DNA of 64,000 nt. Source: a bacterium (GTDB lineage: Bacteria > Verrucomicrobiota > Verrucomicrobiia > Verrucomicrobiales > Akkermansiaceae). The DNA is taken from positions 19,452-83,451 of the forward strand of contig JAAEZT010000001.1 of the NCBI GenBank assembly GCA_018222765.1, given 5' to 3'. Of this stretch, positions 1 to 64,000 are shown piece after piece; position 1 is the first letter of the stretch; each line of letters starts with the position of its first letter. Made by a program: the position numbers and the translations under genes. A model generated the notes under the pieces. It was not told the origin of the DNA and did not search any database. It saw only the letters and a program-made list of their open reading frames with translations.

Positions 1-2
1 TC

Positions 3-2945
3 GGTTGGGAGGGCGCCGTGAGTGGCGGACAGAAAGTCAACGACGGCAAGGAACACATCGCGGTCGTCACCGGCACAGAAAAAGGCGGGGTCTCACTCTA
101 CCTCGACGGGAATCTCATCCAGAAAAACAAGTCACTCACCTCCAAGGACAAAGTAGGTCACGTTTTTAAAATTGGTTCCACCGCCCGCGATTTCGGAGGC
201 GATTTCAAAGATGGCTCCATCGACCAAGTTCTCTTTTGGAAACGCGCCCTGCCCGAGAAGGACATTCGTTTGATGGCTGAGAAGAAAACGAACCAACTCA
301 ATACGCCCGACTTTCATTGGAAGAAGAACGGCTCATCATCATCCGGCCCAAAGCCCGATCTCCTCAGCAAGGTTCCGCATCCCGGATTCTCCACGACTAT
401 CTCAATTGCTAAAACTCCCGGCCTCACCATCCACGAAGCCTGGCTCCAGCCACTCGAAGTCTCCGACCACCAAGCCATCATCTCAGTTTGGGATGACAAT
501 TCATTTAAACGAGGTCAAAAAATCTACCAACAACTCTGCGTCACCTGCCACGGCACCGTAGAAAAGGAAGGCTCCATTCCCATCGCCCTGAAATTCCACG
601 AAGGGAAATTCAAGAATGGCAAGGATCCCTACCGCATGTGGCAGACCATCAATAAAGGCTACGGTATGATGATGCCCATGCCGCAGTTTTCCACGCGGCA
701 GAAATACGACGTTATCCACTACATCCGCGAAGAATTCCTCGCCAAACACAACAAAGGCGAACTCACCAAAGTCGACGAGGCCTATCTCTCTTCTCTCCCC
801 CGCGGCATCTCCGGCATTGAGGAAAAAGAATCTAAAAAGACTCCGCCTCCCTACGAAATGATGGACTTCGGCAACTACCTTTTCTGGACCTACCAAATTG
901 AACCCGGCCCGCTCAATAAGGACGTCAATATCGCCCAGAAGGGTCTCGCCATTCGCCTCGACGACGGACTCGGTGGTATTTCAAAGGGCAGCGCCTGGGC
1001 CGTCTACGATCACGACACCATGCGCCTCGCCGCCATCTACACCGGCGACAAGTTCGTCGACTGGAAGGGCATCGCCTTCGACGGATCGCACGGAACTCAT
1101 ACTTCCATCGCCGGCGAACGCATTCTCGTCAATCCAGACAAACCCGGCTGGGCCCACCCTGAAACCGGATCGTGGGAGCCTATCCGAACGAAAGGAAAAG
1201 ACGGACGACTCTTCGGCCCGCTGCCTAAGGACTGGGTAAAGTTCGAAGGTGTTTTCCTCGGTAATAGTGGAACGGCTATCAAATACAAAGTTGGTGATAC
1301 TCAGGTGACCGACACTTTTATTCCTACCGCGGACAATGGTGCGTTTTACCGCTTGGTGCAGGTTGGACAGGGGAAATCGAAGCTCAAAATGAGAGTTGGA
1401 AAGGCCATCGAAGACCTTCCCAACAAGAACTACTCAATCGAGGACGGATCTCTCTGCCGAACATTTGAACCCTCCTCTCAAGCCCTGATTCTCTACACAG
1501 CCGACGGTAAAATCATCGAAGAAGATTCAATATCCGTCCACAAACACTGGCAGCCTAGAAGAACATCACCTGTCACCGTCACCACCGAGATCCAACGTGG
1601 TGAAGAAGACGGAGCTTTCGCTGTCGACGTCCTCACAGTACCCAATCGCAACATTAATCCGCACAGCGCGTGGATGCGCACCAGCGGATTTGATTTCTAT
1701 CCCGATGGCAAACGAGCCGCCGTCTGCACCTGGATGGGAGATGTCTGGATCGTCGAAGGCATCGATCAACTCGATGGAAAGCTTACCTGGAAACGCATTT
1801 GCTCCGGACTCTTCCAGCCGCTCGGTCTCAAGATTGTAAACGACAAGATCCACGTCACCTGCCGCGACCAGCTCGCCAAACTTCACGACACCAATGGCGA
1901 CGAAATGATCGACTACATAGAATGCCTCAATAACGACCACCAGGTCACCGAGCACTTCCACGAATTCGCGATGGGGCTGCAAACCGACGACAAAGGCAAC
2001 TTCTACTACGCCAAGTCCGCCCGCCACGCCAAGGACTCACTCGTCCCCCACCACGGCACTCTCTTGCGGATCTCACCTGATGGCTCAAAAACCGACATCC
2101 TCGCCACCGGATTCCGCGCCGCCAATGGCGTCTGCCTTAACCCCGACGGAACTTTCATCGTCACCGACCAGGAAGGCCACTGGAATCCCAAGAACCGCAT
2201 CAATTGGGTCAACGGCGACGGACCCACCGAGTTCTTCGGCAACGTCTACGGCTACTCCCCCGTCACCGACATCAGCGACGATGCGATGTCGAATCCCCTT
2301 TGCTGGATCACCAATGCCTTCGACCGCTCGCCTTCCGAACTCCTCTGGGTTCCCAAGGACGCCAAGTGGGGAGCTCTCAACGGCCAACTCCTCAATCTGA
2401 GTTACGGCTATGGGAAAATCTTTGTCGTTCCCCACGAGACCGTCGGCAAGCAACGTCAGGGAGGCATGTGCGAACTTCCCCTCGAGAAATTCCCCACCGG
2501 CATCATGCGCGGACGTTTCCATCCTGGCGACGGACAACTCTACGGCTGCGGCATGTTCGCGTGGGCCGGCACGCAACGCCAGGCCGGCGGCTTCTACCGC
2601 GTCCGCAAGACCAATCAGGCCGCCAACCTTCCCACCAAAATCGAGGCCACAAAATCAGGGGTCACCCTGACCCTCTCCGACCCAATCGATTCCACCTCGG
2701 CGAAGCCCGAAAACTTCACGATCAAAGCCTGGGACCTCAAGCGCACCAAAAGCTACGGCTCGAAACACTATAACGAACGTGAATTAAAAGTTACCGCCGC
2801 CAAACTCTCCGGAAATAAACTCAGCCTCGCCATCGCCGGACTCCAACCCACCTGGGGCATGTCCATCGAAATGAGACTCACCGACCCAAAAGGCGAAAAC
2901 TTCAAACGGCTCATCCACAACTCCATCTTCGAGCTGGAAAAGTAA
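3..2945 (+). CDS. Large secreted LamG + cytochrome c + beta-propeller (PVC-type dehydrogenase-like) protein, 5' end truncated by the window
   Basis: Frame is open to the window edge (GWEGAVSGGQ precedes the listed Met). C-terminal part of a LamG domain (GKEHIAVVTG..VSLYLDGNLI..FKIGSTARDF..GSIDQVLFWKRAL), heme motif CVTCHG, then a propeller-like region. Confidence 0.8.
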   Translation, partial: GWEGAVSGGQKVNDGKEHIAVVTGTEKGGVSLYLDGNLIQKNKSLTSKDKVGHVFKIGSTARDFGGDFKDGSIDQVLFWKRALPEKDIRLMAEKKTNQLNTPDFHWKKNGSSSSGPKPDLLSKVPHPGFSTTISIAKTPGLTIHEAWLQPLEVSDHQAIISVWDDNSFKRGQKIYQQLCVTCHGTVEKEGSIPIALKFHEGKFKNGKDPYRMWQTINKGYGMMMPMPQFSTRQKYDVIHYIREEFLAKHNKGELTKVDEAYLSSLPRGISGIEEKESKKTPPPYEMMDFGNYLFWTYQIEPGPLNKDVNIAQKGLAIRLDDGLGGISKGSAWAVYDHDTMRLAAIYTGDKFVDWKGIAFDGSHGTHTSIAGERILVNPDKPGWAHPETGSWEPIRTKGKDGRLFGPLPKDWVKFEGVFLGNSGTAIKYKVGDTQVTDTFIPTADNGAFYRLVQVGQGKSKLKMRVGKAIEDLPNKNYSIEDGSLCRTFEPSSQALILYTADGKIIEEDSISVHKHWQPRRTSPVTVTTEIQRGEEDGAFAVDVLTVPNRNINPHSAWMRTSGFDFYPDGKRAAVCTWMGDVWIVEGIDQLDGKLTWKRICSGLFQPLGLKIVNDKIHVTCRDQLAKLHDTNGDEMIDYIECLNNDHQVTEHFHEFAMGLQTDDKGNFYYAKSARHAKDSLVPHHGTLLRISPDGSKTDILATGFRAANGVCLNPDGTFIVTDQEGHWNPKNRINWVNGDGPTEFFGNVYGYSPVTDISDDAMSNPLCWITNAFDRSPSELLWVPKDAKWGALNGQLLNLSYGYGKIFVVPHETVGKQRQGGMCELPLEKFPTGIMRGRFHPGDGQLYGCGMFAWAGTQRQAGGFYRVRKTNQAANLPTKIEATKSGVTLTLSDPIDSTSAKPENFTIKAWDLKRTKSYGSKHYNERELKVTAAKLSGNKLSLAIAGLQPTWGMSIEMRLTDPKGENFKRLIHNSIFELEK

Positions 2946-3004
2946 GTACCTGCAATAACTTACCGATAGTCTTCCCGCAGCGACTCAACTCAAAACCAAT
3001 GAGT

Positions 3005-4312
3005 TTAACTCAGATCCACCGCTTCGACTTCCGTAGTGTATCGTTTAAGCCCATTCATATCGGTCCAAGTTGCAACCAACTTTTCTTTCGTTGCATCGAC
3101 TTTTAGAAATACATTTTTTGCGGTCTCACTCCACTTTCGAGCAGGATGCTTTACATCAAGAGAGGGAATAATCTTATCGTGCATTGGCGAGATCACATAT
3201 TCATGTAACGGGTAGCCCAAAGAGGCCGAACCATAGTCATGGTGACGGCAGACGTGAATATCACCGGAAACCAGCATGACTCCGGGGATTTTTTCTTGCT
3301 TAATGAACCTGAAGAGCGCCTCGCGTTCAGCTGAATAGGTTTCCCAGTGATCCTTCTCGGTGTTTCCCTTAGGATACCACACCATGCCGCCACAAAGCAT
3401 TTTGAATGGAGCGTCGGACGCCCTCAGCGATTTCTTGAGCCATTCCCACTGCGTTTCCCCCAGACATGTCTTCTGTGAGGGATCCGCGAAAGATTGAGCC
3501 GTTTGTGAAAACCAGCGGTCATCCAGCAACCAAAGCTCAACCGGACCCCGACGGAAATTTGTATAAATGCCCGCATCATTTTCGCCGTAGTTGGCCAAGG
3601 CGCTATATTCGATAAACGCTTTTCGAATATCTCGCTTCTTAGGCATCAGGCCATCGGAATCATTCTTCCCGAAATCATGGTCATCCCATGTTCCCCAAAA
3701 CGGAATCTTCTTCTGCAACTTGACCAGGCTTGGCAAAGTCGACCAAAACTCACGGCGTCTCGCCCGGTTTTTCGCGAGATCATTTGAATCAATGTATGGG
3801 CTGTCTCCAAGAAGACAAAAACCCTCAATTTTTTCAGCGGAAATCTGACCCCATATTTTATCAAATTTATCGCTCGAAACACACGACCCCATTCCTAGAA
3901 CTACGCGCTCAATGTCCTTGGTTTTTGGTGGTGTGCGGGCAGAAAAAACAGCCCCCTCAAATAGCGGCCTTCCTTTAAAGTCCAAAAAATTACCGGTATA
4001 GACTGTGTCTGGCTTCAAACCTGAGACTTCGAATTTCACACAAAAATCACTCTCCCTTTCAGCCACCCCATACAATCGGGCAACTTCTTGACTGTCACCA
4101 GTTGTCACAATCAACTCAATTTTCCCTTCACGAGGGGCGCGCACAAATGTGAAAATTCGATTCTCATCAATATGCCCTAGAACCGGACCAACACTTTTCT
4201 TTTCAGCCTCCTCGCCAAATATATTACCCGCCGCCATCACTCCAATTGATGTCAATGCTGTCGTCCGAGCGAAGTTCCGGCGTGTCATCAGCTTCTGGTT
4301 TGTATTTTTCAT
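3005..4312 (-). CDS. PhoD-like alkaline phosphatase family protein with Tat-type signal
   Basis: TRRNFARTTALTSIGVMAAG Tat-like leader; metallophosphatase motifs GMGSCVSSDKFDKIW, GDSPYIDSND, WDDHDFGKND, SGDIHVCRHHDYG. Start taken at internal Met (MKNTNQ) rather than ORF start 4369. Confidence 0.85.
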   Translation of the reverse strand: MKNTNQKLMTRRNFARTTALTSIGVMAAGNIFGEEAEKKSVGPVLGHIDENRIFTFVRAPREGKIELIVTTGDSQEVARLYGVAERESDFCVKFEVSGLKPDTVYTGNFLDFKGRPLFEGAVFSARTPPKTKDIERVVLGMGSCVSSDKFDKIWGQISAEKIEGFCLLGDSPYIDSNDLAKNRARRREFWSTLPSLVKLQKKIPFWGTWDDHDFGKNDSDGLMPKKRDIRKAFIEYSALANYGENDAGIYTNFRRGPVELWLLDDRWFSQTAQSFADPSQKTCLGETQWEWLKKSLRASDAPFKMLCGGMVWYPKGNTEKDHWETYSAEREALFRFIKQEKIPGVMLVSGDIHVCRHHDYGSASLGYPLHEYVISPMHDKIIPSLDVKHPARKWSETAKNVFLKVDATKEKLVATWTDMNGLKRYTTEVEAVDLS

Positions 4313-4463
4313 GAATTGTTGATGGTGCGTATATCTGCAGAACGCAGAGAGTAGCCGACGCCCAGACAAAGCCTGTTGGTTGTAACGCCTTGTCCGGCAT
4401 CTCGCTTATCGGAGAGATCGATCGGCACGGCCAGCATTTGTCAGGGAGCTCATACTGATCGCT

Positions 4464-4658
4464 TTAACCCTTTTCTAAAATAACGATAGAGACAGATTGG
4501 AGTCCATGTCCCGTCCCGCTCATTGGAATGGAATTCTCTACTTTCCAACCCTCATCTAGATACTGGTTTAGTTCATTGAGCGCATTTTCAGACGCTTGCT
4601 CCTTTTTCCTTCCAGCAAGTGCATTGACATCCAGCGCGACTATAATTGCTTTTCTCAT
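4464..4658 (-). CDS. Small hypothetical protein (64 aa)
   Basis: Intact short ORF with plausible composition in an otherwise empty gap; no family recognised. Confidence 0.4.
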   Translation of the reverse strand: MRKAIIVALDVNALAGRKKEQASENALNELNQYLDEGWKVENSIPMSGTGHGLQSVSIVILEKG

Positions 4659-4778
4659 GGGTTCTCTGTTTTGTGGTGGCCGCTACGATAATCGTCTCAA
4701 CTCTCGTTTTGTAGACTACAAAATCAGGAATATTTTCTAAGCCGAACGTCAAAGGTCAGATGCGGCAGGCTGCGTTAG

Positions 4779-6251
4779 CTACTCGCCGTTATCTGCACTA
4801 CCTTGTTGTGCCGTCCATAGAGCACGAAGTCGCGTGATTGCTTCCACATACTTTGATTCCTCGATCATGTTTGCTGCTTCGATGGGATTTGTCCGGTAGT
4901 CGTAGAACTCTTCAGCGAGGATCTTGCCGCTTGTGAGCTCTACCCAACGTGTGTAGCGGTATCGATCGTCCCGAATCGAGTAGCCCATGTTTTTAGGATT
5001 TGCGCGAGTGAAGTTGTAAGAGACTGGCCGGGGAAATTGAGAAAGAGCAAAGTTTTTCAACTTCCGACTTTGGTCGTCCAGTGATGCGGCAAGGCTTTGG
5101 CCCTCGAGCTTTTTGGGCGCTGGCAGCTTACAAAGTTCCGCAAGTGTCGGGTAGAGATCGAGCGCCTCCACTGCTTGGGTGACCACTCCACCTTTGTCTT
5201 TCTGTGTCGGACTGGCAAAGAGCAGCGGGATCCGTGTGCAAATGTCAAAGTTGGTCAGTTTGCCCCATAGATCATGCTCGCCCAGGTGAAACCCGTGGTC
5301 ACCGTACAGGGCAACGATTGTGTTGGTGTCGAGGTGCAGTTCTTCAAGGGCAGCGAGGACACGGCCGAGTTGGGCGTCCATGTAGCTGGTCGCGGCGTAA
5401 TAGCCGTGGCGTGTTTGAGCGATGATGTCTTGCGAGATTGGCCCTTTGTTAGGAATATCGCGGTAGCCGCGTACCTCCGGCCAGTTGTGCGACGCAATTT
5501 TAGGTGCTCCGGTGGGGAACTTTGGGTTGGCAGGTGCCGTGAATTGGCTTTGATCATACATTGCCCAGTATTTTTCCGGGGCAGAAAAAGGGAGGTGAGG
5601 CTTACGAAAACCGACGGCAAGAAAGAACGGTTTACCGCGGCGCTTAAATTCTTTGAGCCGCGCGATGGCAGCGTCCGCGACTTTGCCATCAATGTAGTCG
5701 CTGTCATCGGCATCAGATTTTTCCGAGGCCGCAGCTTTTCTTCCTGTGCGATTGGCTTTGAGGACATACTGGTTAATCTTGGAAACATGATCAAACAACG
5801 GTGGCATTGACCACGAAGGTTCGTCGACCGACCCTTTCCCGCTGCCGTGGTAGATCTTACCGATTGATGCAGTGATATGGCCATGTTGTTTGAACAGCTG
5901 CGGGAGTGTGACGACATCTGGCTTGTGGGCTCTAAAATGTTTGTTGAGACCCCACACCTCGAGCGTGTCAGGCCGTAGACCAGTCATCACCGACGCCCGT
6001 GAAGGATTACAGATGGCGATCTGGCAATGTGCATTGAGAAAGACCGTGCCACGCTTGGCGAGTGCGTCGATGTTGGGTGTGACAGCAAGTGGATCTCCAA
6101 ACGCACCGACATTGCCACGTAGGTCGTCTACAACGATGAACAACACATTGCGATCAGCGGCCAACAATGCAATGCGTGGAAGCATAAGCATCGCAAGAAC
6201 AAGAGACTTCAGTATTCTTGAGAATGATCTTCTGTCAGTCATGATCTGCAC
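4779..6251 (-). CDS. Sulfatase (iduronate-2-sulfatase-like)
   Basis: N-terminal NVLFIVVDDLRG, formylglycine motif CNPSRASVMTG, GKIYHG, GDHGFHLGEHDLWGK. Confidence 0.93.
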   Translation of the reverse strand: MQIMTDRRSFSRILKSLVLAMLMLPRIALLAADRNVLFIVVDDLRGNVGAFGDPLAVTPNIDALAKRGTVFLNAHCQIAICNPSRASVMTGLRPDTLEVWGLNKHFRAHKPDVVTLPQLFKQHGHITASIGKIYHGSGKGSVDEPSWSMPPLFDHVSKINQYVLKANRTGRKAAASEKSDADDSDYIDGKVADAAIARLKEFKRRGKPFFLAVGFRKPHLPFSAPEKYWAMYDQSQFTAPANPKFPTGAPKIASHNWPEVRGYRDIPNKGPISQDIIAQTRHGYYAATSYMDAQLGRVLAALEELHLDTNTIVALYGDHGFHLGEHDLWGKLTNFDICTRIPLLFASPTQKDKGGVVTQAVEALDLYPTLAELCKLPAPKKLEGQSLAASLDDQSRKLKNFALSQFPRPVSYNFTRANPKNMGYSIRDDRYRYTRWVELTSGKILAEEFYDYRTNPIEAANMIEESKYVEAITRLRALWTAQQGSADNGE

Positions 6252-6402
6252 AACGATTGAGCGCTAGCACCCGCTGCCGGGAGCACCAAGTCGCAACAGG
6301 GTCAAGTCTCCAAATAAAGAGGGGCATGTCAATTCACGGCGAGGAAGCGGGTTGTCCAGCCGCATCATGTTCGGCAGCCTTCAAAAGGGCGATTCCGAGA
6401 AC

Positions 6403-7044
6403 TTAACGATCCCACTCACAAGGAACGCCAAACCACTCTGACAGAGTCTCGCTCAACCAGACGACAGATTCACGGCAGAGGGTCTTGGAGTCCAAGATAT
6501 ACTTCTTTCGACCCACCACCCAAAGAGTATACCAACTCGATCTACCGCTACCACTCGAGCTGCTAACTCGCTTGATGTGCATACGCAAACACTGGATGTC
6601 ATCCGCCCTGATGAAGCTACTGCTGGAGAAGAACAAAAACCGCTTCTTGATCTCAAGCCCCTGCTTGGAGGCTGTGAAGAAGGTGTATCCGAACAAGTTC
6701 CACAATATTAGGCGTCCAAAATAGACAAGGAAGAAAAGCCCAATCAATAATGCCCCCGCGACCACGAATCCAGCCTGCTCGAAGGGACGTTCGAAAAGGA
6801 TAGGCCAGCCCCGTATTCCGAAATACAAGGGCACCCCGCTGAAAACACCTGCGAAGATGGAAATCGCAATCGCGCCAAATATTCGGGAGCCCATATCCTG
6901 CGGGCCGTAGGATATGATGTGTGAGTCAGACTTCGAGGATGGAAGTAGCTGAATAGAGTCCGAAATTTTCTGCGGAGCGACAACACTCTTGGTCGGAAAT
7001 CCTGACGGAGGGTTCTCCTCCTGCGTATAATCTATCCTAGTCAT
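6403..7044 (-). CDS. Hypothetical membrane protein
   Basis: 213 aa ORF with two hydrophobic segments (GAIAISIFAGVFSGVPLYFGI; AGFVVAGALLIGLFFLVYFGRLILWNLF). Confidence 0.6.
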   Translation of the reverse strand: MTRIDYTQEENPPSGFPTKSVVAPQKISDSIQLLPSSKSDSHIISYGPQDMGSRIFGAIAISIFAGVFSGVPLYFGIRGWPILFERPFEQAGFVVAGALLIGLFFLVYFGRLILWNLFGYTFFTASKQGLEIKKRFLFFSSSSFIRADDIQCLRMHIKRVSSSSGSGRSSWYTLWVVGRKKYILDSKTLCRESVVWLSETLSEWFGVPCEWDR

Positions 7045-7382
7045 TTTAGCGATTACCTTTCATGCCGAACACTTAAATTAGTAGCACGGTCGGAGCAACT
7101 CCTCGTCATTTCCCGTTCACCTGAGTTAAGGTGATCTTCATGTTTTTATTTGTCTATCAGTAACTTCCTCCATCGTTTTTAGACACTCTTGATATTCCCC
7201 AGAACCCAAGCGGCCTTAATCGTTCCACTGCGGCGAGAATCGCTTAAACCTTATTTTTTAGCTGAATACTTAAATGCTCCCTCCCAACTCCCTTACACCT
7301 CAATTTCTCCGCCGTTCCCCACCATGAAAGACACCCCGGTTTCCGAGGGTATTAGGGACGACTTAAACCGTCACCGGTCTCA

Positions 7383-9761
7383 ATGTCTTTTATGCGTATC
7401 CTTACTCTGCCCCTCACCATTCTATGGTCAGCGAGTGCTTGCTCCGGAGCGATCGATTTCCCATCCGAGGTTCTGCCGGTCCTCGAGGAGCATTGCTTTA
7501 AATGCCATGGCGAGAAGAAGCAGAAAGGCAAACTCCGTCTCGATACCCTTTCGCCCGATCTCCTCAAGAGCCGCATCGCGGCCGAGACCTGGCACGATGT
7601 CCGCGACGCCCTGAACCTCGGCGAAATGCCGCCCGAGGAGGAACCGGAATTATCCCGCGAGAAACGTCAGATTCTTGTGGGCTGGGTCAATCAGGAAATC
7701 GACGCCCTTATCGAGGCCAAAAAGAGCACCGGCGGGCGCGTGGTCTTGCGCCGCCTCAACCGCAGCGAATACCAAAACACGATGCGCGATCTACTCGGTA
7801 TCGAGCACAACTATGTGAAGGATTTCCCGCCTGAGAGTCTCTCGGAAGATGGCTTTCGCAATGAAGGGTCGACCTTGCAAATCTCCGACCTGCAAATGGA
7901 ATACTATCTCAAAGCGGCCCGTGAAGGACTTCGCAAGGCTATCGTCATAGGGCCAAGACCGAAGGTGATCCGACAGGAATTTACCAAGACGGTGAAGGAC
8001 AAAAATCGTGGCAGTAATATTCTCGATAAGGACCAACAGTTCATCGTCAAATTGATGGAATACCCCGAGGAAGGCGAGGTCATCATCCGCACCACCGTTC
8101 GGGCCGAACATGCCGAGAATCGCGGCTACCCGCAACTCCGCGCCGCCATCGGATACCGTGCCGACGTCCAAGCCCCGCGAGAATTCATCAAATCACAAGA
8201 CGTGGTGAGCGAAGACTGGCAGGAATTTGAATTCCGCAGTCGTATCGAAAACTTCCCCCTCCCCAGCAAGACGCAAAGCAAATTCCCCGGCCTCTTGGTC
8301 TGGCTCGACAATGCCTACGCCGAAGGCCGGGACAAACCACTGAAGGCGCGCGGCAATGGCAAAAAGAAAAAGCAAACTAAAGGCCCGCTAGCCTATCCCC
8401 AAATCGAAGTGCAATCGATGGAGTTTATCGGGCCAGTCTTCAAACAATGGCCACCACAATACCACACCGCGCTTCTTGCGCCGCGGGAGTCGGGCGAGAA
8501 TGAAACCACTCATGTGAGCAAGCTCCTCACCAAATTCATGAGCCGGGCCTTCCGCCGTCCCGTCGAAAAGTCAGAAACCCTACCCTACCTCAAGTTCTAC
8601 CAATCGATCCGCTCCACCCTGGCCTCCTTCGAAGAAGCGATGCAGGAAACCTTCGCGATGATCCTGATTTCGCCAGACTTTCTCTACCTCGTCGAGCCGT
8701 CTTCCGAAACCAAGCGCCCTCTCAATGATTGGGAGATGGCCTCGCGCCTCTCCTACTTCCTCTGGAGCACCATGCCGGACCCGCAGCTTTTCAAACTGGC
8801 TAGGGAGAAAAAGCTCCGTGATCCAAAAGTCCTTCAGTCGGAGATTGAAAGGATGATTTCCGACGAGCGGTCTTGGCAATTCATCGAACAGTTCACCGAC
8901 CAATGGCTCGACCTCGGCGCGCTACAACGTGTCGCGATCAATCCGAACTACTATCCAAAATTCGACGACGCTTTGAAGACTTCGATGCGACAGGAAAGCC
9001 TCCACTTTTTCAAAGAAATCTTCCAGAAAGACCTCAGCGCGCTCAACTTCCTCGACTCGAAATTCACAATGCTGAACGAACCTCTCGCCAAACACTACGG
9101 CCTCACCGGACCGCGCGGGAGCAGCTTCGAACGCGTCGCTTTGAAACCGAAAGATCATCGCGGCGGCGTCCTTACCCACGGCAGCATTCTTCTGGGGAAT
9201 TCCACCGGCGAAGATTCGCATCCTGTAAAGCGCGCGGTTTGGATTCGCGAACGTCTCCTCGACGACCCGCCCTCTGACCCCCCGCCCAACGTCCCCAACC
9301 TCGATTCGAATAACCCCGATTTCGCCAATCTCTCAGTGCGTGATCAACTCGCCGCACATCGCGAAGAAGCCTCGTGCAAGGACTGCCATCGCGGCATCGA
9401 CCCCTGGGGCATTCCCATGGAGAGCTACGGCGGCGACGGCTTGTGGCGCGACAACATTCTCCGAAAGAAGACCAAGGGCAAAGGGATGAACAAGCTCCCC
9501 GTCGACACGGAAACCACCCTCCCCGATGGGCACGAGATTGGCAACATCGCTGATTTGAAAAGCTACCTCCTCAAAAACAGGAAGGATCAGTTCGCGAAAG
9601 CCTTCACCTCCAAGCTTCTGACCTACGCCCTCGGGCGACGCCTCGAAATCACTGATGAGAAGACCGTCGAGGACTTGACCGGAAAATTCATCACCAATAA
9701 TTTTCGCATAAAACCACTCATTCAGCTCGTCGTGGCGAGCGAAACCTTCCAAACTAAATAA
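7383..9761 (+). CDS. DUF1592/DUF1588/DUF1587/DUF1585 cytochrome c-domain protein
   Basis: CFKCHG heme motif after signal peptide; LRRLNRSEYQNTMRDLLGI; SRAFRRPV; SRLSYFLWSTMPD; RGGVLTHGSIL; CKDCHRGIDPWG. Start may be Met at 7392. Confidence 0.92.
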   Translation: MSFMRILTLPLTILWSASACSGAIDFPSEVLPVLEEHCFKCHGEKKQKGKLRLDTLSPDLLKSRIAAETWHDVRDALNLGEMPPEEEPELSREKRQILVGWVNQEIDALIEAKKSTGGRVVLRRLNRSEYQNTMRDLLGIEHNYVKDFPPESLSEDGFRNEGSTLQISDLQMEYYLKAAREGLRKAIVIGPRPKVIRQEFTKTVKDKNRGSNILDKDQQFIVKLMEYPEEGEVIIRTTVRAEHAENRGYPQLRAAIGYRADVQAPREFIKSQDVVSEDWQEFEFRSRIENFPLPSKTQSKFPGLLVWLDNAYAEGRDKPLKARGNGKKKKQTKGPLAYPQIEVQSMEFIGPVFKQWPPQYHTALLAPRESGENETTHVSKLLTKFMSRAFRRPVEKSETLPYLKFYQSIRSTLASFEEAMQETFAMILISPDFLYLVEPSSETKRPLNDWEMASRLSYFLWSTMPDPQLFKLAREKKLRDPKVLQSEIERMISDERSWQFIEQFTDQWLDLGALQRVAINPNYYPKFDDALKTSMRQESLHFFKEIFQKDLSALNFLDSKFTMLNEPLAKHYGLTGPRGSSFERVALKPKDHRGGVLTHGSILLGNSTGEDSHPVKRAVWIRERLLDDPPSDPPPNVPNLDSNNPDFANLSVRDQLAAHREEASCKDCHRGIDPWGIPMESYGGDGLWRDNILRKKTKGKGMNKLPVDTETTLPDGHEIGNIADLKSYLLKNRKDQFAKAFTSKLLTYALGRRLEITDEKTVEDLTGKFITNNFRIKPLIQLVVASETFQTK

Positions 9762-9764
9762 ATC

Positions 9765-11096
9765 ATGAGTCGCAAACCCTGGCATCTCCATCGGCGCACC
9801 TTCCTTCGCGGAGCCGGCGCAACTCTTGCCCTTCCCTTCCTGGAATGCATGGGCGCAAGCGCGAAATCCAGCCCTCGCCCGAAACGCTTCTGCTCGATCT
9901 ACTTCCCCTACGGGGTGAGCCTTCCCAAAAAGAAGGATGAATCCGCAAAGTGGCAATGGTTCCCCGATGCCGTCGGTCGCGACTACAAGTTCAATGAAAG
10001 CCTGAAGTGCCTCGAACCACTCCGCGAGCATCTCTCCATCCTCGGCGGACTTTCCCACCCCCACGGACGCAAGATTGGCGGTCACGACTCCGCCGACATT
10101 TTCCTCACCGCCGCCGAACTCAAAGGCGGCCAATTGAAAAATTCGGCGTCCATCGACCAACTCATGGCGGCCCAACTCGGCGACGACACCCGCTTCCGCT
10201 CGCTCAGTCTTTCGGTCGACGGAGGCGTCGGCGAGGCCACCCGCTCCAGCACTCTTTCCTTCAGCCGCAGCGGACAACCCGTGCCTGCTCTTCACAACCC
10301 GCGCGTGGTCTTCAATCGCCTCTTCGGAAAAGAAGATCGCTCCCTTCAAGATCAGCGACAGGAATTGCAGAACTCCAAAAACATGCTCGATCTCGTCCTC
10401 GATCATTCCAAATCGGTCCGGCGTAAGCTCGGCAAGCAGGACCAGAATAAGTTCGACGAATACCTCCAGTCGGTCCGTCAGATCGAACAACGTGTCGAAC
10501 GTTCAGAGAGGTGGCTTGACGTTCCCAAGCCACAGGTCGACGCAGCCGGCCTGCATCTCGATGCTGATGACAAAACTCCGGGTGAACTCATCAAGACGAT
10601 GCTCGACCTGATGTATCTTGCGATCCAAACCGACTCCACCCGTTTCCTTACCTATCAAATGGGAAATATGAACGGCGCTACGTCCATCGCTACGAAATTT
10701 CCTTCCCTCCTCGGCTTCGGCAAAAACCAACACAGCCTCGCTCACGGATGGAACAAACCCGGCGGCGCCGAAGCTCTCGGAAAATGGGACCGCTTTCGCG
10801 CCCAGCAACTTTCCTACTTTCTCCAGCGCCTGCAGGACACCCCGGAACAAGACGGCACGCTCCTCGACCACACCATGGTTCTTTATGGCAGCAGCAACAG
10901 CAACACGCACAACAATACCAACTACCCGCTCGTCGTCGCGGGTGGTGACGACCTGGGACTGAAGCACGGCAGCTATCACCGCTTCGGCTCCGACGTCCCA
11001 CTCTCGAACCTCTTCGTCACAATGATGAACCGCCTCGGCATGCCTACGAAGAACTTTGTAGACAGCACCGGCGAAATGACCGAGTTGATCGCCTGA
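9765..11096 (+). CDS. DUF1552 domain-containing protein
   Basis: RRTFLRGAGATLALPFLECMGA leader; KRFCSIYFPYGV, DSADIFLT, GSSNSNTHNNTNYPLVVAGG; immediately downstream of the DUF1592 gene, the usual pairing. Confidence 0.92.
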   Translation: MSRKPWHLHRRTFLRGAGATLALPFLECMGASAKSSPRPKRFCSIYFPYGVSLPKKKDESAKWQWFPDAVGRDYKFNESLKCLEPLREHLSILGGLSHPHGRKIGGHDSADIFLTAAELKGGQLKNSASIDQLMAAQLGDDTRFRSLSLSVDGGVGEATRSSTLSFSRSGQPVPALHNPRVVFNRLFGKEDRSLQDQRQELQNSKNMLDLVLDHSKSVRRKLGKQDQNKFDEYLQSVRQIEQRVERSERWLDVPKPQVDAAGLHLDADDKTPGELIKTMLDLMYLAIQTDSTRFLTYQMGNMNGATSIATKFPSLLGFGKNQHSLAHGWNKPGGAEALGKWDRFRAQQLSYFLQRLQDTPEQDGTLLDHTMVLYGSSNSNTHNNTNYPLVVAGGDDLGLKHGSYHRFGSDVPLSNLFVTMMNRLGMPTKNFVDSTGEMTELIA

Positions 11097-11103
11097 TCCA
11101 ACC

Positions 11104-13884
11104 ATGCCTCCGCTCGCAAACAGCTTCAGAAAGGCCGCAAAGACTCTCTTTGCCTCCTCTCTGGTCCTCCCGGCGGGCGCCGACGAAGGCATCAACTATT
11201 TCGAAACCCACATTCGCCCTCTCTTTGCGAAGCATTGTTACGAATGCCATTCCGCAGGCGCCAAGAAGCTCAAAGCCAATCTCTACCTTGACTCGCGGTC
11301 CGGTTGGAAAACCGGCGGTGACTCCGGCCCCGCTCTCGTCCCGGGAAAACCTGACGAATCGCTCATCATCGAGGTCACCTCCCATCAAAACAACGACCTC
11401 CAAATGCCGCCGGATGAAAAGCTCTCCGTCGATAAGATCGAAAAACTTCGCACCTGGATCACGATGGGAGCTCCGGATCCCCGCGAGGGAGTTGTCAAAA
11501 AATCGCGCTCTAAAATCGATCTCGAAAAAGGACGTCAATTCTGGGCCTTCAAACCACCGGCGGCTCATCCAACACCTGAGGTCAAAGACGCCACCTGGCC
11601 CCGAAACGACATCGATCGCTTCGTCCTCGCCCGCCTGGAATCCGAAAAACTCACTCCGACCAAGGACGCGAACCGCCAGACCCTAATTCGCCGGATTTAC
11701 TACGACCTCATCGGACTTCCACCATCACCCGAAGAAATAAAAAACTTCCTCGCCGACCAATCACCGAAAGCGTTCGAAAAGGTCGTTGATGACCTCCTGG
11801 CCCGTCCCGATTTTGGCGAACGATGGGGACGGCATTGGCTCGACGTGGCCCGCTTTGCCGAATCCAGCGGCGGCGGACGCAGCTTGGTCTTCCCTCACGC
11901 TTGGCGCTTTCGCGACTACATCATCAAATCCTTCAACGAAGACAAACCCTTCGACCAACTGGTCCGCGAGCATCTCGCCGGAGACCTCCTCCCCCACGAA
12001 TCGCCCGAACGACGGAACGAGCAATTGGTCGGCAGCGGCTATCTTGTCCTCGGACCGATGAATTACGAACTCCAGGACCAGGAACGCCTTCGCATGGAAT
12101 TCGTCGATGAACAAATAGACACCATGGGCCGCACCTTCCTTGGCATGACCCTCGGCTGCGCCCGATGCCACGATCATAAATTTGACCCTATCCCCACCAC
12201 CGACTACTACGCCCTCGCGGGAATTTTCCAGAGCACCGAATCAATGGGTCTTGGCAGCGCAGCCAGCGGAGTAAGCTCCGTCGCCACGGTTAAACTCGAA
12301 ACATCCAATCTGCCTGAGCTTAAAAAGCACCGTGCGGAACTCGCTTCCCTTCAAAAACAAATTGCGCAGCTAAAGAAGAAATCTTCCGGGAACTCCTACA
12401 CCCTTCCTGAAATCACTATCGACTCCGACAAAGCAAAACTGACCGGAGTATGGAAACCTTCAACCCACACCGCAAAATGGGTGGGTGAAAACTACCTCCA
12501 CGATGACAATCAGGGTAAAGGCGAAAAAGCCGCCGAATTCACCACCACTCTGCCCGAATCCCGTGACTACGAAGTTCTCATTTCATACTCCTCAGGCTCC
12601 GGAAGATCGAAGAAGGTTCCCGTGACAATCTTCCACGCCGAGGGTGAAACCACAATCCTTCTCGACCAAACCAAACCTCCCACCCATCACGAATCCTTCG
12701 CCAGCGTCGGCTCGTTTTCATTCACCAAAGATCAACCGGCCCGCATCGTTATTTCCAACAAAGGAACCACTTCTCATGTCATCGTCGATGCCGTCGGATT
12801 CCTTGGACCCGATACCGGCAAGAGGATCAAAAATCCAAAGGTCGACCGGACAGCCATCAACGCCAAGATCAAAGCCCTCGAGAAACAACGCAAGGATCTG
12901 GATTCCAAAATCAAGAATCTCGAACCAGTGACAATGGCTCCACGCGAATCGAAAAACCCAGCCGACGGCCACGTCCACATCCGGGGCCTCGTGCGAAAGA
13001 AAGGACCAAAAGTTCCCCGCGGATTTATTTCCGTCGCCACTGACCCCAGAGCCAAGCTCAAGATCTCGACCAAAAGCTCGGGCCGCCTGGAACTGGCCCA
13101 CTGGGTTGCCGACGCCAACAACCCACTGACTTCCCGGGTGATGGTCAATCGGATTTGGAAGCACCTCCTCGGAGAGGGACTCGTCCGTACGACCGACAAC
13201 TTCGGCCAGACCGGGGAACTCCCCAGCCACCCCAAGCTACTCGATCATCTTGCACTCAAGTTCACCAACAACAACTGGTCGGTCAAAACGATCATCCGCG
13301 AGATCGCCCTCAGCCGCACCTACCAACTTTCCTCGTTGTCTCAGTCCGACCAAGACGCCGAAAATCGTCTTCTGGCCCGCGCCAATCGTAAACGTCTCGA
13401 AGCAGAATGCATCCGCGACACCGCGCTCCTCGTGAGCGGAAAACTCGACCCCACCCGCAGCGGCCCCACCATCAAAAAAGCAGGGAAATACGATCTCAAC
13501 TACAAGTTCAACACCAGCCGCAAGAGTATTTACACACCTTGGTTCCGCAATTCCATGATTGATCTTTTCGAAGTCTTCGACGCGCCCAACCCGAATCTCG
13601 TCGTTGGAAAACGAACCACCTCAAATATCCCCACGCAGTCGCTTTTCCTCATGAACAGCCCCTTCATTCGGGAGCAATCAATCCTCACTGCCAAGCAACT
13701 CGTCAGCAAAGGAGCGCAGATTGAGGACGCTTATTTACTCCTCTTGGGACGTCTGCCTTCGACTTCCGAACAAGCCACCACTTCCGATTTTCTCTCCCAA
13801 TTCCCGCCGGACCAGCAAGAAGAAGCCTGGACCCAACTTTGCCAGACGCTTTTTTCCTGTGTTGATTTTCGATTTTTAGATTAG
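11104..13884 (+). CDS. PSD1 / DUF1549-DUF1553 planctomycete-type cytochrome c protein with internal golvesin-like module
   Basis: CYECHSAGAKK; WPRNDIDRFVLARLE; RWGRHWLDVARFAES; CARCHDHKFDPI; ADANNPLTSRVMVNRIWKHLLGEGLV; TPWFRNSMIDLFEVFDAPNPN. Confidence 0.93.
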   Translation: MPPLANSFRKAAKTLFASSLVLPAGADEGINYFETHIRPLFAKHCYECHSAGAKKLKANLYLDSRSGWKTGGDSGPALVPGKPDESLIIEVTSHQNNDLQMPPDEKLSVDKIEKLRTWITMGAPDPREGVVKKSRSKIDLEKGRQFWAFKPPAAHPTPEVKDATWPRNDIDRFVLARLESEKLTPTKDANRQTLIRRIYYDLIGLPPSPEEIKNFLADQSPKAFEKVVDDLLARPDFGERWGRHWLDVARFAESSGGGRSLVFPHAWRFRDYIIKSFNEDKPFDQLVREHLAGDLLPHESPERRNEQLVGSGYLVLGPMNYELQDQERLRMEFVDEQIDTMGRTFLGMTLGCARCHDHKFDPIPTTDYYALAGIFQSTESMGLGSAASGVSSVATVKLETSNLPELKKHRAELASLQKQIAQLKKKSSGNSYTLPEITIDSDKAKLTGVWKPSTHTAKWVGENYLHDDNQGKGEKAAEFTTTLPESRDYEVLISYSSGSGRSKKVPVTIFHAEGETTILLDQTKPPTHHESFASVGSFSFTKDQPARIVISNKGTTSHVIVDAVGFLGPDTGKRIKNPKVDRTAINAKIKALEKQRKDLDSKIKNLEPVTMAPRESKNPADGHVHIRGLVRKKGPKVPRGFISVATDPRAKLKISTKSSGRLELAHWVADANNPLTSRVMVNRIWKHLLGEGLVRTTDNFGQTGELPSHPKLLDHLALKFTNNNWSVKTIIREIALSRTYQLSSLSQSDQDAENRLLARANRKRLEAECIRDTALLVSGKLDPTRSGPTIKKAGKYDLNYKFNTSRKSIYTPWFRNSMIDLFEVFDAPNPNLVVGKRTTSNIPTQSLFLMNSPFIREQSILTAKQLVSKGAQIEDAYLLLLGRLPSTSEQATTSDFLSQFPPDQQEEAWTQLCQTLFSCVDFRFLD

Positions 13885-13898
13885 ACTCCCCTCAATCC

Positions 13899-15305
13899 AT
13901 GATGTGCCCGGATAGACGGCAATTCCTCAAAACCACCGGATGTGGTTTCGGTTCGTTGGCTCTCAATGCCATGCTCTCCGGCACTGCGCAGGGCACTTCC
14001 AACCCCCTCGCTCCGCAGCCTCCGCTTTTCCCCGCCCGCGCCAAGCGCATTATCTTTCTGTTCATGTCCGGCGGCCCCAGCCATGTCGACAGCTTCGACT
14101 ACAAACCGGACCTCATCAAAAGCGACGGCAAGGGTTTCGACTTCATCGGGGTCCGTAAAACCACCTTCGGAAAAAAGAGCGAGCGCAAACTCCTCAAGCC
14201 ACTTTGGGATTTCAAACAATACGGCGAATCCGGCCAGTGGGTCAGCGAGCTTTTCCCACACATCGGCAAACACGTCGACGACCTTTGCTTCATCCACTCG
14301 ATGCATACCGAGGGCGTCGCCCACGGCCCGTCGACACTTTTCCTGCACACCGGTGCAACCAACCTCGTTCGCCCCTCGATAGGCAGCTGGGTGACTTACG
14401 GACTCGGAACGGAAAACGAAAACCTCCCCGGTTTCGTCACCATCATGCCATCCTCCAGCAAAGGCGGACCGCGCAATTACTCGAACGCCTTCCTCCCCGC
14501 AATCCACCAGGGCACCTCGGTCGGACGGGCTGGACTCCCGGCTTCAGAAGCGACCATCCGTAACCTCAAAAACACCCACCTCCCCCACGACGTCCAAAAT
14601 CGTCAGTTCAATTTCCTGCAGGAACTTAACCGCCAGCAAGCCGGCATAAAATCCGATCACAATCTCGATGCAGCCATCGAATCATTTGATCTCGCCTTTC
14701 GTATGCAGATGAATGCTCCCGACATTCTCGATCTCTCAGACGAATCCAAGTCGACCACAGAGATGTATGGTATTGGAGAAAAATCCACTGATACTTACGG
14801 TCGGCAATGTCTCATGGCTCGCAGACTTGCCGAAAGCGGCGTGCGATTCATTCAGGTGAACTACGCTGATGAATCGGTGAACCCCAAGTGGGACCAACAT
14901 TCCAACATGCCCAAGCACAAGTTCCATGCCGAGGCTACCGATCAACCGGTCGCGGCTCTCCTACAAGACCTCAAACAACGCGGGCTTTTGGAAGACACCA
15001 TCGTCTGGTGGGGCGGCGAATTTGGCCGCACGCCATTCTCCCAGGGAAAGGACGGACGGGACCACAACCCCCGCGGCTTTACCACTTGGCTTGCTGGTGG
15101 CGGGACCAAGCCCGGCTACGCCCACGGAGCAACCGACGAGATCGGCCACGAAGCGGTCAGCGGCCGCCTGCACATGCACGACCTTCATGCCACCATGCTC
15201 CACCTTCTCGGCCTCGACCACGAACGCCTCACTTATAACTACGCCGGCCGCGACTTCCGCCTCACCGATGTATTTGGCAAGGTGGAATCCAAACTCTTTG
15301 CCTAA
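13899..15305 (+). CDS. DUF1501 domain-containing (sulfatase-like) protein
   Basis: RRQFLKTTGCGFGSLALNAML leader; FLFMSGGPSHVDSFDYKP; GGEFGRTPFSQGKDGRDHNPRGFT. Confidence 0.95.
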   Translation: MMCPDRRQFLKTTGCGFGSLALNAMLSGTAQGTSNPLAPQPPLFPARAKRIIFLFMSGGPSHVDSFDYKPDLIKSDGKGFDFIGVRKTTFGKKSERKLLKPLWDFKQYGESGQWVSELFPHIGKHVDDLCFIHSMHTEGVAHGPSTLFLHTGATNLVRPSIGSWVTYGLGTENENLPGFVTIMPSSSKGGPRNYSNAFLPAIHQGTSVGRAGLPASEATIRNLKNTHLPHDVQNRQFNFLQELNRQQAGIKSDHNLDAAIESFDLAFRMQMNAPDILDLSDESKSTTEMYGIGEKSTDTYGRQCLMARRLAESGVRFIQVNYADESVNPKWDQHSNMPKHKFHAEATDQPVAALLQDLKQRGLLEDTIVWWGGEFGRTPFSQGKDGRDHNPRGFTTWLAGGGTKPGYAHGATDEIGHEAVSGRLHMHDLHATMLHLLGLDHERLTYNYAGRDFRLTDVFGKVESKLFA

Positions 15306-15310
15306 ACGCG

Positions 15311-15339
15311 AAACACCGCCCCATTCGGAGCGGCGTTTT
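15311..15339. terminator. Hairpin between convergent DUF1501 gene and recA
   Basis: aaacaccgccccattcggagcggcgtttt: imperfect stem with T run on + and A run on the other side; possible bidirectional terminator. Confidence 0.55.
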
Positions 15340-15376
15340 GAAGCACAATTTCTATCCAGGCTGTTGAAAACAGCGA

Positions 15377-16483
15377 TTATTTTTCGGAGAGCTTTTCCTG
15401 AACCTTCTCTTCCAGTTCAGCGTAGAGCGACTCATCAGCTTTCAGAGCGACTTTTGCTCCATCACGGCCTTGCGCGAGTTGGGCACCATCGTAGCTGAAC
15501 CAACTGCCACGCTTTTGTACGATGTCGAATTCCAGGGCAAGATCGAGTAGTGATCCGACATTGGATATTCCTTCGTTATACATGATGTCGAACTCAGCAT
15601 CGCGGAAAGGAGGAGCAACTTTGTTCTTCACGACCTTAATCTTGGTGCGGTTGCCCTGAACTGTTCCGTCCGTTGCTTTGATCTGACCAATGCGGCGAAT
15701 ATCAACACGAACAGAGGAGAAGAATTTCAGGGCGCGGCCACCGGGAGTGGTTTCGGGGCTACCGAACATGACACCAATCTTTTCACGAATCTGGTTGGTG
15801 AAGATGCAGGTGGTGCGGGCGCGCGAGATCAGGCCGGTAAGTTTCCGCATCGCGGCACTCATGAGTCGGGCCTGCACGCCAACGGTCGAATCGCCGATTT
15901 CGCCGGCAAGTTCCTGCTTGGTAACAAGGGCAGCCACAGAATCGAGCACAACGACGTCGATGGCATTTGAGCGAACGAGAGTTTCCACGATCTGAAGAGC
16001 TTCTTCACCGGAAGAGGGCTGTGAGACGAGAAGATCATCGAGATTCACGCCCAACCGGCGGGCGTAGGAAGGATCGAGAGCATGCTCGACATCGATGAAG
16101 GCCGCGAGTCCCCCGCTTTTCTGGGCTTGGGCAATCGCGGTGAGGGTGAGCGTGGTTTTACCAGAGGATTCCGGTCCGAAGATCTCGACAATCCGTCCCC
16201 GGGGGAAGCCGCCGACTCCGAGAGCGCGGTCAATCAGGAGGTTTCCGGTTGGGATAGCTTCGACATCCATACTGGTGTCGTCGCCCAGGCGCATGATGGC
16301 GGCATCGCCGAAGTCTTTTTGAATCTGTGTAATGGCAAGATCGAGGTTCTTCTTACGGGCTACGGCCACCTTATCTTCGGCGGCGGAGGTGGTAGTGGTA
16401 GCCGCTTTGGCTTTCTTCTCGGACATGGCGGCAGTTTTAACGGTAGTGGTAGTCATGACAATGTTTGGTGTAAGTAACTGCAT
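15377..16483 (-). CDS. recA: Recombinase RecA
   Basis: [12 protein letters not shown] Walker [42 protein letters not shown]. True start may be Met at 16456 or 16426. Confidence 0.98.
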
Positions 16484-16489
16484 GGAACT

Positions 16490-16503
16490 TATTCTAATGA
16501 ACA
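16490..16503. promoter_or_regulatory. Candidate LexA operator 1 (TATTC-TAAT-GAACA)
   Basis: 9/10 match to TGTTC-N4-GAACA, the motif I recall as reported for Verrucomicrobia LexA, directly upstream of recA. Confidence 0.55.
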
Positions 16504-16523
16504 GTGTTCAATCAAGAAAAAAG

Positions 16524-16537
16524 TGTTCAAAAGATCA
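16524..16537. promoter_or_regulatory. Candidate LexA operator 2 (TGTTC-AAAA-GATCA)
   Basis: 9/10 match to TGTTC-N4-GAACA, 34 bp from site 1, in the recA / 16583 divergent intergenic region. Confidence 0.5.
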
Positions 16538-16582
16538 CTTTTCTTAAAGTTTGTGATTTTGGCGCCTTCCCGCACTCTCTCC

Positions 16583-17149
16583 ATGGTGAAAAAAGGCGTT
16601 CTCCTCATCCTTGGTCTTCTGGTGCTACTCGCAGTTATTTTCGGCTGTGTCTTCATGAAATACGGAAGATTTGGTTCCGATGGACTGACTCTCTCCTTTA
16701 GCGAAGAGGACATTCGGGGGCGCTTGAGCAAGAAGTTTCCTAAAACAGAAAAGCTCCTCGAGGTCATTCCCGTTCTCATCGAAGAGCCCAAGGTTGAGTT
16801 TACCGAGGGGAGTAACCGAGTCCGCCTCGCCCTGTTCGCCCGTATCGAAATTCCCTTCTCCAAAAAATACGAGGCCTCCACCGTTTTCAGCGGAAGTATT
16901 CGCTACGAAACCTCCGACAAAACCCTCCGTCTGACAGACGTCGAGGTGGAAGGACTCACCGGCACCGAAATTCCGCAGAAATTCGAAGATCCACTTAAAC
17001 TCCTCATGACGCTGCTGGCCAAGAACTTCCTTGAAGATGTTGTTGTCTATGAGCTCAAGCCCAAGGACCTCACCCACAAAGCCGCTCGATGGCTTCTTAA
17101 GAAAGTCAAAGTCCGGGATCAGATGCTCGAGGTTACCCTCGGGCTCTAA
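16583..17149 (+). CDS. Hypothetical protein with N-terminal transmembrane anchor
   Basis: MVKKGVLLILGLLVLLAVIFGCV anchor; start placed at internal Met (ORF starts 16523). Confidence 0.65.
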   Translation: MVKKGVLLILGLLVLLAVIFGCVFMKYGRFGSDGLTLSFSEEDIRGRLSKKFPKTEKLLEVIPVLIEEPKVEFTEGSNRVRLALFARIEIPFSKKYEASTVFSGSIRYETSDKTLRLTDVEVEGLTGTEIPQKFEDPLKLLMTLLAKNFLEDVVVYELKPKDLTHKAARWLLKKVKVRDQMLEVTLGL

Positions 17150-17199
17150 GCCCGCAGTTGACACTTCCGCAGTGGTCGGCTTAGTTCCCTCTCGAAATC

Positions 17200-17637
17200 A
17201 TGGCTACCGAAACTACATTGATCCTCTTTAAGCCCGACGCTGTTCAAAAGAACCTCGTTGGTGCCGTCCTCGCCCGCTATCAAGCCGAAGGCTTCTCTAT
17301 CCGTGGCATCAAGATGATGTCCCTTTCCGACGAACTTCTCGCCGAACACTACTCGCACATCGCGGAGATGCCTTTCTTCCCCTCTGTGCGTGGCTTCATG
17401 CAGGAAACTCCCGTCGTTGCTCTCGCACTCTCCGGGGACAATATCATCAGCCGCGTCCGTGACCTTCTCGGACCAACCGATTCTACCGAAGCCGCTCCGG
17501 GAACGCTCCGTGGTGATTACGGCGACAAGACAGGCGACTCCAAGATGCGTAACATCTGCCACGCTTCCGATGGCCCCGAAGCCGCTGAAGCCGAGCTCAA
17601 GCGTTTCTTCAACGAAGGCGAACTCTTTGATCTCTAG
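17200..17637 (+). CDS. ndk: Nucleoside-diphosphate kinase
   Basis: TLILFKPDAVQKNLVG; active-site region MRNICHASDGPEAAEAELKRFF. Confidence 0.95.
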   Translation: MATETTLILFKPDAVQKNLVGAVLARYQAEGFSIRGIKMMSLSDELLAEHYSHIAEMPFFPSVRGFMQETPVVALALSGDNIISRVRDLLGPTDSTEAAPGTLRGDYGDKTGDSKMRNICHASDGPEAAEAELKRFFNEGELFDL

Positions 17638-18194
17638 GTGACCGGCAAACGCCAAACACTTACTAAAAAAGGTCGTCCCTCGTGACGGCCTTTTTCGTTG
17701 TGGAATTCCACGTGGAAATGATCAGGCAGGCGCATAGCCCACGCTAATACCTGCTCGGCTTCCTCCCCCCCCCCCGGATGACCGGGATAACACACGCAAG
17801 TGATGACTCCCTCTGATCGCAACAATTCCAGAGAAACATTCAGGGCCTCCAGCGTGGATCGCGATCTGGTAATCATCTCCTGATCCGCTCCTGGCAAATA
17901 ACCAAGATTAAAGGTCACCGCGGAGACCTCTCCGGGAACAAAGTCGTTCATCCGGGCATGACTCGCTTCCACCAACTCGCAACGCTCCATCACTCCGCCC
18001 TCAGTTAGTCGCCTCTGTGACGATTTGATGGCTTGATCTTGAATATCAAACCCAATCACCCGCCCCTCTTCTCCAACCAATCCGGCCAGGAAAAGAGCAT
18101 CGTGGCCATTCCCCAGAGTCGCATCAACCGCCAGATCCCCTGCTCGAAGAACGGAAGCCAGTTGTTCATGAGCGAGCACGATAACTCGTTTCAT
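17634..18194 (-). CDS. Class I SAM-dependent methyltransferase (YtqB/MnmM-like)
   Basis: AVDATLGNGHDALFLAGLVG; VTFNLGYLPG; TCVCYPGHPGGGEEAEQVLAW. Confidence 0.85.
   Translation of the reverse strand: MKRVIVLAHEQLASVLRAGDLAVDATLGNGHDALFLAGLVGEEGRVIGFDIQDQAIKSSQRRLTEGGVMERCELVEASHARMNDFVPGEVSAVTFNLGYLPGADQEMITRSRSTLEALNVSLELLRSEGVITCVCYPGHPGGGEEAEQVLAWAMRLPDHFHVEFHNEKGRHEGRPFLVSVWRLPVT
17666..17695 (+). terminator. Rho-independent-type terminator for ndk, inside the 3' end of the convergent CDS
   Basis: AAAAAGGTCGT-ccctcgtg-ACGGCCTTTTT, 11-bp stem with one G-T wobble and flanking A/T runs. Confidence 0.7.
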
Positions 18195-19456
18195 GGTCGG
18201 AAGGAAAAGGTATAGTATGCCGTGGCGTCGAGCTCGGCGACGGGCATACGCCGCGGCTTGGTCTGACCGGCCCAGCTTTCTAGAAAGAGCACTTCCTTTC
18301 GCCCATCATTGAAGCCCACCACAACTGAGGCATGCAATGGCGATTCTGCATTTGGGAGGGTTTTAAAATCCAGTGGTGGAAATTTGGATTCCCCACCGTC
18401 CTCTACGTCGCGCGAGATTCGCGTATGTAGACGATCCCGATCCTGCCCCCAACGTCGCCACACGATCACCGGCATTCCGGCTTGCAGAGAACGTCGCACC
18501 GTGGCGTGACTGTAGTCGCGTGACCGGTCCATCGAGAATCCAGCCTCCTTGGCCACTGCTTTGTAAATCCCCATCATATCCGACCCAGCAGCCGAGCCGG
18601 TATTCTGAAATTTTCCCGCAACCGCGAGCCAGTCTTCGTCGAGGTTGAGCCCCAAATACCGCGCCACCATGGTGAGGGTATTCAACCCGCAATAAGGCCG
18701 GTAACCCTGCGGAACAATGGGGACCTCATTGAGGATGACATCGCCGTTTTTTCTCCGCTGGGCTTTTTGCACTAAACCTCTCAGACGCTCGCTTGTGGAA
18801 ACTTTCTCCACCGATTGATCCAACCACGATCCCGGGATCTTTCCTTTCTTGCGAATCGACAACCTCAATAAACGATCCGGTGCCGAGAGCAATCTCACCG
18901 TCCGGTCAGCTATTTGAAACTCCGTCATCTCAGCCCGCAACGCACGAGTGCGACCCCGTTGAGCTCCGCGCGCTTTTCCCGATCTCTTTTTTAATTCCTT
19001 CTCCAGCCTCTCCAGCCGATCTTGATAAAGCTCTTTGAATTCCATCTGCCGAATCGTTATCAGACGTTGCATCTCTGCGATGGCCTCTTTACGACTGAGA
19101 TTCTTTGGAACTTTTTCCTGTTGATAGTATCCAAAAAATGAACCGGCATCAGCGAAAGTCACCTGTAGTTCCTCCAGCTCCTCTCCCCGGTGGGTTGCTT
19201 TCACCAAAATGCTCTCCACCCCAAATATTTTTGGCCGGGCCATCAGATAGCCCTCTTCCAAATAATCCGTGGCCACACCGGGAACCCAACGACCGGGAAG
19301 CCCGCCATCGTCACTCCACCCTGCCCCCGCGAGAAATTCTTCAGTCAGATCCTCGCCATCAAGCGGGCTATTGCTTACGCCCAGAACTCCGAGAATCGAA
19401 TTGGGCAAAGCATGCGCCAACCCGACACACAGACAGAAAAAAACCACCAGTTTCAC
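18191..19456 (-). CDS. Secreted C39-like cysteine peptidase family protein
   Basis: PIVPQGYRPYCGLNTLTMVARYLG; AGMPVIVWRRWG; HASVVVGFNDGRKEVLFLESW; N-terminal signal peptide. Confidence 0.75.
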   Translation of the reverse strand: MKLVVFFCLCVGLAHALPNSILGVLGVSNSPLDGEDLTEEFLAGAGWSDDGGLPGRWVPGVATDYLEEGYLMARPKIFGVESILVKATHRGEELEELQVTFADAGSFFGYYQQEKVPKNLSRKEAIAEMQRLITIRQMEFKELYQDRLERLEKELKKRSGKARGAQRGRTRALRAEMTEFQIADRTVRLLSAPDRLLRLSIRKKGKIPGSWLDQSVEKVSTSERLRGLVQKAQRRKNGDVILNEVPIVPQGYRPYCGLNTLTMVARYLGLNLDEDWLAVAGKFQNTGSAAGSDMMGIYKAVAKEAGFSMDRSRDYSHATVRRSLQAGMPVIVWRRWGQDRDRLHTRISRDVEDGGESKFPPLDFKTLPNAESPLHASVVVGFNDGRKEVLFLESWAGQTKPRRMPVAELDATAYYTFSFRP

Positions 19457-19510
19457 CCGTCTACCTAAAGACCAGAACCTGATGGTTTCAACTGGAAAGT
19501 AATATTTAGC

Positions 19511-20119
19511 TTATTCCTCCTCTTTCTCCTCAGGGGCATCCTTGTTTATGCGCTCCAGAAGATTTCCGGTGATATCGGTGGCGTCCTTAGAGTAAGAGAG
19601 AATCGGAATTCCGGCCCCACTCGCTCCCGAGCGGTTAAACACAAAGTCATATCCCTCGGCCTTCGCGACTTCCTGAATGATCGCGATGATCTCCTTGCGA
19701 TGCTTGGCGAGCTCCGTGTTGATTTTGTCATTGAAAGCCGCTTGCTTCTGTCTGGCCCAAGCTATCCGTCCCTTTTGAAGGTTATCCGCCTGCTGCTTCT
19801 TAATGGATGCCTCACGGAAAATCTGGCTGCGCTTCTCTGCATTGACAGAGCTTCCTTCCCCGCTTTTACGCAGAGCCTCTGCTTCCTCGTTGAGAGCAGT
19901 GATCTCCTCGACTTTCTTCTTATCGGCATCCTTGAGGCGATCTTCGTATTGCTTGAAGGAATCGCGGGTTATCTGGGTCTTGTAAAAACTACTCACAAGC
20001 CTCTGCATATTTACCGAAGCAATCTTATCGGGCTTACCCTCGCCTTCCTGTGCGAGTGCAGTGGAGCAAATCATAGCGGCGCCGAGAAGAGCGGTAATTG
20101 GCTGGAAAAATTTCATCAC
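19511..20119 (-). CDS. OmpH/Skp-family periplasmic chaperone (paralog 1)
   Basis: Signal peptide; SVNMQRLVSSFYKTQ; coiled-coil; YDFVFNRSGASGAGIPILSYSKDATDIT. Confidence 0.85.
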   Translation of the reverse strand: MMKFFQPITALLGAAMICSTALAQEGEGKPDKIASVNMQRLVSSFYKTQITRDSFKQYEDRLKDADKKKVEEITALNEEAEALRKSGEGSSVNAEKRSQIFREASIKKQQADNLQKGRIAWARQKQAAFNDKINTELAKHRKEIIAIIQEVAKAEGYDFVFNRSGASGAGIPILSYSKDATDITGNLLERINKDAPEEKEEE

Positions 20120-20137
20120 AAGTGGGTGGGTTGAATA

Positions 20138-20764
20138 TTAGTTTGTTTTCTTTTCTTCGGCCGTTTCCGCCGGAGACTCTTTGTTGAGGAGCTTCAGCAA
20201 ATCATCGGTAAGATCTACCTTTTCACGAGCAAAAAGTAAGAACGGGACCTGGGCCGTAGTCAAGCCGGAGCTATCGACGACATAGTCCACATCGGTCGAA
20301 TCCTTGGCATGTGTAGCCACGGTATTGACCACTTCGATCCGGATGTCGTTCATAATACTCGCCATTTTCTGGTTCAAGGCGTTCCCTCGCCGCTTCAGGA
20401 ACTCATCCCGCTCCTTGCCCAAGGCCTTAATTTTGGCATCGTAAAGCCTCAATTTTTCCAGGCTGGCCCTCCGCTTGGCTTCCGCCAGTGATGGATCACG
20501 AAGCTCGGCATCCAACAGCTTCATCTCATCATTCATGGCTTTGATCGCCACGATTCGCTCCTGATCGTCCTTTTTGATTTCCTCCCGCTCGATATCCTCT
20601 TCAGCCATGACCGCTTTGGTCAAATGATACTCCGTCAGCAACTTCGCCATGTTGACCGTGCCCAACTTCATCTTGGGGTCGGCACTCGCGGTCAAAGGCA
20701 ATAAAAGCAAGGCGGCGAGGGCGGCCAGCGCCGTCAGTCGGGTCGAAAATTGGTATTGTTTCAT
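20138..20764 (-). CDS. OmpH/Skp-family periplasmic chaperone (paralog 2)
   Basis: Signal peptide; TVNMAKLLTEYHLTKAV; VDYVVDSSGLTTAQVPFLLFAREKVDLT. Confidence 0.85.
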   Translation of the reverse strand: MKQYQFSTRLTALAALAALLLLPLTASADPKMKLGTVNMAKLLTEYHLTKAVMAEEDIEREEIKKDDQERIVAIKAMNDEMKLLDAELRDPSLAEAKRRASLEKLRLYDAKIKALGKERDEFLKRRGNALNQKMASIMNDIRIEVVNTVATHAKDSTDVDYVVDSSGLTTAQVPFLLFAREKVDLTDDLLKLLNKESPAETAEEKKTN

Positions 20765-20812
20765 GATCAGTAGGCAAAAAATTGAATCAGTTGGTCGGCC
20801 TGACGGAAGGTC

Positions 20813-21847
20813 TCATTCTCCAATGAGTTCATCCAGCTTCTTTTTTAGCTCACGCACTTCGGCCAGGAGTTTGGGAACGCGGGGCATCGCGGCCATCTTT
20901 TTTTGCTCGTCAGCCATTGGTCTCGCTGGCGAGCCCATATAAACACCGGGCTTTTTTAGACTCTTCATCGCCGCTGTTCGGGTCGCGAGAACCACTTGGT
21001 CGCCAATTTCGATATGCCCAACCACTCCCGCCTGGGCTGCCATGGTAACATAATTTCCTATTTTGGTGCTCCCGGCAATACCGCTCTGGGCCACAATCAA
21101 GGTGTGCTTGCCAATTTTTACGTTGTGGGCGATTTGCACGAGATTATCGATTTTGGTCCCCTCCCCAATCAAGGTGCGCCCAAACCGCGCCCGATCAATG
21201 CAGCTGTTAGCCCCGACTTCTACATCATCCTCGAGTTCGACAATGCCAACCTGGGGAACTTTATGATGGCGCCCCTCCACGAGCTCGAAACCATATCCAT
21301 CTGAGCCGATCACCACACCGGGTTGCAGAGTAACGCGATTACCGAGAATACACTCCTCCCGTACGGTGGTATTGGGGTGGAGCAGGCAATCTTCTCCAAT
21401 CACGGACTTTCGTCCCACCACGCAACCCGCTCCAATGACAGTACCCTTGCCGACTTTGGCCCCACTCTCAATCACCGCCCCTGCGCTAATCATCACCGCG
21501 GCCGGATCGACCTCCGCATCGTCGGCAACATGAGCACCCGAAGAAATTCCGGGGACAAAGTGCCGCGCCGCCGCCTGGAAATGATCAATAATTTTACTAA
21601 AAGCGGCCGAAGGATTTTCCACCTTAATCAAGGCGCAACCGTCTGGCACCTCCCACTCACCCTCGGCAACAAGCACGGCTCCAGCCCGAGTATCGGGCAG
21701 TTGCGATTGATAACGGGGATTTCCGAGAAAACTGATGTCATCCGGACCCGCTTCATCCAGAGAAGAGATCCCCATAAATGAAACGACCCGCTGATCTTCG
21801 CAAGGAACACCAACGAGTTCGTGGAGCTGTTTCCAACTGAGGGACAC
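20813..21847 (-). CDS. lpxD: UDP-3-O-(3-hydroxymyristoyl)glucosamine N-acyltransferase
   Basis: Left-handed beta-helix hexapeptides; VIGSDGYGFELVEGRHHKVPQVGIVELEDDVEVGANSCIDRARFG; QIAHNVKIGKHTLIVAQSGIAGSTKIG. Confidence 0.95.
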   Translation of the reverse strand: MSLSWKQLHELVGVPCEDQRVVSFMGISSLDEAGPDDISFLGNPRYQSQLPDTRAGAVLVAEGEWEVPDGCALIKVENPSAAFSKIIDHFQAAARHFVPGISSGAHVADDAEVDPAAVMISAGAVIESGAKVGKGTVIGAGCVVGRKSVIGEDCLLHPNTTVREECILGNRVTLQPGVVIGSDGYGFELVEGRHHKVPQVGIVELEDDVEVGANSCIDRARFGRTLIGEGTKIDNLVQIAHNVKIGKHTLIVAQSGIAGSTKIGNYVTMAAQAGVVGHIEIGDQVVLATRTAAMKSLKKPGVYMGSPARPMADEQKKMAAMPRVPKLLAEVRELKKKLDELIGE

Positions 21848-21859
21848 TTGAAAAAAGGA

Positions 21860-22450
21860 TTATTCGCCGTCTTTGGGATCTTCCGGAGCATCTTGGTTAA
21901 TCTCCTCCAAAAGAGAATCAGTCAGATCCGTGGTATCACGGGCATGTAACACAAAGGGAATTCCCTGATTGCTGTTTCCCGACTGATCGAAAATGTAATC
22001 AAAGTTACCGGCTTTGGCTCGTTCGCTGACGACGCGCTGGATTTTCACGAGAATAGCACGCATCTGTTTGGTCATTTTCTCACTCAGAGCACGATTACGG
22101 CGCTCCAGAAATTCGGAACGCTCACGCTCCTTGTGAATACCGTCCTGGCTCAGGTCACTGGCCTCCTGACGCAAATCCTGCCTTTTTTTGTCACCGAGCT
22201 CCTTGTCTTTCAACTGCTCACGGATCTTCTGCAGAGAATCGTCAATATCGCGGATATCCTTGAGACGGAGGTTGTTGTCTTTCTGAATACGGGCGCGCTC
22301 AATGTTGATGTCACGCTGGACCGAACTAGTCTTGTGATACTCATTAAAAAGCCGCTCCATATTGACAGTGGCAATTTTAAGACGCTGGGCATTGGCTCCG
22401 CTCTGGAGCATCAAAAAACCGGCAAGAAGGGCAAAGAAACGGATTTTCAT
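21860..22450 (-). CDS. OmpH/Skp-family periplasmic chaperone (paralog 3)
   Basis: TVNMERLFNEYHKTSSV; FDYIFDQSGNSNQGIPFVLHARDTTDLT; signal peptide. Confidence 0.87.
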   Translation of the reverse strand: MKIRFFALLAGFLMLQSGANAQRLKIATVNMERLFNEYHKTSSVQRDINIERARIQKDNNLRLKDIRDIDDSLQKIREQLKDKELGDKKRQDLRQEASDLSQDGIHKERERSEFLERRNRALSEKMTKQMRAILVKIQRVVSERAKAGNFDYIFDQSGNSNQGIPFVLHARDTTDLTDSLLEEINQDAPEDPKDGE

Positions 22451-22623
22451 AAAGTATATTCGTTAGGGGTGTTGGCTGACTATGGTTTTGAGAATTTCAG
22501 GAGTCAATCACGCGATTAAATTTCGTATCGGTAAAAAACTGAAGAACAAGAGATGGGCTCTTCACCCCACTTGGCAAGGACCAAGCTTGAAAAAAATAGC
22601 CCGAGGCCACATGACTGTCCGCG

Positions 22624-23487
22624 ATGATCCGCCGCTACCACGATGTTTCCTCGGTTCGGGAAGCTCTTTCGACCGCTCCGCGTCCCCTGGCGCTCGTCCC
22701 TACAATGGGAGCGCTCCACGAGGGACACCTCGCCCTGCTCCGTGCGGCGCGTGCAAAAGTCGGCCCCCGGGGCACGGTCGCGATCTCGATTTTCGTCAAT
22801 CCAATCCAGTTCGACCGCTCCGAGGACCTCCTTAATTACCCCAAAACTCTTGAGAACGACCTCACAGCCTGCGAAGCCGAAGGCGTCGATCTCAGCTTTA
22901 TCCCCAATGCCGACGAACTCTATCTCCCCGATCGCTCCATTCTCGTCACGGAATCCCTCCTCACCAAACACCTCTGCGGAGCCACCCGCCCCGGGCATTT
23001 CGACGGCGTTCTCACCGTCGTCCTGAAATTGTTCAACATCCTCCAACCCGACTGTGCCATTTTCGGAAAAAAAGATTTTCAGCAACTCGCCCTCATCAAT
23101 CGCATGGTCCGCGATCTGGACGTTCCGGTCGAAATTATCGGCCACCCGACCGTCCGCGAACCCGACGGGCTCGCCCTTTCTTCCCGAAATCGTAAACTTA
23201 CTCCAGAACACCGCGCCGACGCTCCGCGCATCCAACGCGCTCTTTCCGCAGCCCAAGATCTCGTTCCGACCGGCGAACAATCTCCCGCGGTTTATCTCGA
23301 CGCCGCAAAATCCCATCTTCTTAGCAATGCCCCGGCTGACTTCTCCCTCGACTACCTCGAGCTTGTCGACTCGGTCTCCCTGCAACCCATCGCCAAGCTC
23401 ACCGAACCCGCCACTCTGGCGACAGCGTGTTTTTACGGCCAGGTTCGTCTGATCGATCATACTGAGATTGTCCCAATCATGTCCTGA
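22624..23487 (+). CDS. panC: Pantothenate synthetase
   Basis: [56 protein letters not shown]. Confidence 0.97.
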
Positions 23488-23569
23488 GACTCCTCAAAGC
23501 GACATTTGCTCAAAAAAAGTTCCCACTTCTCCGCTTTCCCTCTTCCATCCCAGTCATCATAAATCACTC

Positions 23570-24568
23570 ATGAAAATCGCCATCAACGGTTTTGGCCGCA
23601 TCGGCCGCCTCGTTCTCCGCGCCGCCTTCGATAACCCCGACTTGGAATTCGTACGCCTCAACGACTCCAAAGCCAATGCCGAAACCGCCGCCCACCTCCT
23701 CGAATTCGACACCGTCCACGGCCGCTGGGATCGCGACGTTTCCCACACCGACGACACCGTCCTCATCGACGGACAATCGCTCGCCTACACTTCCGAGGAC
23801 CATCCTTCCAAAATCGACTGGGCTGGTATCGACATCGTCCTCGAATGCTCCGGCGCCTTCCGCGACACCCAAAGCCTCCAAACCTACCTCGATGCCGGCG
23901 TCAAAAAAGTCATCGTCGCCGCCCCCGTCAAAGAAGGCGTCCTCAACATCGTCATGGGCTGCAACGACGAACTCTACAACCCCGCCACTGATCACCTCAT
24001 CACCAACGCCTCTTGCACCACCAACTGCATCGCGCCCGTCATCAAGGTGATCCACGAGACTTTCGGCCTCAAACACGGCATGCTCACCACTCTGCATGAC
24101 CTCACCAATACCCAGACCATCGTCGACGCTCCCCACAAAGACCTCCGCCGTGCCCGCTCGGCCGTCAACTCCCTCATCCCCACCACCACCGGATCGGCCA
24201 CCGCCGTCACCATGATCTTCCCCGAACTTAAAGGCCGCCTCAACGGCGTCGCCGTCCGGGTCCCCCTCCTCAACGCCTCCCTCACCGACCTCGTCCTCGA
24301 ACTCGAAAAAGAAGTCACCGTCGCCGAAGTCAACGCCGCCCTCAAAGCAGCTGCCGATGGCTCTCTTAAAGGAATCCTCGGCTATGAAGAAAAACCCCTC
24401 GTCTCCGCAGACTACACCAACGACTCCCGTTCCGGCATCATCGACGCCAAAAGCACCATGGTCGTCAACGGCACCCAACTTAAACTCCTCGTGTGGTATG
24501 ACAACGAATGGGGCTACTCCGTTCGGATGGCCGAGTTAACCCGAAAAGTCGCCAGCTTTCTCAAGTAG
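23570..24568 (+). CDS. gap: Glyceraldehyde-3-phosphate dehydrogenase, ArsJ-associated type
   Basis: [72 protein letters not shown]; followed by arsJ. Start at internal Met (ORF starts 23468). Confidence 0.93.
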
Positions 24569-24679
24569 CAAGACCATCGCCTATTTCCTTTTAACCGACC
24601 CCCCACGAAGAAAGCTAATCACTCAAAGCCAACCGCAAAAAGCCAGCACCTCAAACCCCATCGCGCCATATCACCCCAA

Positions 24680-25891
24680 ATGAATCAAAAGGCCTACACC
24701 ATCGTCACCGCCGCCTATTGGGGATTCACCCTGACGGACGGCGCGCTGCGTATGCTCGTGCTCCTCTATTTCCATGGCCAGGGCATGGATCCGGTCAGAC
24801 TCGCCTTCCTCTTTCTCCTCTACGAATTCTGCGGCATCCTCACCAATCTCCTCGGCGGATGGTGGGCCTCCCGAACCGGCCTCAAGCGCACTCTCACCGG
24901 CGGACTCCTTTTACAAGTCGTCGCCCTCTCCGCTCTCGCTTTCGTCAATCTCGAGTGGGTCCCATGGTTGGTCATCGCCTACATCATGTCGACGCAAGCC
25001 CTTTCCGGCATCGCCAAAGACCTGACCAAGATGTCCGCCAAGAGCGCAGTCAAAGTCCTCGTCCCAAAATCCACTTCCAGCGAACAACAAGAACGCGGCC
25101 TCATGAAATGGGTCGCCATCCTCACCGGATCTAAAAACGCCCTCAAAGGCGTGGGCTTTTTCCTCGGCGGCTTCCTCCTCACCGTCTTCGGATTCCAGGG
25201 CGCCCTCTGGGTCATGGCCGGGGCCCTTTTCCTCGTCTTCCTCCTCGCCCACTTCTGTATCCAAGGTGATCTCGGCAAAGCCAAGAAGAAGGTCAAATTT
25301 ACCGAACTTTTCTCCAAGTCCCCCGAAATCAACCGCCTCTCCGCCGCCCGCCTCTTTCTCTTCGCGGCCCGCGATGTTTGGTTCGTCGTCGGCCTTCCCG
25401 TCTTTCTCAAATCCCAACTTGAATGGTCCTTCAACCAGGTCGGAGCCTTCATGGCGATCTGGGTTATCGGCTACGGCATCGTCCAGGCCAGCGCGCCCAA
25501 GTTCGTCAAAAAAAGCGGAGCAGCCCACGCCTCGAAAGCCGCCTTCGTTTGGGGACTCATCCTCACCCTCATCGCCGTCACGATTGCCCTCCTGGTTCAA
25601 ATCGATCAATTCGTCCTCTACGCCGTCCTCGGCGGCCTTCTTATCTACGGCATCATTTTCGCCATTAATTCCGCTCTCCATTCCTACCTTATCCTCGCCT
25701 TCACCGACGACGACCAGGTCTCGCTCAACGTCGGCTTTTACTACATGGCCAACGCCTGCGGCCGACTCCTCGGCACCCTCGCCTCCGGCCTCTCCTACCA
25801 CTACGGTGGACTACCAGCCTGCCTCTGGGTCAGCGCCGCCATGCTCGCCGCAACTTCCTACATCACCATTCGACTTCCGCGCAATTTGTGA
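24680..25891 (+). CDS. arsJ: Organoarsenical efflux MFS transporter ArsJ
   Basis: FTLTDGALRMLVLLYFHGQG; LSGIAKDLTKMSAKSAVKVLVP; VAILTGSKNALKGVGFFLGG; LSAARLFLFAARDVWFVVGLPVFL; WVIGYGIVQASAP; next to GAPDH. Confidence 0.9.
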   Translation: MNQKAYTIVTAAYWGFTLTDGALRMLVLLYFHGQGMDPVRLAFLFLLYEFCGILTNLLGGWWASRTGLKRTLTGGLLLQVVALSALAFVNLEWVPWLVIAYIMSTQALSGIAKDLTKMSAKSAVKVLVPKSTSSEQQERGLMKWVAILTGSKNALKGVGFFLGGFLLTVFGFQGALWVMAGALFLVFLLAHFCIQGDLGKAKKKVKFTELFSKSPEINRLSAARLFLFAARDVWFVVGLPVFLKSQLEWSFNQVGAFMAIWVIGYGIVQASAPKFVKKSGAAHASKAAFVWGLILTLIAVTIALLVQIDQFVLYAVLGGLLIYGIIFAINSALHSYLILAFTDDDQVSLNVGFYYMANACGRLLGTLASGLSYHYGGLPACLWVSAAMLAATSYITIRLPRNL

Positions 25892-26514
25892 AAATCATCC
25901 ATCAGGACTCCGACATCGTTGTTGTTGAAAAAGAGAGCGGACTCCTCTCGGTCCCCGGACGGGGCCCCGAAAAACTCGACTCAGTCGTTCACCGTATCCG
26001 CCAACTCATCCCGGAGTGTATTTCCCACCCGGCCGCACACCGTCTCGACATGGATACTTCCGGCCTCATGGTTCTCGGTCTCACCGCCGATGCCCATCGC
26101 CATCTCTCGATCCAATTTCAAGATCGCACCGTTAAAAAGAACTATCTCGCTCTCCTCGACGGAATCCTCGCCAAGGACGAAGGAACGATCACCCTCCCTT
26201 TCCGTCTCGATATCGACAATCGCCCATACCAAATCTACGACGAAGTCCACGGCAAGATCGGCACCACCGAGTGGAAGAAGGTCTGTATCGAAGACAATCA
26301 CACCCGCATCGCCTTCCACCCCATTACCGGACGCACCCACCAACTCCGCGTCCACTCGGCCCACCCCAAAGGCCTCGGCATTCCCATTGTGGGGGACAAC
26401 CTCTATGGGAACGGCACTGGCTTCGGTCAACTCAAACTCCACGCCGCCGACCTCGCCTTCACCCATCCCACCACCGGTGAAGCCCTCAGCTTCGCCACCC
26501 CGCCACCATTCTAG
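25888..26514 (+). CDS. RluA-family pseudouridine synthase
   Basis: HRLDMDTSGLMVLG catalytic motif; ITGRTHQLRVHSAHPKGLGIPIVGDNLYG; GTG start overlapping the arsJ stop by 4 bp. Confidence 0.9.
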   Translation: MKIIHQDSDIVVVEKESGLLSVPGRGPEKLDSVVHRIRQLIPECISHPAAHRLDMDTSGLMVLGLTADAHRHLSIQFQDRTVKKNYLALLDGILAKDEGTITLPFRLDIDNRPYQIYDEVHGKIGTTEWKKVCIEDNHTRIAFHPITGRTHQLRVHSAHPKGLGIPIVGDNLYGNGTGFGQLKLHAADLAFTHPTTGEALSFATPPPF

Positions 26515-26562
26515 TCGCGCCTTGCCGAGGAAAAGACCGCGATTTGACCTGCGCCAAAATCG

Positions 26563-26602
26563 TGTGACATCTTGTCCCATCATGCGTCAATTTGTGTCAA
26601 AT
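26563..26602. promoter_or_regulatory. Four in-phase 10-bp units each starting TG-N3-CA, upstream of hsp20 pair
   Basis: TGTGACATCT TGTCCCATCA TGCGTCAATT TGTGTCAAAT: positions 1, 2, 6 and 7 invariant (T, G, C, A). Confidence 0.4.
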
Positions 26603-26730
26603 TTTCACTATGATCAATCCTCACGAATCGCAAAAACTCTATTATCTATCTGCATTACAGCCGATTTCACACCACTTGGCGCACAAGCTGCCATAGAAAG
26701 CAGATGTTAACCAAAAACCATCAAACCAAA

Positions 26731-27120
26731 ATGACTCTGACAAACCGTATCCCAAACCGCCTCTTCGGAAATCTCGACGAATTCTTCAATCAAGCTTTCC
26801 GCAGCTTCGGACCAAATCCCGTCTCCCGCGTCCCTGACTCATACCGCTACGAGACCGACAAACACTATCGCCTCCGCCTCGATCTTCCCGGCTTCACCAA
26901 AAAGGAGATCAAGCTCACTCTCGAAGACGGCCAGCTCAAGATCAGCGCAAAAACCGAAAGCGAAGACGCCTTCCGCTCTGATTTTGATCGCGTGTTTGAT
27001 CTTCCCGATGACGCCAACGCCGGGGAAGTCACCGCCAAACTCGAAGACGGCGTGCTCGACCTCGTGATCAACAAAGTGGCCGAAAGCGTGCCGGCTGTCC
27101 GAACCATCAAAATTAAGTAA
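26731..27120 (+). CDS. Small heat shock protein Hsp20 family (1)
   Basis: YRLRLDLPGFTKKEIKLTLEDGQLKISAKTE; AKLEDGVLDLVINK; start at internal Met (ORF starts 26704). Confidence 0.92.
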   Translation: MTLTNRIPNRLFGNLDEFFNQAFRSFGPNPVSRVPDSYRYETDKHYRLRLDLPGFTKKEIKLTLEDGQLKISAKTESEDAFRSDFDRVFDLPDDANAGEVTAKLEDGVLDLVINKVAESVPAVRTIKIK

Positions 27121-27132
27121 CCAGCCAGAATC

Positions 27133-27474
27133 ATGAACGAAATCATTACCAACGAATCAACCGTGACCTTTAGACCTCCATTCAAAACCCACAAGACCGA
27201 TAAGGGAATCGATCTCACCGTCGCTCTTCCTGGAGTATCCAAAGACAAGCTCGGCGTCAACGCGGAGGGGCAACTCCTCACCATCAACGGTGAACGAAGC
27301 AATCCCGGGGGAGTCGGCTCCCACGAAGCACGACGCTACGAACTGAAACTGCAACTTCACGAAGACTTGGACACCAACAAGATCACCGCGAAATACCAAA
27401 ACGGAGTGCTCACTCTGGGTCTTCAAAAGCGAGAGGAACTCGCCCCGAAGAAAATCAACATCCTCGCGAATTAA
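27133..27474 (+). CDS. Small heat shock protein Hsp20 family (2)
   Basis: IDLTVALPGVSKDKLGVNAEGQLLTINGERS; AKYQNGVLTLGLQKREELAPKKINI. Confidence 0.9.
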   Translation: MNEIITNESTVTFRPPFKTHKTDKGIDLTVALPGVSKDKLGVNAEGQLLTINGERSNPGGVGSHEARRYELKLQLHEDLDTNKITAKYQNGVLTLGLQKREELAPKKINILAN

Positions 27475-27493
27475 AATTTGATTGTGTGTGAAG

Positions 27494-27523
27494 AACGGCG
27501 ATCCCGGAAGGGGTCGCCGTTTT
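27494..27523. terminator. Terminator hairpin after hsp20 pair
   Basis: AACGGCGATCCC-ggaa-GGGGTCGCCGTTtt: 12-bp stem with one wobble and T run; lies between convergent genes. Confidence 0.8.
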
Positions 27524-27524
27524 G

Positions 27525-28652
27525 CTATCCCTTGCTAGCCACGGGAGGATTCGCTTTGATAAATTCCACGATCTCGTCGACCTCATCACTCAGGTGAAGA
27601 TACCTCTCGTAATCCCTTCCCTCCGCCAGATTTTTGAGACACTCCCAGAGCATCGTGTCTTTGGTGTATCGCTTCGTCCCCAGGAAAACCATCGGGCTGA
27701 TTTCCCCAAAAGTCGCGTAATGGTTCTGACACGCATCCTGGAAAATCTCTTGCGTCGTTCCGCCACTCCCCGGCGCAAAGACGATTCCATGCCTCGCGAT
27801 CGCGAGCAGACCGTCTTCACGAATGCTATTGGAAAAATACTTCGCAACATAAGTTGAAAACATATTTGTCGGTTCGTGCCCGTAGAACCAGGTCGGCACC
27901 GCCAGACTGGAATGCCCGGTGGGATAACGATCAATCACCTTTTGCGCAGCCTCGATATACCCGTCGTTGTCATACCTTGGCGATACTTCCAACGCCTTCA
28001 AGACCGCATCCAATTCCCCTTCACTCAAATCGGCAAGATAAGCTCCCAGATTCGCCGCTTCCATCATTCCGGGACCACCGCCACTCGCAATAAAGTATCC
28101 GGCCTTCGTCAGTCGACGCGTCAAATGCGCCACCTTTTTGAACGACTCGTCATCACGCCCCGTCCCGTGCCCTCCCATCACGGCGACCACTCTCTTCCTC
28201 CCATCCTTTTCAATCCGCCCCTCAAGCAAATCCGTGAGCCCGTCGTCAATAGCATGATCGTGCAATCGCTCCGCCAGAGCCTCTACGATATCAGGATCCT
28301 TCTTCCCGTGCTTCACAAAGTGATCATAGATCTCTTTATCCACACTCCGGTCTTCCTCCTTGGTCCAACCCTCCATCAACTCCTCCCTCGTATACAACTC
28401 CGGCCGATAAGGATTAAAAGGCAGCTCCTTGAACTCGGGAAAAACCAAGGCACCCCTCCCCTGCAAATCACAAATCGAAAGTTCCTCCGGAAACTGACAT
28501 CCCAGAAAGATTGCTCCCTCACACTCCAACCCCTCCCAATCAATTCCCGCCTCCCGCAAATCCAGACCCTGCACCACCGAGCAGTTCAAATTCACCACTC
28601 CGCCTTCCAGCCGCTTCAAGGAATCAATCTCACGAAAAATCGAACATTTCAT
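27525..28652 (-). CDS. LOG-family Rossmann-fold protein with N-terminal pentapeptide-like segment
   Basis: ASGGGPGMMEAANLGAYLA; FAPGSGGTTQEIFQDACQNHYATFG; N-term VVNLNCSVVQGLDLREAGIDWEGLECEGAIFLGCQF. Confidence 0.82.
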   Translation of the reverse strand: MKCSIFREIDSLKRLEGGVVNLNCSVVQGLDLREAGIDWEGLECEGAIFLGCQFPEELSICDLQGRGALVFPEFKELPFNPYRPELYTREELMEGWTKEEDRSVDKEIYDHFVKHGKKDPDIVEALAERLHDHAIDDGLTDLLEGRIEKDGRKRVVAVMGGHGTGRDDESFKKVAHLTRRLTKAGYFIASGGGPGMMEAANLGAYLADLSEGELDAVLKALEVSPRYDNDGYIEAAQKVIDRYPTGHSSLAVPTWFYGHEPTNMFSTYVAKYFSNSIREDGLLAIARHGIVFAPGSGGTTQEIFQDACQNHYATFGEISPMVFLGTKRYTKDTMLWECLKNLAEGRDYERYLHLSDEVDEIVEFIKANPPVASKG

Positions 28653-28724
28653 GGCAACAAGCTAAGTCAGCGAATCCCGAACTTCCAGCCCAACAAAAAT
28701 TAACGCAGACGCGCGGACAGAAAA

Positions 28725-29264
28725 TCACCCAATCACCGACTCTTTCAACACCCCTACATACGGCAGGTTCCGATACTTCCCGTCGTAATCCAATCCATAC
28801 CCCACCACGAATTCATCTCCGATTTCAAAAGCCGAATAGTCCGCCTCTCCTTCCGCCGCTCTCTCTTTATCCTTCGTCAGCAAGACACAAGTCTTCACCT
28901 TCCGAGCGCCCATCTCATAAAGCTTCTCCGACACCGCCGCCAAGGTTCGCCCGGTATCTAAAATATCATCCAGCACCAAAACGCTCCGCCCCTTAACCTC
29001 GGGAAGCTTAACATCCAAAAAATCTACCTGCCCCGAACTCTCCGTCCCCCCATGATAGCTCGCTACATTCAAGCACTCGATCTCCAGCCGTAAGGGCACC
29101 CGCCGCAACAGGTCCGCCATAAACACCAAAGCCCCCTTCAAAATTCCCACCACCTGCAAGGAATCCTCTCTCGCAAAGTCCGCCCGAATCCGCTCCGCGA
29201 TCACATCCAACCGCCGCTCGATCACTTCCTCCGCAATCAAGACCTTCTCAATATCCTCGTTCAT
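28725..29264 (-). CDS. hpt: Hypoxanthine phosphoribosyltransferase
   Basis: VVGILKGALVFMADLLRRV; SVLVLDDILDTGRTLAAV; VVGYGLDYDGKYRNLPYVGVL; start at internal MNEDIEK (ORF starts 29318). Confidence 0.93.
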   Translation of the reverse strand: MNEDIEKVLIAEEVIERRLDVIAERIRADFAREDSLQVVGILKGALVFMADLLRRVPLRLEIECLNVASYHGGTESSGQVDFLDVKLPEVKGRSVLVLDDILDTGRTLAAVSEKLYEMGARKVKTCVLLTKDKERAAEGEADYSAFEIGDEFVVGYGLDYDGKYRNLPYVGVLKESVIG

Positions 29265-29524
29265 GCCCTCACTCTTGCGAAGCCCCTGCGATCTGTCCAA
29301 GAAAAACCCTACTGTCAAAACTCCGCCCCCACCATCTCCTCGTCAAGTTCCTCCCAATCGCCCACTAATTCCTTCAAGATCTCCCGCGAGACCTCTTCGG
29401 CATCTCCTTCCCGGCCGCGGCACAGGTCGTCGCAAAACATTCCATGCTGTGGCGCGCAATCATTCATACTTGGGCGCTTCAGGACTAGACAAAGCGCGAT
29501 TACACTTGAATATAGTCTGCAGAA

Positions 29525-32500
29525 ATGGCCCGCGGATCTCAAAAATTTGCCTCTCTCTTCTTCACTCTCCTACCCGTCTCATCAGGAGCCGAGGAGCGCA
29601 TTGATTTCAACGACCAGATCCGCCCCCTTCTCTCTGACCGTTGCTTTGTTTGCCACGGCTTTGATGCCAACACCCGCGAGGCCGATCTTCGCCTCGACAC
29701 GCCAGAGGGCGCTTTCACCGAAGACAAACACGGTATCGCGCCCATCGTTCCGGGTGACCCGTTGGACTCCGAGGTCTGGCTGCGCATTATTTCGGATGAC
29801 CCCGATGAGGTCATGCCGCCGCCCGACTCACTCCGTCAGCTCTCCGACGCCGACAAAGCCCTGATCAAACGCTGGATCGAACAAGGCGCCGAATACGAAC
29901 CGCACTGGACTTTCGTCAAAGTCGAGAAACCCAAAACCGAACTCGCCAACGGTCATCCCCTCGACCAGCTCGTTTCCGAAAAGCTCAAACAGGAAGAACT
30001 CGAACTCTCTCGCCCTGCCGATCCCCGGACTCTGGTGCGACGCCTTTCCTTCGACCTCCGCGGGCTTCCGCCGACGCCCGAAGAAGTCGAAAAATTCGCC
30101 GGCAACCCCAACGATGAATCCTGGCGCGCTCTGGTCGAACATTACCTCGCCGACCCCGCCTTCGGTGAACGCATGGCCTGGCCCTGGCTCGAAGCGGCGC
30201 GCTACGCCGACTCCAATGGCTTCCAGGGCGACCGCGAACGCACGATGTGGCCTTGGCGCGACTGGGTGATCGAAGCCTTCAACAAGAACCTTCCCTACGA
30301 TGACTTCACCGTCTGGCAAATCGCCGGCGATCTTCTTCCAAACGCCACCTTCGAACAAAAACTCGCCACCGGCTTTCTCCGCAATCACGCCATCAATGGT
30401 GAGGGCGGCAGCATCCCGGAAGAAAACCGCGTCAACTACGTCTTCGACATGGCCGAGACTGTCGGCACCGTATGGATGGGCCTGACATTCAACTGCTGCC
30501 GCTGCCACGATCACAAATACGACCCGCTCTCCCAAAAAGAATACTATGGCCTCAACGCCTTCTTTAACCAGACACCTGTCGACGGCGGTGGTGGTGATCC
30601 ACAGACCAAACCCGTTCTCCCCGTCGCTTCCGGCGCACAGAAGGCGGAGGAAGCAAAACTCGCCAATCAACTCGAAGACATTCGCACGCAACTTTCCGGA
30701 ACTAAAAAACAAGCCCTCGGAGATCAGAAAAAATGGGAAAGCACCCAACTCGCCACTCACAAATCCCCGTGGTCCATCCTCCCCGTTAAATCCGCGAAGT
30801 CAGCCAAGGGCCAAAAAATCTCCACTCTCGAAAATGGCACTCTCCTCGCCACTGGAGCCAATCCCCCCAACGACGACTACACCATCGAACTCACGCTCAA
30901 CGAAGCTCCCCTCACCGGCATTCTCCTCAAAGCCCTTCGCCATCCCGGCATGACCAAGGAAGGCATCGCCCGATCCAATAGCGGAAACTTCGTCCTGACC
31001 GAATTCAATCTCGCACTCCGTTCCACCGATGGGGCAAGCAAACCCGTCAAGATTAAGAAAGCCCAGGCCACTTTCGAACAAGGAAGCTTAAAGATTGCCG
31101 GAGTCCTCGATAAAAACCCCGCCAGCGGCTGGGCGATCCTAAATAACAACGTCATCCCCACCGACCACGCCGCCGTCTTCGAATTCGAGCACACCCTCCA
31201 ACCCGCACCCGGCGACACCCTCGTCGCTACTCTCAAACACGAATCAAAACACGCAAGCCACAATCTCGGGCATTTCAGTATCGAGGGAACAAACCAAACC
31301 GCTCCAACTCTCCCCAAAGATCAAAGTCTTATCAACGCCCTGAGAACGCCTTCCGAACGCCGCACCAAAGCCCAACATCAACTCGTCAACAATAGCTACG
31401 GAAACGGCAATCCCCAATTCGCCGAATTGCAAAAGAAGGAAGCCGCCGCAAAGAAGAAACTCGACGACTTTCGCAACCGACTTCCCAAGGTCATGATCAT
31501 GGAAGACCAACCCGGGAAACGAAAAACCTACATCCTCGCCATCGGTTCCTACGAGCAACGCGGCGAAGAAGTGGAAGCCCACACGCCCGCCGTGCTCCCA
31601 CAGCTCAAGACTGAAAAAACTCCCAACCGCCTTGACTTGGCCAAGTGGCTTGTCTCTCCCGATCACCCGCTCACTTCGCGCGTCGCTGTCAATCGACTCT
31701 GGCAGGAACTCTTCGGCATCGGCCTCGTCAAGAGCCCGGAGGACTTCGGCGTGCAAAGCGAGATCCCCGTGCACCCCAAACTCCTCGACTGGCTCGCTGC
31801 CGACTTCATAGAGCACAACTGGGACTACAAGCACCTCGTCCGCACCATCGTCACCAGCCGTACATATCGACAATCGGCCCACGTCTCATCGCTCCAACTC
31901 GAACGCGATCCCGACAACCGCCTCCTCGCCCGTGGCCCTCGTCTTCGTCTTCCGTCCTGGATGATTCGCGACCAAGCCCTCGCCGCCAGTGGCAATCTCG
32001 TCAGCACCATCGGCGGCTCCCCCGTCAAACCCTGGCAGCCACCCGGGCTCTGGTCCGAGGTCACCTTCGGCAAAAAGAAATACGCACCCGACTCCGGAGA
32101 AAAACTCCGCCGCCGCAGCCTTTACACCTTCTGGCGGCGTATCAGCGCGCCACCCATGTTCTTCGACACCGCAAAGCGCGAAATGTGTGAAGTCGGCACC
32201 ACCCTCACCAACAGCCCACTCCACGCACTCGCCATTCTCAACGATCCTCACTATGCTGAAGCCGCCCGCGCATTGGTGAACCGAGCCACCAAGGAATCGT
32301 CCACGGACCCCAAAGCAATTCTCGCGCGGGCCTTCAAGGTTCTCCTCTCGCGATCACCGCATCCCGAGGAACTCGGCATTCTTGTGCAGAACTACGAGCG
32401 GGCCCTTCCGCTCATTACCGAAGAAGAAGCGAATGCCTTCCTTGCCATCGGAGAAACACCCGCGCATTCCGATCTTCCGCCCATCACGCAAGCCGCGCTC

Positions 32501-32554
32501 ACGTCCGTTTGCCTTTCCCTTTTCAATACCGACGAATCCCTGACTAAAGAATAA
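29525..32554 (+). CDS. PSD1 / DUF1549-DUF1553 cytochrome c protein
   Basis: CFVCHGFDANTREADLRLD; RMAWPWLEAARYADSNGFQGDRER; CCRCHDHKYDPLS; SPDHPLTSRVAVNRLWQELFGIGLV; LYTFWRRISAPPMFFDTAKRE. Confidence 0.95.
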   Translation: MARGSQKFASLFFTLLPVSSGAEERIDFNDQIRPLLSDRCFVCHGFDANTREADLRLDTPEGAFTEDKHGIAPIVPGDPLDSEVWLRIISDDPDEVMPPPDSLRQLSDADKALIKRWIEQGAEYEPHWTFVKVEKPKTELANGHPLDQLVSEKLKQEELELSRPADPRTLVRRLSFDLRGLPPTPEEVEKFAGNPNDESWRALVEHYLADPAFGERMAWPWLEAARYADSNGFQGDRERTMWPWRDWVIEAFNKNLPYDDFTVWQIAGDLLPNATFEQKLATGFLRNHAINGEGGSIPEENRVNYVFDMAETVGTVWMGLTFNCCRCHDHKYDPLSQKEYYGLNAFFNQTPVDGGGGDPQTKPVLPVASGAQKAEEAKLANQLEDIRTQLSGTKKQALGDQKKWESTQLATHKSPWSILPVKSAKSAKGQKISTLENGTLLATGANPPNDDYTIELTLNEAPLTGILLKALRHPGMTKEGIARSNSGNFVLTEFNLALRSTDGASKPVKIKKAQATFEQGSLKIAGVLDKNPASGWAILNNNVIPTDHAAVFEFEHTLQPAPGDTLVATLKHESKHASHNLGHFSIEGTNQTAPTLPKDQSLINALRTPSERRTKAQHQLVNNSYGNGNPQFAELQKKEAAAKKKLDDFRNRLPKVMIMEDQPGKRKTYILAIGSYEQRGEEVEAHTPAVLPQLKTEKTPNRLDLAKWLVSPDHPLTSRVAVNRLWQELFGIGLVKSPEDFGVQSEIPVHPKLLDWLAADFIEHNWDYKHLVRTIVTSRTYRQSAHVSSLQLERDPDNRLLARGPRLRLPSWMIRDQALAASGNLVSTIGGSPVKPWQPPGLWSEVTFGKKKYAPDSGEKLRRRSLYTFWRRISAPPMFFDTAKREMCEVGTTLTNSPLHALAILNDPHYAEAARALVNRATKESSTDPKAILARAFKVLLSRSPHPEELGILVQNYERALPLITEEEANAFLAIGETPAHSDLPPITQAALTSVCLSLFNTDESLTKE

Positions 32555-34003
32555 ATGGACCCGCTTCTCGAACGTCAATACCACGTCAACCGACGCCAGT
32601 TCTTTAGCAAAAGTTCCACCGGCATCGGTGTTGCCGCGCTTGCTTCTTTGCTCGGTCAGGAATCGAAGGCCGATGACGCCAAACTGCCCGCCGCCATCAA
32701 ACGAGTCGCGCCAAAAGCCAAACGCGTCATCCTTCTTTTCCAAAACGGCGGTCCGACCCACCTCGAGCTTTTCGACTACAAGCCGGAACTCAAAAAACGC
32801 CACGGACAGTCCGTCCCGGCCAGTTACATGGAAGGCAAACGTTTCAGCACGATGTCTGCCGCCGCCGACAAACGAAAGCTCCTCTCGCCCATCGAGCCCT
32901 ACAAGCAATATGGCAAAAGCGGCGCCTGGGTCAGCGACCTCATGCCTTACACCGGGAAGATCGCCGACGACATATGCTTCATCAAGAGCATGTACACCGA
33001 GCAGGTAAATCACGCTCCCGCCATTAACTTTTTCCTCAGCGGCAATCAACTCGCCGGACGCCCTACCGCCGGTGCCTGGCTAAGTTACGGTTTGGGAAGC
33101 ATGAACGAAAACCTCCCCACCTTTGCCGTGATGACTTCCATCAGCAAAGGCACGACGTGTGGACAAATCTTTTACGACTCCTACTGGAGCTCCGGTTTTC
33201 TTCCTAGTCGTCACCAGGGCGTCAAATTCCGTGCCGGTGAAAGCCCCGTTCTCTACATCAACAATCCCAAGGGGATGAATTCAAAGCTCCGTCGTAACAT
33301 GCTCGACGGCATTGCCCAACTCAACGAACGCAAACTCGCCGAAGTCGGCGACCCCGAAATCTCCACGCGCATCGCGCAATACGAGATGGCTTACCGTATG
33401 CAAACCAGCGTGCCCGAGCTCGCCGACATTTCCGGAGAAAGCAAAGCCACGCTCGAACAGTATGGCCCCAGCGTCAACGAGCCCGGCACCTTTGCCCGCA
33501 ACTGTCTCCTCGCGCGCCGTCTCGTCGAACGCGGAACACGCTTTGTCCAACTCATGCATGCCGGATGGGACCAACATCGTTCGCTCACCACCGAGCTCTA
33601 CAACCAATGTCGTGACACCGACCAACCCTCCGCCGCTTTGGTCAGTGATCTTAAATCCCGTGGCCTCCTCGAAGACACCCTCGTCATTTGGGCCGGCGAA
33701 TTCGGACGCACGCCCTTCATCCAGGGTTCCTTTGACAATCGTCCCAAGTGGGGCCGGGATCACCATCCCCACGCCTACACCATCTGGATGGCCGGCGGCG
33801 GCGTGAAGCCTGGTATCTCCCACGGAGCGAGTGATGACATCGGCTTCAATGCCGTGGAAGACAAAGTCCACGTCCACGACCTCCAAGCCACGATCCTTCA
33901 CCTCCTTGGTATCGACCACGAAAAGCTCACCTTCAAATTCCAGGGCCGCCACTATCGTCTCACCGACGTCCACGGCCATGTAGTGAAGCCCATTCTGGCC
34001 TGA
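32555..34003 (+). CDS. DUF1501 domain-containing protein
   Basis: RRQFFSKSSTGIGVAALASLLG; LLFQNGGPTHLELFDYKP; WAGEFGRTPFIQGSFDNRPKWGRDHHPHAYT; ATG abuts the PSD1 stop. Confidence 0.95.
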   Translation: MDPLLERQYHVNRRQFFSKSSTGIGVAALASLLGQESKADDAKLPAAIKRVAPKAKRVILLFQNGGPTHLELFDYKPELKKRHGQSVPASYMEGKRFSTMSAAADKRKLLSPIEPYKQYGKSGAWVSDLMPYTGKIADDICFIKSMYTEQVNHAPAINFFLSGNQLAGRPTAGAWLSYGLGSMNENLPTFAVMTSISKGTTCGQIFYDSYWSSGFLPSRHQGVKFRAGESPVLYINNPKGMNSKLRRNMLDGIAQLNERKLAEVGDPEISTRIAQYEMAYRMQTSVPELADISGESKATLEQYGPSVNEPGTFARNCLLARRLVERGTRFVQLMHAGWDQHRSLTTELYNQCRDTDQPSAALVSDLKSRGLLEDTLVIWAGEFGRTPFIQGSFDNRPKWGRDHHPHAYTIWMAGGGVKPGISHGASDDIGFNAVEDKVHVHDLQATILHLLGIDHEKLTFKFQGRHYRLTDVHGHVVKPILA

Positions 34004-34034
34004 CAACTCCCCGTAATCGCAACGTATAGGAAGG

Positions 34035-34742
34035 ATGTTACGCGCATTGCTCATCACGCTCCTTGGCAGTTCCCTCCTTTACTCCCAGGAAAAAAAACTC
34101 CCCAAGATTCTCCTCCTCGGAGATTCCATCTCCATCGGCTACACCCCCTTCGTGCAGCAGATGCTCAAGGAAGAAGCCAAAGTTGTTCGGCCAATGCAGA
34201 AGGACGGCAAGCGCCCCGAAAACTGCGCCTACTCCGCGAACGGCGTCACCCGGATCGAGGCCTGGCTCGGCGACACCAAGTGGGACGTCATTCACTTCAA
34301 CTTTGGCCTCCACGATCTCAAGTATATCGGCCAACCCCTTCCCAACTCCAAGATCGTCTCGCAAAAGGGCGAAGCCATTAAAAAGAACCCCGAAGCCCGT
34401 CAGCTTTCCTCGATCAGAGACTATCTCGTCAATCTCGAAAAGATCGTTACACGCCTCAAGAAAACCAAGGCCACCCTCATCTTCTGCACCACTACTCCCG
34501 TGCCCGAAGGAAGCCGTGGCCGTATTCCCGGCGACGAACAAAAATTCAACGCCGCCGCGGTCAAACTAATGAAGAAGCTGAACGTCGCCGTCAACGATCT
34601 CCACGGACATGCCTCACTCGACAAAGTCGCCAAGCACCAACGCAAGGCCGACGTCCACTACACCAAAGAAGGCTCCAAACTTCTGGCCGCAGGAGTCGTC
34701 AGCACCCTTCGAGCCTGTATGGAAAATTCAACCGTTAACTGA
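34035..34742 (+). CDS. SGNH/GDSL-type hydrolase, secreted
   Basis: PKILLLGDSISIGYTPFVQQML; DVIHFNFGLHDLKY; HYTKEGSKLLA. Confidence 0.85.
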   Translation: MLRALLITLLGSSLLYSQEKKLPKILLLGDSISIGYTPFVQQMLKEEAKVVRPMQKDGKRPENCAYSANGVTRIEAWLGDTKWDVIHFNFGLHDLKYIGQPLPNSKIVSQKGEAIKKNPEARQLSSIRDYLVNLEKIVTRLKKTKATLIFCTTTPVPEGSRGRIPGDEQKFNAAAVKLMKKLNVAVNDLHGHASLDKVAKHQRKADVHYTKEGSKLLAAGVVSTLRACMENSTVN

Positions 34743-34813
34743 AACTGTCATAAAATTTTTGAGACCAGAAACTCTATAGTTCCAATCTCCAAATATCTGA
34801 CCTACTCAATCCC

Positions 34814-36382
34814 ATGCTTCGTCTTCTACTACCAACTCTCTTGGTCGGCTCCGCCCTCGCCAAAGATAAGCCCAATATCCTCCTTCTCTTCGCCGACGAC
34901 CTCGGGCGCTACGCTTCGGCCTATGCCGACCCAGCCAATCCCTCCGCAAACGACATCGTCTCAACTCCCACCTTTGATCGAATCGCCAAAGAAGGCGTCC
35001 TTGCAACCAATGCCTTCGTCTCCGTCCCTTCGTGCTCGCCTTGCCGCGCTTCGTTAATTTCCGGCCGCCACTTTTTCCGGAACGGCTCCCACTCCCAACT
35101 CCACTCCCCCTGGAATGGTAACAAAGCCAATGACCCCTGGAACGGAGTGCGAGGATTTGCCCTCGGCTTGCAGGAAGCAGGATACCACATCGGTTGGTCT
35201 CATAAGATGCACATCTCGGCAGACCGCATGGGTGGTAAAAAGAGGAATTACAACAAAGCCGGCCGCAAGGTGAACAACTTCTCCCAAACCGTTTCCCAAG
35301 CCAAAGACATCGCGAAAGGAAAACAAGCACTTTACGACGAGTGCCGGCAGAACTTTAGAGCCTTCCTCGCCGACCGAAAAGGCGGCCAGCCTTTCTATTA
35401 TTCCTTCCACCCCACCAATCCACACCGTACCTGGACCCAAGGCTCGGGAAAAAAACTATGGGGACTCGATCCCGATAAACTTAAAGAAAAAATGCCTCCC
35501 TTCCTCCCCGACGTTCCCGTCGTTCGCGAAGACCTTGCCGACTACCTTGGCGAAGGAATGGCCTTTGACAAATGCTGCGAAATCATTCTCGAAGAGCTCA
35601 AAAAATCAGGAGAACTCGATAACACCCTTGTAGTCATTTCCGGTGACCACGGTGCGCCCGGATTCCCCCGGGGAAAAACCAACCTCTACGACTTCGGCTC
35701 TCGCGTTCTTTTCTCCGCCCGTTGGCCCGGCCACATCAAAGCCGGTCAGATAATCACCCGCCCGATCTCTCTCATCGATCTCGCCCCCACCTTCCTCGCC
35801 GCAGCCGGTCTCCCACCCGAAGCAGGAACCAACGGACAAAGTCTCCTCCCCGCCCTCAAGTCGGGAGATCTCAAAAAACTCCGCGGCTGGGCTCTTATCG
35901 GACGCGAAACACACGTCAATAGCGCCCGCCCCTTCGAGCTTCCCTATTCCAGCCGGGCCATCCGCACCTCCAACCATCTTTTCATCATCAACTTTACTCC
36001 CGACCGCGCACCGCAAGGAGTCCCTCTCTCTCTCGATTCCGACAATCCACCCAGCTGGGAAATCGTCGGGAAAAACACCCGGGTAACCTACGGTGATGTC
36101 GATGCCGGCCCGACCCGCACCTGGATGCTTCAGCACCGCAAAGACCCCACTTACAAATACCACTGGGATCTCGGCTTCGGCCCACGTCCTGCTCTCGAGC
36201 TTTACGACCTCAAAAAAGACCCGCACCAAGTCAACAACGTCGCCAACGAAAAAGCCTACGCCGAGGTCCAGAAAAAACTCCACGCCGACCTTATGGCCGA
36301 GCTTCTTGCCAACCACGACCCCCGCCTCAACGGAAATCAATTCGACTATCCCCCCTATTCCAAAAAGGGACTCCCAAAGTAA
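34814..36382 (+). CDS. Sulfatase (heparan N-sulfatase-like)
   Basis: PNILLLFADDLGRYASAY; formylglycine motif CSPCRASLISG; VVISGDHGAPGFPRGKTNLYD. Confidence 0.93.
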   Translation: MLRLLLPTLLVGSALAKDKPNILLLFADDLGRYASAYADPANPSANDIVSTPTFDRIAKEGVLATNAFVSVPSCSPCRASLISGRHFFRNGSHSQLHSPWNGNKANDPWNGVRGFALGLQEAGYHIGWSHKMHISADRMGGKKRNYNKAGRKVNNFSQTVSQAKDIAKGKQALYDECRQNFRAFLADRKGGQPFYYSFHPTNPHRTWTQGSGKKLWGLDPDKLKEKMPPFLPDVPVVREDLADYLGEGMAFDKCCEIILEELKKSGELDNTLVVISGDHGAPGFPRGKTNLYDFGSRVLFSARWPGHIKAGQIITRPISLIDLAPTFLAAAGLPPEAGTNGQSLLPALKSGDLKKLRGWALIGRETHVNSARPFELPYSSRAIRTSNHLFIINFTPDRAPQGVPLSLDSDNPPSWEIVGKNTRVTYGDVDAGPTRTWMLQHRKDPTYKYHWDLGFGPRPALELYDLKKDPHQVNNVANEKAYAEVQKKLHADLMAELLANHDPRLNGNQFDYPPYSKKGLPK

Positions 36383-36882
36383 CTTTTCTCCCCGTGATCA
36401 TCACTCAGAGAGTGCCATCCTACTTTTGGAGATTGGAACAGCTGTTTCGCATTGCTTGGCATGACCGCCGCTCCTCACAGTTCTCGAACAGTGCCGAGAC
36501 AGGGCACTCTTTCTGCGCACTTATAGTTCTGAGAGTCTGTCTGAGAGTTCCGTTATTCTGCTCATCTCTCCACATTCACTTTTTCCCGTCAGCAGGGACA
36601 GAAACTTTCAATCCAACAACACCGAAATTTTTCTACAACCGATGATATCTGGATGCCTTTTCCGCGGTCGCCAATTCTCCCCTTACCGGAATTTTCTTGC
36701 ATGATTATTGCGTGATTTTTACACAAACAAGATTTTGCAATACAAGACGATTGCGATGTTTCGTTGAAAACTGGCCAACCAGGCCGCATGGTTCCTCAGC
36801 AAACTCCACTAAGAATTCAGAGGAATATCCGATAACCCAGCCTCTTTCTGAGCGTTTTCTTACTACTACATTTCTCACTCAA

Positions 36883-39864
36883 ATGCGTTTCACGTCTCTT
36901 CTCTTCCTCGCGACCACTTTCGGTGCCATTGCGGCTCCGCTTTCTTACAATCGCGACATCCGCCCGATCCTCTCGGAAAATTGTTTTGCCTGTCACGGCC
37001 CCGACAAGGCCTCCCGCAAGGCCAAGCTCCGTTTAGACATTCGCGAGGCTGCCATTGAGAAGGAAGCCATCATCCCGGGCGACCTTAAGAAGTCCGACTT
37101 AATCTTCTACATCAATTCCGAGGACGAAGACGAGATCATGCCTCCGCCCGAGTCGCACAAAAAGCTTACTCAGGCGCAAAAAGACACGCTCGCGGAATGG
37201 ATCAAGCAAGGCGCTCCCTACGAAGCCCATTGGTCATTCATTCCGGCTGTCCGCCCCGATGTTCCCGCGTTCGGCGAAAAACACCCCATCGACAACTTTA
37301 TCAAAGCCGGCCTCAAAGGCAGCGGACACGAAATGTCCCAACCCGCCGACAAGGCAACGATCGATCGCCGGATTTCCTTCGACCTTACCGGGCTCCCTCT
37401 TCACCTCACCGGCACTTCCGATCCCGACAAGCTCCTCGCTTCGCCTCACTTCGGCGAGCGCATGGCCGTCTTCTGGCTCGACCTCGCCCGCTATGCCGAC
37501 ACCGCCGGCTACCACAGCGACAAAGTCCGCGACGTCACTCCTTACCGCGACTACGTCATCGATTCCTTCAACAAAAACAAACCCTACGATCAATTTGTCA
37601 CCGAGCAACTCGCCGGAGATCTTTTTAAAAATCCTACCCAGGAAAATTACGTCGCTTCCGCCTTCAACCGTATCAACCAAGTCTCGGAAGAAGGTGGCAT
37701 CCAAGACAAGGAATACATCGCCAAGTATTACGCCGAACGCGTTCGCACCACCTCCGGCGCCTTCCTCGGAGCCACCATGGGCTGCGCGGAGTGCCACGAC
37801 CACAAGTTCGATCCCTTCACCGCAAAAGACTTCTATTCGATGCAGGCCTTCTTTTCCGACATCTACGAAAAAGGCGCGTATACCGGCAATGGCTCTTACA
37901 ACAAAGGAGCCGACATTAAAAACTACCCAGGTTTCAAGCTCGGCAAATTCGGACCTACTTTAAACGTCCCGTCTCCAGAGCAGGAAAAAGCGCTCGTTAA
38001 AATTCAGGAAGAAAAACGCGCGCTTGAAGCCACGACCAAGAAAGACAGCCCCAAGCTTCTCTCCGCATATAACAAATGGAGTAATGAACTCCTTGGAAAA
38101 ATCGGCTCTAGCAAACCACAGGACGTCGTCATTCTCGAGGACGCCGAACTCCCTCTTGGGGGAGCCAAAACCGTCACCAACAATGTCTATTCCGGCTCCC
38201 TCGCCCGAATTCAAACAAGCCGCGAGCTGACCCAACACATCGTTGATGCCAACAAGAAGCCCGTCACTTTGACCGAAGGCGACATCCTATACACCTGGGT
38301 CTGGCTCGATCCCAAAAACCCACCCAAGCAACTCATGCTGCAATTCCATGGCAAGAACTGGGATCACCGCGCCTGGTGGGGCGAAGATCTCATTCCATAC
38401 GGAAAGGGCAGCAAGAAGGCTGATCACTACAGGGTCGGAAACCTTCCCGCCACCGGAAAATGGGTCCGCCTTGAAGTCCCCGCGAAAAGCGTCGGCCTCC
38501 CCGCTGGCTCCAAAGTCACCCAACTCGCCTACACGCAATTCGGCGGCTCCGTTCTTTGGGATCAAGCCGGTCGTCATACAAACGACTCAAATGCCGTCCT
38601 CGCCGGTCTCTCCGAAAAATCCCGGAAAGCTCTCCTCAACCTCAAGAAGGGCAAGCCCACAGACCAAGATCGCAAGGAACTCCTGACTCACTATCGCACC
38701 ATCGCTCCATCATTGGCGCCCGCCCGCAAGAAGATCGCCGAGCTCACCAAGCAGGAAGAGCACCTTAAAACCAACACACGTTCCACTCTCGTCACCCTCT
38801 CCACGGTTCCGCGCACGATCAAACTCCTCCCACGAGGCGACTGGACCGACGACTCCGGCGAAGTCCTCCTCCCGGCCGCTCCGGAGTTTCTATCCTCCGA
38901 AGGGCAACCCTCCAAAGAACGCCTCACTCGTCTCGATCTCGCCAAGTGGATCACCGCCAAGGAAAACCCACTGACCGCGCGTGCTTTCACCAACCGCGTC
39001 TGGGCGCTCTTCTTCGGCACCGGACTTTCACGTGACCTCCAGGACCTCGGCAACCAGGGACAATGGCCCACTCACCCCGAATTGCTCGACTGGCTCTCGG
39101 TCGAATTTGTCGAGTCCGGCTGGGACGTAAAACACCTCGTCAAACTTATCATTACCTCGAAAGCCTACCGCCAATCTTCCAACGCCTCGCCCCAGCTCAT
39201 GGAAGAGGATCCCTACAACAATCTCTACGCCCGCCAAAACCCGCGCCGTCTTCCCGCCGAGTTCATTCGCGACAATGCCCTCGCCGTTTCCGGCTTGCTG
39301 AACCCGCAGCTCGGAGGAGCCAGCGCCCGGCCATATCAACCTGCCGGATACTACGCGCAGCTCAACTTCCCGAAGCGGAAATATCAGCAGCACAACGACG
39401 AAAACCAATACCGTCGCGGCCTCTACATGCACTGGCAGCGCTCCTTCCTCCACCCCATGCTCGCCGCTTTTGATGCGCCCGCCCGGGAGGAATGCACCGC
39501 CGCCCGCGAAAGCAGTAACACCCCGCTCCAAGCTCTCAACCAACTCAACGATCCAACCTTCGTCGAAGCGGCCCGCGTGCTCGCCACCGAGTTGATCGCG
39601 GAGGAAAAAGCGATCAAGCCTCGCTTACAGCTTGCCTTCGAGCGACTCCTCAATCGACCGCCAAGTGGAGAAGAAGAGACGCTCCTCACCGAGCTCTTCA
39701 ACAAGCAACTCAAACGCTACAGGGCCGCACCCGATGACGCCAAAAAGCTCATCACCATCGGTCTCGCTCCGCTTCCCGACAAAGTAGACCCCATCGATCT
39801 TGCCGCGACCACAACGGTGACCCGTGCCCTTCTCAATCTCCAGGAAACTATTACCCGCTACTAA
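36883..39864 (+). CDS. PSD1 / DUF1549-DUF1553 cytochrome c protein
   Basis: Signal peptide MRFTSLLFLATTFGAIA; CFACHGPDKASRKAKLRLD; MAVFWLDLARYADTAGYHSD; CAECHDHKFDPF; NPLTARAFTNRVWALFFGTGLS. ORF extends to 36697 but the signal peptide sets the start. Confidence 0.95.
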   Translation: MRFTSLLFLATTFGAIAAPLSYNRDIRPILSENCFACHGPDKASRKAKLRLDIREAAIEKEAIIPGDLKKSDLIFYINSEDEDEIMPPPESHKKLTQAQKDTLAEWIKQGAPYEAHWSFIPAVRPDVPAFGEKHPIDNFIKAGLKGSGHEMSQPADKATIDRRISFDLTGLPLHLTGTSDPDKLLASPHFGERMAVFWLDLARYADTAGYHSDKVRDVTPYRDYVIDSFNKNKPYDQFVTEQLAGDLFKNPTQENYVASAFNRINQVSEEGGIQDKEYIAKYYAERVRTTSGAFLGATMGCAECHDHKFDPFTAKDFYSMQAFFSDIYEKGAYTGNGSYNKGADIKNYPGFKLGKFGPTLNVPSPEQEKALVKIQEEKRALEATTKKDSPKLLSAYNKWSNELLGKIGSSKPQDVVILEDAELPLGGAKTVTNNVYSGSLARIQTSRELTQHIVDANKKPVTLTEGDILYTWVWLDPKNPPKQLMLQFHGKNWDHRAWWGEDLIPYGKGSKKADHYRVGNLPATGKWVRLEVPAKSVGLPAGSKVTQLAYTQFGGSVLWDQAGRHTNDSNAVLAGLSEKSRKALLNLKKGKPTDQDRKELLTHYRTIAPSLAPARKKIAELTKQEEHLKTNTRSTLVTLSTVPRTIKLLPRGDWTDDSGEVLLPAAPEFLSSEGQPSKERLTRLDLAKWITAKENPLTARAFTNRVWALFFGTGLSRDLQDLGNQGQWPTHPELLDWLSVEFVESGWDVKHLVKLIITSKAYRQSSNASPQLMEEDPYNNLYARQNPRRLPAEFIRDNALAVSGLLNPQLGGASARPYQPAGYYAQLNFPKRKYQQHNDENQYRRGLYMHWQRSFLHPMLAAFDAPAREECTAARESSNTPLQALNQLNDPTFVEAARVLATELIAEEKAIKPRLQLAFERLLNRPPSGEEETLLTELFNKQLKRYRAAPDDAKKLITIGLAPLPDKVDPIDLAATTTVTRALLNLQETITRY

Positions 39865-39865
39865 G

Positions 39866-41293
39866 ATGAACCCACTTCTCGCCAATTCTCTCAACCGCCG
39901 GGCTTTCCTGCAAAACTCTTCCTACTCCGTCGGAAGCGCCGCCCTTCTCTCGCTTCTCGGGCAGGAGCAGGCAACCGCCTCTCAATGGAGAGGCACCCTC
40001 GCCGACAAACTGCACTACCCCCCCAAGGCCAAGCGCATCATTCACCTTTGCATGGCCGGCGGCCCATCCCACCTCGAGACTCTCGACTACAAACCCGAGC
40101 TCGCAAAGCTCAGTGGCAAGAGCATGCCCACCTCCTTCACCGAGGGGCAACAGCTCGCCCAGCTGCAAGGGAATCGCAACAAGCTCAAGTGCCTCGGACC
40201 GCAGCACGAATTCAAACGCTATGGAAAATGTGGTCGCATGATGTCCTCCGCCTTCCCGAACATCGGATCGATCGCCGACGAAATCGCGGTCATCAATTCA
40301 ATGCACACCGAGCAGATAAACCACGACCCGGCGCACACCTTCATGAATACCGGCTCGATCATCCCCGGTCGTCCCTCGATGGGATCCTGGTTGCTTTACG
40401 GGCTCGGCGCCGAAACCGACGAACTCCCGGGCTATGTCGTCATGACCTCTTCCGGCGGCGGGCAAGACCAACCTATCGCCTCCCGTCAGTGGCACAGCGG
40501 ATTCCTTCCTTCGAAATTCCAGGGCGTGCAATTCAACTCGAAAGGCGATCCTGTTCACTACGTCAACAATCCCGCCGGTGTCACCCGCGCGGACCAGGGC
40601 GAGCTTCTCGAAACGATCAACCAAATGAACCGCATGCTCGGCTATCGTCAAAACGATCCCGAGATCGCCACCCGCATCGCGCAGTATGAGATGGCCTTCA
40701 AAATGCAAACTTCAGTTCCCGGACTGATGGATGTGACCGAAGAGCCCAAGAACGTTCTCGAAGATTACGGCGCCACTCCGGGCGACGGCTCCTTCGCTTC
40801 CAACTGCCTCCTCGCCCGTCGCCTCGCTGAACGCGGCGTGCGATTCATCCAACTGTACCACCGCGGATGGGACCACCACGGCGGCGTGAAGAAAGGAATC
40901 GAAACGGTTTCCCGCCATGTCGACAAAGCCACCGCCGCTCTCGTGAAAGACCTCAAGGCCCGCGGCATGCTCGAAGACACCCTCATTATCTGGGGCGGCG
41001 AATTCGGCCGCACCCCAATGGCCCAAGGTTCCGGTCGCGACCACCATATCCAGGCCTTCTCCCTCTGGATGGCCGGTGCGGGAATCAAAGGTGGCACAAC
41101 CTACGGCTCCACCGACGAACTCGGCTACGCCGTCGCGCAAGATGGTGTTTCCGTCCACGATCTCCACGCCACTATCCTCCAGCAACTCGGTATCGACCAC
41201 CACCGACTCACCTATAAATTTCAGGGCCTCGATTTTAAACTCACCGGTGTCGAAAGCGCCAAGGTCGTCAAAAATATCCTCTCTAACTCATGA
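39866..41293 (+). CDS. DUF1501 domain-containing protein
   Basis: RRAFLQNSSYSVGSAALLSLLGQE; HLCMAGGPSHLETLDYKPEL; GGEFGRTPMAQGSGRDHHIQAFS. Confidence 0.95.
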   Translation: MNPLLANSLNRRAFLQNSSYSVGSAALLSLLGQEQATASQWRGTLADKLHYPPKAKRIIHLCMAGGPSHLETLDYKPELAKLSGKSMPTSFTEGQQLAQLQGNRNKLKCLGPQHEFKRYGKCGRMMSSAFPNIGSIADEIAVINSMHTEQINHDPAHTFMNTGSIIPGRPSMGSWLLYGLGAETDELPGYVVMTSSGGGQDQPIASRQWHSGFLPSKFQGVQFNSKGDPVHYVNNPAGVTRADQGELLETINQMNRMLGYRQNDPEIATRIAQYEMAFKMQTSVPGLMDVTEEPKNVLEDYGATPGDGSFASNCLLARRLAERGVRFIQLYHRGWDHHGGVKKGIETVSRHVDKATAALVKDLKARGMLEDTLIIWGGEFGRTPMAQGSGRDHHIQAFSLWMAGAGIKGGTTYGSTDELGYAVAQDGVSVHDLHATILQQLGIDHHRLTYKFQGLDFKLTGVESAKVVKNILSNS

Positions 41294-42744
41294 AACGCAT
41301 CCTTCTATTCCTTGCTTTCGCGACCTCGACTCTCGCAGCCAAGAAGCCCAACATCATTCTCGTCATTACCGACGACCAAGGCTACGGACCAGTCGGGAAA
41401 CATGGCCACCCTTGGATCAAGACACCCAATCTCGACAAGCACTACGAAAAGAGCACGCGCTTCACCCGTTTCCTCGTCAGCCCAACTTGCTCGCCCACCC
41501 GCGCCGCCATCATGACCGGTCGGCACCCCATGAAGAATGGCATCACCCACACCATTCTCGAACGTGAGCGCATGACCCTCAACGCCACCATTCTTCCACA
41601 GGTTCTTAAAACCGCCGGATACACTTCCGGTATTTTCGGCAAGTGGCACCTCGGTGACGAAAAAGAATACCAACCTGACCAACGCGGCTTCGACGAGGTC
41701 TTCATTCACGGAGCTGGTGGAATCGGACAAGCCTACAATTGCTCCTGTGCCGACGCGCCAAGGAACAAGTACTTCGACCCCGTCATTCGACACAACGGGT
41801 CCTTCGTAAAAACCAAGGGCTACTGCACCGACCTCTTCTTCACTGCTGCCATGGGTTGGATCAAGGAAGCGAAAGACAAGGACGCACCCTTCTTTGCCTA
41901 CATCACCACCAACGCGCCGCACGGGCCATTCATTGCCCCTCCGTCCAATACCAAACGCTTCACTGATCTTGGCTTTCAGGCAAAGACCGCGGGCTTCTAC
42001 GGCATGATCGAGAACATCGACGAAAACATGGGTCGCCTCCAGGCCAAGCTTGATGAATGGAAGCTCATGGACAACACCATCCTCATCTTCATGTCCGACA
42101 ACGGTATGACCGGCGGAGGCTCCGGAAAAGGCGTCGTTGGAAAAGCTTCCGACGGCACTCCCATGAAGATGTTCAACGCCGAGCAAAAAGGCCTCAAAGG
42201 AAGCGCCGACGAAGGCGGCGTCCGCGTTCCCTTCTTCATCCGTTGGGATGGAATATTTCGTGCCAACCACGACATTAAAAACGTCTCCGCTCACATCGAC
42301 CTCCTGCCTACCTTCGCTCAAATCGCCGGAGCCAAGCTCCCCAAAAAACAAGTCGAAGGCCGCAGCCTCCTCCCTCTACTTCAAGGACAAAAAATCATCC
42401 AGCAACCTCGCTTTCTCTTCACAAACAAAGCACGGTGGAAAACCGGAGCCGAACCCAATGAGCACCAATGGAAAAACTTCGCCGTCCGCGGCCCTCGCTT
42501 CCGCCTCGTCGGAGATCAACTCTACGACATGATCTCCGATCCCGGGCAAACGACCGACGTCGCCGCCAAGCACCCTAAAAAGGTCAAAGAAATGCGTACC
42601 GCCTACGACGCCTTTTGGAAAAGTGCCCGCCCTCTCATGATCAACGAAGACGCGCCCATGTCACCCACCCGCCCCTACCACGTTTGGTATGACGAACAGA
42701 TGAATGCCGGTGGCATCCCTGACTGGACTCCGCCCAAACTTTAA
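41290..42744 (+). CDS. Sulfatase (arylsulfatase)
   Basis: NIILVITDDQGYGPVG; CSPTRAAIMTGRHPMKNG; FGKWHLGDEKEYQPDQRGFDE; overlaps DUF1501 stop by 4 bp. Confidence 0.95.
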   Translation: MKRILLFLAFATSTLAAKKPNIILVITDDQGYGPVGKHGHPWIKTPNLDKHYEKSTRFTRFLVSPTCSPTRAAIMTGRHPMKNGITHTILERERMTLNATILPQVLKTAGYTSGIFGKWHLGDEKEYQPDQRGFDEVFIHGAGGIGQAYNCSCADAPRNKYFDPVIRHNGSFVKTKGYCTDLFFTAAMGWIKEAKDKDAPFFAYITTNAPHGPFIAPPSNTKRFTDLGFQAKTAGFYGMIENIDENMGRLQAKLDEWKLMDNTILIFMSDNGMTGGGSGKGVVGKASDGTPMKMFNAEQKGLKGSADEGGVRVPFFIRWDGIFRANHDIKNVSAHIDLLPTFAQIAGAKLPKKQVEGRSLLPLLQGQKIIQQPRFLFTNKARWKTGAEPNEHQWKNFAVRGPRFRLVGDQLYDMISDPGQTTDVAAKHPKKVKEMRTAYDAFWKSARPLMINEDAPMSPTRPYHVWYDEQMNAGGIPDWTPPKL

Positions 42745-42746
42745 TC

Positions 42747-43850
42747 ATGCAAGACGTCCACGGAGAGCCATCACATCACCTCGCCACTCCCGAGCTCGAC
42801 CTCAATCTCACCGCGCGAGGGGGACATTTGGCCCCCATAGTTTTCCACCTCCCCGGCCGAGACGTTTCCCCCTACGCCCTCGCTCCCTGGCTGCCCGAAG
42901 AATTCCCTGACCAGCCCGAGCTCCTCTCCGTCCTGCGCGGCGATTTCCTCTGCCTCCCCTTTGGAGGACAAGAAAACGGCCCGCCCCACGGTGATCCCGC
43001 CAATGCCCTTTGGAAACTCACGGAGCAAACCGAACGCTCGCTCACTCTTTCCCAAACAGCCTCCGACTCCGGAGCTTCAATTCAAAAAACAATCTCGGTC
43101 TGCCCCGACCAACACGCCCTCTTCGTCGAGCACCAAATCTCAAATCTCGAAGGCCACTTCAGCTACGGCACCCACCCCATCCTCGACCTTTCTCACCTCA
43201 ACGAAGGACAGGGCCGCATCACCACCAGCCCCTATCACTGGGCCTCTGTTTTCACCGACCCTTTCGCCAATCTCGACGACGGTGAAACCCAGTCTCTAAA
43301 AATCGGCGCCCGCTTTGATGATCTAAAATCCGTCCCCCTCAACAACGGAGGAACCACCGACCTCACCCGCTACCCCGCCCGTCCCGGCAACGACGACCTC
43401 GTCATGATGGTCAACGAAGCCGCCACACAAGAACAACCCTTCGCCTGGTCCGCCGCCGTCCTCGACGGCTACCTCTGGTTTGCTCTCAAAAACCCCGCCG
43501 ACTTTCCCGCCACCCTCCTCTGGATCTCCAACGGCGGTCGCCCCACCGCCCCCTGGAACGGACGCCACACCGGCCGCCTCGGCATCGAAGAGGTCTGCTC
43601 CCACTTCTGCCACGGAGTCGACATTTCCCGCGAAGATCGCCTGGCCGAAGAAAATATCCCCACCACCCGCGAGTTTCAGAAAGACCAATTCCTCACTCTC
43701 AAAATGATTCAAGCCGTCGCCCCCGTCCCGGATAACTTTGGCGCCGTGAAATCAATCGCCCCTCTCGACGAACACAGCGTCACCATCACTGACGAAAACA
43801 ATCATTTCATCGAAGTCTCCCTCGATTGGACTTTTGCGACATCCCAATAA
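42747..43850 (+). CDS. Hypothetical protein, possibly galactose mutarotase-like fold
   Basis: Intact 367 aa ORF with ATG 2 bp after the sulfatase stop; LNLTARGGHLAPIVF and FCLPFGGQENGPPHGDPANALW-type segments suggest an epimerase-like fold (inference). Confidence 0.65.
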   Translation: MQDVHGEPSHHLATPELDLNLTARGGHLAPIVFHLPGRDVSPYALAPWLPEEFPDQPELLSVLRGDFLCLPFGGQENGPPHGDPANALWKLTEQTERSLTLSQTASDSGASIQKTISVCPDQHALFVEHQISNLEGHFSYGTHPILDLSHLNEGQGRITTSPYHWASVFTDPFANLDDGETQSLKIGARFDDLKSVPLNNGGTTDLTRYPARPGNDDLVMMVNEAATQEQPFAWSAAVLDGYLWFALKNPADFPATLLWISNGGRPTAPWNGRHTGRLGIEEVCSHFCHGVDISREDRLAEENIPTTREFQKDQFLTLKMIQAVAPVPDNFGAVKSIAPLDEHSVTITDENNHFIEVSLDWTFATSQ

Positions 43851-43912
43851 TCACAACAGGAAACGGATGAGCATTCTCCGATCCCATGAGATGATGACTT
43901 AAAACGCGATTC

Positions 43913-44536
43913 ATGGAATTCGAACTCAAACTGGACGATCTCCCCACGCCCCCCTTCAACGTCCTCCCTCGGGATGGTGAAGCGATTTACCACGGTGTGA
44001 CTTTTGACCTCCCGAAAGCCGATGACTTCTTGGAATCTCTCCTCCGCGACATTCCCTGGCGACACGACGAAGCCATTATGTTTGGTAAACACATCGTAAC
44101 CGCCCGAAAGGTCGCGTGGTATGGCGACGAGAATTATTCCTACACTTACTCGGGCCACAATCATGTCGCGTTAAAATGGACCGAGTCCCTTCTCGCCATC
44201 AAGACTGTCGTGGAAGAGATCGCGGGCTACACTTACAACTCCTGCCTCCTCAATCTCTACCTTGATGGCAGCCAAGGCATGGGCTGGCATCATGACGATG
44301 AAAAAGGCCTCGGCAAAAATGCCAACATCGCCTCGGTGAGCTTTGGTGCCGAACGCCGCTTCGACTTCCGCCACAAACAGAGCCGCGAGAAAGTCTCCGT
44401 CATGCTCGAACACGGCAGCCTCCTCATCATGCGAGATACGACACAAAGCAACTGGCAACACCAGATCCCCAAGAGCAAAAAGATCACCTCACCCCGCATC
44501 AACCTCACCTTCCGCCGCATGCTTCACGAATCATGA
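43913..44536 (+). CDS. AlkB-type 2OG-Fe(II) oxygenase
   Basis: YLDGSQGMGWHHDDEKGLGKNANIASVSFGAERRFDFR; LEHGSLLIMRDTTQSNWQHQIPKSK; PRINLTFRRM. Confidence 0.93.
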   Translation: MEFELKLDDLPTPPFNVLPRDGEAIYHGVTFDLPKADDFLESLLRDIPWRHDEAIMFGKHIVTARKVAWYGDENYSYTYSGHNHVALKWTESLLAIKTVVEEIAGYTYNSCLLNLYLDGSQGMGWHHDDEKGLGKNANIASVSFGAERRFDFRHKQSREKVSVMLEHGSLLIMRDTTQSNWQHQIPKSKKITSPRINLTFRRMLHES

Positions 44537-44730
44537 TCGACGACGATCGCATCACTCAAGTCACCGAACTCATCAATTTGAATTACGAAGAACAACCAGA
44601 CCTCGCCGGGGATCTGGGGTTGAACCCGGCGAACTTCAATCCACTGGAGCAAACCTCACCATCACCTACAGCTTCGCCCAATCATACAATGGGGAATCGG
44701 AGTGAATCTGAAGTTCTTAATCTTCACTAG
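44533..44730 (+). CDS. Small hypothetical ORF overlapping the AlkB stop
   Basis: ATGA overlap only; no family recognised. Confidence 0.2.
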   Translation: MIDDDRITQVTELINLNYEEQPDLAGDLGLNPANFNPLEQTSPSPTASPNHTMGNRSESEVLNLH

Positions 44731-44789
44731 ATGGTATCCCTTGAAACTTCTCCCTTAACATTCATCAAAGAAAGCCTCAGCCTAACCCA

Positions 44790-45713
44790 ATGAACCGAAG
44801 AAATTTTCTCGCAGGCTCCGCTGCCGCCAGCGCCCTGACTCTCACTCCCTCTCTTGCAAAAGAGACGGCCAAGGTCGTTCCATTCAAAAGCAACCGAATC
44901 GGCGTCTCCTCTTATTCCTTCTGGGGATTCCGCCGCGAGGAACTTCGCCCGCTCGAAAGCAATCTGGAGCACGCCGCGCGCATGGGATTCGATGGCCTCG
45001 AAATCCTGCAACGTCAGCTCGTTGACACCGACCGCGTCGCTCTTCAAAAAATTAAACGCCAAGCCTTTGTTCTCGGTCTCGACCTCATGGGCTATTCCAC
45101 CCACCAGGGATTTCTTTCCCCCGACAAGGAGAAGCGACAGAAGAATATCGACCACACCCTCGAATGCCTCGAGCAGGCCTACCAACTCGGCATCCCAACC
45201 ATGCGGGTGAATTCCGGAACCTGGGGCACCTCGAAAAGCTTCGACGACCTCATGGCCAAGCGCGGCGTCGAAAAACCTCTCAAAGGATACACCGAAAAAG
45301 ATGCCTACGAATGGGTCATCGAGGCCTACTCGAAACTCGTTCCCGAAGCCGCCAAGCGCGGCGTCATCATGGGACTCGAGAACCACTGGGGCCTCGGGGT
45401 CACTCCCGAGGGCGTGATGAAGGTCGTCAACGAAATCAACTCACCCTGGCTCCAGGTCACTCTCGACACCGGAAACTTCCTCGAAGATCCCTACGATCGC
45501 CTGACCCAACTCGCGCCTTCAACTGTCCTCCTTCAAGCCAAGACCTATTATGGCAAGGGGCGTTGGTATACTCTCGACCTTGACTACGCCCGGATCGCTA
45601 AGATTATGAAGAAGGCCAGCTTCAAAGGTTATGTCTCGCTCGAATTCGAAGGACTCGAAGACCCTCTCACCGCGATCCCCAAATCTCTCGAGCTTCTCCG
45701 CAAACACTTTTAG
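44790..45713 (+). CDS. Sugar phosphate isomerase/epimerase (TIM-barrel) with Tat-type leader
   Basis: MNRRNFLAGSAAASALTLTPSLA; MGFDGLEILQRQL; GVIMGLENHWG; VTLDTGNFLEDPYDRL. Confidence 0.88.
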   Translation: MNRRNFLAGSAAASALTLTPSLAKETAKVVPFKSNRIGVSSYSFWGFRREELRPLESNLEHAARMGFDGLEILQRQLVDTDRVALQKIKRQAFVLGLDLMGYSTHQGFLSPDKEKRQKNIDHTLECLEQAYQLGIPTMRVNSGTWGTSKSFDDLMAKRGVEKPLKGYTEKDAYEWVIEAYSKLVPEAAKRGVIMGLENHWGLGVTPEGVMKVVNEINSPWLQVTLDTGNFLEDPYDRLTQLAPSTVLLQAKTYYGKGRWYTLDLDYARIAKIMKKASFKGYVSLEFEGLEDPLTAIPKSLELLRKHF

Positions 45714-45746
45714 GATCAAGGGTCAGAGACACCCAACCCTCCCAGC

Positions 45747-48260
45747 ATGATCACTCGAGTCCTTTCAATCTTCATTCTCGTCCTTGCCTGCTTCGGCCCG
45801 TCGATCAGGGCCGAAGAAACCCGCTATCCCGGCTCCTGGAAATGGTCCGCCCTACAGGACAACGAGATCAGAAACCTCACCAAAGCAGCCGCAAAAGGAC
45901 GCGGTGGATTTTGGAAGCTGGGAAAGTCCACCGTCGTCGCACAAACTGATGTTTCGAGTAAGCTGGCCTCAGAGGCTTTCATCCACCTAAGCCAATCGCT
46001 CAAATCGCTTCCCAAAGTCATCCAGCTTCCTGCCTCCGAAACCCGCACAAAGAACGTTCAATTCCAGTTCACCATTCACCGGATTGAGGAAACTTTTCCC
46101 GACAATGATCCCGACGAAGGATTTTCGCAGATCAAGAAGAAGGCCGACGGCAGCACGCTCGCCGAGATTCATCTCCTCAGCAAATGGGAGATCCATCCCG
46201 GTTCTGAAAACAATCTCACCAAGTGCGTCGATGTCGGACTTCTCCAAGGACACCTTGCCCGACTATACCTCAAACTCTGGCGACCTGACAAACCGCTCCC
46301 GCCCTTTCTCGCCAAAGGCTACGAATCCTATTTCGAAACCTTCGACGTATACAAAGGCCAAGCCCGCACCCCGGGCATCCACCGCTCCGACTTCCGAAAC
46401 GCGCTGCAAAAAACCATCCTGCAAAGCAGCAGCCTCCGTCCTAATCTCTCGGAGAAGCTTAACCTGTCCGATGAAGCCTTTGCCAAAGAAGAAGACCTCA
46501 ATGGAGCCCTTGCCAGCCGCTTTACCTACACTCTTCTTTCCAACCCCGATTTCCAAAAGACGACGCACCAACTCATCTCCGCCGACGCCAAGGCAGATCC
46601 CAAGGCCGTCTCGGCCATGGAAAAAACCTGGCACCATAGCCTCTACAAGACGCTCGCCTCCTCCCGACCGGCCAGACTCACAGAATTCTCCACCAAGGGT
46701 AAAGTTCCGGGTGCTGCTTCCGTGAGCCGGCTCTCGCCATACGGAAACAAGCCCTCACTCACGCTCATGCCCGTTGCCGGAGGTAGATACGATCTCGCCT
46801 GGCACAACTCCAGCCAGCGAACCATTCACATCATGCAATGCTCGGCGGACGGGCAGGAACTCACGCCCTCCTTCATCACGGGTGCTGGCGCCCTCCTCGG
46901 CGCGACCCGCTTGCCCGACGAAATGGGCTACGCCATCGGCTACTGTATCGACAACAGCCACGGCAACAAGAACTCCGAATATTGGGTGGCGCGAATAGGC
47001 CTCGATGGCAGCGAGATTTTTAACACGAGAATCTTTGGCGATAAGAACCACAAGGAGGTGAATTCCAAGGGTGGTCCAGGGGGGGCTGGAACTGCTCGCA
47101 TTGCTTACAATCCAAAAAGCAAAACCATCGCCTTCTATCTCGCCAACAATCAGCTTTTTAATGACGGGGTGAGACATCAGGGTGGCTACGTCGGCTTCCT
47201 CAACGAAAAAGGAAAAAAGCTCCCGGGGGGCAGCGGCTGGTTTTACAGTCACAACTTCGACCAACGTCTCATCTTCGCCAACGGTGAATTCTGCGCCCTC
47301 GCCCACGGCGACGCCTACCCCCGCGCCCTCGGATTTAGTCGCTGGCCCGGCTCCGGAGGAAAAGCCATCGCTAATCAAACCTACCACACTATCGAAGGAG
47401 AATCCGGTGCCAACGTCACCAACTGCCAAACCGGCGGACTACTCGCTCTTCCCAATCGAAAATTCGGCGTCGTCTTCGCCTCGGCCAACGGACGGGAAGG
47501 TCACGACGTCTGCATTCTTATCCTCGATGAAAATGGCAAGACCACCAAAGAGAAATGGCTCACTAAACATAAGGAAGGTGGCTATAGTGCCTACCCACGC
47601 ATTGCCCGCGATGGCAAAAACATCTTCGTCGCCTGGCACGAGTCCGACGGAATGAAGCAAATCGTTCTCAGCTCCTCGCTCGACATCGTCACTCCCCAGA
47701 GCACCAACACCAGCGCCAAGCTCTCGCCTTACGACGATCTCTACACCCTCGACGACGGAGCCATCGTCTGGGCCGTCCCCGGCGGCGACAATAAGATCCG
47801 TGTGCACCGTATCGATCAGGCCGCCGCCCTGGAACAAAAGCTCATCGACGGGAACGCCCGTAGCCAACGCACACCCAAACCCGAAGCCCTCGCACAAGTG
47901 GATCACGAAATGACAATTAAACTCGCCGACCTCAACGCCGACAAGAAACTACCCAAGGCTCCAGTCACGCTACCTTCCGTTCGCAGAACAGCGTCCCTGG
48001 TCAACGTAGACAAAACTGGGCTCCTCCACTTTATCGAAAAAGACGGCAAGGAACTCCCACCGGTCACCTTTGACAAACTCCCCTTCCCTGACCGGGCCGC
48101 AGTCACCCTTTCCCTCTCAGCAGAGGAACCAGATAACTATTTCCTCTTCGGTATCACCGCCTTCTACCTCGAATGCGCCGGCTCACTCGAGGCCGCCGAC
48201 CTCTACTTCGGCAAAGCCGGCCCGGAAGCAACCGCCCAGTTTGCAAAGTTCTTCAAATAG
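45747..48260 (+). CDS. Large secreted hypothetical protein (peptidase-like N-terminus, propeller-like middle)
   Basis: Signal peptide; intact 837 aa ORF; PPFLAKGYESYFETF resembles gluzincin helices without HExxH; later DGKNIFVAWHESDGMKQIVLS-type propeller blades. Confidence 0.65.
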   Translation: MITRVLSIFILVLACFGPSIRAEETRYPGSWKWSALQDNEIRNLTKAAAKGRGGFWKLGKSTVVAQTDVSSKLASEAFIHLSQSLKSLPKVIQLPASETRTKNVQFQFTIHRIEETFPDNDPDEGFSQIKKKADGSTLAEIHLLSKWEIHPGSENNLTKCVDVGLLQGHLARLYLKLWRPDKPLPPFLAKGYESYFETFDVYKGQARTPGIHRSDFRNALQKTILQSSSLRPNLSEKLNLSDEAFAKEEDLNGALASRFTYTLLSNPDFQKTTHQLISADAKADPKAVSAMEKTWHHSLYKTLASSRPARLTEFSTKGKVPGAASVSRLSPYGNKPSLTLMPVAGGRYDLAWHNSSQRTIHIMQCSADGQELTPSFITGAGALLGATRLPDEMGYAIGYCIDNSHGNKNSEYWVARIGLDGSEIFNTRIFGDKNHKEVNSKGGPGGAGTARIAYNPKSKTIAFYLANNQLFNDGVRHQGGYVGFLNEKGKKLPGGSGWFYSHNFDQRLIFANGEFCALAHGDAYPRALGFSRWPGSGGKAIANQTYHTIEGESGANVTNCQTGGLLALPNRKFGVVFASANGREGHDVCILILDENGKTTKEKWLTKHKEGGYSAYPRIARDGKNIFVAWHESDGMKQIVLSSSLDIVTPQSTNTSAKLSPYDDLYTLDDGAIVWAVPGGDNKIRVHRIDQAAALEQKLIDGNARSQRTPKPEALAQVDHEMTIKLADLNADKKLPKAPVTLPSVRRTASLVNVDKTGLLHFIEKDGKELPPVTFDKLPFPDRAAVTLSLSAEEPDNYFLFGITAFYLECAGSLEAADLYFGKAGPEATAQFAKFFK

Positions 48261-48569
48261 CCGAAATCAAAAAGCGAAAGAAGAGCACTCCAGCAGAAAT
48301 TCCCGCGAGCAATCTTCTCAATCGGAGACGAGACGATTTCTGAAACACGCAGCCTCGAAAGAAACCAGCAGTATCTCTGGGAGAATCAGGAAAGAAAGCG
48401 AACAGGACATCCAAGGCATCGGAGTTGATCCGAATTACCAAGCGAAAGGATTCCGCAAAGCCGCCGGGCCGAAGAATGCCTTAAAACTGAAATCGCGCCG
48501 AGAGGCAGGGTTAAACTAAATAAATCAAAATAAACTAAGATAACAATTATTAACTTGCACATCATAACT

Positions 48570-48603
48570 ATGAAACTATATTAAAATGATCTATTAGTTT
48601 CAT
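48570..48603. promoter_or_regulatory. 9-bp perfect inverted repeat just upstream of the 48608 start codon
   Basis: ATGAAACTA-N16-TAGTTTCAT in an AT-rich leader, ending 4 nt before the ATG. Confidence 0.5.
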
Positions 48604-48607
48604 TAAA

Positions 48608-49555
48608 ATGAATCATACTCGAAAGCTCATTTTCTTATTAATTTTCTTTCTTCCCAGCATTTCCAGCGGAATCGTAGTCGCTAATTATTCGAGTTCCGTA
48701 AACGACCGCTTTGAAAATGATCCTAGCTTCGTTGGAGCTGGCCTGGACTTTTCCGGAGTCGGAAGGACAACAAACGGCCGCTGGGTGACGATGATCGGTG
48801 ACAACTACTTCGTCACAGCCATCCATTTTCCCGCAACGGGAAATGTCCAATTCCTCGCAAACAATGATCCTTCGAGTACCATTTTCCAATACACAGTCGC
48901 AGGGAGCTTTAACGTTCCCGGCACCGATATTCAGATTGGCTATTTTAACGAAGCAGTCGACCCCTCCATTGCCCGTTACACCTACAACACAAACAATGCC
49001 AACTCCTTGGCCGATCTCGGAATAGCGGGAACTACCGTCTACACCAGCGGAGATCGCGTTGCGGGCTCCACAGGAACAATCCTGGACCACGTCGTAGCTG
49101 AAAATCAGGCTGAATCCTGGTTCGAGGAGGCTACGGACGTTATCCAAGTTCCTGGCCCCGGAGGAATCAATAACACCTTTAGCAATGATGCGGATTTCGA
49201 TCAGATCGTTATGTTTGAAAACATATCCACTGATGACGCCAACAATTTCGAAAATTCCGAATCCCAACTCCAAAGCGGAGATTCCGGCTCGCCACTTTTT
49301 TCAAATCAAGGAGGTTCCCTCAGAATAGAAGGTATTGCATGGGCTGTCGTCCCCTCCCCGGGATTTACCGGAAATTTCGATACTACCGCCAGTGGCTTAG
49401 AGCAAAGACCCGGAACACTTTATAGCTACCTTGGCTCCTACGACACCGCCATTCAAACTGTGATTTCCAACGTTCCGGCCCCGATTCCAGAGCCCTCGAT
49501 CCCTGCTCTGGGGATCCTCGGGCTGCTGGCAGGAATGGTATTTCGCAGGCGTTGA
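48608..49555 (+). CDS. Trypsin-like serine protease with PEP-CTERM-type sorting tail
   Basis: TAIHF (His), GTDIQIGYF (Asp), LQSGDSGSPLF (Ser); C-terminus PEPSIPALGILGLLAGMVFRRR. Confidence 0.8.
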   Translation: MNHTRKLIFLLIFFLPSISSGIVVANYSSSVNDRFENDPSFVGAGLDFSGVGRTTNGRWVTMIGDNYFVTAIHFPATGNVQFLANNDPSSTIFQYTVAGSFNVPGTDIQIGYFNEAVDPSIARYTYNTNNANSLADLGIAGTTVYTSGDRVAGSTGTILDHVVAENQAESWFEEATDVIQVPGPGGINNTFSNDADFDQIVMFENISTDDANNFENSESQLQSGDSGSPLFSNQGGSLRIEGIAWAVVPSPGFTGNFDTTASGLEQRPGTLYSYLGSYDTAIQTVISNVPAPIPEPSIPALGILGLLAGMVFRRR

Positions 49556-49623
49556 GAACTCGTTCATCTCAAACAGTCAATCTCTGTAGTCGGCAAATCA
49601 TTCGTTTCACGCTAGAAACCGGA

Positions 49624-51006
49624 ATGATGTCACTCCGACTCCTTTCCCTTCTTGCCTCCATTTTTCTAGTCGTTGCGCCTGCGAGCGCGGAAACACAGAT
49701 CAAAAACGTCCTCCTGATCGTTTCCGATGACCTCAAGGCCAGCTCGCTGGGTTGTTACGGAAACCCCATTTGCAAGACACCAAACCTCGACCGCCTCGCC
49801 AAGCGCGGCATGGTTTTCGAACGAACCTATTGCCAGGGAACCTGGTGTGCCCCTTCCCGCCTCTCGTTCATGCACAGCCGCTATGAAGGAAGCAAAGGAA
49901 AGAACATGGGCGAGCATTTCCGCGCAAACGGAATCCACTCCGCGCGGGTGGGCAAGATCTACCACATGCGCGTTCCCGGCGACATCATCGCAGGCACCGA
50001 TGGCAACGATATCCCCAGCACCTGGGATGAAAAATTCAACACCAAGGGCCAAGAGGCCCACACTCCCGGTGACTACGCCTGTCTCAACCTGAACATCTTC
50101 ACCAAAGAGCTCGAAGACCGGCAATCCACCCGGATGCCGCACCGCATGTTCGTCTCAGTGGAATACGAAGGCGATGGCTCCGACCAGCCCGACTGGCAGG
50201 CCGCCAATAAAACCATCGCCTTGCTCAAAGAGCACAAGGAGAAGCCCTTCTTCATCGCAACAGGATTTGTGCGCCCCCACTACCCCAGCGTGGCTCCGAC
50301 GCAGTACTTCCAGAAATATCCCTTCGACAAAATGCCCCTCCCTCACGTTCTCGAAGGTGATCTCAATGACATTCCCAACTCAGGACTTGGAAAAACCACC
50401 AGCCAGAAGAGCGGCATTGCGAAGTGGCCTTCCAACATTCAGCGCATGTGGTCGGCCTACTACGCCACGGTGACCTACATGGACGAGCAACTCGGCAAGG
50501 TCCTCGATGAACTCGACCGACTCAAGCTTACCGACTCCACCGCCATCGTCTTTATCAGCGACCATGGATACCATCTCGGCGAGCACCACTTCTGGCAGAA
50601 GAGCAACCTCCACGAAGAAGTCACCCGCGTCCCCATGATCATCTCAGCCCCGGGCATGAAGCCCGGCAGAACAAATTCCGTCACCGAACTCATGGATATT
50701 TATCCGACATTGAGCTCGCTTCTCGGCATCCCCACCCCTGAAAGCGTGCAGGGAAAAAACCTCGTTCCCGTTCTCAAAAATCCTGAGACCAAGATTCGCA
50801 AAGCAGCTCTCTCATTCAATCGTGGAGGTCACGGGCTCCGTACCGATCGCTGGGCCTACCTCCGCTACAAGAATGGCGATGATGAACTCTACGACATGGA
50901 GAAAGATCCCGAGCAATTTCACAATCTCGCGAAAAAGAAAGAATTCGCGGGAATTAGAAATGAGATGCAGTCCCTTCTCAAGAAACGCCTTAAAGACGCC
51001 AAGTAA
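49624..51006 (+). CDS. Sulfatase (iduronate-2-sulfatase-like)
   Basis: NVLLIVSDDLKASSLGCYG; CAPSRLSFMHSRYEG; ISDHGYHLGEHHFWQK; start at internal Met with signal peptide. Confidence 0.93.
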   Translation: MMSLRLLSLLASIFLVVAPASAETQIKNVLLIVSDDLKASSLGCYGNPICKTPNLDRLAKRGMVFERTYCQGTWCAPSRLSFMHSRYEGSKGKNMGEHFRANGIHSARVGKIYHMRVPGDIIAGTDGNDIPSTWDEKFNTKGQEAHTPGDYACLNLNIFTKELEDRQSTRMPHRMFVSVEYEGDGSDQPDWQAANKTIALLKEHKEKPFFIATGFVRPHYPSVAPTQYFQKYPFDKMPLPHVLEGDLNDIPNSGLGKTTSQKSGIAKWPSNIQRMWSAYYATVTYMDEQLGKVLDELDRLKLTDSTAIVFISDHGYHLGEHHFWQKSNLHEEVTRVPMIISAPGMKPGRTNSVTELMDIYPTLSSLLGIPTPESVQGKNLVPVLKNPETKIRKAALSFNRGGHGLRTDRWAYLRYKNGDDELYDMEKDPEQFHNLAKKKEFAGIRNEMQSLLKKRLKDAK

Positions 51007-51270
51007 TTTCCACACCTACCCTCTCATCATCTTCCGCAGCACGAGGATCTTCAGCCTAATCTTATTGCAGAGCGAACTCGAGAGAATTTCGATTTCATTG
51101 ACCGCGTCAAGTGCCACGCTATCCTCAAGCTCCGTGGCCTAGTAGGCGGCATGCTTTTCGAGCCAAACCCGGGTCTTTGTTGATCTGATGCAACTCAAGG
51201 AAATGGGCTAGCGAGCGGAATTACGTCAAAGCATTCGCGCCTCGGCATGGCGCCGGGATCTCCGGAGAGA

Positions 51271-53496
51271 TCAATCCGACTTCACGGTCAAACCACCTGT
51301 TTTTGACTCAACGACTCCCCCATCCGAGAAACGCACGGTGAGAGGCGTCTCCTCGAAGTTGTAAACGACGTAGGTTTTCTTCCCATCTTTCTTAAAGACA
51401 TTCACATAAGGATGATTAGCTGTGATCGAGGCATCATTCTGTCCGAAATGATCGAGGGTATTAAGCCAATGATACATAAAGGCGTGGGTGTTGCCTCCTT
51501 CGAGACTGCAGTCCGGAGTCGTATCGAGGTATTTTACTGCCGGAGCGGGGTCATTGAGCGCTCCAAACATCGCCACCAGGTCACCCCAGCCATTGTTGTA
51601 GTCTGCGCCCTTCTCCCGTTTCTCGACAATGCGGTCATGGTTCCTTTTTACGTAGTCCGGGAAACGCCCCATATAGATTGAAGCCGGAGTAAAGGGCAGC
51701 CAGTTGATCCCATGAATACAATCGATGTCTCCTGAAAACCAGGTCGCGAACGCACCCTTACCACCCCAGATCATACCGAGTGCAACATTGGGAAAATCCT
51801 TAGGGAAATTCGTTCCTGAAACGTCAAACCAATACTCTTCTACTGCGGTCCGCTCGGTATTGTAGAGATAAATCCCGAGATCTCTCGCCACATCGTCACC
51901 GGTAGCCTCGCCCCACAACATCATGCCATACCAGGCGTTCATTGATTCAGAGGAGGACTCCTGATTGTTCCCGTCACCAAACTTGGCATGGCCCGAGGCC
52001 CAGGAATGCCCGGCATAGATATCGAAGCACCGAAGATAGGGGAAAAGCGCATCATCTTTCTTTGGCGAGGCAATATCACGAATCAAGAGATTTACCATCG
52101 GCCCCCATTTCCTTGCCCATGCGGGATCGAGCCGGGCCACTTCGGCTGCGGCCCGGAGAAAATATCCGTAGTGAAAGTGATGATCATTCAATTGCGAATC
52201 ACTTCCATACGACGGTTTACTTCCAATGAGACTCCCCCAATTGGCATCGTAGTAGAACAGAGGAGCCTTTTCACCCGGGCTCGCAGTAAACCAGTTCTCA
52301 AGACGAGATTTTATTTCGTCCACGAATTGAGTTCGTAATTCATCTTCGCCAATGACTTCGGCAATCCCGCTCAAGGTGGCCAGCTTTCCGAGATGCTTTC
52401 CCTCCCAATAAGTATCGCCAAAGTCCGTTTTCTTTTTGGCCGCTTCAGCAGTCAAATAACCTTTCATCCTCACAAGATCGGGAATCCCCTCTTTTGGAAA
52501 CATCGGAAGCAGCCCCTGTATGGGAACTGCTGTTTCAAAAGAACTGCCCATCGCGACCTTCATTGCACCGCGCACCGATCGGTAACTCATCGAGGTCAAA
52601 GGCGCAGAGGTATACTTCCATTGGTGGGGATAAAGCGCTAAGATCGTCCCCTCGCCCTTGGCCTCCAATTTCTTTGTTTCGAGCTCATAAATGGACGAAA
52701 GAATGCCCTTTTCATGAAACGAACTCACCTTGGTCGTGACAACATGGTTGTGGGCACATTGGGCGAAGGCCCCAAGGGTGGCAGCTTCCTTGTCTGGCAG
52801 AAGCGCTACCGAGAAGTATCCCTTGGATCCCTCGTTTTCATAGACCGCCTCCTCTCCCAGCCATTTTGAGCCACTCGCGCCAAAAATTCCGTAGTGATTT
52901 CCCCGCACCGTGATTCCCAGGACATTCTCTCCCTGCTCTCCGGACCAAATGATCGGCTTGTGGGCAAAACGAATCACCGGATTGCCGCCACTGATTTTTC
53001 CATACACAAACGGGCTTCCATGACCGAAGGTCAGTTGCATCTTAGCTTCTCCCTCCTGCACTTCAGTGGTGATCATCCATGCGGAATATCCAGCCAAACG
53101 GGTTTCTGTAAATTTTTCGGAGGCAGAATGCCCAATGACAAAATCGCCTCCCTTGGACACACCCCCGCCCATGATATTTCCCGACCTCCCGTCGATTCCC
53201 GCTCCGGGATAAGTCACCGCCATCCCTCCTTCATGACACACCATCGCCAAAGGATGAGGGAAAAGGTTTTGCGAATGCTTCTCCCAAACCACTGAACTCC
53301 ACCATTGATTGGTCGGCGTTGCCCCCTTGAGCGATTTCACTTTATAAATCTCCCTGGGTAATGGCTCGCATCCCTCCGGACGTTGCGCAGTATAACTTCC
53401 CGGCCCAATCTTTATAAAATCATTCGCGTTTAGCCCCACAGGAGTTACCCCTAACAATCCAACAAGCCTGATGAGAACAATCATTCGCATGAGCAC
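51271..53496 (-). CDS. GH81-type endo-beta-1,3-glucanase, secreted
   Basis: TNQWWSSVVW; SDSQLNDHHFHYGYFLRAAAEVA; IYAGHSWASGHAKFGDGNNQESSSESMNAWYGMMLWG. Confidence 0.9.
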   Translation of the reverse strand: MLMRMIVLIRLVGLLGVTPVGLNANDFIKIGPGSYTAQRPEGCEPLPREIYKVKSLKGATPTNQWWSSVVWEKHSQNLFPHPLAMVCHEGGMAVTYPGAGIDGRSGNIMGGGVSKGGDFVIGHSASEKFTETRLAGYSAWMITTEVQEGEAKMQLTFGHGSPFVYGKISGGNPVIRFAHKPIIWSGEQGENVLGITVRGNHYGIFGASGSKWLGEEAVYENEGSKGYFSVALLPDKEAATLGAFAQCAHNHVVTTKVSSFHEKGILSSIYELETKKLEAKGEGTILALYPHQWKYTSAPLTSMSYRSVRGAMKVAMGSSFETAVPIQGLLPMFPKEGIPDLVRMKGYLTAEAAKKKTDFGDTYWEGKHLGKLATLSGIAEVIGEDELRTQFVDEIKSRLENWFTASPGEKAPLFYYDANWGSLIGSKPSYGSDSQLNDHHFHYGYFLRAAAEVARLDPAWARKWGPMVNLLIRDIASPKKDDALFPYLRCFDIYAGHSWASGHAKFGDGNNQESSSESMNAWYGMMLWGEATGDDVARDLGIYLYNTERTAVEEYWFDVSGTNFPKDFPNVALGMIWGGKGAFATWFSGDIDCIHGINWLPFTPASIYMGRFPDYVKRNHDRIVEKREKGADYNNGWGDLVAMFGALNDPAPAVKYLDTTPDCSLEGGNTHAFMYHWLNTLDHFGQNDASITANHPYVNVFKKDGKKTYVVYNFEETPLTVRFSDGGVVESKTGGLTVKSD

Positions 53497-53532
53497 TTCT
53501 ACGACTCACCACGGACGATTCAATCACTTTTG

Positions 53533-53552
53533 TTGCATTATTTTGCATTATT
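53533..53552. promoter_or_regulatory. Perfect 10-bp tandem duplication TTGCATTATT x2 in the GH81/lacI divergent promoter
   Basis: TTGCATTATTTTGCATTATT; reverse complement AATAATGCAAAATAATGCAA matches the motifs at 59561 and 59629. Confidence 0.6.
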
Positions 53553-53636
53553 GAACTCCTTATTCAGTTTCAAGTATGATCCCTTGATTCTTGCCATTCC
53601 AGTTCAATCAAGGCATCCATTGCCCACACAAAACGG

Positions 53637-54698
53637 ATGGCAGGAGTAAACCAACAAGAGATCGCGGATCATCTCGGACTTTCGAAAGCAACTGTATCGA
53701 GATGTTTCACCAATCACGCCGGCATCAGCGCCGTCACCCGCGCCAAGGTTTTCCAACTGGCCGCGGAGCTTGGCTACACTCACCTGGAGAGCCGCAGCAA
53801 AAAGGCTCAGAAAAAAGCCAAGAGGAACCCCACCAATTTTTCAGTCCTGATCTGCACCGATACGGACGAGTATTTTCGCGAGGACTACGAAAGCCCCGGA
53901 GAGCAGATCCTGGCCGGAGTCTCTGAGTATGCCCAACTCAACAACGCCCAGGTCGATGTGCATTTCATCCCACCCGATGTCAGCGGAATCGACGATCCAG
54001 CTCTCAGAAAAATCAAAGGCCTCAAGGACCGACAGTCCCGGGGAATCCTCCTAATCTACCCTTTTCCTTCCCCCATTATCGACGAACTTTCGGTGCGCTT
54101 TCCGCTTATCTCCCTGATAGACCAGGTTCAACAGCACAGCATCGACTGTGTCGACGTCGACCACTTCGACGGCATCTCCACCGTCGTAGACCATCTTGTC
54201 GAGCAAGGCCACGAACGAATCGGGTTTTACACCAGAGCCTATCCTGTCGACGCCAGTTGGTCCTTCCGACGCTACAGTGCCTTCCTTGAAAAAATGGCCC
54301 GCCTAAAACTCAAGGTAACTCAAAAGGACATCATTGGCATTCATCCCCGAGCTTTCTCCGATGTCGCCAAGGGAATCGAAGAAGCCGCTGAACGCACCCG
54401 CCAAGGTGTGACCGCCTGGGTGTGTGCAGCCGACCATCAGGCCTACGATCTCATCAACGACTTCAAAAAGCGCGGACTCAAGGCTCCCAAGGACGTCTCC
54501 GTCACCGGATTCGATGGTATCCAGCAACCCGGAGCCACCTCCTCGCTAACCACGATTAAAATCCCCTTCCGCTCCATCGGGATGACCGGAGCGGAACGAC
54601 TCGCCACCAGAATACGTAAACGCTTTGGCGAAAAACAACACATCTACATCGCCGGTGACCTCCGAGAGGGCAAATCAGTGGGACCTCCGAGAGCCTAG
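53637..54698 (+). CDS. LacI-family transcriptional regulator
   Basis: QEIADHLGLSKATVSRCFTNHAGISAVTRAKVFQLAAELGY HTH/hinge; periplasmic-binding-like C-terminal domain; VTGFDGI. Confidence 0.93.
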   Translation: MAGVNQQEIADHLGLSKATVSRCFTNHAGISAVTRAKVFQLAAELGYTHLESRSKKAQKKAKRNPTNFSVLICTDTDEYFREDYESPGEQILAGVSEYAQLNNAQVDVHFIPPDVSGIDDPALRKIKGLKDRQSRGILLIYPFPSPIIDELSVRFPLISLIDQVQQHSIDCVDVDHFDGISTVVDHLVEQGHERIGFYTRAYPVDASWSFRRYSAFLEKMARLKLKVTQKDIIGIHPRAFSDVAKGIEEAAERTRQGVTAWVCAADHQAYDLINDFKKRGLKAPKDVSVTGFDGIQQPGATSSLTTIKIPFRSIGMTGAERLATRIRKRFGEKQHIYIAGDLREGKSVGPPRA

Positions 54699-56074
54699 CT
54701 TGCCTTGCGTCGCGCTTCGAGCTCCTCGGCGATCTCGTCGACTTGATTATCAGTGAGGGGATACCAGAACAGCGCGATACCCGAGAGAATCGTTAGCACG
54801 CCGGGAAATACCGAGAACATAAGCAGGATTCCATTCGCAGAAGTTTCCGACTGTACTTCATTGGCAACATATCCGTAGTATGCCAGCAGGATTCCCACCA
54901 TCGAGCCGCCGACGGCGAGGCCAACTTTTTGAACAAACATCGCGATGGAAAAGGTCAACGCGGTAATTCGGCGACCAAACTTCCACTCTCCGTAATCAAC
55001 AACATCGGTATAGATCGCCCAGACCAGCACTGGCATCGGTCCAGCTACAAAGGCTGAAAAAATATTCAGCCAAAATACCGCTTCGAAGTTGCTCGCAGGG
55101 ACAAAATAAAAGGCAATCACCGAAAAGGCATTCAACATCGTCATTCCAATCAGGGCATTCCTCTTCCCAAAACGCTTCTTGAGTGGCTGGGTCATCAGAA
55201 TTCCGATCAACAAAGCGATCGGAGCTGTTGAATAGAAAATGGAAATTCGATCCAATCCCAGCATATAGGTGTCACTACTGTAATTGGCGATATACTTTAA
55301 ATACGGATAGGTAATTCCCCACCGCAATCCCGAAAATGTCAGGGTGATAAAAGCAACCACCAACATCACAACCAAGGGTCTGTTTTGAGCCAAAAATACG
55401 ACATCCTTCCCAAAATGTGACCGCTCTTCTTTGGGAGGGGTAATACGCTCCCGAGTGGTGGCGAAGGTATACAAAAATAAGATCGTCGCCATGGCCGCAA
55501 AAACCCCCATGGCAACCCGCCAGGCATCAGGATTATCCCGACCCCCGAATTTATAAAGCATCGGAAATAGAGCTAAACCGATGATCACCTGCGCGGAGAA
55601 AGCTCCTGCAAATCGAAATTTCGAGAGCGATGTCCGCTCTTCGGGATCCGAAGTAATGGTTCCCATCATAGCTGAATAAGGCACATTAATCGCGGTGTAG
55701 ACTGTCATCAGGGCGATATAAGTGACATACGCAAAAATCAGCTTTCCGGCAGGATCCAAATCCGGACCTAAAAATGTCAGGTATCCAATCAATCCATATG
55801 GGATCGCAATCCATAGCAAATATGGCCGGTATCTGCCAAATCGAGTCTTCGTGCGATCAGCCAATCCACCCATAAGAGGGTCAGAGATGGCATCCCAAAT
55901 TCGAGCCACCAAATACAAGGTGCCCACCGCAAGAGGATCCAAGCCCATCACGTCGGTAAAGTAGGTAATGAGAAACGCGTTCACGATGTGGAACACGAAG
56001 TTCGACGCGGTATCCCCGAGTCCGTAGCCGATTTTCTCTTTTACGGAGAGCTTGTTGGAAGATTGAGAAGTCAT
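54695..56074 (-). CDS. GPH-family (glycoside-pentoside-hexuronide) MFS symporter
   Basis: KEKIGYGLGDTASNFVFHIVNAFLITYFTDVMG; DPLMGGLADRTKTRFGRYRPYLLW; DVVDYGEWKFGRR. Confidence 0.92.
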   Translation of the reverse strand: MTSQSSNKLSVKEKIGYGLGDTASNFVFHIVNAFLITYFTDVMGLDPLAVGTLYLVARIWDAISDPLMGGLADRTKTRFGRYRPYLLWIAIPYGLIGYLTFLGPDLDPAGKLIFAYVTYIALMTVYTAINVPYSAMMGTITSDPEERTSLSKFRFAGAFSAQVIIGLALFPMLYKFGGRDNPDAWRVAMGVFAAMATILFLYTFATTRERITPPKEERSHFGKDVVFLAQNRPLVVMLVVAFITLTFSGLRWGITYPYLKYIANYSSDTYMLGLDRISIFYSTAPIALLIGILMTQPLKKRFGKRNALIGMTMLNAFSVIAFYFVPASNFEAVFWLNIFSAFVAGPMPVLVWAIYTDVVDYGEWKFGRRITALTFSIAMFVQKVGLAVGGSMVGILLAYYGYVANEVQSETSANGILLMFSVFPGVLTILSGIALFWYPLTDNQVDEIAEELEARRKAS

Positions 56075-56085
56075 ATTTTTTTAGG

Positions 56086-59000
56086 TTAGTAGATCAGCCA
56101 GCTTGCTGGCACTTGCACGTCGATGGATGAAATTTTACCAGAGCGGCTAAGGATTTCCGAACTTGTTTCGTAGTCTAGAATACCGTCGAACGCTTTTTCT
56201 TCGCCGGTGGAATATCGCACCCTCACGATTGCGGTATCAGCGCTTGTGTTGCGATGGTAGGTCACGGCTGTTCCCGCAAATGTAAACGAGATGACACCAG
56301 CCGGAATTGCTGCCTGATCGGGTCTGGCGTCAAGACCCTCAAATTCAGAATTCCTCAAAAGACGAGGCCGGAAAGCCAGCTGCCCCTCGATAAAGTCTAC
56401 GCCCAACTCACCGAGTCGGCACAAGATCCCCTCTTTCACCTGACCTGTCAAACCGGGCTGTTGCGCCCCGGCTTGACCAGAACTGTGGGAGTAGGGTTCG
56501 GCTGGGAAGGCACCGTATTGTCGGGGAGATTGACGATAGCCCAATCCGGCTTGCACTGAAAAGTAGGCCCCCGCAAATCGACGAAGTGTCTCGGCGTCCA
56601 CCCCTTCCTCCATAGCCTCAAGAGTCACTTCCTGGGCGGCGACCATCAGCTTGGAAACCATGTGCCAATAGACACATCCCAGGCCCTCGTATCCGAACAT
56701 CGAACCGCTTCGGCCGGTGAACATTTGATGCTGAAAGACACTTTCATAGAGCACTTCGATTTCGATTCGGTCTTCAGAAGAAAGTCCCTCAATGGCATTC
56801 ATCGCGTCAGTCAATTCGTAGCCATTTGTCAAGGAATGATGGAAACGATAACCTCCCTCCGGATCTCTCACCACGAGACGCTCATCTTCGTTCACGATCA
56901 TCTCAGCGAGCGCCTCCACCTTCGTCACCTGATCTTCGCCAAGGTGATTTATTTCCATGAATCGGGGCAACTCACGATCAGGATAAAGCAAATAGGTTGG
57001 ATGACGTTGTGAACGAAGGTCACTCGAAGGAAGGGCTTCAAGCAAAGCCAGGGACTCATCAGAATCAAGACATCCGGAACTCAAAATAGCAACCTGCCCT
57101 TCCAGCATTACCGGAAGACGACGGAGTCCCATCGTCTTTTCCTCACGCCCAATCTCAAGGACATTGTATGCATGCCACAGTCCATCCTTACGCTGATTGC
57201 TCTGCAAGACCTGCTCGATCGCACCCTGAGAATGATCCAGAAACTCTCGCACTGAATTCGCCGCATAGGACACCGGTTCCTGATCTTTCGGATGAACAAC
57301 CTCGTTACGATATTGCTCAAGGGCGAGGCCTACTTCCTCCACGAGAGAATAAACTCCCTCTTGGTTATTAAAATCCTGTTTCTGCCATCCCGCACCGGAA
57401 AAGGCTTTGCTCATCGCCTGAATCAAACGCACCAATGGGCGGGAAATGAAGAGTTCATCCGGGCTTCCTTCGCCCAGCAGATCCTTGAGAAATTTCACAT
57501 AGCGCATGAGGTATCCCGCAGTCACCACCGAAAGGCCACATCCTGCGAGAGCATTGTTGGCATCATTCCATTCGGGCTTCTGGGTATTCATCCAGACTCC
57601 ACCTCCGGGAACAAGGTTCGCCAGCTTTACGAGCGCCGGAATAAGAAGCTTTTCCGTCAAAGTCGCCCTCACCAATTCCCCCGATGAATTTCTCAGCAAA
57701 AGCCCATCGGCTCCGACTTTCTCTCTCAAGGCCATCAACTTGTGATGACGCTCGACATCGAACTCCACCGTGTCGCGTGGATCAGCCACGATGTTGGCCC
57801 AAGACTTCAGTCGATAAGGCACATCAGCAAAAACATAAGCCGGGGTATTCAAGCGCTCCGCCAATCGATCAGGTCGAATTTTGGCTTCCAGTTCGAGGAG
57901 CTTGAGCAAGTAAATGATCTGATGATCACCCCAATAACCAATCGAGACCCAGGGGTCATCCTCATCCGGGGCTTCCCAATCAATCCCCTTTGAAGTAATC
58001 CGGTACGGATTATATCCGTCGATCGTAGAGGCATTGAGAAACTTGGAGATGAACCCATCGACAAAATCGGGATAACTCCAGGCAAGGGCTTCCCAGTTTT
58101 GGAAGATGTCGCGCCAGTTCCCCTCAAAATGATGCACCGCTTCTCCCGCCTCATCCTTCACGCGGATATCAAAGCGGTTCCAAGGTCGGCTGGGGTCGCC
58201 ATGTCGACGACTCAACACGAGAGGCAAATATTCTTCTGCCAAACGAATCAAATCGGCATCACCTAGTGAAGAAGCCAGCTTCAACAACTGACTCCGCTCA
58301 AGCACATCGGGTAAGTCATTCAACGCTTCACCATGCAACTCGATCAACTTTCCATGATGCACTCCGAGGTAACTTAAAAACTGCTCTTTACGAAAGGTCG
58401 TTCCCTTCTCGGGAACACCTCCCCGCAGGACATTACAGAGAACATTGTAGTAGTGATAAAGCGCGGCATCCCGGTCGGCGGTTTGTTGAAAACCATCTGA
58501 AGAAGCCACAACCTCCCGTAAACTTTCACGCCCTTCCCGCAAATCAGATTCCAACCCCGCACACAAGTGATCGGGGTCCGCCAGACTCTGCCTTAGTTCC
58601 GCAATTTCGATCTGGGTCTGCTCAATCTCTGCCACCATCATCCACTCACGGGACTCGCCTGGCGCGAGAGTCAATTCATCCGCTAAAAACAAACCACCTC
58701 TCTTGGCACGCACCCGGTCAGGAGTCGCAGGAGACTTGCCCTGCAAAAACTTTTCGGCATCCCGACGACAGAGAAAGCGTTGCGCTTCCTCTAAACCCTG
58801 CGTCCACACCGTGGTGGCCCGGAGACACTCCAGAGGGATTGGCGCGTCTACAATCCCCGACGCCAATCGATGCACGAGTAAGCGCCCGTCGCATTCCAAT
58901 TCGCTCATCTTATAAGCATCGGCCAAGCAGCTGTATTCCAACTGCATCCGGCTATCGATACCGGACGGAAGAAAATTGTCCAAGCCATCAACGAGCTTCA

Positions 59001-59514
59001 TCGACCTTACTTCATCTCCTTCGTTGCTGATTTTGACTTTTCGAACAAAGCCGAAGCGATCCGAGAGCATCCAGCGATAACTCACGCGCAAGCCCAGATC
59101 CTCGTGAACCTCATCGAACATCAACTCATCGCCCAGAGCACTCTTCAAGAGACGTCGTTTGATCGGCGCCAATTGCGCAATCGAGGGACGAAAAGGATTC
59201 CAAAGCTGACCTTCGGTAGCAATCGCAGTCCAAGGTCCGGTGTTGTTCCAGTTATCGATAATCTTATCGACGGTGTAGTAGGGAAAGAGAGCCGACTCTG
59301 GCGAGCGCCTTCCTGCACAAGGGGCTCCATCACTACTACAGAAAAACCACTGCTCCCCTGCACTGACGATATTGAGAAAGAAAGGATCAAACGACTCCAT
59401 GCCGTCAATCACCACATATTCCCGCCCCGATTCCACAACCCACTGATTGGCAGCCGAAAAGTCTGCCTCGGGAACTATCTTGTCAGAAGATTTCATCTCT
59501 GTCGTCGTCATCAC
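56086..59514 (-). CDS. Large glycoside phosphorylase (GH94-like; probably GH149/GH161-type beta-1,3-glucan phosphorylase)
   Basis: 1142 aa; N-term FDPFFLNIVSAGEQWFFCSSDGAPCAGRRSPESALFPYYTVDKI; QKPEWNDANNALAGCGLSVVTAGYLMRYVKFLKDLL; FTGRSGSMFGYEGLGCVYWHMVSKL; locus context. Confidence 0.8.
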   Translation of the reverse strand: MMTTTEMKSSDKIVPEADFSAANQWVVESGREYVVIDGMESFDPFFLNIVSAGEQWFFCSSDGAPCAGRRSPESALFPYYTVDKIIDNWNNTGPWTAIATEGQLWNPFRPSIAQLAPIKRRLLKSALGDELMFDEVHEDLGLRVSYRWMLSDRFGFVRKVKISNEGDEVRSMKLVDGLDNFLPSGIDSRMQLEYSCLADAYKMSELECDGRLLVHRLASGIVDAPIPLECLRATTVWTQGLEEAQRFLCRRDAEKFLQGKSPATPDRVRAKRGGLFLADELTLAPGESREWMMVAEIEQTQIEIAELRQSLADPDHLCAGLESDLREGRESLREVVASSDGFQQTADRDAALYHYYNVLCNVLRGGVPEKGTTFRKEQFLSYLGVHHGKLIELHGEALNDLPDVLERSQLLKLASSLGDADLIRLAEEYLPLVLSRRHGDPSRPWNRFDIRVKDEAGEAVHHFEGNWRDIFQNWEALAWSYPDFVDGFISKFLNASTIDGYNPYRITSKGIDWEAPDEDDPWVSIGYWGDHQIIYLLKLLELEAKIRPDRLAERLNTPAYVFADVPYRLKSWANIVADPRDTVEFDVERHHKLMALREKVGADGLLLRNSSGELVRATLTEKLLIPALVKLANLVPGGGVWMNTQKPEWNDANNALAGCGLSVVTAGYLMRYVKFLKDLLGEGSPDELFISRPLVRLIQAMSKAFSGAGWQKQDFNNQEGVYSLVEEVGLALEQYRNEVVHPKDQEPVSYAANSVREFLDHSQGAIEQVLQSNQRKDGLWHAYNVLEIGREEKTMGLRRLPVMLEGQVAILSSGCLDSDESLALLEALPSSDLRSQRHPTYLLYPDRELPRFMEINHLGEDQVTKVEALAEMIVNEDERLVVRDPEGGYRFHHSLTNGYELTDAMNAIEGLSSEDRIEIEVLYESVFQHQMFTGRSGSMFGYEGLGCVYWHMVSKLMVAAQEVTLEAMEEGVDAETLRRFAGAYFSVQAGLGYRQSPRQYGAFPAEPYSHSSGQAGAQQPGLTGQVKEGILCRLGELGVDFIEGQLAFRPRLLRNSEFEGLDARPDQAAIPAGVISFTFAGTAVTYHRNTSADTAIVRVRYSTGEEKAFDGILDYETSSEILSRSGKISSIDVQVPASWLIY

Positions 59515-59560
59515 TCTTCACTTTACTTGAACCATCGGGACCAAAGGTCTCGCTGAAATC

Positions 59561-59577
59561 ATGTAACTTTATGCAAC
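59561..59577. promoter_or_regulatory. 10-bp-period repeat ATGTAAC-TTT-ATGCAAC upstream of the phosphorylase
   Basis: 6/7 direct repeat with period 10; 46-63 bp upstream of the phosphorylase ORF start at 59514. Confidence 0.5.
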
Positions 59578-59628
59578 AGTAGAGCGATGAGGCACAACGG
59601 CAAGCGCAAAACAGCCACTTGGACTTAT

Positions 59629-59646
59629 AATGCAATTTAATGCAAT
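59629..59646. promoter_or_regulatory. 10-bp-period repeat AATGCAAT-TT-AATGCAAT upstream of the CBM-like protein
   Basis: 8-bp perfect direct repeat, period 10; ends 58 bp upstream of the ATG at 59705. Confidence 0.6.
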
Positions 59647-59704
59647 AACCACTTGCAATGTTTCGAACATCGCGCAAGTTCCAACTCCAACTTATCAACG
59701 AACC

Positions 59705-61681
59705 ATGAAATATCTTATCTATCCGAACCTCATTCTCAGTCTTGGTCTCGGCGCCAAGGCCGACCTTTTCCCCAACGGGGATTTTGCCACTGGAAATGAC
59801 GGAACTTGGGAAGAAGCCTCAGGCGCAGGAACTTACGTCTACGACTACCCCGCCACCGGCGGAAACAACGATCAATACGGCGTCATCGACCACACCGCCA
59901 ATGACGGAGGATATGGAATCTGGGTGGCAAACGGCGGAGGCATTCTCACTTTGGCTTCTCTCGGACTCACCGCAGGAGAGTCTTACAACTTCACCCAAGA
60001 CATGATTCTGCTCGGTGGCGCCAATATTGGCGGCTTCAAGTTGGACTTCTTTAATGGACCCGACGGAGCAGGCTCAACCGGAGACATTCGTATCGACAAA
60101 ATCGGTGATGGTTCGACTTGGGAAACCTACACCTACGCCATCACCATTCCCAGCGGAGTGGACGGCATCAAGGCGGTTCCTCTTTGGGGGGTCGGTTCGG
60201 TTGTGGGCTACGACAATATCGGATTTGATCCAAACCCAATCGTCACCCTCCCCATCCCTAACAGCGACTTCGAGAGCGGATCAATAAGTTGGCTCGAACT
60301 CAAGGGGGGCGCAGCCACTTTTAGCTATCCTTCAATCGAAGGAAATCCCGACGGATACGGCCTTATTGAAAATGACACCAACTGGGCCATCTGGGTCGCC
60401 AATGGAGGCTCTCCCATCACCCTCGATGCCTTGGGCATCAATTCAGGCGACATCGTGACCTTCCAACAGGACATGAGAATTTTCTCAGGCGCCGATATCG
60501 GCACTCTTAAAATCGAGTTCCTCAACGGAGACACGTTCCTCAGTGACTCCGGCGAAGACCGCCCCGACATCATTGGTGATGGATCGTCCTGGGAAACCTA
60601 TTCCTTCCCGGTTACAATTCCTGACGATGCAGATCGCGTCAAAATCGTTCCTGTTGCCGGAGCCAACTCCTCGGTTGGTTTTGACAACATCACCTTCACC
60701 ACCAGCCCCCCTCCCCCGGCACCCGGTGAGTTGACCAGCCCTGAAATTGTCAATGGAACCATCGTCGAGTGGATCGCCAACGATGACCAAAAAATCCATC
60801 AACCCCAATTTTCCCGGGATGAAGTGACCTGGACCAACTTCGGAACACCCATCGTAGGTGACTCCGTGCAGGAAGCCTTCGACCCGAATGGCGCGCCATT
60901 CTATCGCGTCGTCGTTTCCGAACCCGTCGCCGGCGAAGCTCTGATTAACGGAGATTTGGAATTGAGCAACTTCGGCGATCCCGCCTGTGCAGACTCCTGG
61001 AACTGCGTCGGAAGTCAGGCAGCGACCTTGATCACCACCGATTCATTTGGAGGTTCAAACTCACTCCGTCTTGCGGTGCAAAACGATGGCGGCGGCGCTC
61101 CTCAAACTTCTGAGATTCAACAAAACATCATTGACGTCGGAGGATCCATCACTCCCGGAGAAACCTACAACTTCTCCTTCAGAGCAAAGCAGATTTCCAG
61201 CGGCGTCAGCTACGTGCAAAACTTCCGTGTCCAGTGGTTGGCTGCTGGAGGAGCAGAAGTTCCCGGCGCTGCTCCCTTTGTCCCCTTCTCTGGTGGCGAT
61301 GGCACTTGGGACGAGATTACCCAGCTAAATCTCGTTGCCCCGCCAACCGCGGAAACTGCCTTGATTCAGATCTTCGGAGCAACCGGCGCTATCGCCGGAG
61401 AAGAAGCCAAAGGCGAAGTCTTGATCGATGAGCTCACACTCGCTCCGGCATCAACCACTCCCGACACCTTCCTCACCACCACCCAGGCCCCTGGCATCGG
61501 TATTCAATTCCCGACCAAGGCTGGAGTGAATTATCGTGTGGAAGAATCCGAAGATCTGGAGGAATTCTTCCCTCTCGGAGCTCCTTTGGTCGGAAACGGT
61601 GAAAATGCCGCTATCGGTGAGGATGACATTCAGGCATCCAAGTATTACCGCGTCATCGAAAACGCCATCATTCCAGAGTAA
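59705..61681 (+). CDS. Secreted multi-domain carbohydrate-binding (CBM4/9-like) protein without a recognised catalytic domain
   Basis: Signal peptide MKYLIYPNLILSLGLGAKA; two similar beta-sandwich repeats (FPNGDFATGNDGTWEE..IWVANGGGILTL..YDNIGF and IPNSDFESGSISWLEL..IWVANGGSPITL..FDNITF) and a third CBM4/9-like domain (INGDLELSNFGD..ADSWNC..FSFRAKQ). Confidence 0.8.
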   Translation: MKYLIYPNLILSLGLGAKADLFPNGDFATGNDGTWEEASGAGTYVYDYPATGGNNDQYGVIDHTANDGGYGIWVANGGGILTLASLGLTAGESYNFTQDMILLGGANIGGFKLDFFNGPDGAGSTGDIRIDKIGDGSTWETYTYAITIPSGVDGIKAVPLWGVGSVVGYDNIGFDPNPIVTLPIPNSDFESGSISWLELKGGAATFSYPSIEGNPDGYGLIENDTNWAIWVANGGSPITLDALGINSGDIVTFQQDMRIFSGADIGTLKIEFLNGDTFLSDSGEDRPDIIGDGSSWETYSFPVTIPDDADRVKIVPVAGANSSVGFDNITFTTSPPPPAPGELTSPEIVNGTIVEWIANDDQKIHQPQFSRDEVTWTNFGTPIVGDSVQEAFDPNGAPFYRVVVSEPVAGEALINGDLELSNFGDPACADSWNCVGSQAATLITTDSFGGSNSLRLAVQNDGGGAPQTSEIQQNIIDVGGSITPGETYNFSFRAKQISSGVSYVQNFRVQWLAAGGAEVPGAAPFVPFSGGDGTWDEITQLNLVAPPTAETALIQIFGATGAIAGEEAKGEVLIDELTLAPASTTPDTFLTTTQAPGIGIQFPTKAGVNYRVEESEDLEEFFPLGAPLVGNGENAAIGEDDIQASKYYRVIENAIIPE

Positions 61682-61799
61682 ATTTTGGACTCGTGCAATT
61701 TAATGTAACTTTTCCCTTTCTCCCCAGCGATAAATTGATAAAAGGAGAGCCACACACGCAGAAAAGCCCGTAACGGTTTTCGCACACAACAACATCCAC

Positions 61800-61829
61800 A
61801 ACGGCAATATCTTTCGAGATATTGCCGTT
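61800..61829. terminator. 13-bp perfect stem with TTCG tetraloop downstream of the CBM-like gene
   Basis: AACGGCAATATCT-TTCG-AGATATTGCCGTT; no adjacent T tract, so terminator function is uncertain. Confidence 0.5.
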
Positions 61830-61846
61830 GCTGGCTTCCAGGGCGG

Positions 61847-62578
61847 TCAGCGACGCACCCACTTCGTCACCATCGACACGGTCCACTGAAACTTCCGCGC
61901 CGTTTCACGAATCAGAAAAGGCTCGTCCACCTTTCCGGCCAACTCGAACTTCTCCCCCAACTCCTTCTCCAGCCACTCAGCTGTCGAACCCGAAGGCCAA
62001 TTCTCCCTTGAGGTAAATTCCTCCAGCCAAGTGCACGGCGTCGCAAGAATCAACTCCCCACCTGGCTTCACCAAAGCCGATAGCCGCGAGAGAAATCGCC
62101 GTGGCTCGGGAAGACGGCACACCAAGTTCGCCGCATGCACCCGATCAAAGTCACCAAGGTCCTCTCGCAGTCCCATGGCATCCCCGACTTCAAAACCCAC
62201 TTTTCCTGGCGACACCCCCTCCGGCATCTTCACCTCTAGCGAAGTCACTTCCCCCGCCTCTTCCAATCGCTCGTAGCGAACCCTCTCACCCTTCCGAACT
62301 TTCTCAGCCGCCGCAATAAACGCCTTGGAAAAATCGATCCCTATCACCTCATCCGCACTCCGCGACATCTCCAAAGTCGAGCGCCCCACCGCACAACCCA
62401 CATCCAGAGCCCGCTTCACCCGTCCTTCGGAAAAATGCCCCACAGTTCGCACCGGAAAATCCAGCGCTTCTGCCGGACCTCCGGGCCAAGACAGGATTTC
62501 CTCCGCGCTTCCAAAGTGAAAAAGAAGATACTCTCCGACATATCGCCCCGATTCATAAACCTCGCTCATTGCCAGCAC
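61847..62578 (-). CDS. SAM methyltransferase resembling the OvoA C-terminal (4-mercaptohistidine N1-methyltransferase) domain
   Basis: VYESGRYVGEYLLFHFGSAEEILSW; ALDFPVRTV; ALDVGCAVGRSTLEMSR; NLVCRLPEPRRFLSRL; TPCTWLEEFTSRENW; PFLIRETARKFQWTVSMVTKW. Confidence 0.8.
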   Translation of the reverse strand: MLAMSEVYESGRYVGEYLLFHFGSAEEILSWPGGPAEALDFPVRTVGHFSEGRVKRALDVGCAVGRSTLEMSRSADEVIGIDFSKAFIAAAEKVRKGERVRYERLEEAGEVTSLEVKMPEGVSPGKVGFEVGDAMGLREDLGDFDRVHAANLVCRLPEPRRFLSRLSALVKPGGELILATPCTWLEEFTSRENWPSGSTAEWLEKELGEKFELAGKVDEPFLIRETARKFQWTVSMVTKWVRR

Positions 62579-62972
62579 TCAACCGCATCTTCCTTCATTG
62601 TCGAGAATAAGCCTACATCTCGTTCAGCCTCCTTGATCATTCATCGTATCGAAGCCTCCCCCCTCACCTCCAAAATGTCACCAAGCCCGCCCAGAGGACC
62701 TCAAGGAGATGAAGACGGGCAAACAGCGCTACCTCGCCTATCACCGCGAAAAGGAACTCTGTGATGTTGGCAGAGCTGACGGGATCAAATTCCTCCCACA
62801 AGGTTTTGACCCCAATAGCCTTGCCGGAGGCTCCAGACCGTCCCCAACCGGTCTCCCTCCTCCCGTAAACCACGGCATCCTATCCTCATCCAGGGATTCG
62901 GAGTAACTATTTTCGCTTTCAGGCGACTTGGGGGTTTTCACACTCCCCATCCTGCGCTACCTCCGCTCCGCC

Positions 62973-64000
62973 ATGCTCAAAGCCGGAATCGTCGGAATGC
63001 CCAACGTGGGGAAATCCACCCTCTTCAACGCCCTCACCCGCACCCGTAACGCGGAGGCCGCCAACTACCCCTTTTGCACCATCGACCCCAATGTAGGCAT
63101 GGTCACCGTGCCGGACGAGCGACTCGACACCCTCTCGAAGATCTCGAATTCCACCAAGGTCATCCCCACCGCCATCGAGTTCGTCGATATCGCCGGTCTT
63201 GTCGAAGGAGCCTCCGAAGGCGCAGGCCTCGGCAACAAATTCCTCGCCACCATCCGTGAAGTCGATGCCATCGTGCAAGTCGTTCGTTGCTTTGAAAACG
63301 ACGACATCATTCACGAACTCGGATCCGTCGATCCCACCCGCGATATTGAGATCATCAACTCCGAACTCATCCTCGCAGACATCGCAGCCCTCGATAAGCG
63401 CCGCCAGTCACGCGAGAAAAAGGCCCGCAGCGGCGACAAGGAATCCAAGACCGAAGTCGCACTCATCGACAAGCTCCTTCCCCACCTCAACGAAGGAAAG
63501 CCCGCCCTTACTGCTGACCTCAACGAAGACGAAACCCTCCTCCTCAAGGAATTTTTCCTCCTCTCCTCAAAGCGCACCATCTTCGCCTGCAACGTCAACG
63601 AAAGCGAACTCGCCGGAGCTGTGGTAGATCCCGATTCCCATCCGCTCGTCTCCAAGGTGAAAGCCTACGCCGCTGAATCCCACGGCGCGGAGATCATCGT
63701 CATCTCAGCTCAGATCGAAGAAGAACTCGTAGAGCTCTCGCCCGAAGAAGCCACCGAGTTCCTGGGCGACATGGGCGTGAGCGATTCCGGCGTCTCCGAC
63801 CTCATCAAAGCTGTCTATCACCTCCTCGGACTGCGCACCTACATTACCACCGGTGAAATGGAAACCCGCGCCTGGACTATCACCGAGGGCGACAAAGCCC
63901 CCGCCGCCGCCGGCGTCATTCACGGCGACTTCGAACGCGGCTTCATCGCCGCCGAAGTCGTTTTCTACGACGACTTCGTCGAACTCGGCTCCAAAGCGGC
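62973..64000 (+). CDS. ychF: Redox-regulated ATPase YchF, 3' end truncated by the window
   Basis: [75 protein letters not shown]; absent from the ORF track because it runs off the end. Confidence 0.95.

Follow-up and report, generated by a model that had tools for sequence, protein, structure and literature searches.

How a bacterium might sense, take up and degrade a beta-1,3-glucan with a compact set of genes and no SusC/D pair is the question raised by this locus, which lies within the window (the whole 64,000-nucleotide stretch of DNA analysed here). Marine Verrucomicrobiota have been described as specialists for fucose and rhamnose, and the Verrucomicrobiota MAGs of one bloom study yielded no laminarin PUL (PMC8857213). 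The host of the present DNA is a marine-type Verrucomicrobium. An earlier note on this sequence had proposed cleavage by a GH81 enzyme, import by a GPH symporter and phosphorolysis in the cytoplasm, a route that the gene families, the absence of a signal peptide on the phosphorylase, the operon layout and the conservation of the genes all support. We consider it likely that this is a beta-1,3-glucan utilisation locus under a single regulator, a LacI-type repressor acting on a direct repeat. The proposed regulation by this repeat is the new part of the locus; the earlier note had missed the repeat, which is its most informative feature.

Table 1. Genes and putative operators of the locus, with positions in the window
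Feature	Position	Strand	Evidence
GH81 endo-beta-1,3-glucanase	51271..53496	-	PF17652, PF03639, PDB 6fop
Putative operator O1, TTGCATTATTTTGCAT	53533..53548	+	exact match; GH81/LacI divergent promoter region
LacI-family regulator	53637..54698	+	PF00356, Peripla_BP_3
GPH (MFS_2) cation symporter	54695..56074	-	TIGR00792, PF13347
GH149 beta-1,3-glucan phosphorylase	56086..59514	-	NF058639 equivalog, PDB 6hq6 match, active-site residues
Putative operator O2, TTGCATAAAGTTACAT	59561..59576	-	exact match; over putative GH149 core promoter
Putative operator O3, TTGCATTAAATTGCAT	59630..59645	-	exact match; beside TATAAT box before CBM-like gene
Secreted multi-domain beta-sandwich protein (CBM4/9/22-like)	59705..61681	+	CBM_4_9, AlphaFold model, Foldseek
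Putative operator O4, TTACATTAAATTGCAC	61693..61708	-	exact match; after CBM-like gene

All five ORFs previously listed for the locus exist, with one correction: the CBM-like gene likely starts at 59705, where a signal peptide is predicted, and not at 59630, an ATG which ORF callers take as the start but which falls within O3. Profile searches bear out the family calls for the GH81, LacI and GPH genes. The GH81 gene carries both of its domains at full length (GH81C, PF17652, E 3.9e-70; GH81N, PF03639, E 4e-8), and in a phmmer comparison its product matches PDB 6fop (E 1.8e-180) with the NDHHFHYGYF and NNQESSSESMNAW motifs aligned; the hydrophobic N-terminus is a probable Sec signal. The regulator combines a LacI HTH (PF00356, E 4e-9) with a Peripla_BP_3 effector domain (E 2e-23), and a non-canonical linker follows the HTH. 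Its predicted structure (14 sequences) has a mean pLDDT of 72, with values below 50 in the linker, where a hinge helix may form. It was rejected as a CytR, scoring 74 bits against an equivalog cut-off of 436. The symporter is well above its cut-off (TIGR00792, 384 bits against 231; PF13347, E 8e-89).

For the phosphorylase, profile assignment among GH94, GH149 and GH161 gave GH149. The protein scores 1253 bits with the curated GH149 equivalog NF058639 (cut-off 1150; residues 24-1135 covered) and matches the GH149 structure PDB 6hq6 with an E value of 5e-255. A GH161 identity was rejected, PDB entries giving 853 bits for GH149 against 49 bits for GH161A, as was a GH94 identity, there being no GH94 profile match to the protein; a search of the whole genome with Pfam GH94 likewise returned no match. 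Likeness to these two families is marginal, and the earlier note's reservation that the enzyme might prove to be a cellobiose or chitobiose phosphorylase of GH94 falls away. The WNDANN motif it had seen was confirmed, and the active-site motifs W649-N650-D651, R468-D469 and H951 are intact and invariant in nine homologues. These are shared with Pro_7066, in which a WND catalytic motif, an RD sugar-phosphate motif and a phosphate-site His are the reference features of GH149 (PMC6771811). The family is thus GH149, from which phosphorolysis of beta-1,3-gluco-oligosaccharides is predicted; no signal peptide is seen, and the enzyme is presumably cytoplasmic.

From these families, the exported GH81 would cut beta-1,3-glucan either outside the cell or in the periplasm, with the secreted CBM-like protein and a GH158 encoded elsewhere assisting. 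The resulting oligosaccharides would cross the outer membrane and be imported by the GPH symporter, whose specificity for beta-1,3-oligosaccharides we infer. GH149, encoded first in an operon with GPH as its second gene, would then use phosphate to convert an oligosaccharide to glucose-1-phosphate and a shorter chain, with a saving of ATP. Phosphorylases are reversible, and the GH149 of Euglena uses glucose-1-phosphate and glucose to build oligosaccharides (PMC5827456), so the enzyme could in principle run synthetically to build beta-1,3-glucan for storage or exopolysaccharide. We regard this as very improbable here, since the operon shared with an importer and the operators common to two secreted endo-glucanases point to catabolism. 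Uptake by the symporter without SusC/D, as first suggested, would account for the inner-membrane step only; there is no SusC/SusD-like pair among the ORFs of the locus, and none of the five TonB-type receptors of the genome lies near it, the nearest on the contig being more than 170 kb away.

Whilst the description of the last gene product as secreted stands, its likeness to a CBM amounts to one weak CBM_4_9 match (27.8 bits, just above the cut-off of 25.9; E 3.8e-6), and a PDB sequence search gave no match. AlphaFold models a series of beta-sandwiches (pLDDT 71.5, with a low pTM of 0.33), for which Foldseek returns many beta-sandwich matches, including the tandem CBM22 4xup, at low TM-scores and with no particular ligand class. 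The protein presumably binds glucan.

The nature of that glucan needs careful wording. It is correct that no GH16 or GH17 is present in the locus, but elsewhere the genome encodes one GH158 and two GH16 enzymes. A search for GH30 found none in this draft assembly (97.8% complete), and the only GH3 is short. Because no GH30 is found, branched laminarin may be used only in part and its debranching is doubtful. The term laminarin-type was therefore too specific, in that beta-1,3-glucan stands as the substrate class but a linear beta-1,3-glucan fits equally well. Paramylon, callose, a curdlan-like polymer or a fungal wall glucan, rather than algal laminarin, is a possible substrate that we put forward tentatively and that is compatible with a single-regulator locus. 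Beta-1,3 chains are the substrates of GH81 and of GH149 alike, and some other Verrucomicrobiota loci do have GH30 beside GH149; against this, laminarin with few branches would still be cleavable by GH81 and GH158, and the absence of GH30 rests on a draft genome.

Returning to the locus as a beta-1,3-glucan system under one regulator, the LacI-GPH-GH149 block, in which the GPH and LacI genes are convergent and overlap by 4 bp, is kept across the genomes of the genus. GH81 adjoins it in 14 of the 18 scorable genus loci. The block also recurs in other families of Verrucomicrobiota, where its partner is mainly GH158 and less often GH81. As a constant partner, GH81 was rejected, given its absence from four genus loci and the main use of GH158 in other families. 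The LacI orthologues adjoining GH149 are 42-98% identical, and they are the only regulators conserved there.

What accompanies this block is a 16-bp direct repeat, TTRCAY-N4-TTRCAY, with a period of 10 bp. The 4.33-Mb genome contains six exact matches, of which this 8-kb locus accounts for four (reversed-pattern control, two), and a copy with one mismatch lies at the start of the GH158 gene. The spacing is strict, with 43 sites at a spacer of 4 and 0-2 at each of the remaining spacers between 0 and 15; neither inverted half-sites nor different spacings were enriched, and both were rejected. The position of O1 is conserved in genus loci, and O2, whose overlap with the promoter is read from the sequence, is near-identical in nearly all of them. 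O4, which sits between convergent genes, an unexpected place for a promoter operator, is also found in a second locus (L028, at 12732). Across loci, the repeat is present in 23/25 with a LacI orthologue (the exceptions being L033 and L156, which have no exact copy) and in 4/90 without one. In Haloferula sp. BvORR071, whose LacI orthologue is about 62% identical to the one in the window, several kb separate LacI from the GH149-GPH pair, and the repeat is found upstream of both LacI and GH149.

These observations suggest that the LacI-type regulator encoded in the locus probably uses the repeat as its switch. The protein would bind repeats overlapping core promoters and repress the GH149-GPH operon, GH81, the CBM-like gene, the distant GH158 and probably itself, until released by an imported oligosaccharide, for which laminaribiose is our best guess. 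No 14-bp palindrome with a central CG is conserved in the promoter regions of the locus. Operators of the LacI family are, as a rule, palindromes, and response regulators typically have direct repeats that follow the helical turn as their sites. Both points, the first exemplified by the GlyR3/CcpA-type site (PMC5483248), favour a beta-1,3-glucan locus in which another DNA-binding protein, such as a response regulator or global factor, owns the repeat and LacI binds something else. We nevertheless think this unlikely. The near confinement of the repeat to the locus and the GH158 gene fits a global factor poorly, its co-occurrence with the LacI orthologue extends over several families and it is nearly absent without LacI, the locus has no further conserved regulator gene, and CytR, a flexible LacI-family member, is known to recognise a similar half-site in direct repeat (PMC3454398).

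With LacI as the owner of the repeat, we lean towards a broader reading in which a LacI subfamily represented in several families of Verrucomicrobiota recognises a direct repeat of strict spacing, its two TTRCAY half-sites on one helix face, rather than a palindrome, and governs beta-1,3-glucan use with GH81 or GH158 alike; the half-site is CytR-like, but the protein is not CytR. If LacI does bind the direct repeat, it would join CytR as a clear exception to the palindromes expected of this textbook family, with a motif much stronger than that of CytR. A compact, conserved beta-1,3-glucan locus lacking SusC/D and tagged by a 16-bp signature offers a handle for finding similar loci, the signature lets unlinked genes such as GH158 be assigned to the same regulon, and the locus provides a way into testing beta-glucan sensing and uptake in these bacteria.

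The layout was first regarded as minimal and was not recognised as described. However, the pairing of GH149 with an inner-membrane MFS_2 (PF13347) transporter appeared in print in 2018, in the Type II clusters of Alteromonadales (PMC5827456), and this pairing makes the present arrangement a version of a known type. Other beta-glucan hydrolases are also common to both, but Type II clusters further encode a TonB-dependent receptor, GH16, GH17 and a histidine kinase/response regulator set, and GH81 goes unmentioned in the text of that paper. The present locus shares the MFS_2 feature alone, having no receptor, GH16 or GH17 beside GH149 and GH81, LacI and the CBM-like protein as partners instead. 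In the Type I clusters of Proteobacteria from the same study, GH149 is accompanied by a LacI (or AraC) regulator, of which LacI is common to our locus, but an ABC transporter, together with a binding protein, handles uptake, and no such cassette is found among our ORFs; unlike here, an extracellular glucanase is missing from those clusters. Bacteroidota laminarin PULs (Formosa, Muricauda; PMC6246565, PMC13188888) resemble the locus in joining a laminarinase, an MFS transporter and often GH149, and differ in their TonB receptor, SusD-like protein, GH17 (also fused to the MFS transporter), GH16 and GH30. For the regulator, a parallel is GlyR3 of Clostridium thermocellum, a LacI-family repressor of beta-1,3-glucanase genes that is released by laminaribiose, although it binds a CcpA-like near-palindrome that has CG at its centre and its cluster, as given in that paper, is without GH149 or GPH (PMC5483248). 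In the DNA there is a likeness to E. coli CytR, whose octamer half-site GTTRCATT resembles TTRCAY and which tolerates direct repeats and has a flexible interdomain linker; CytR sites are weak, variably spaced, mostly inverted and act with CRP (PMC3454398), whereas the repeat described here keeps strictly to a spacer of 4.

All five ORFs placed in the locus by the earlier note are present at the coordinates it gives, and its observation is sound. The 1142-aa protein, for which GH94, GH149 and GH161 had all been considered, is by its matches a GH149 beta-1,3-glucan phosphorylase, scoring 1253 bits against the curated NCBIfam GH149 equivalog (cut-off 1150) and E 5e-255 against Pro_7066, the solved GH149 enzyme (PDB 6hq6). 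A GH94 identity was rejected, with no Pfam GH94 match and only ~50 bits for cellobiose phosphorylase, as was GH161, whose enzyme also gave only ~50 bits. The WND, RD and His features of the Pro_7066 active site (PMC6771811) have their counterparts in W649-N650-D651, R468-D469 and H951, which are invariant across nine homologues. Profile searches confirmed the GPH symporter and the LacI regulator, and profile and PDB comparison the GH81 endoglucanase. The CBM-like protein is indeed secreted and is predicted, from structure modelling and fold search, to consist of serial beta-sandwich domains; its proposed CBM character corresponds to a single weak CBM_4_9 match. GH149 and GPH share a strand with 11 bp between them and most likely form a single operon, while GH81/LacI and GH149/CBM-like gene are divergent pairs.

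The part that merits specialist testing is a candidate direct-repeat operator tied to the LacI-family regulator. This 16-bp repeat, TTRCAY-N4-TTRCAY, lies in the intergenic regions of the locus and has six exact matches in the whole genome (4.33 Mb, 87 contigs), four of them in the locus; the reversed-pattern control has two. Under random placement the chance of at least four of six falling within 8.2 kb is ~2e-10, a guide only, because these sites, with related ones, served to define the pattern, and the independent support is comparative rather than this probability. Among 115 non-duplicate GH149 loci, the repeat occurs in 23 of 25 with a LacI orthologue versus 4 of 90 without (Fisher p 5e-18, the genus loci being related and so not independent). 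Of the four exceptions, three are from the genus itself or of Haloferula type, and in these LacI lies beyond the retrieved stretch or the contig is truncated. Spacer 4 alone is enriched, with 43 sites in LacI-positive loci; no other spacing and no inverted arrangement has more than two there. Other genera and other families have such sites too, in front of GH81, GH158 or GH149. On our reading of the sequence, a TATAAT stands next to O3, the copy in front of the CBM-like gene, and plausible core promoters overlap with the repeat, an arrangement suggestive of repression by occlusion.

CytR offers a precedent for direct-repeat operators, with the similar half-site GTTRCATT (PMC3454398); profile score ruled out that the regulator is CytR itself. 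The regulator's linker after the HTH is unlike the canonical hinge and modelled with low confidence, which is compatible with flexibility. The signal proposed here has a precedent in GlyR3, a repressor of the LacI family that laminaribiose releases (PMC5483248).

Coordinates of features in the window and in compared loci
Sequence	Position	Feature	Remarks
Window	48608-49555	Secreted protein	Weak S6-peptidase-like stretch; PEP-CTERM-like C-terminus
Window	49552-51006	Secreted sulfatase	Convergent with GH81; kept beside it in many congeneric loci
Window	54695-56074	GPH symporter	
Window	61847-62578	Methyltransferase	Syntenic with locus across genus; 68-74% identity in more distant members
Own genome (G000), contig C15 (L176)	17058-18359	Secreted GH158 glucanase	Other contig, unlinked to locus; one-mismatch operator copy at gene start
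L150 (another Akkermansiaceae genus)	13956	Exact operator copy	Before the 1169-aa ORF
L150	10402-13911 (-)	1169-aa ORF	Between GH149 and GH81; no NCBIfam match
L045 (GH149 locus)	6189-9556	GH149 as two overlapping ORFs	Frameshift or assembly error

The proposed sequence of cleavage, uptake and phosphorolysis appears largely right. Judging from their families, GH81 and GH158 would cleave the polymer outside the cytoplasm, with help in binding from the CBM-like protein; the GPH symporter would carry oligosaccharides across the inner membrane and GH149 would release glucose-1-phosphate. LacI would repress the genes for all of these until a beta-1,3-oligosaccharide binds. The genome encodes five TonB-type receptors, none near the locus. 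No GH30 was detected in it and its single GH3 is short, which makes it doubtful that branched laminarin can be used completely; the label "laminarin-type" is too specific, a linear beta-1,3-glucan being just as good a guess at the substrate. Sulfation is not usual in beta-1,3-glucans, the conserved sulfatase beside GH81 notwithstanding. The methyltransferase is possibly a mere neighbour.

Named members of the genus are Akkermansiaceae or Verrucomicrobiales MAGs. About three quarters of congeneric genomes carry GH149, as do few other genera of the family, and the LacI/GPH-GH149 block is syntenic throughout the genus. GH81 adjoins it in 14 of the 18 genus loci whose contig reaches far enough, the CBM-like gene being more variable. 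The symporter gene has been swapped in place among congeneric loci: L035 and L036 are 90% identical in GH149 and 88% in LacI but only 56% in GPH, L038 and L040 93%, 92% and 55%, and in both pairs DNA identity falls across GPH and the near ends of the genes flanking it.

Of 388 genomes sampled from the phylum, six, ours included, have GH149 and GH81 no more than about 13 kb apart; in other families GH158, sometimes GH30, joins the LacI-GPH-GH149 core. Only one of the 80 best GH149 loci of all phyla, itself congeneric, holds a homologue of this GH81. On this distribution as a whole the layout is a lineage-specific variant. The earlier note did not recognise the layout as described; GH149 adjoining an MFS_2 transporter is already published in the Type II clusters, which, however, carry a TonB receptor, GH16 and GH17 alongside (PMC5827456), and the present gene layout is a new variant among known GH149 loci.
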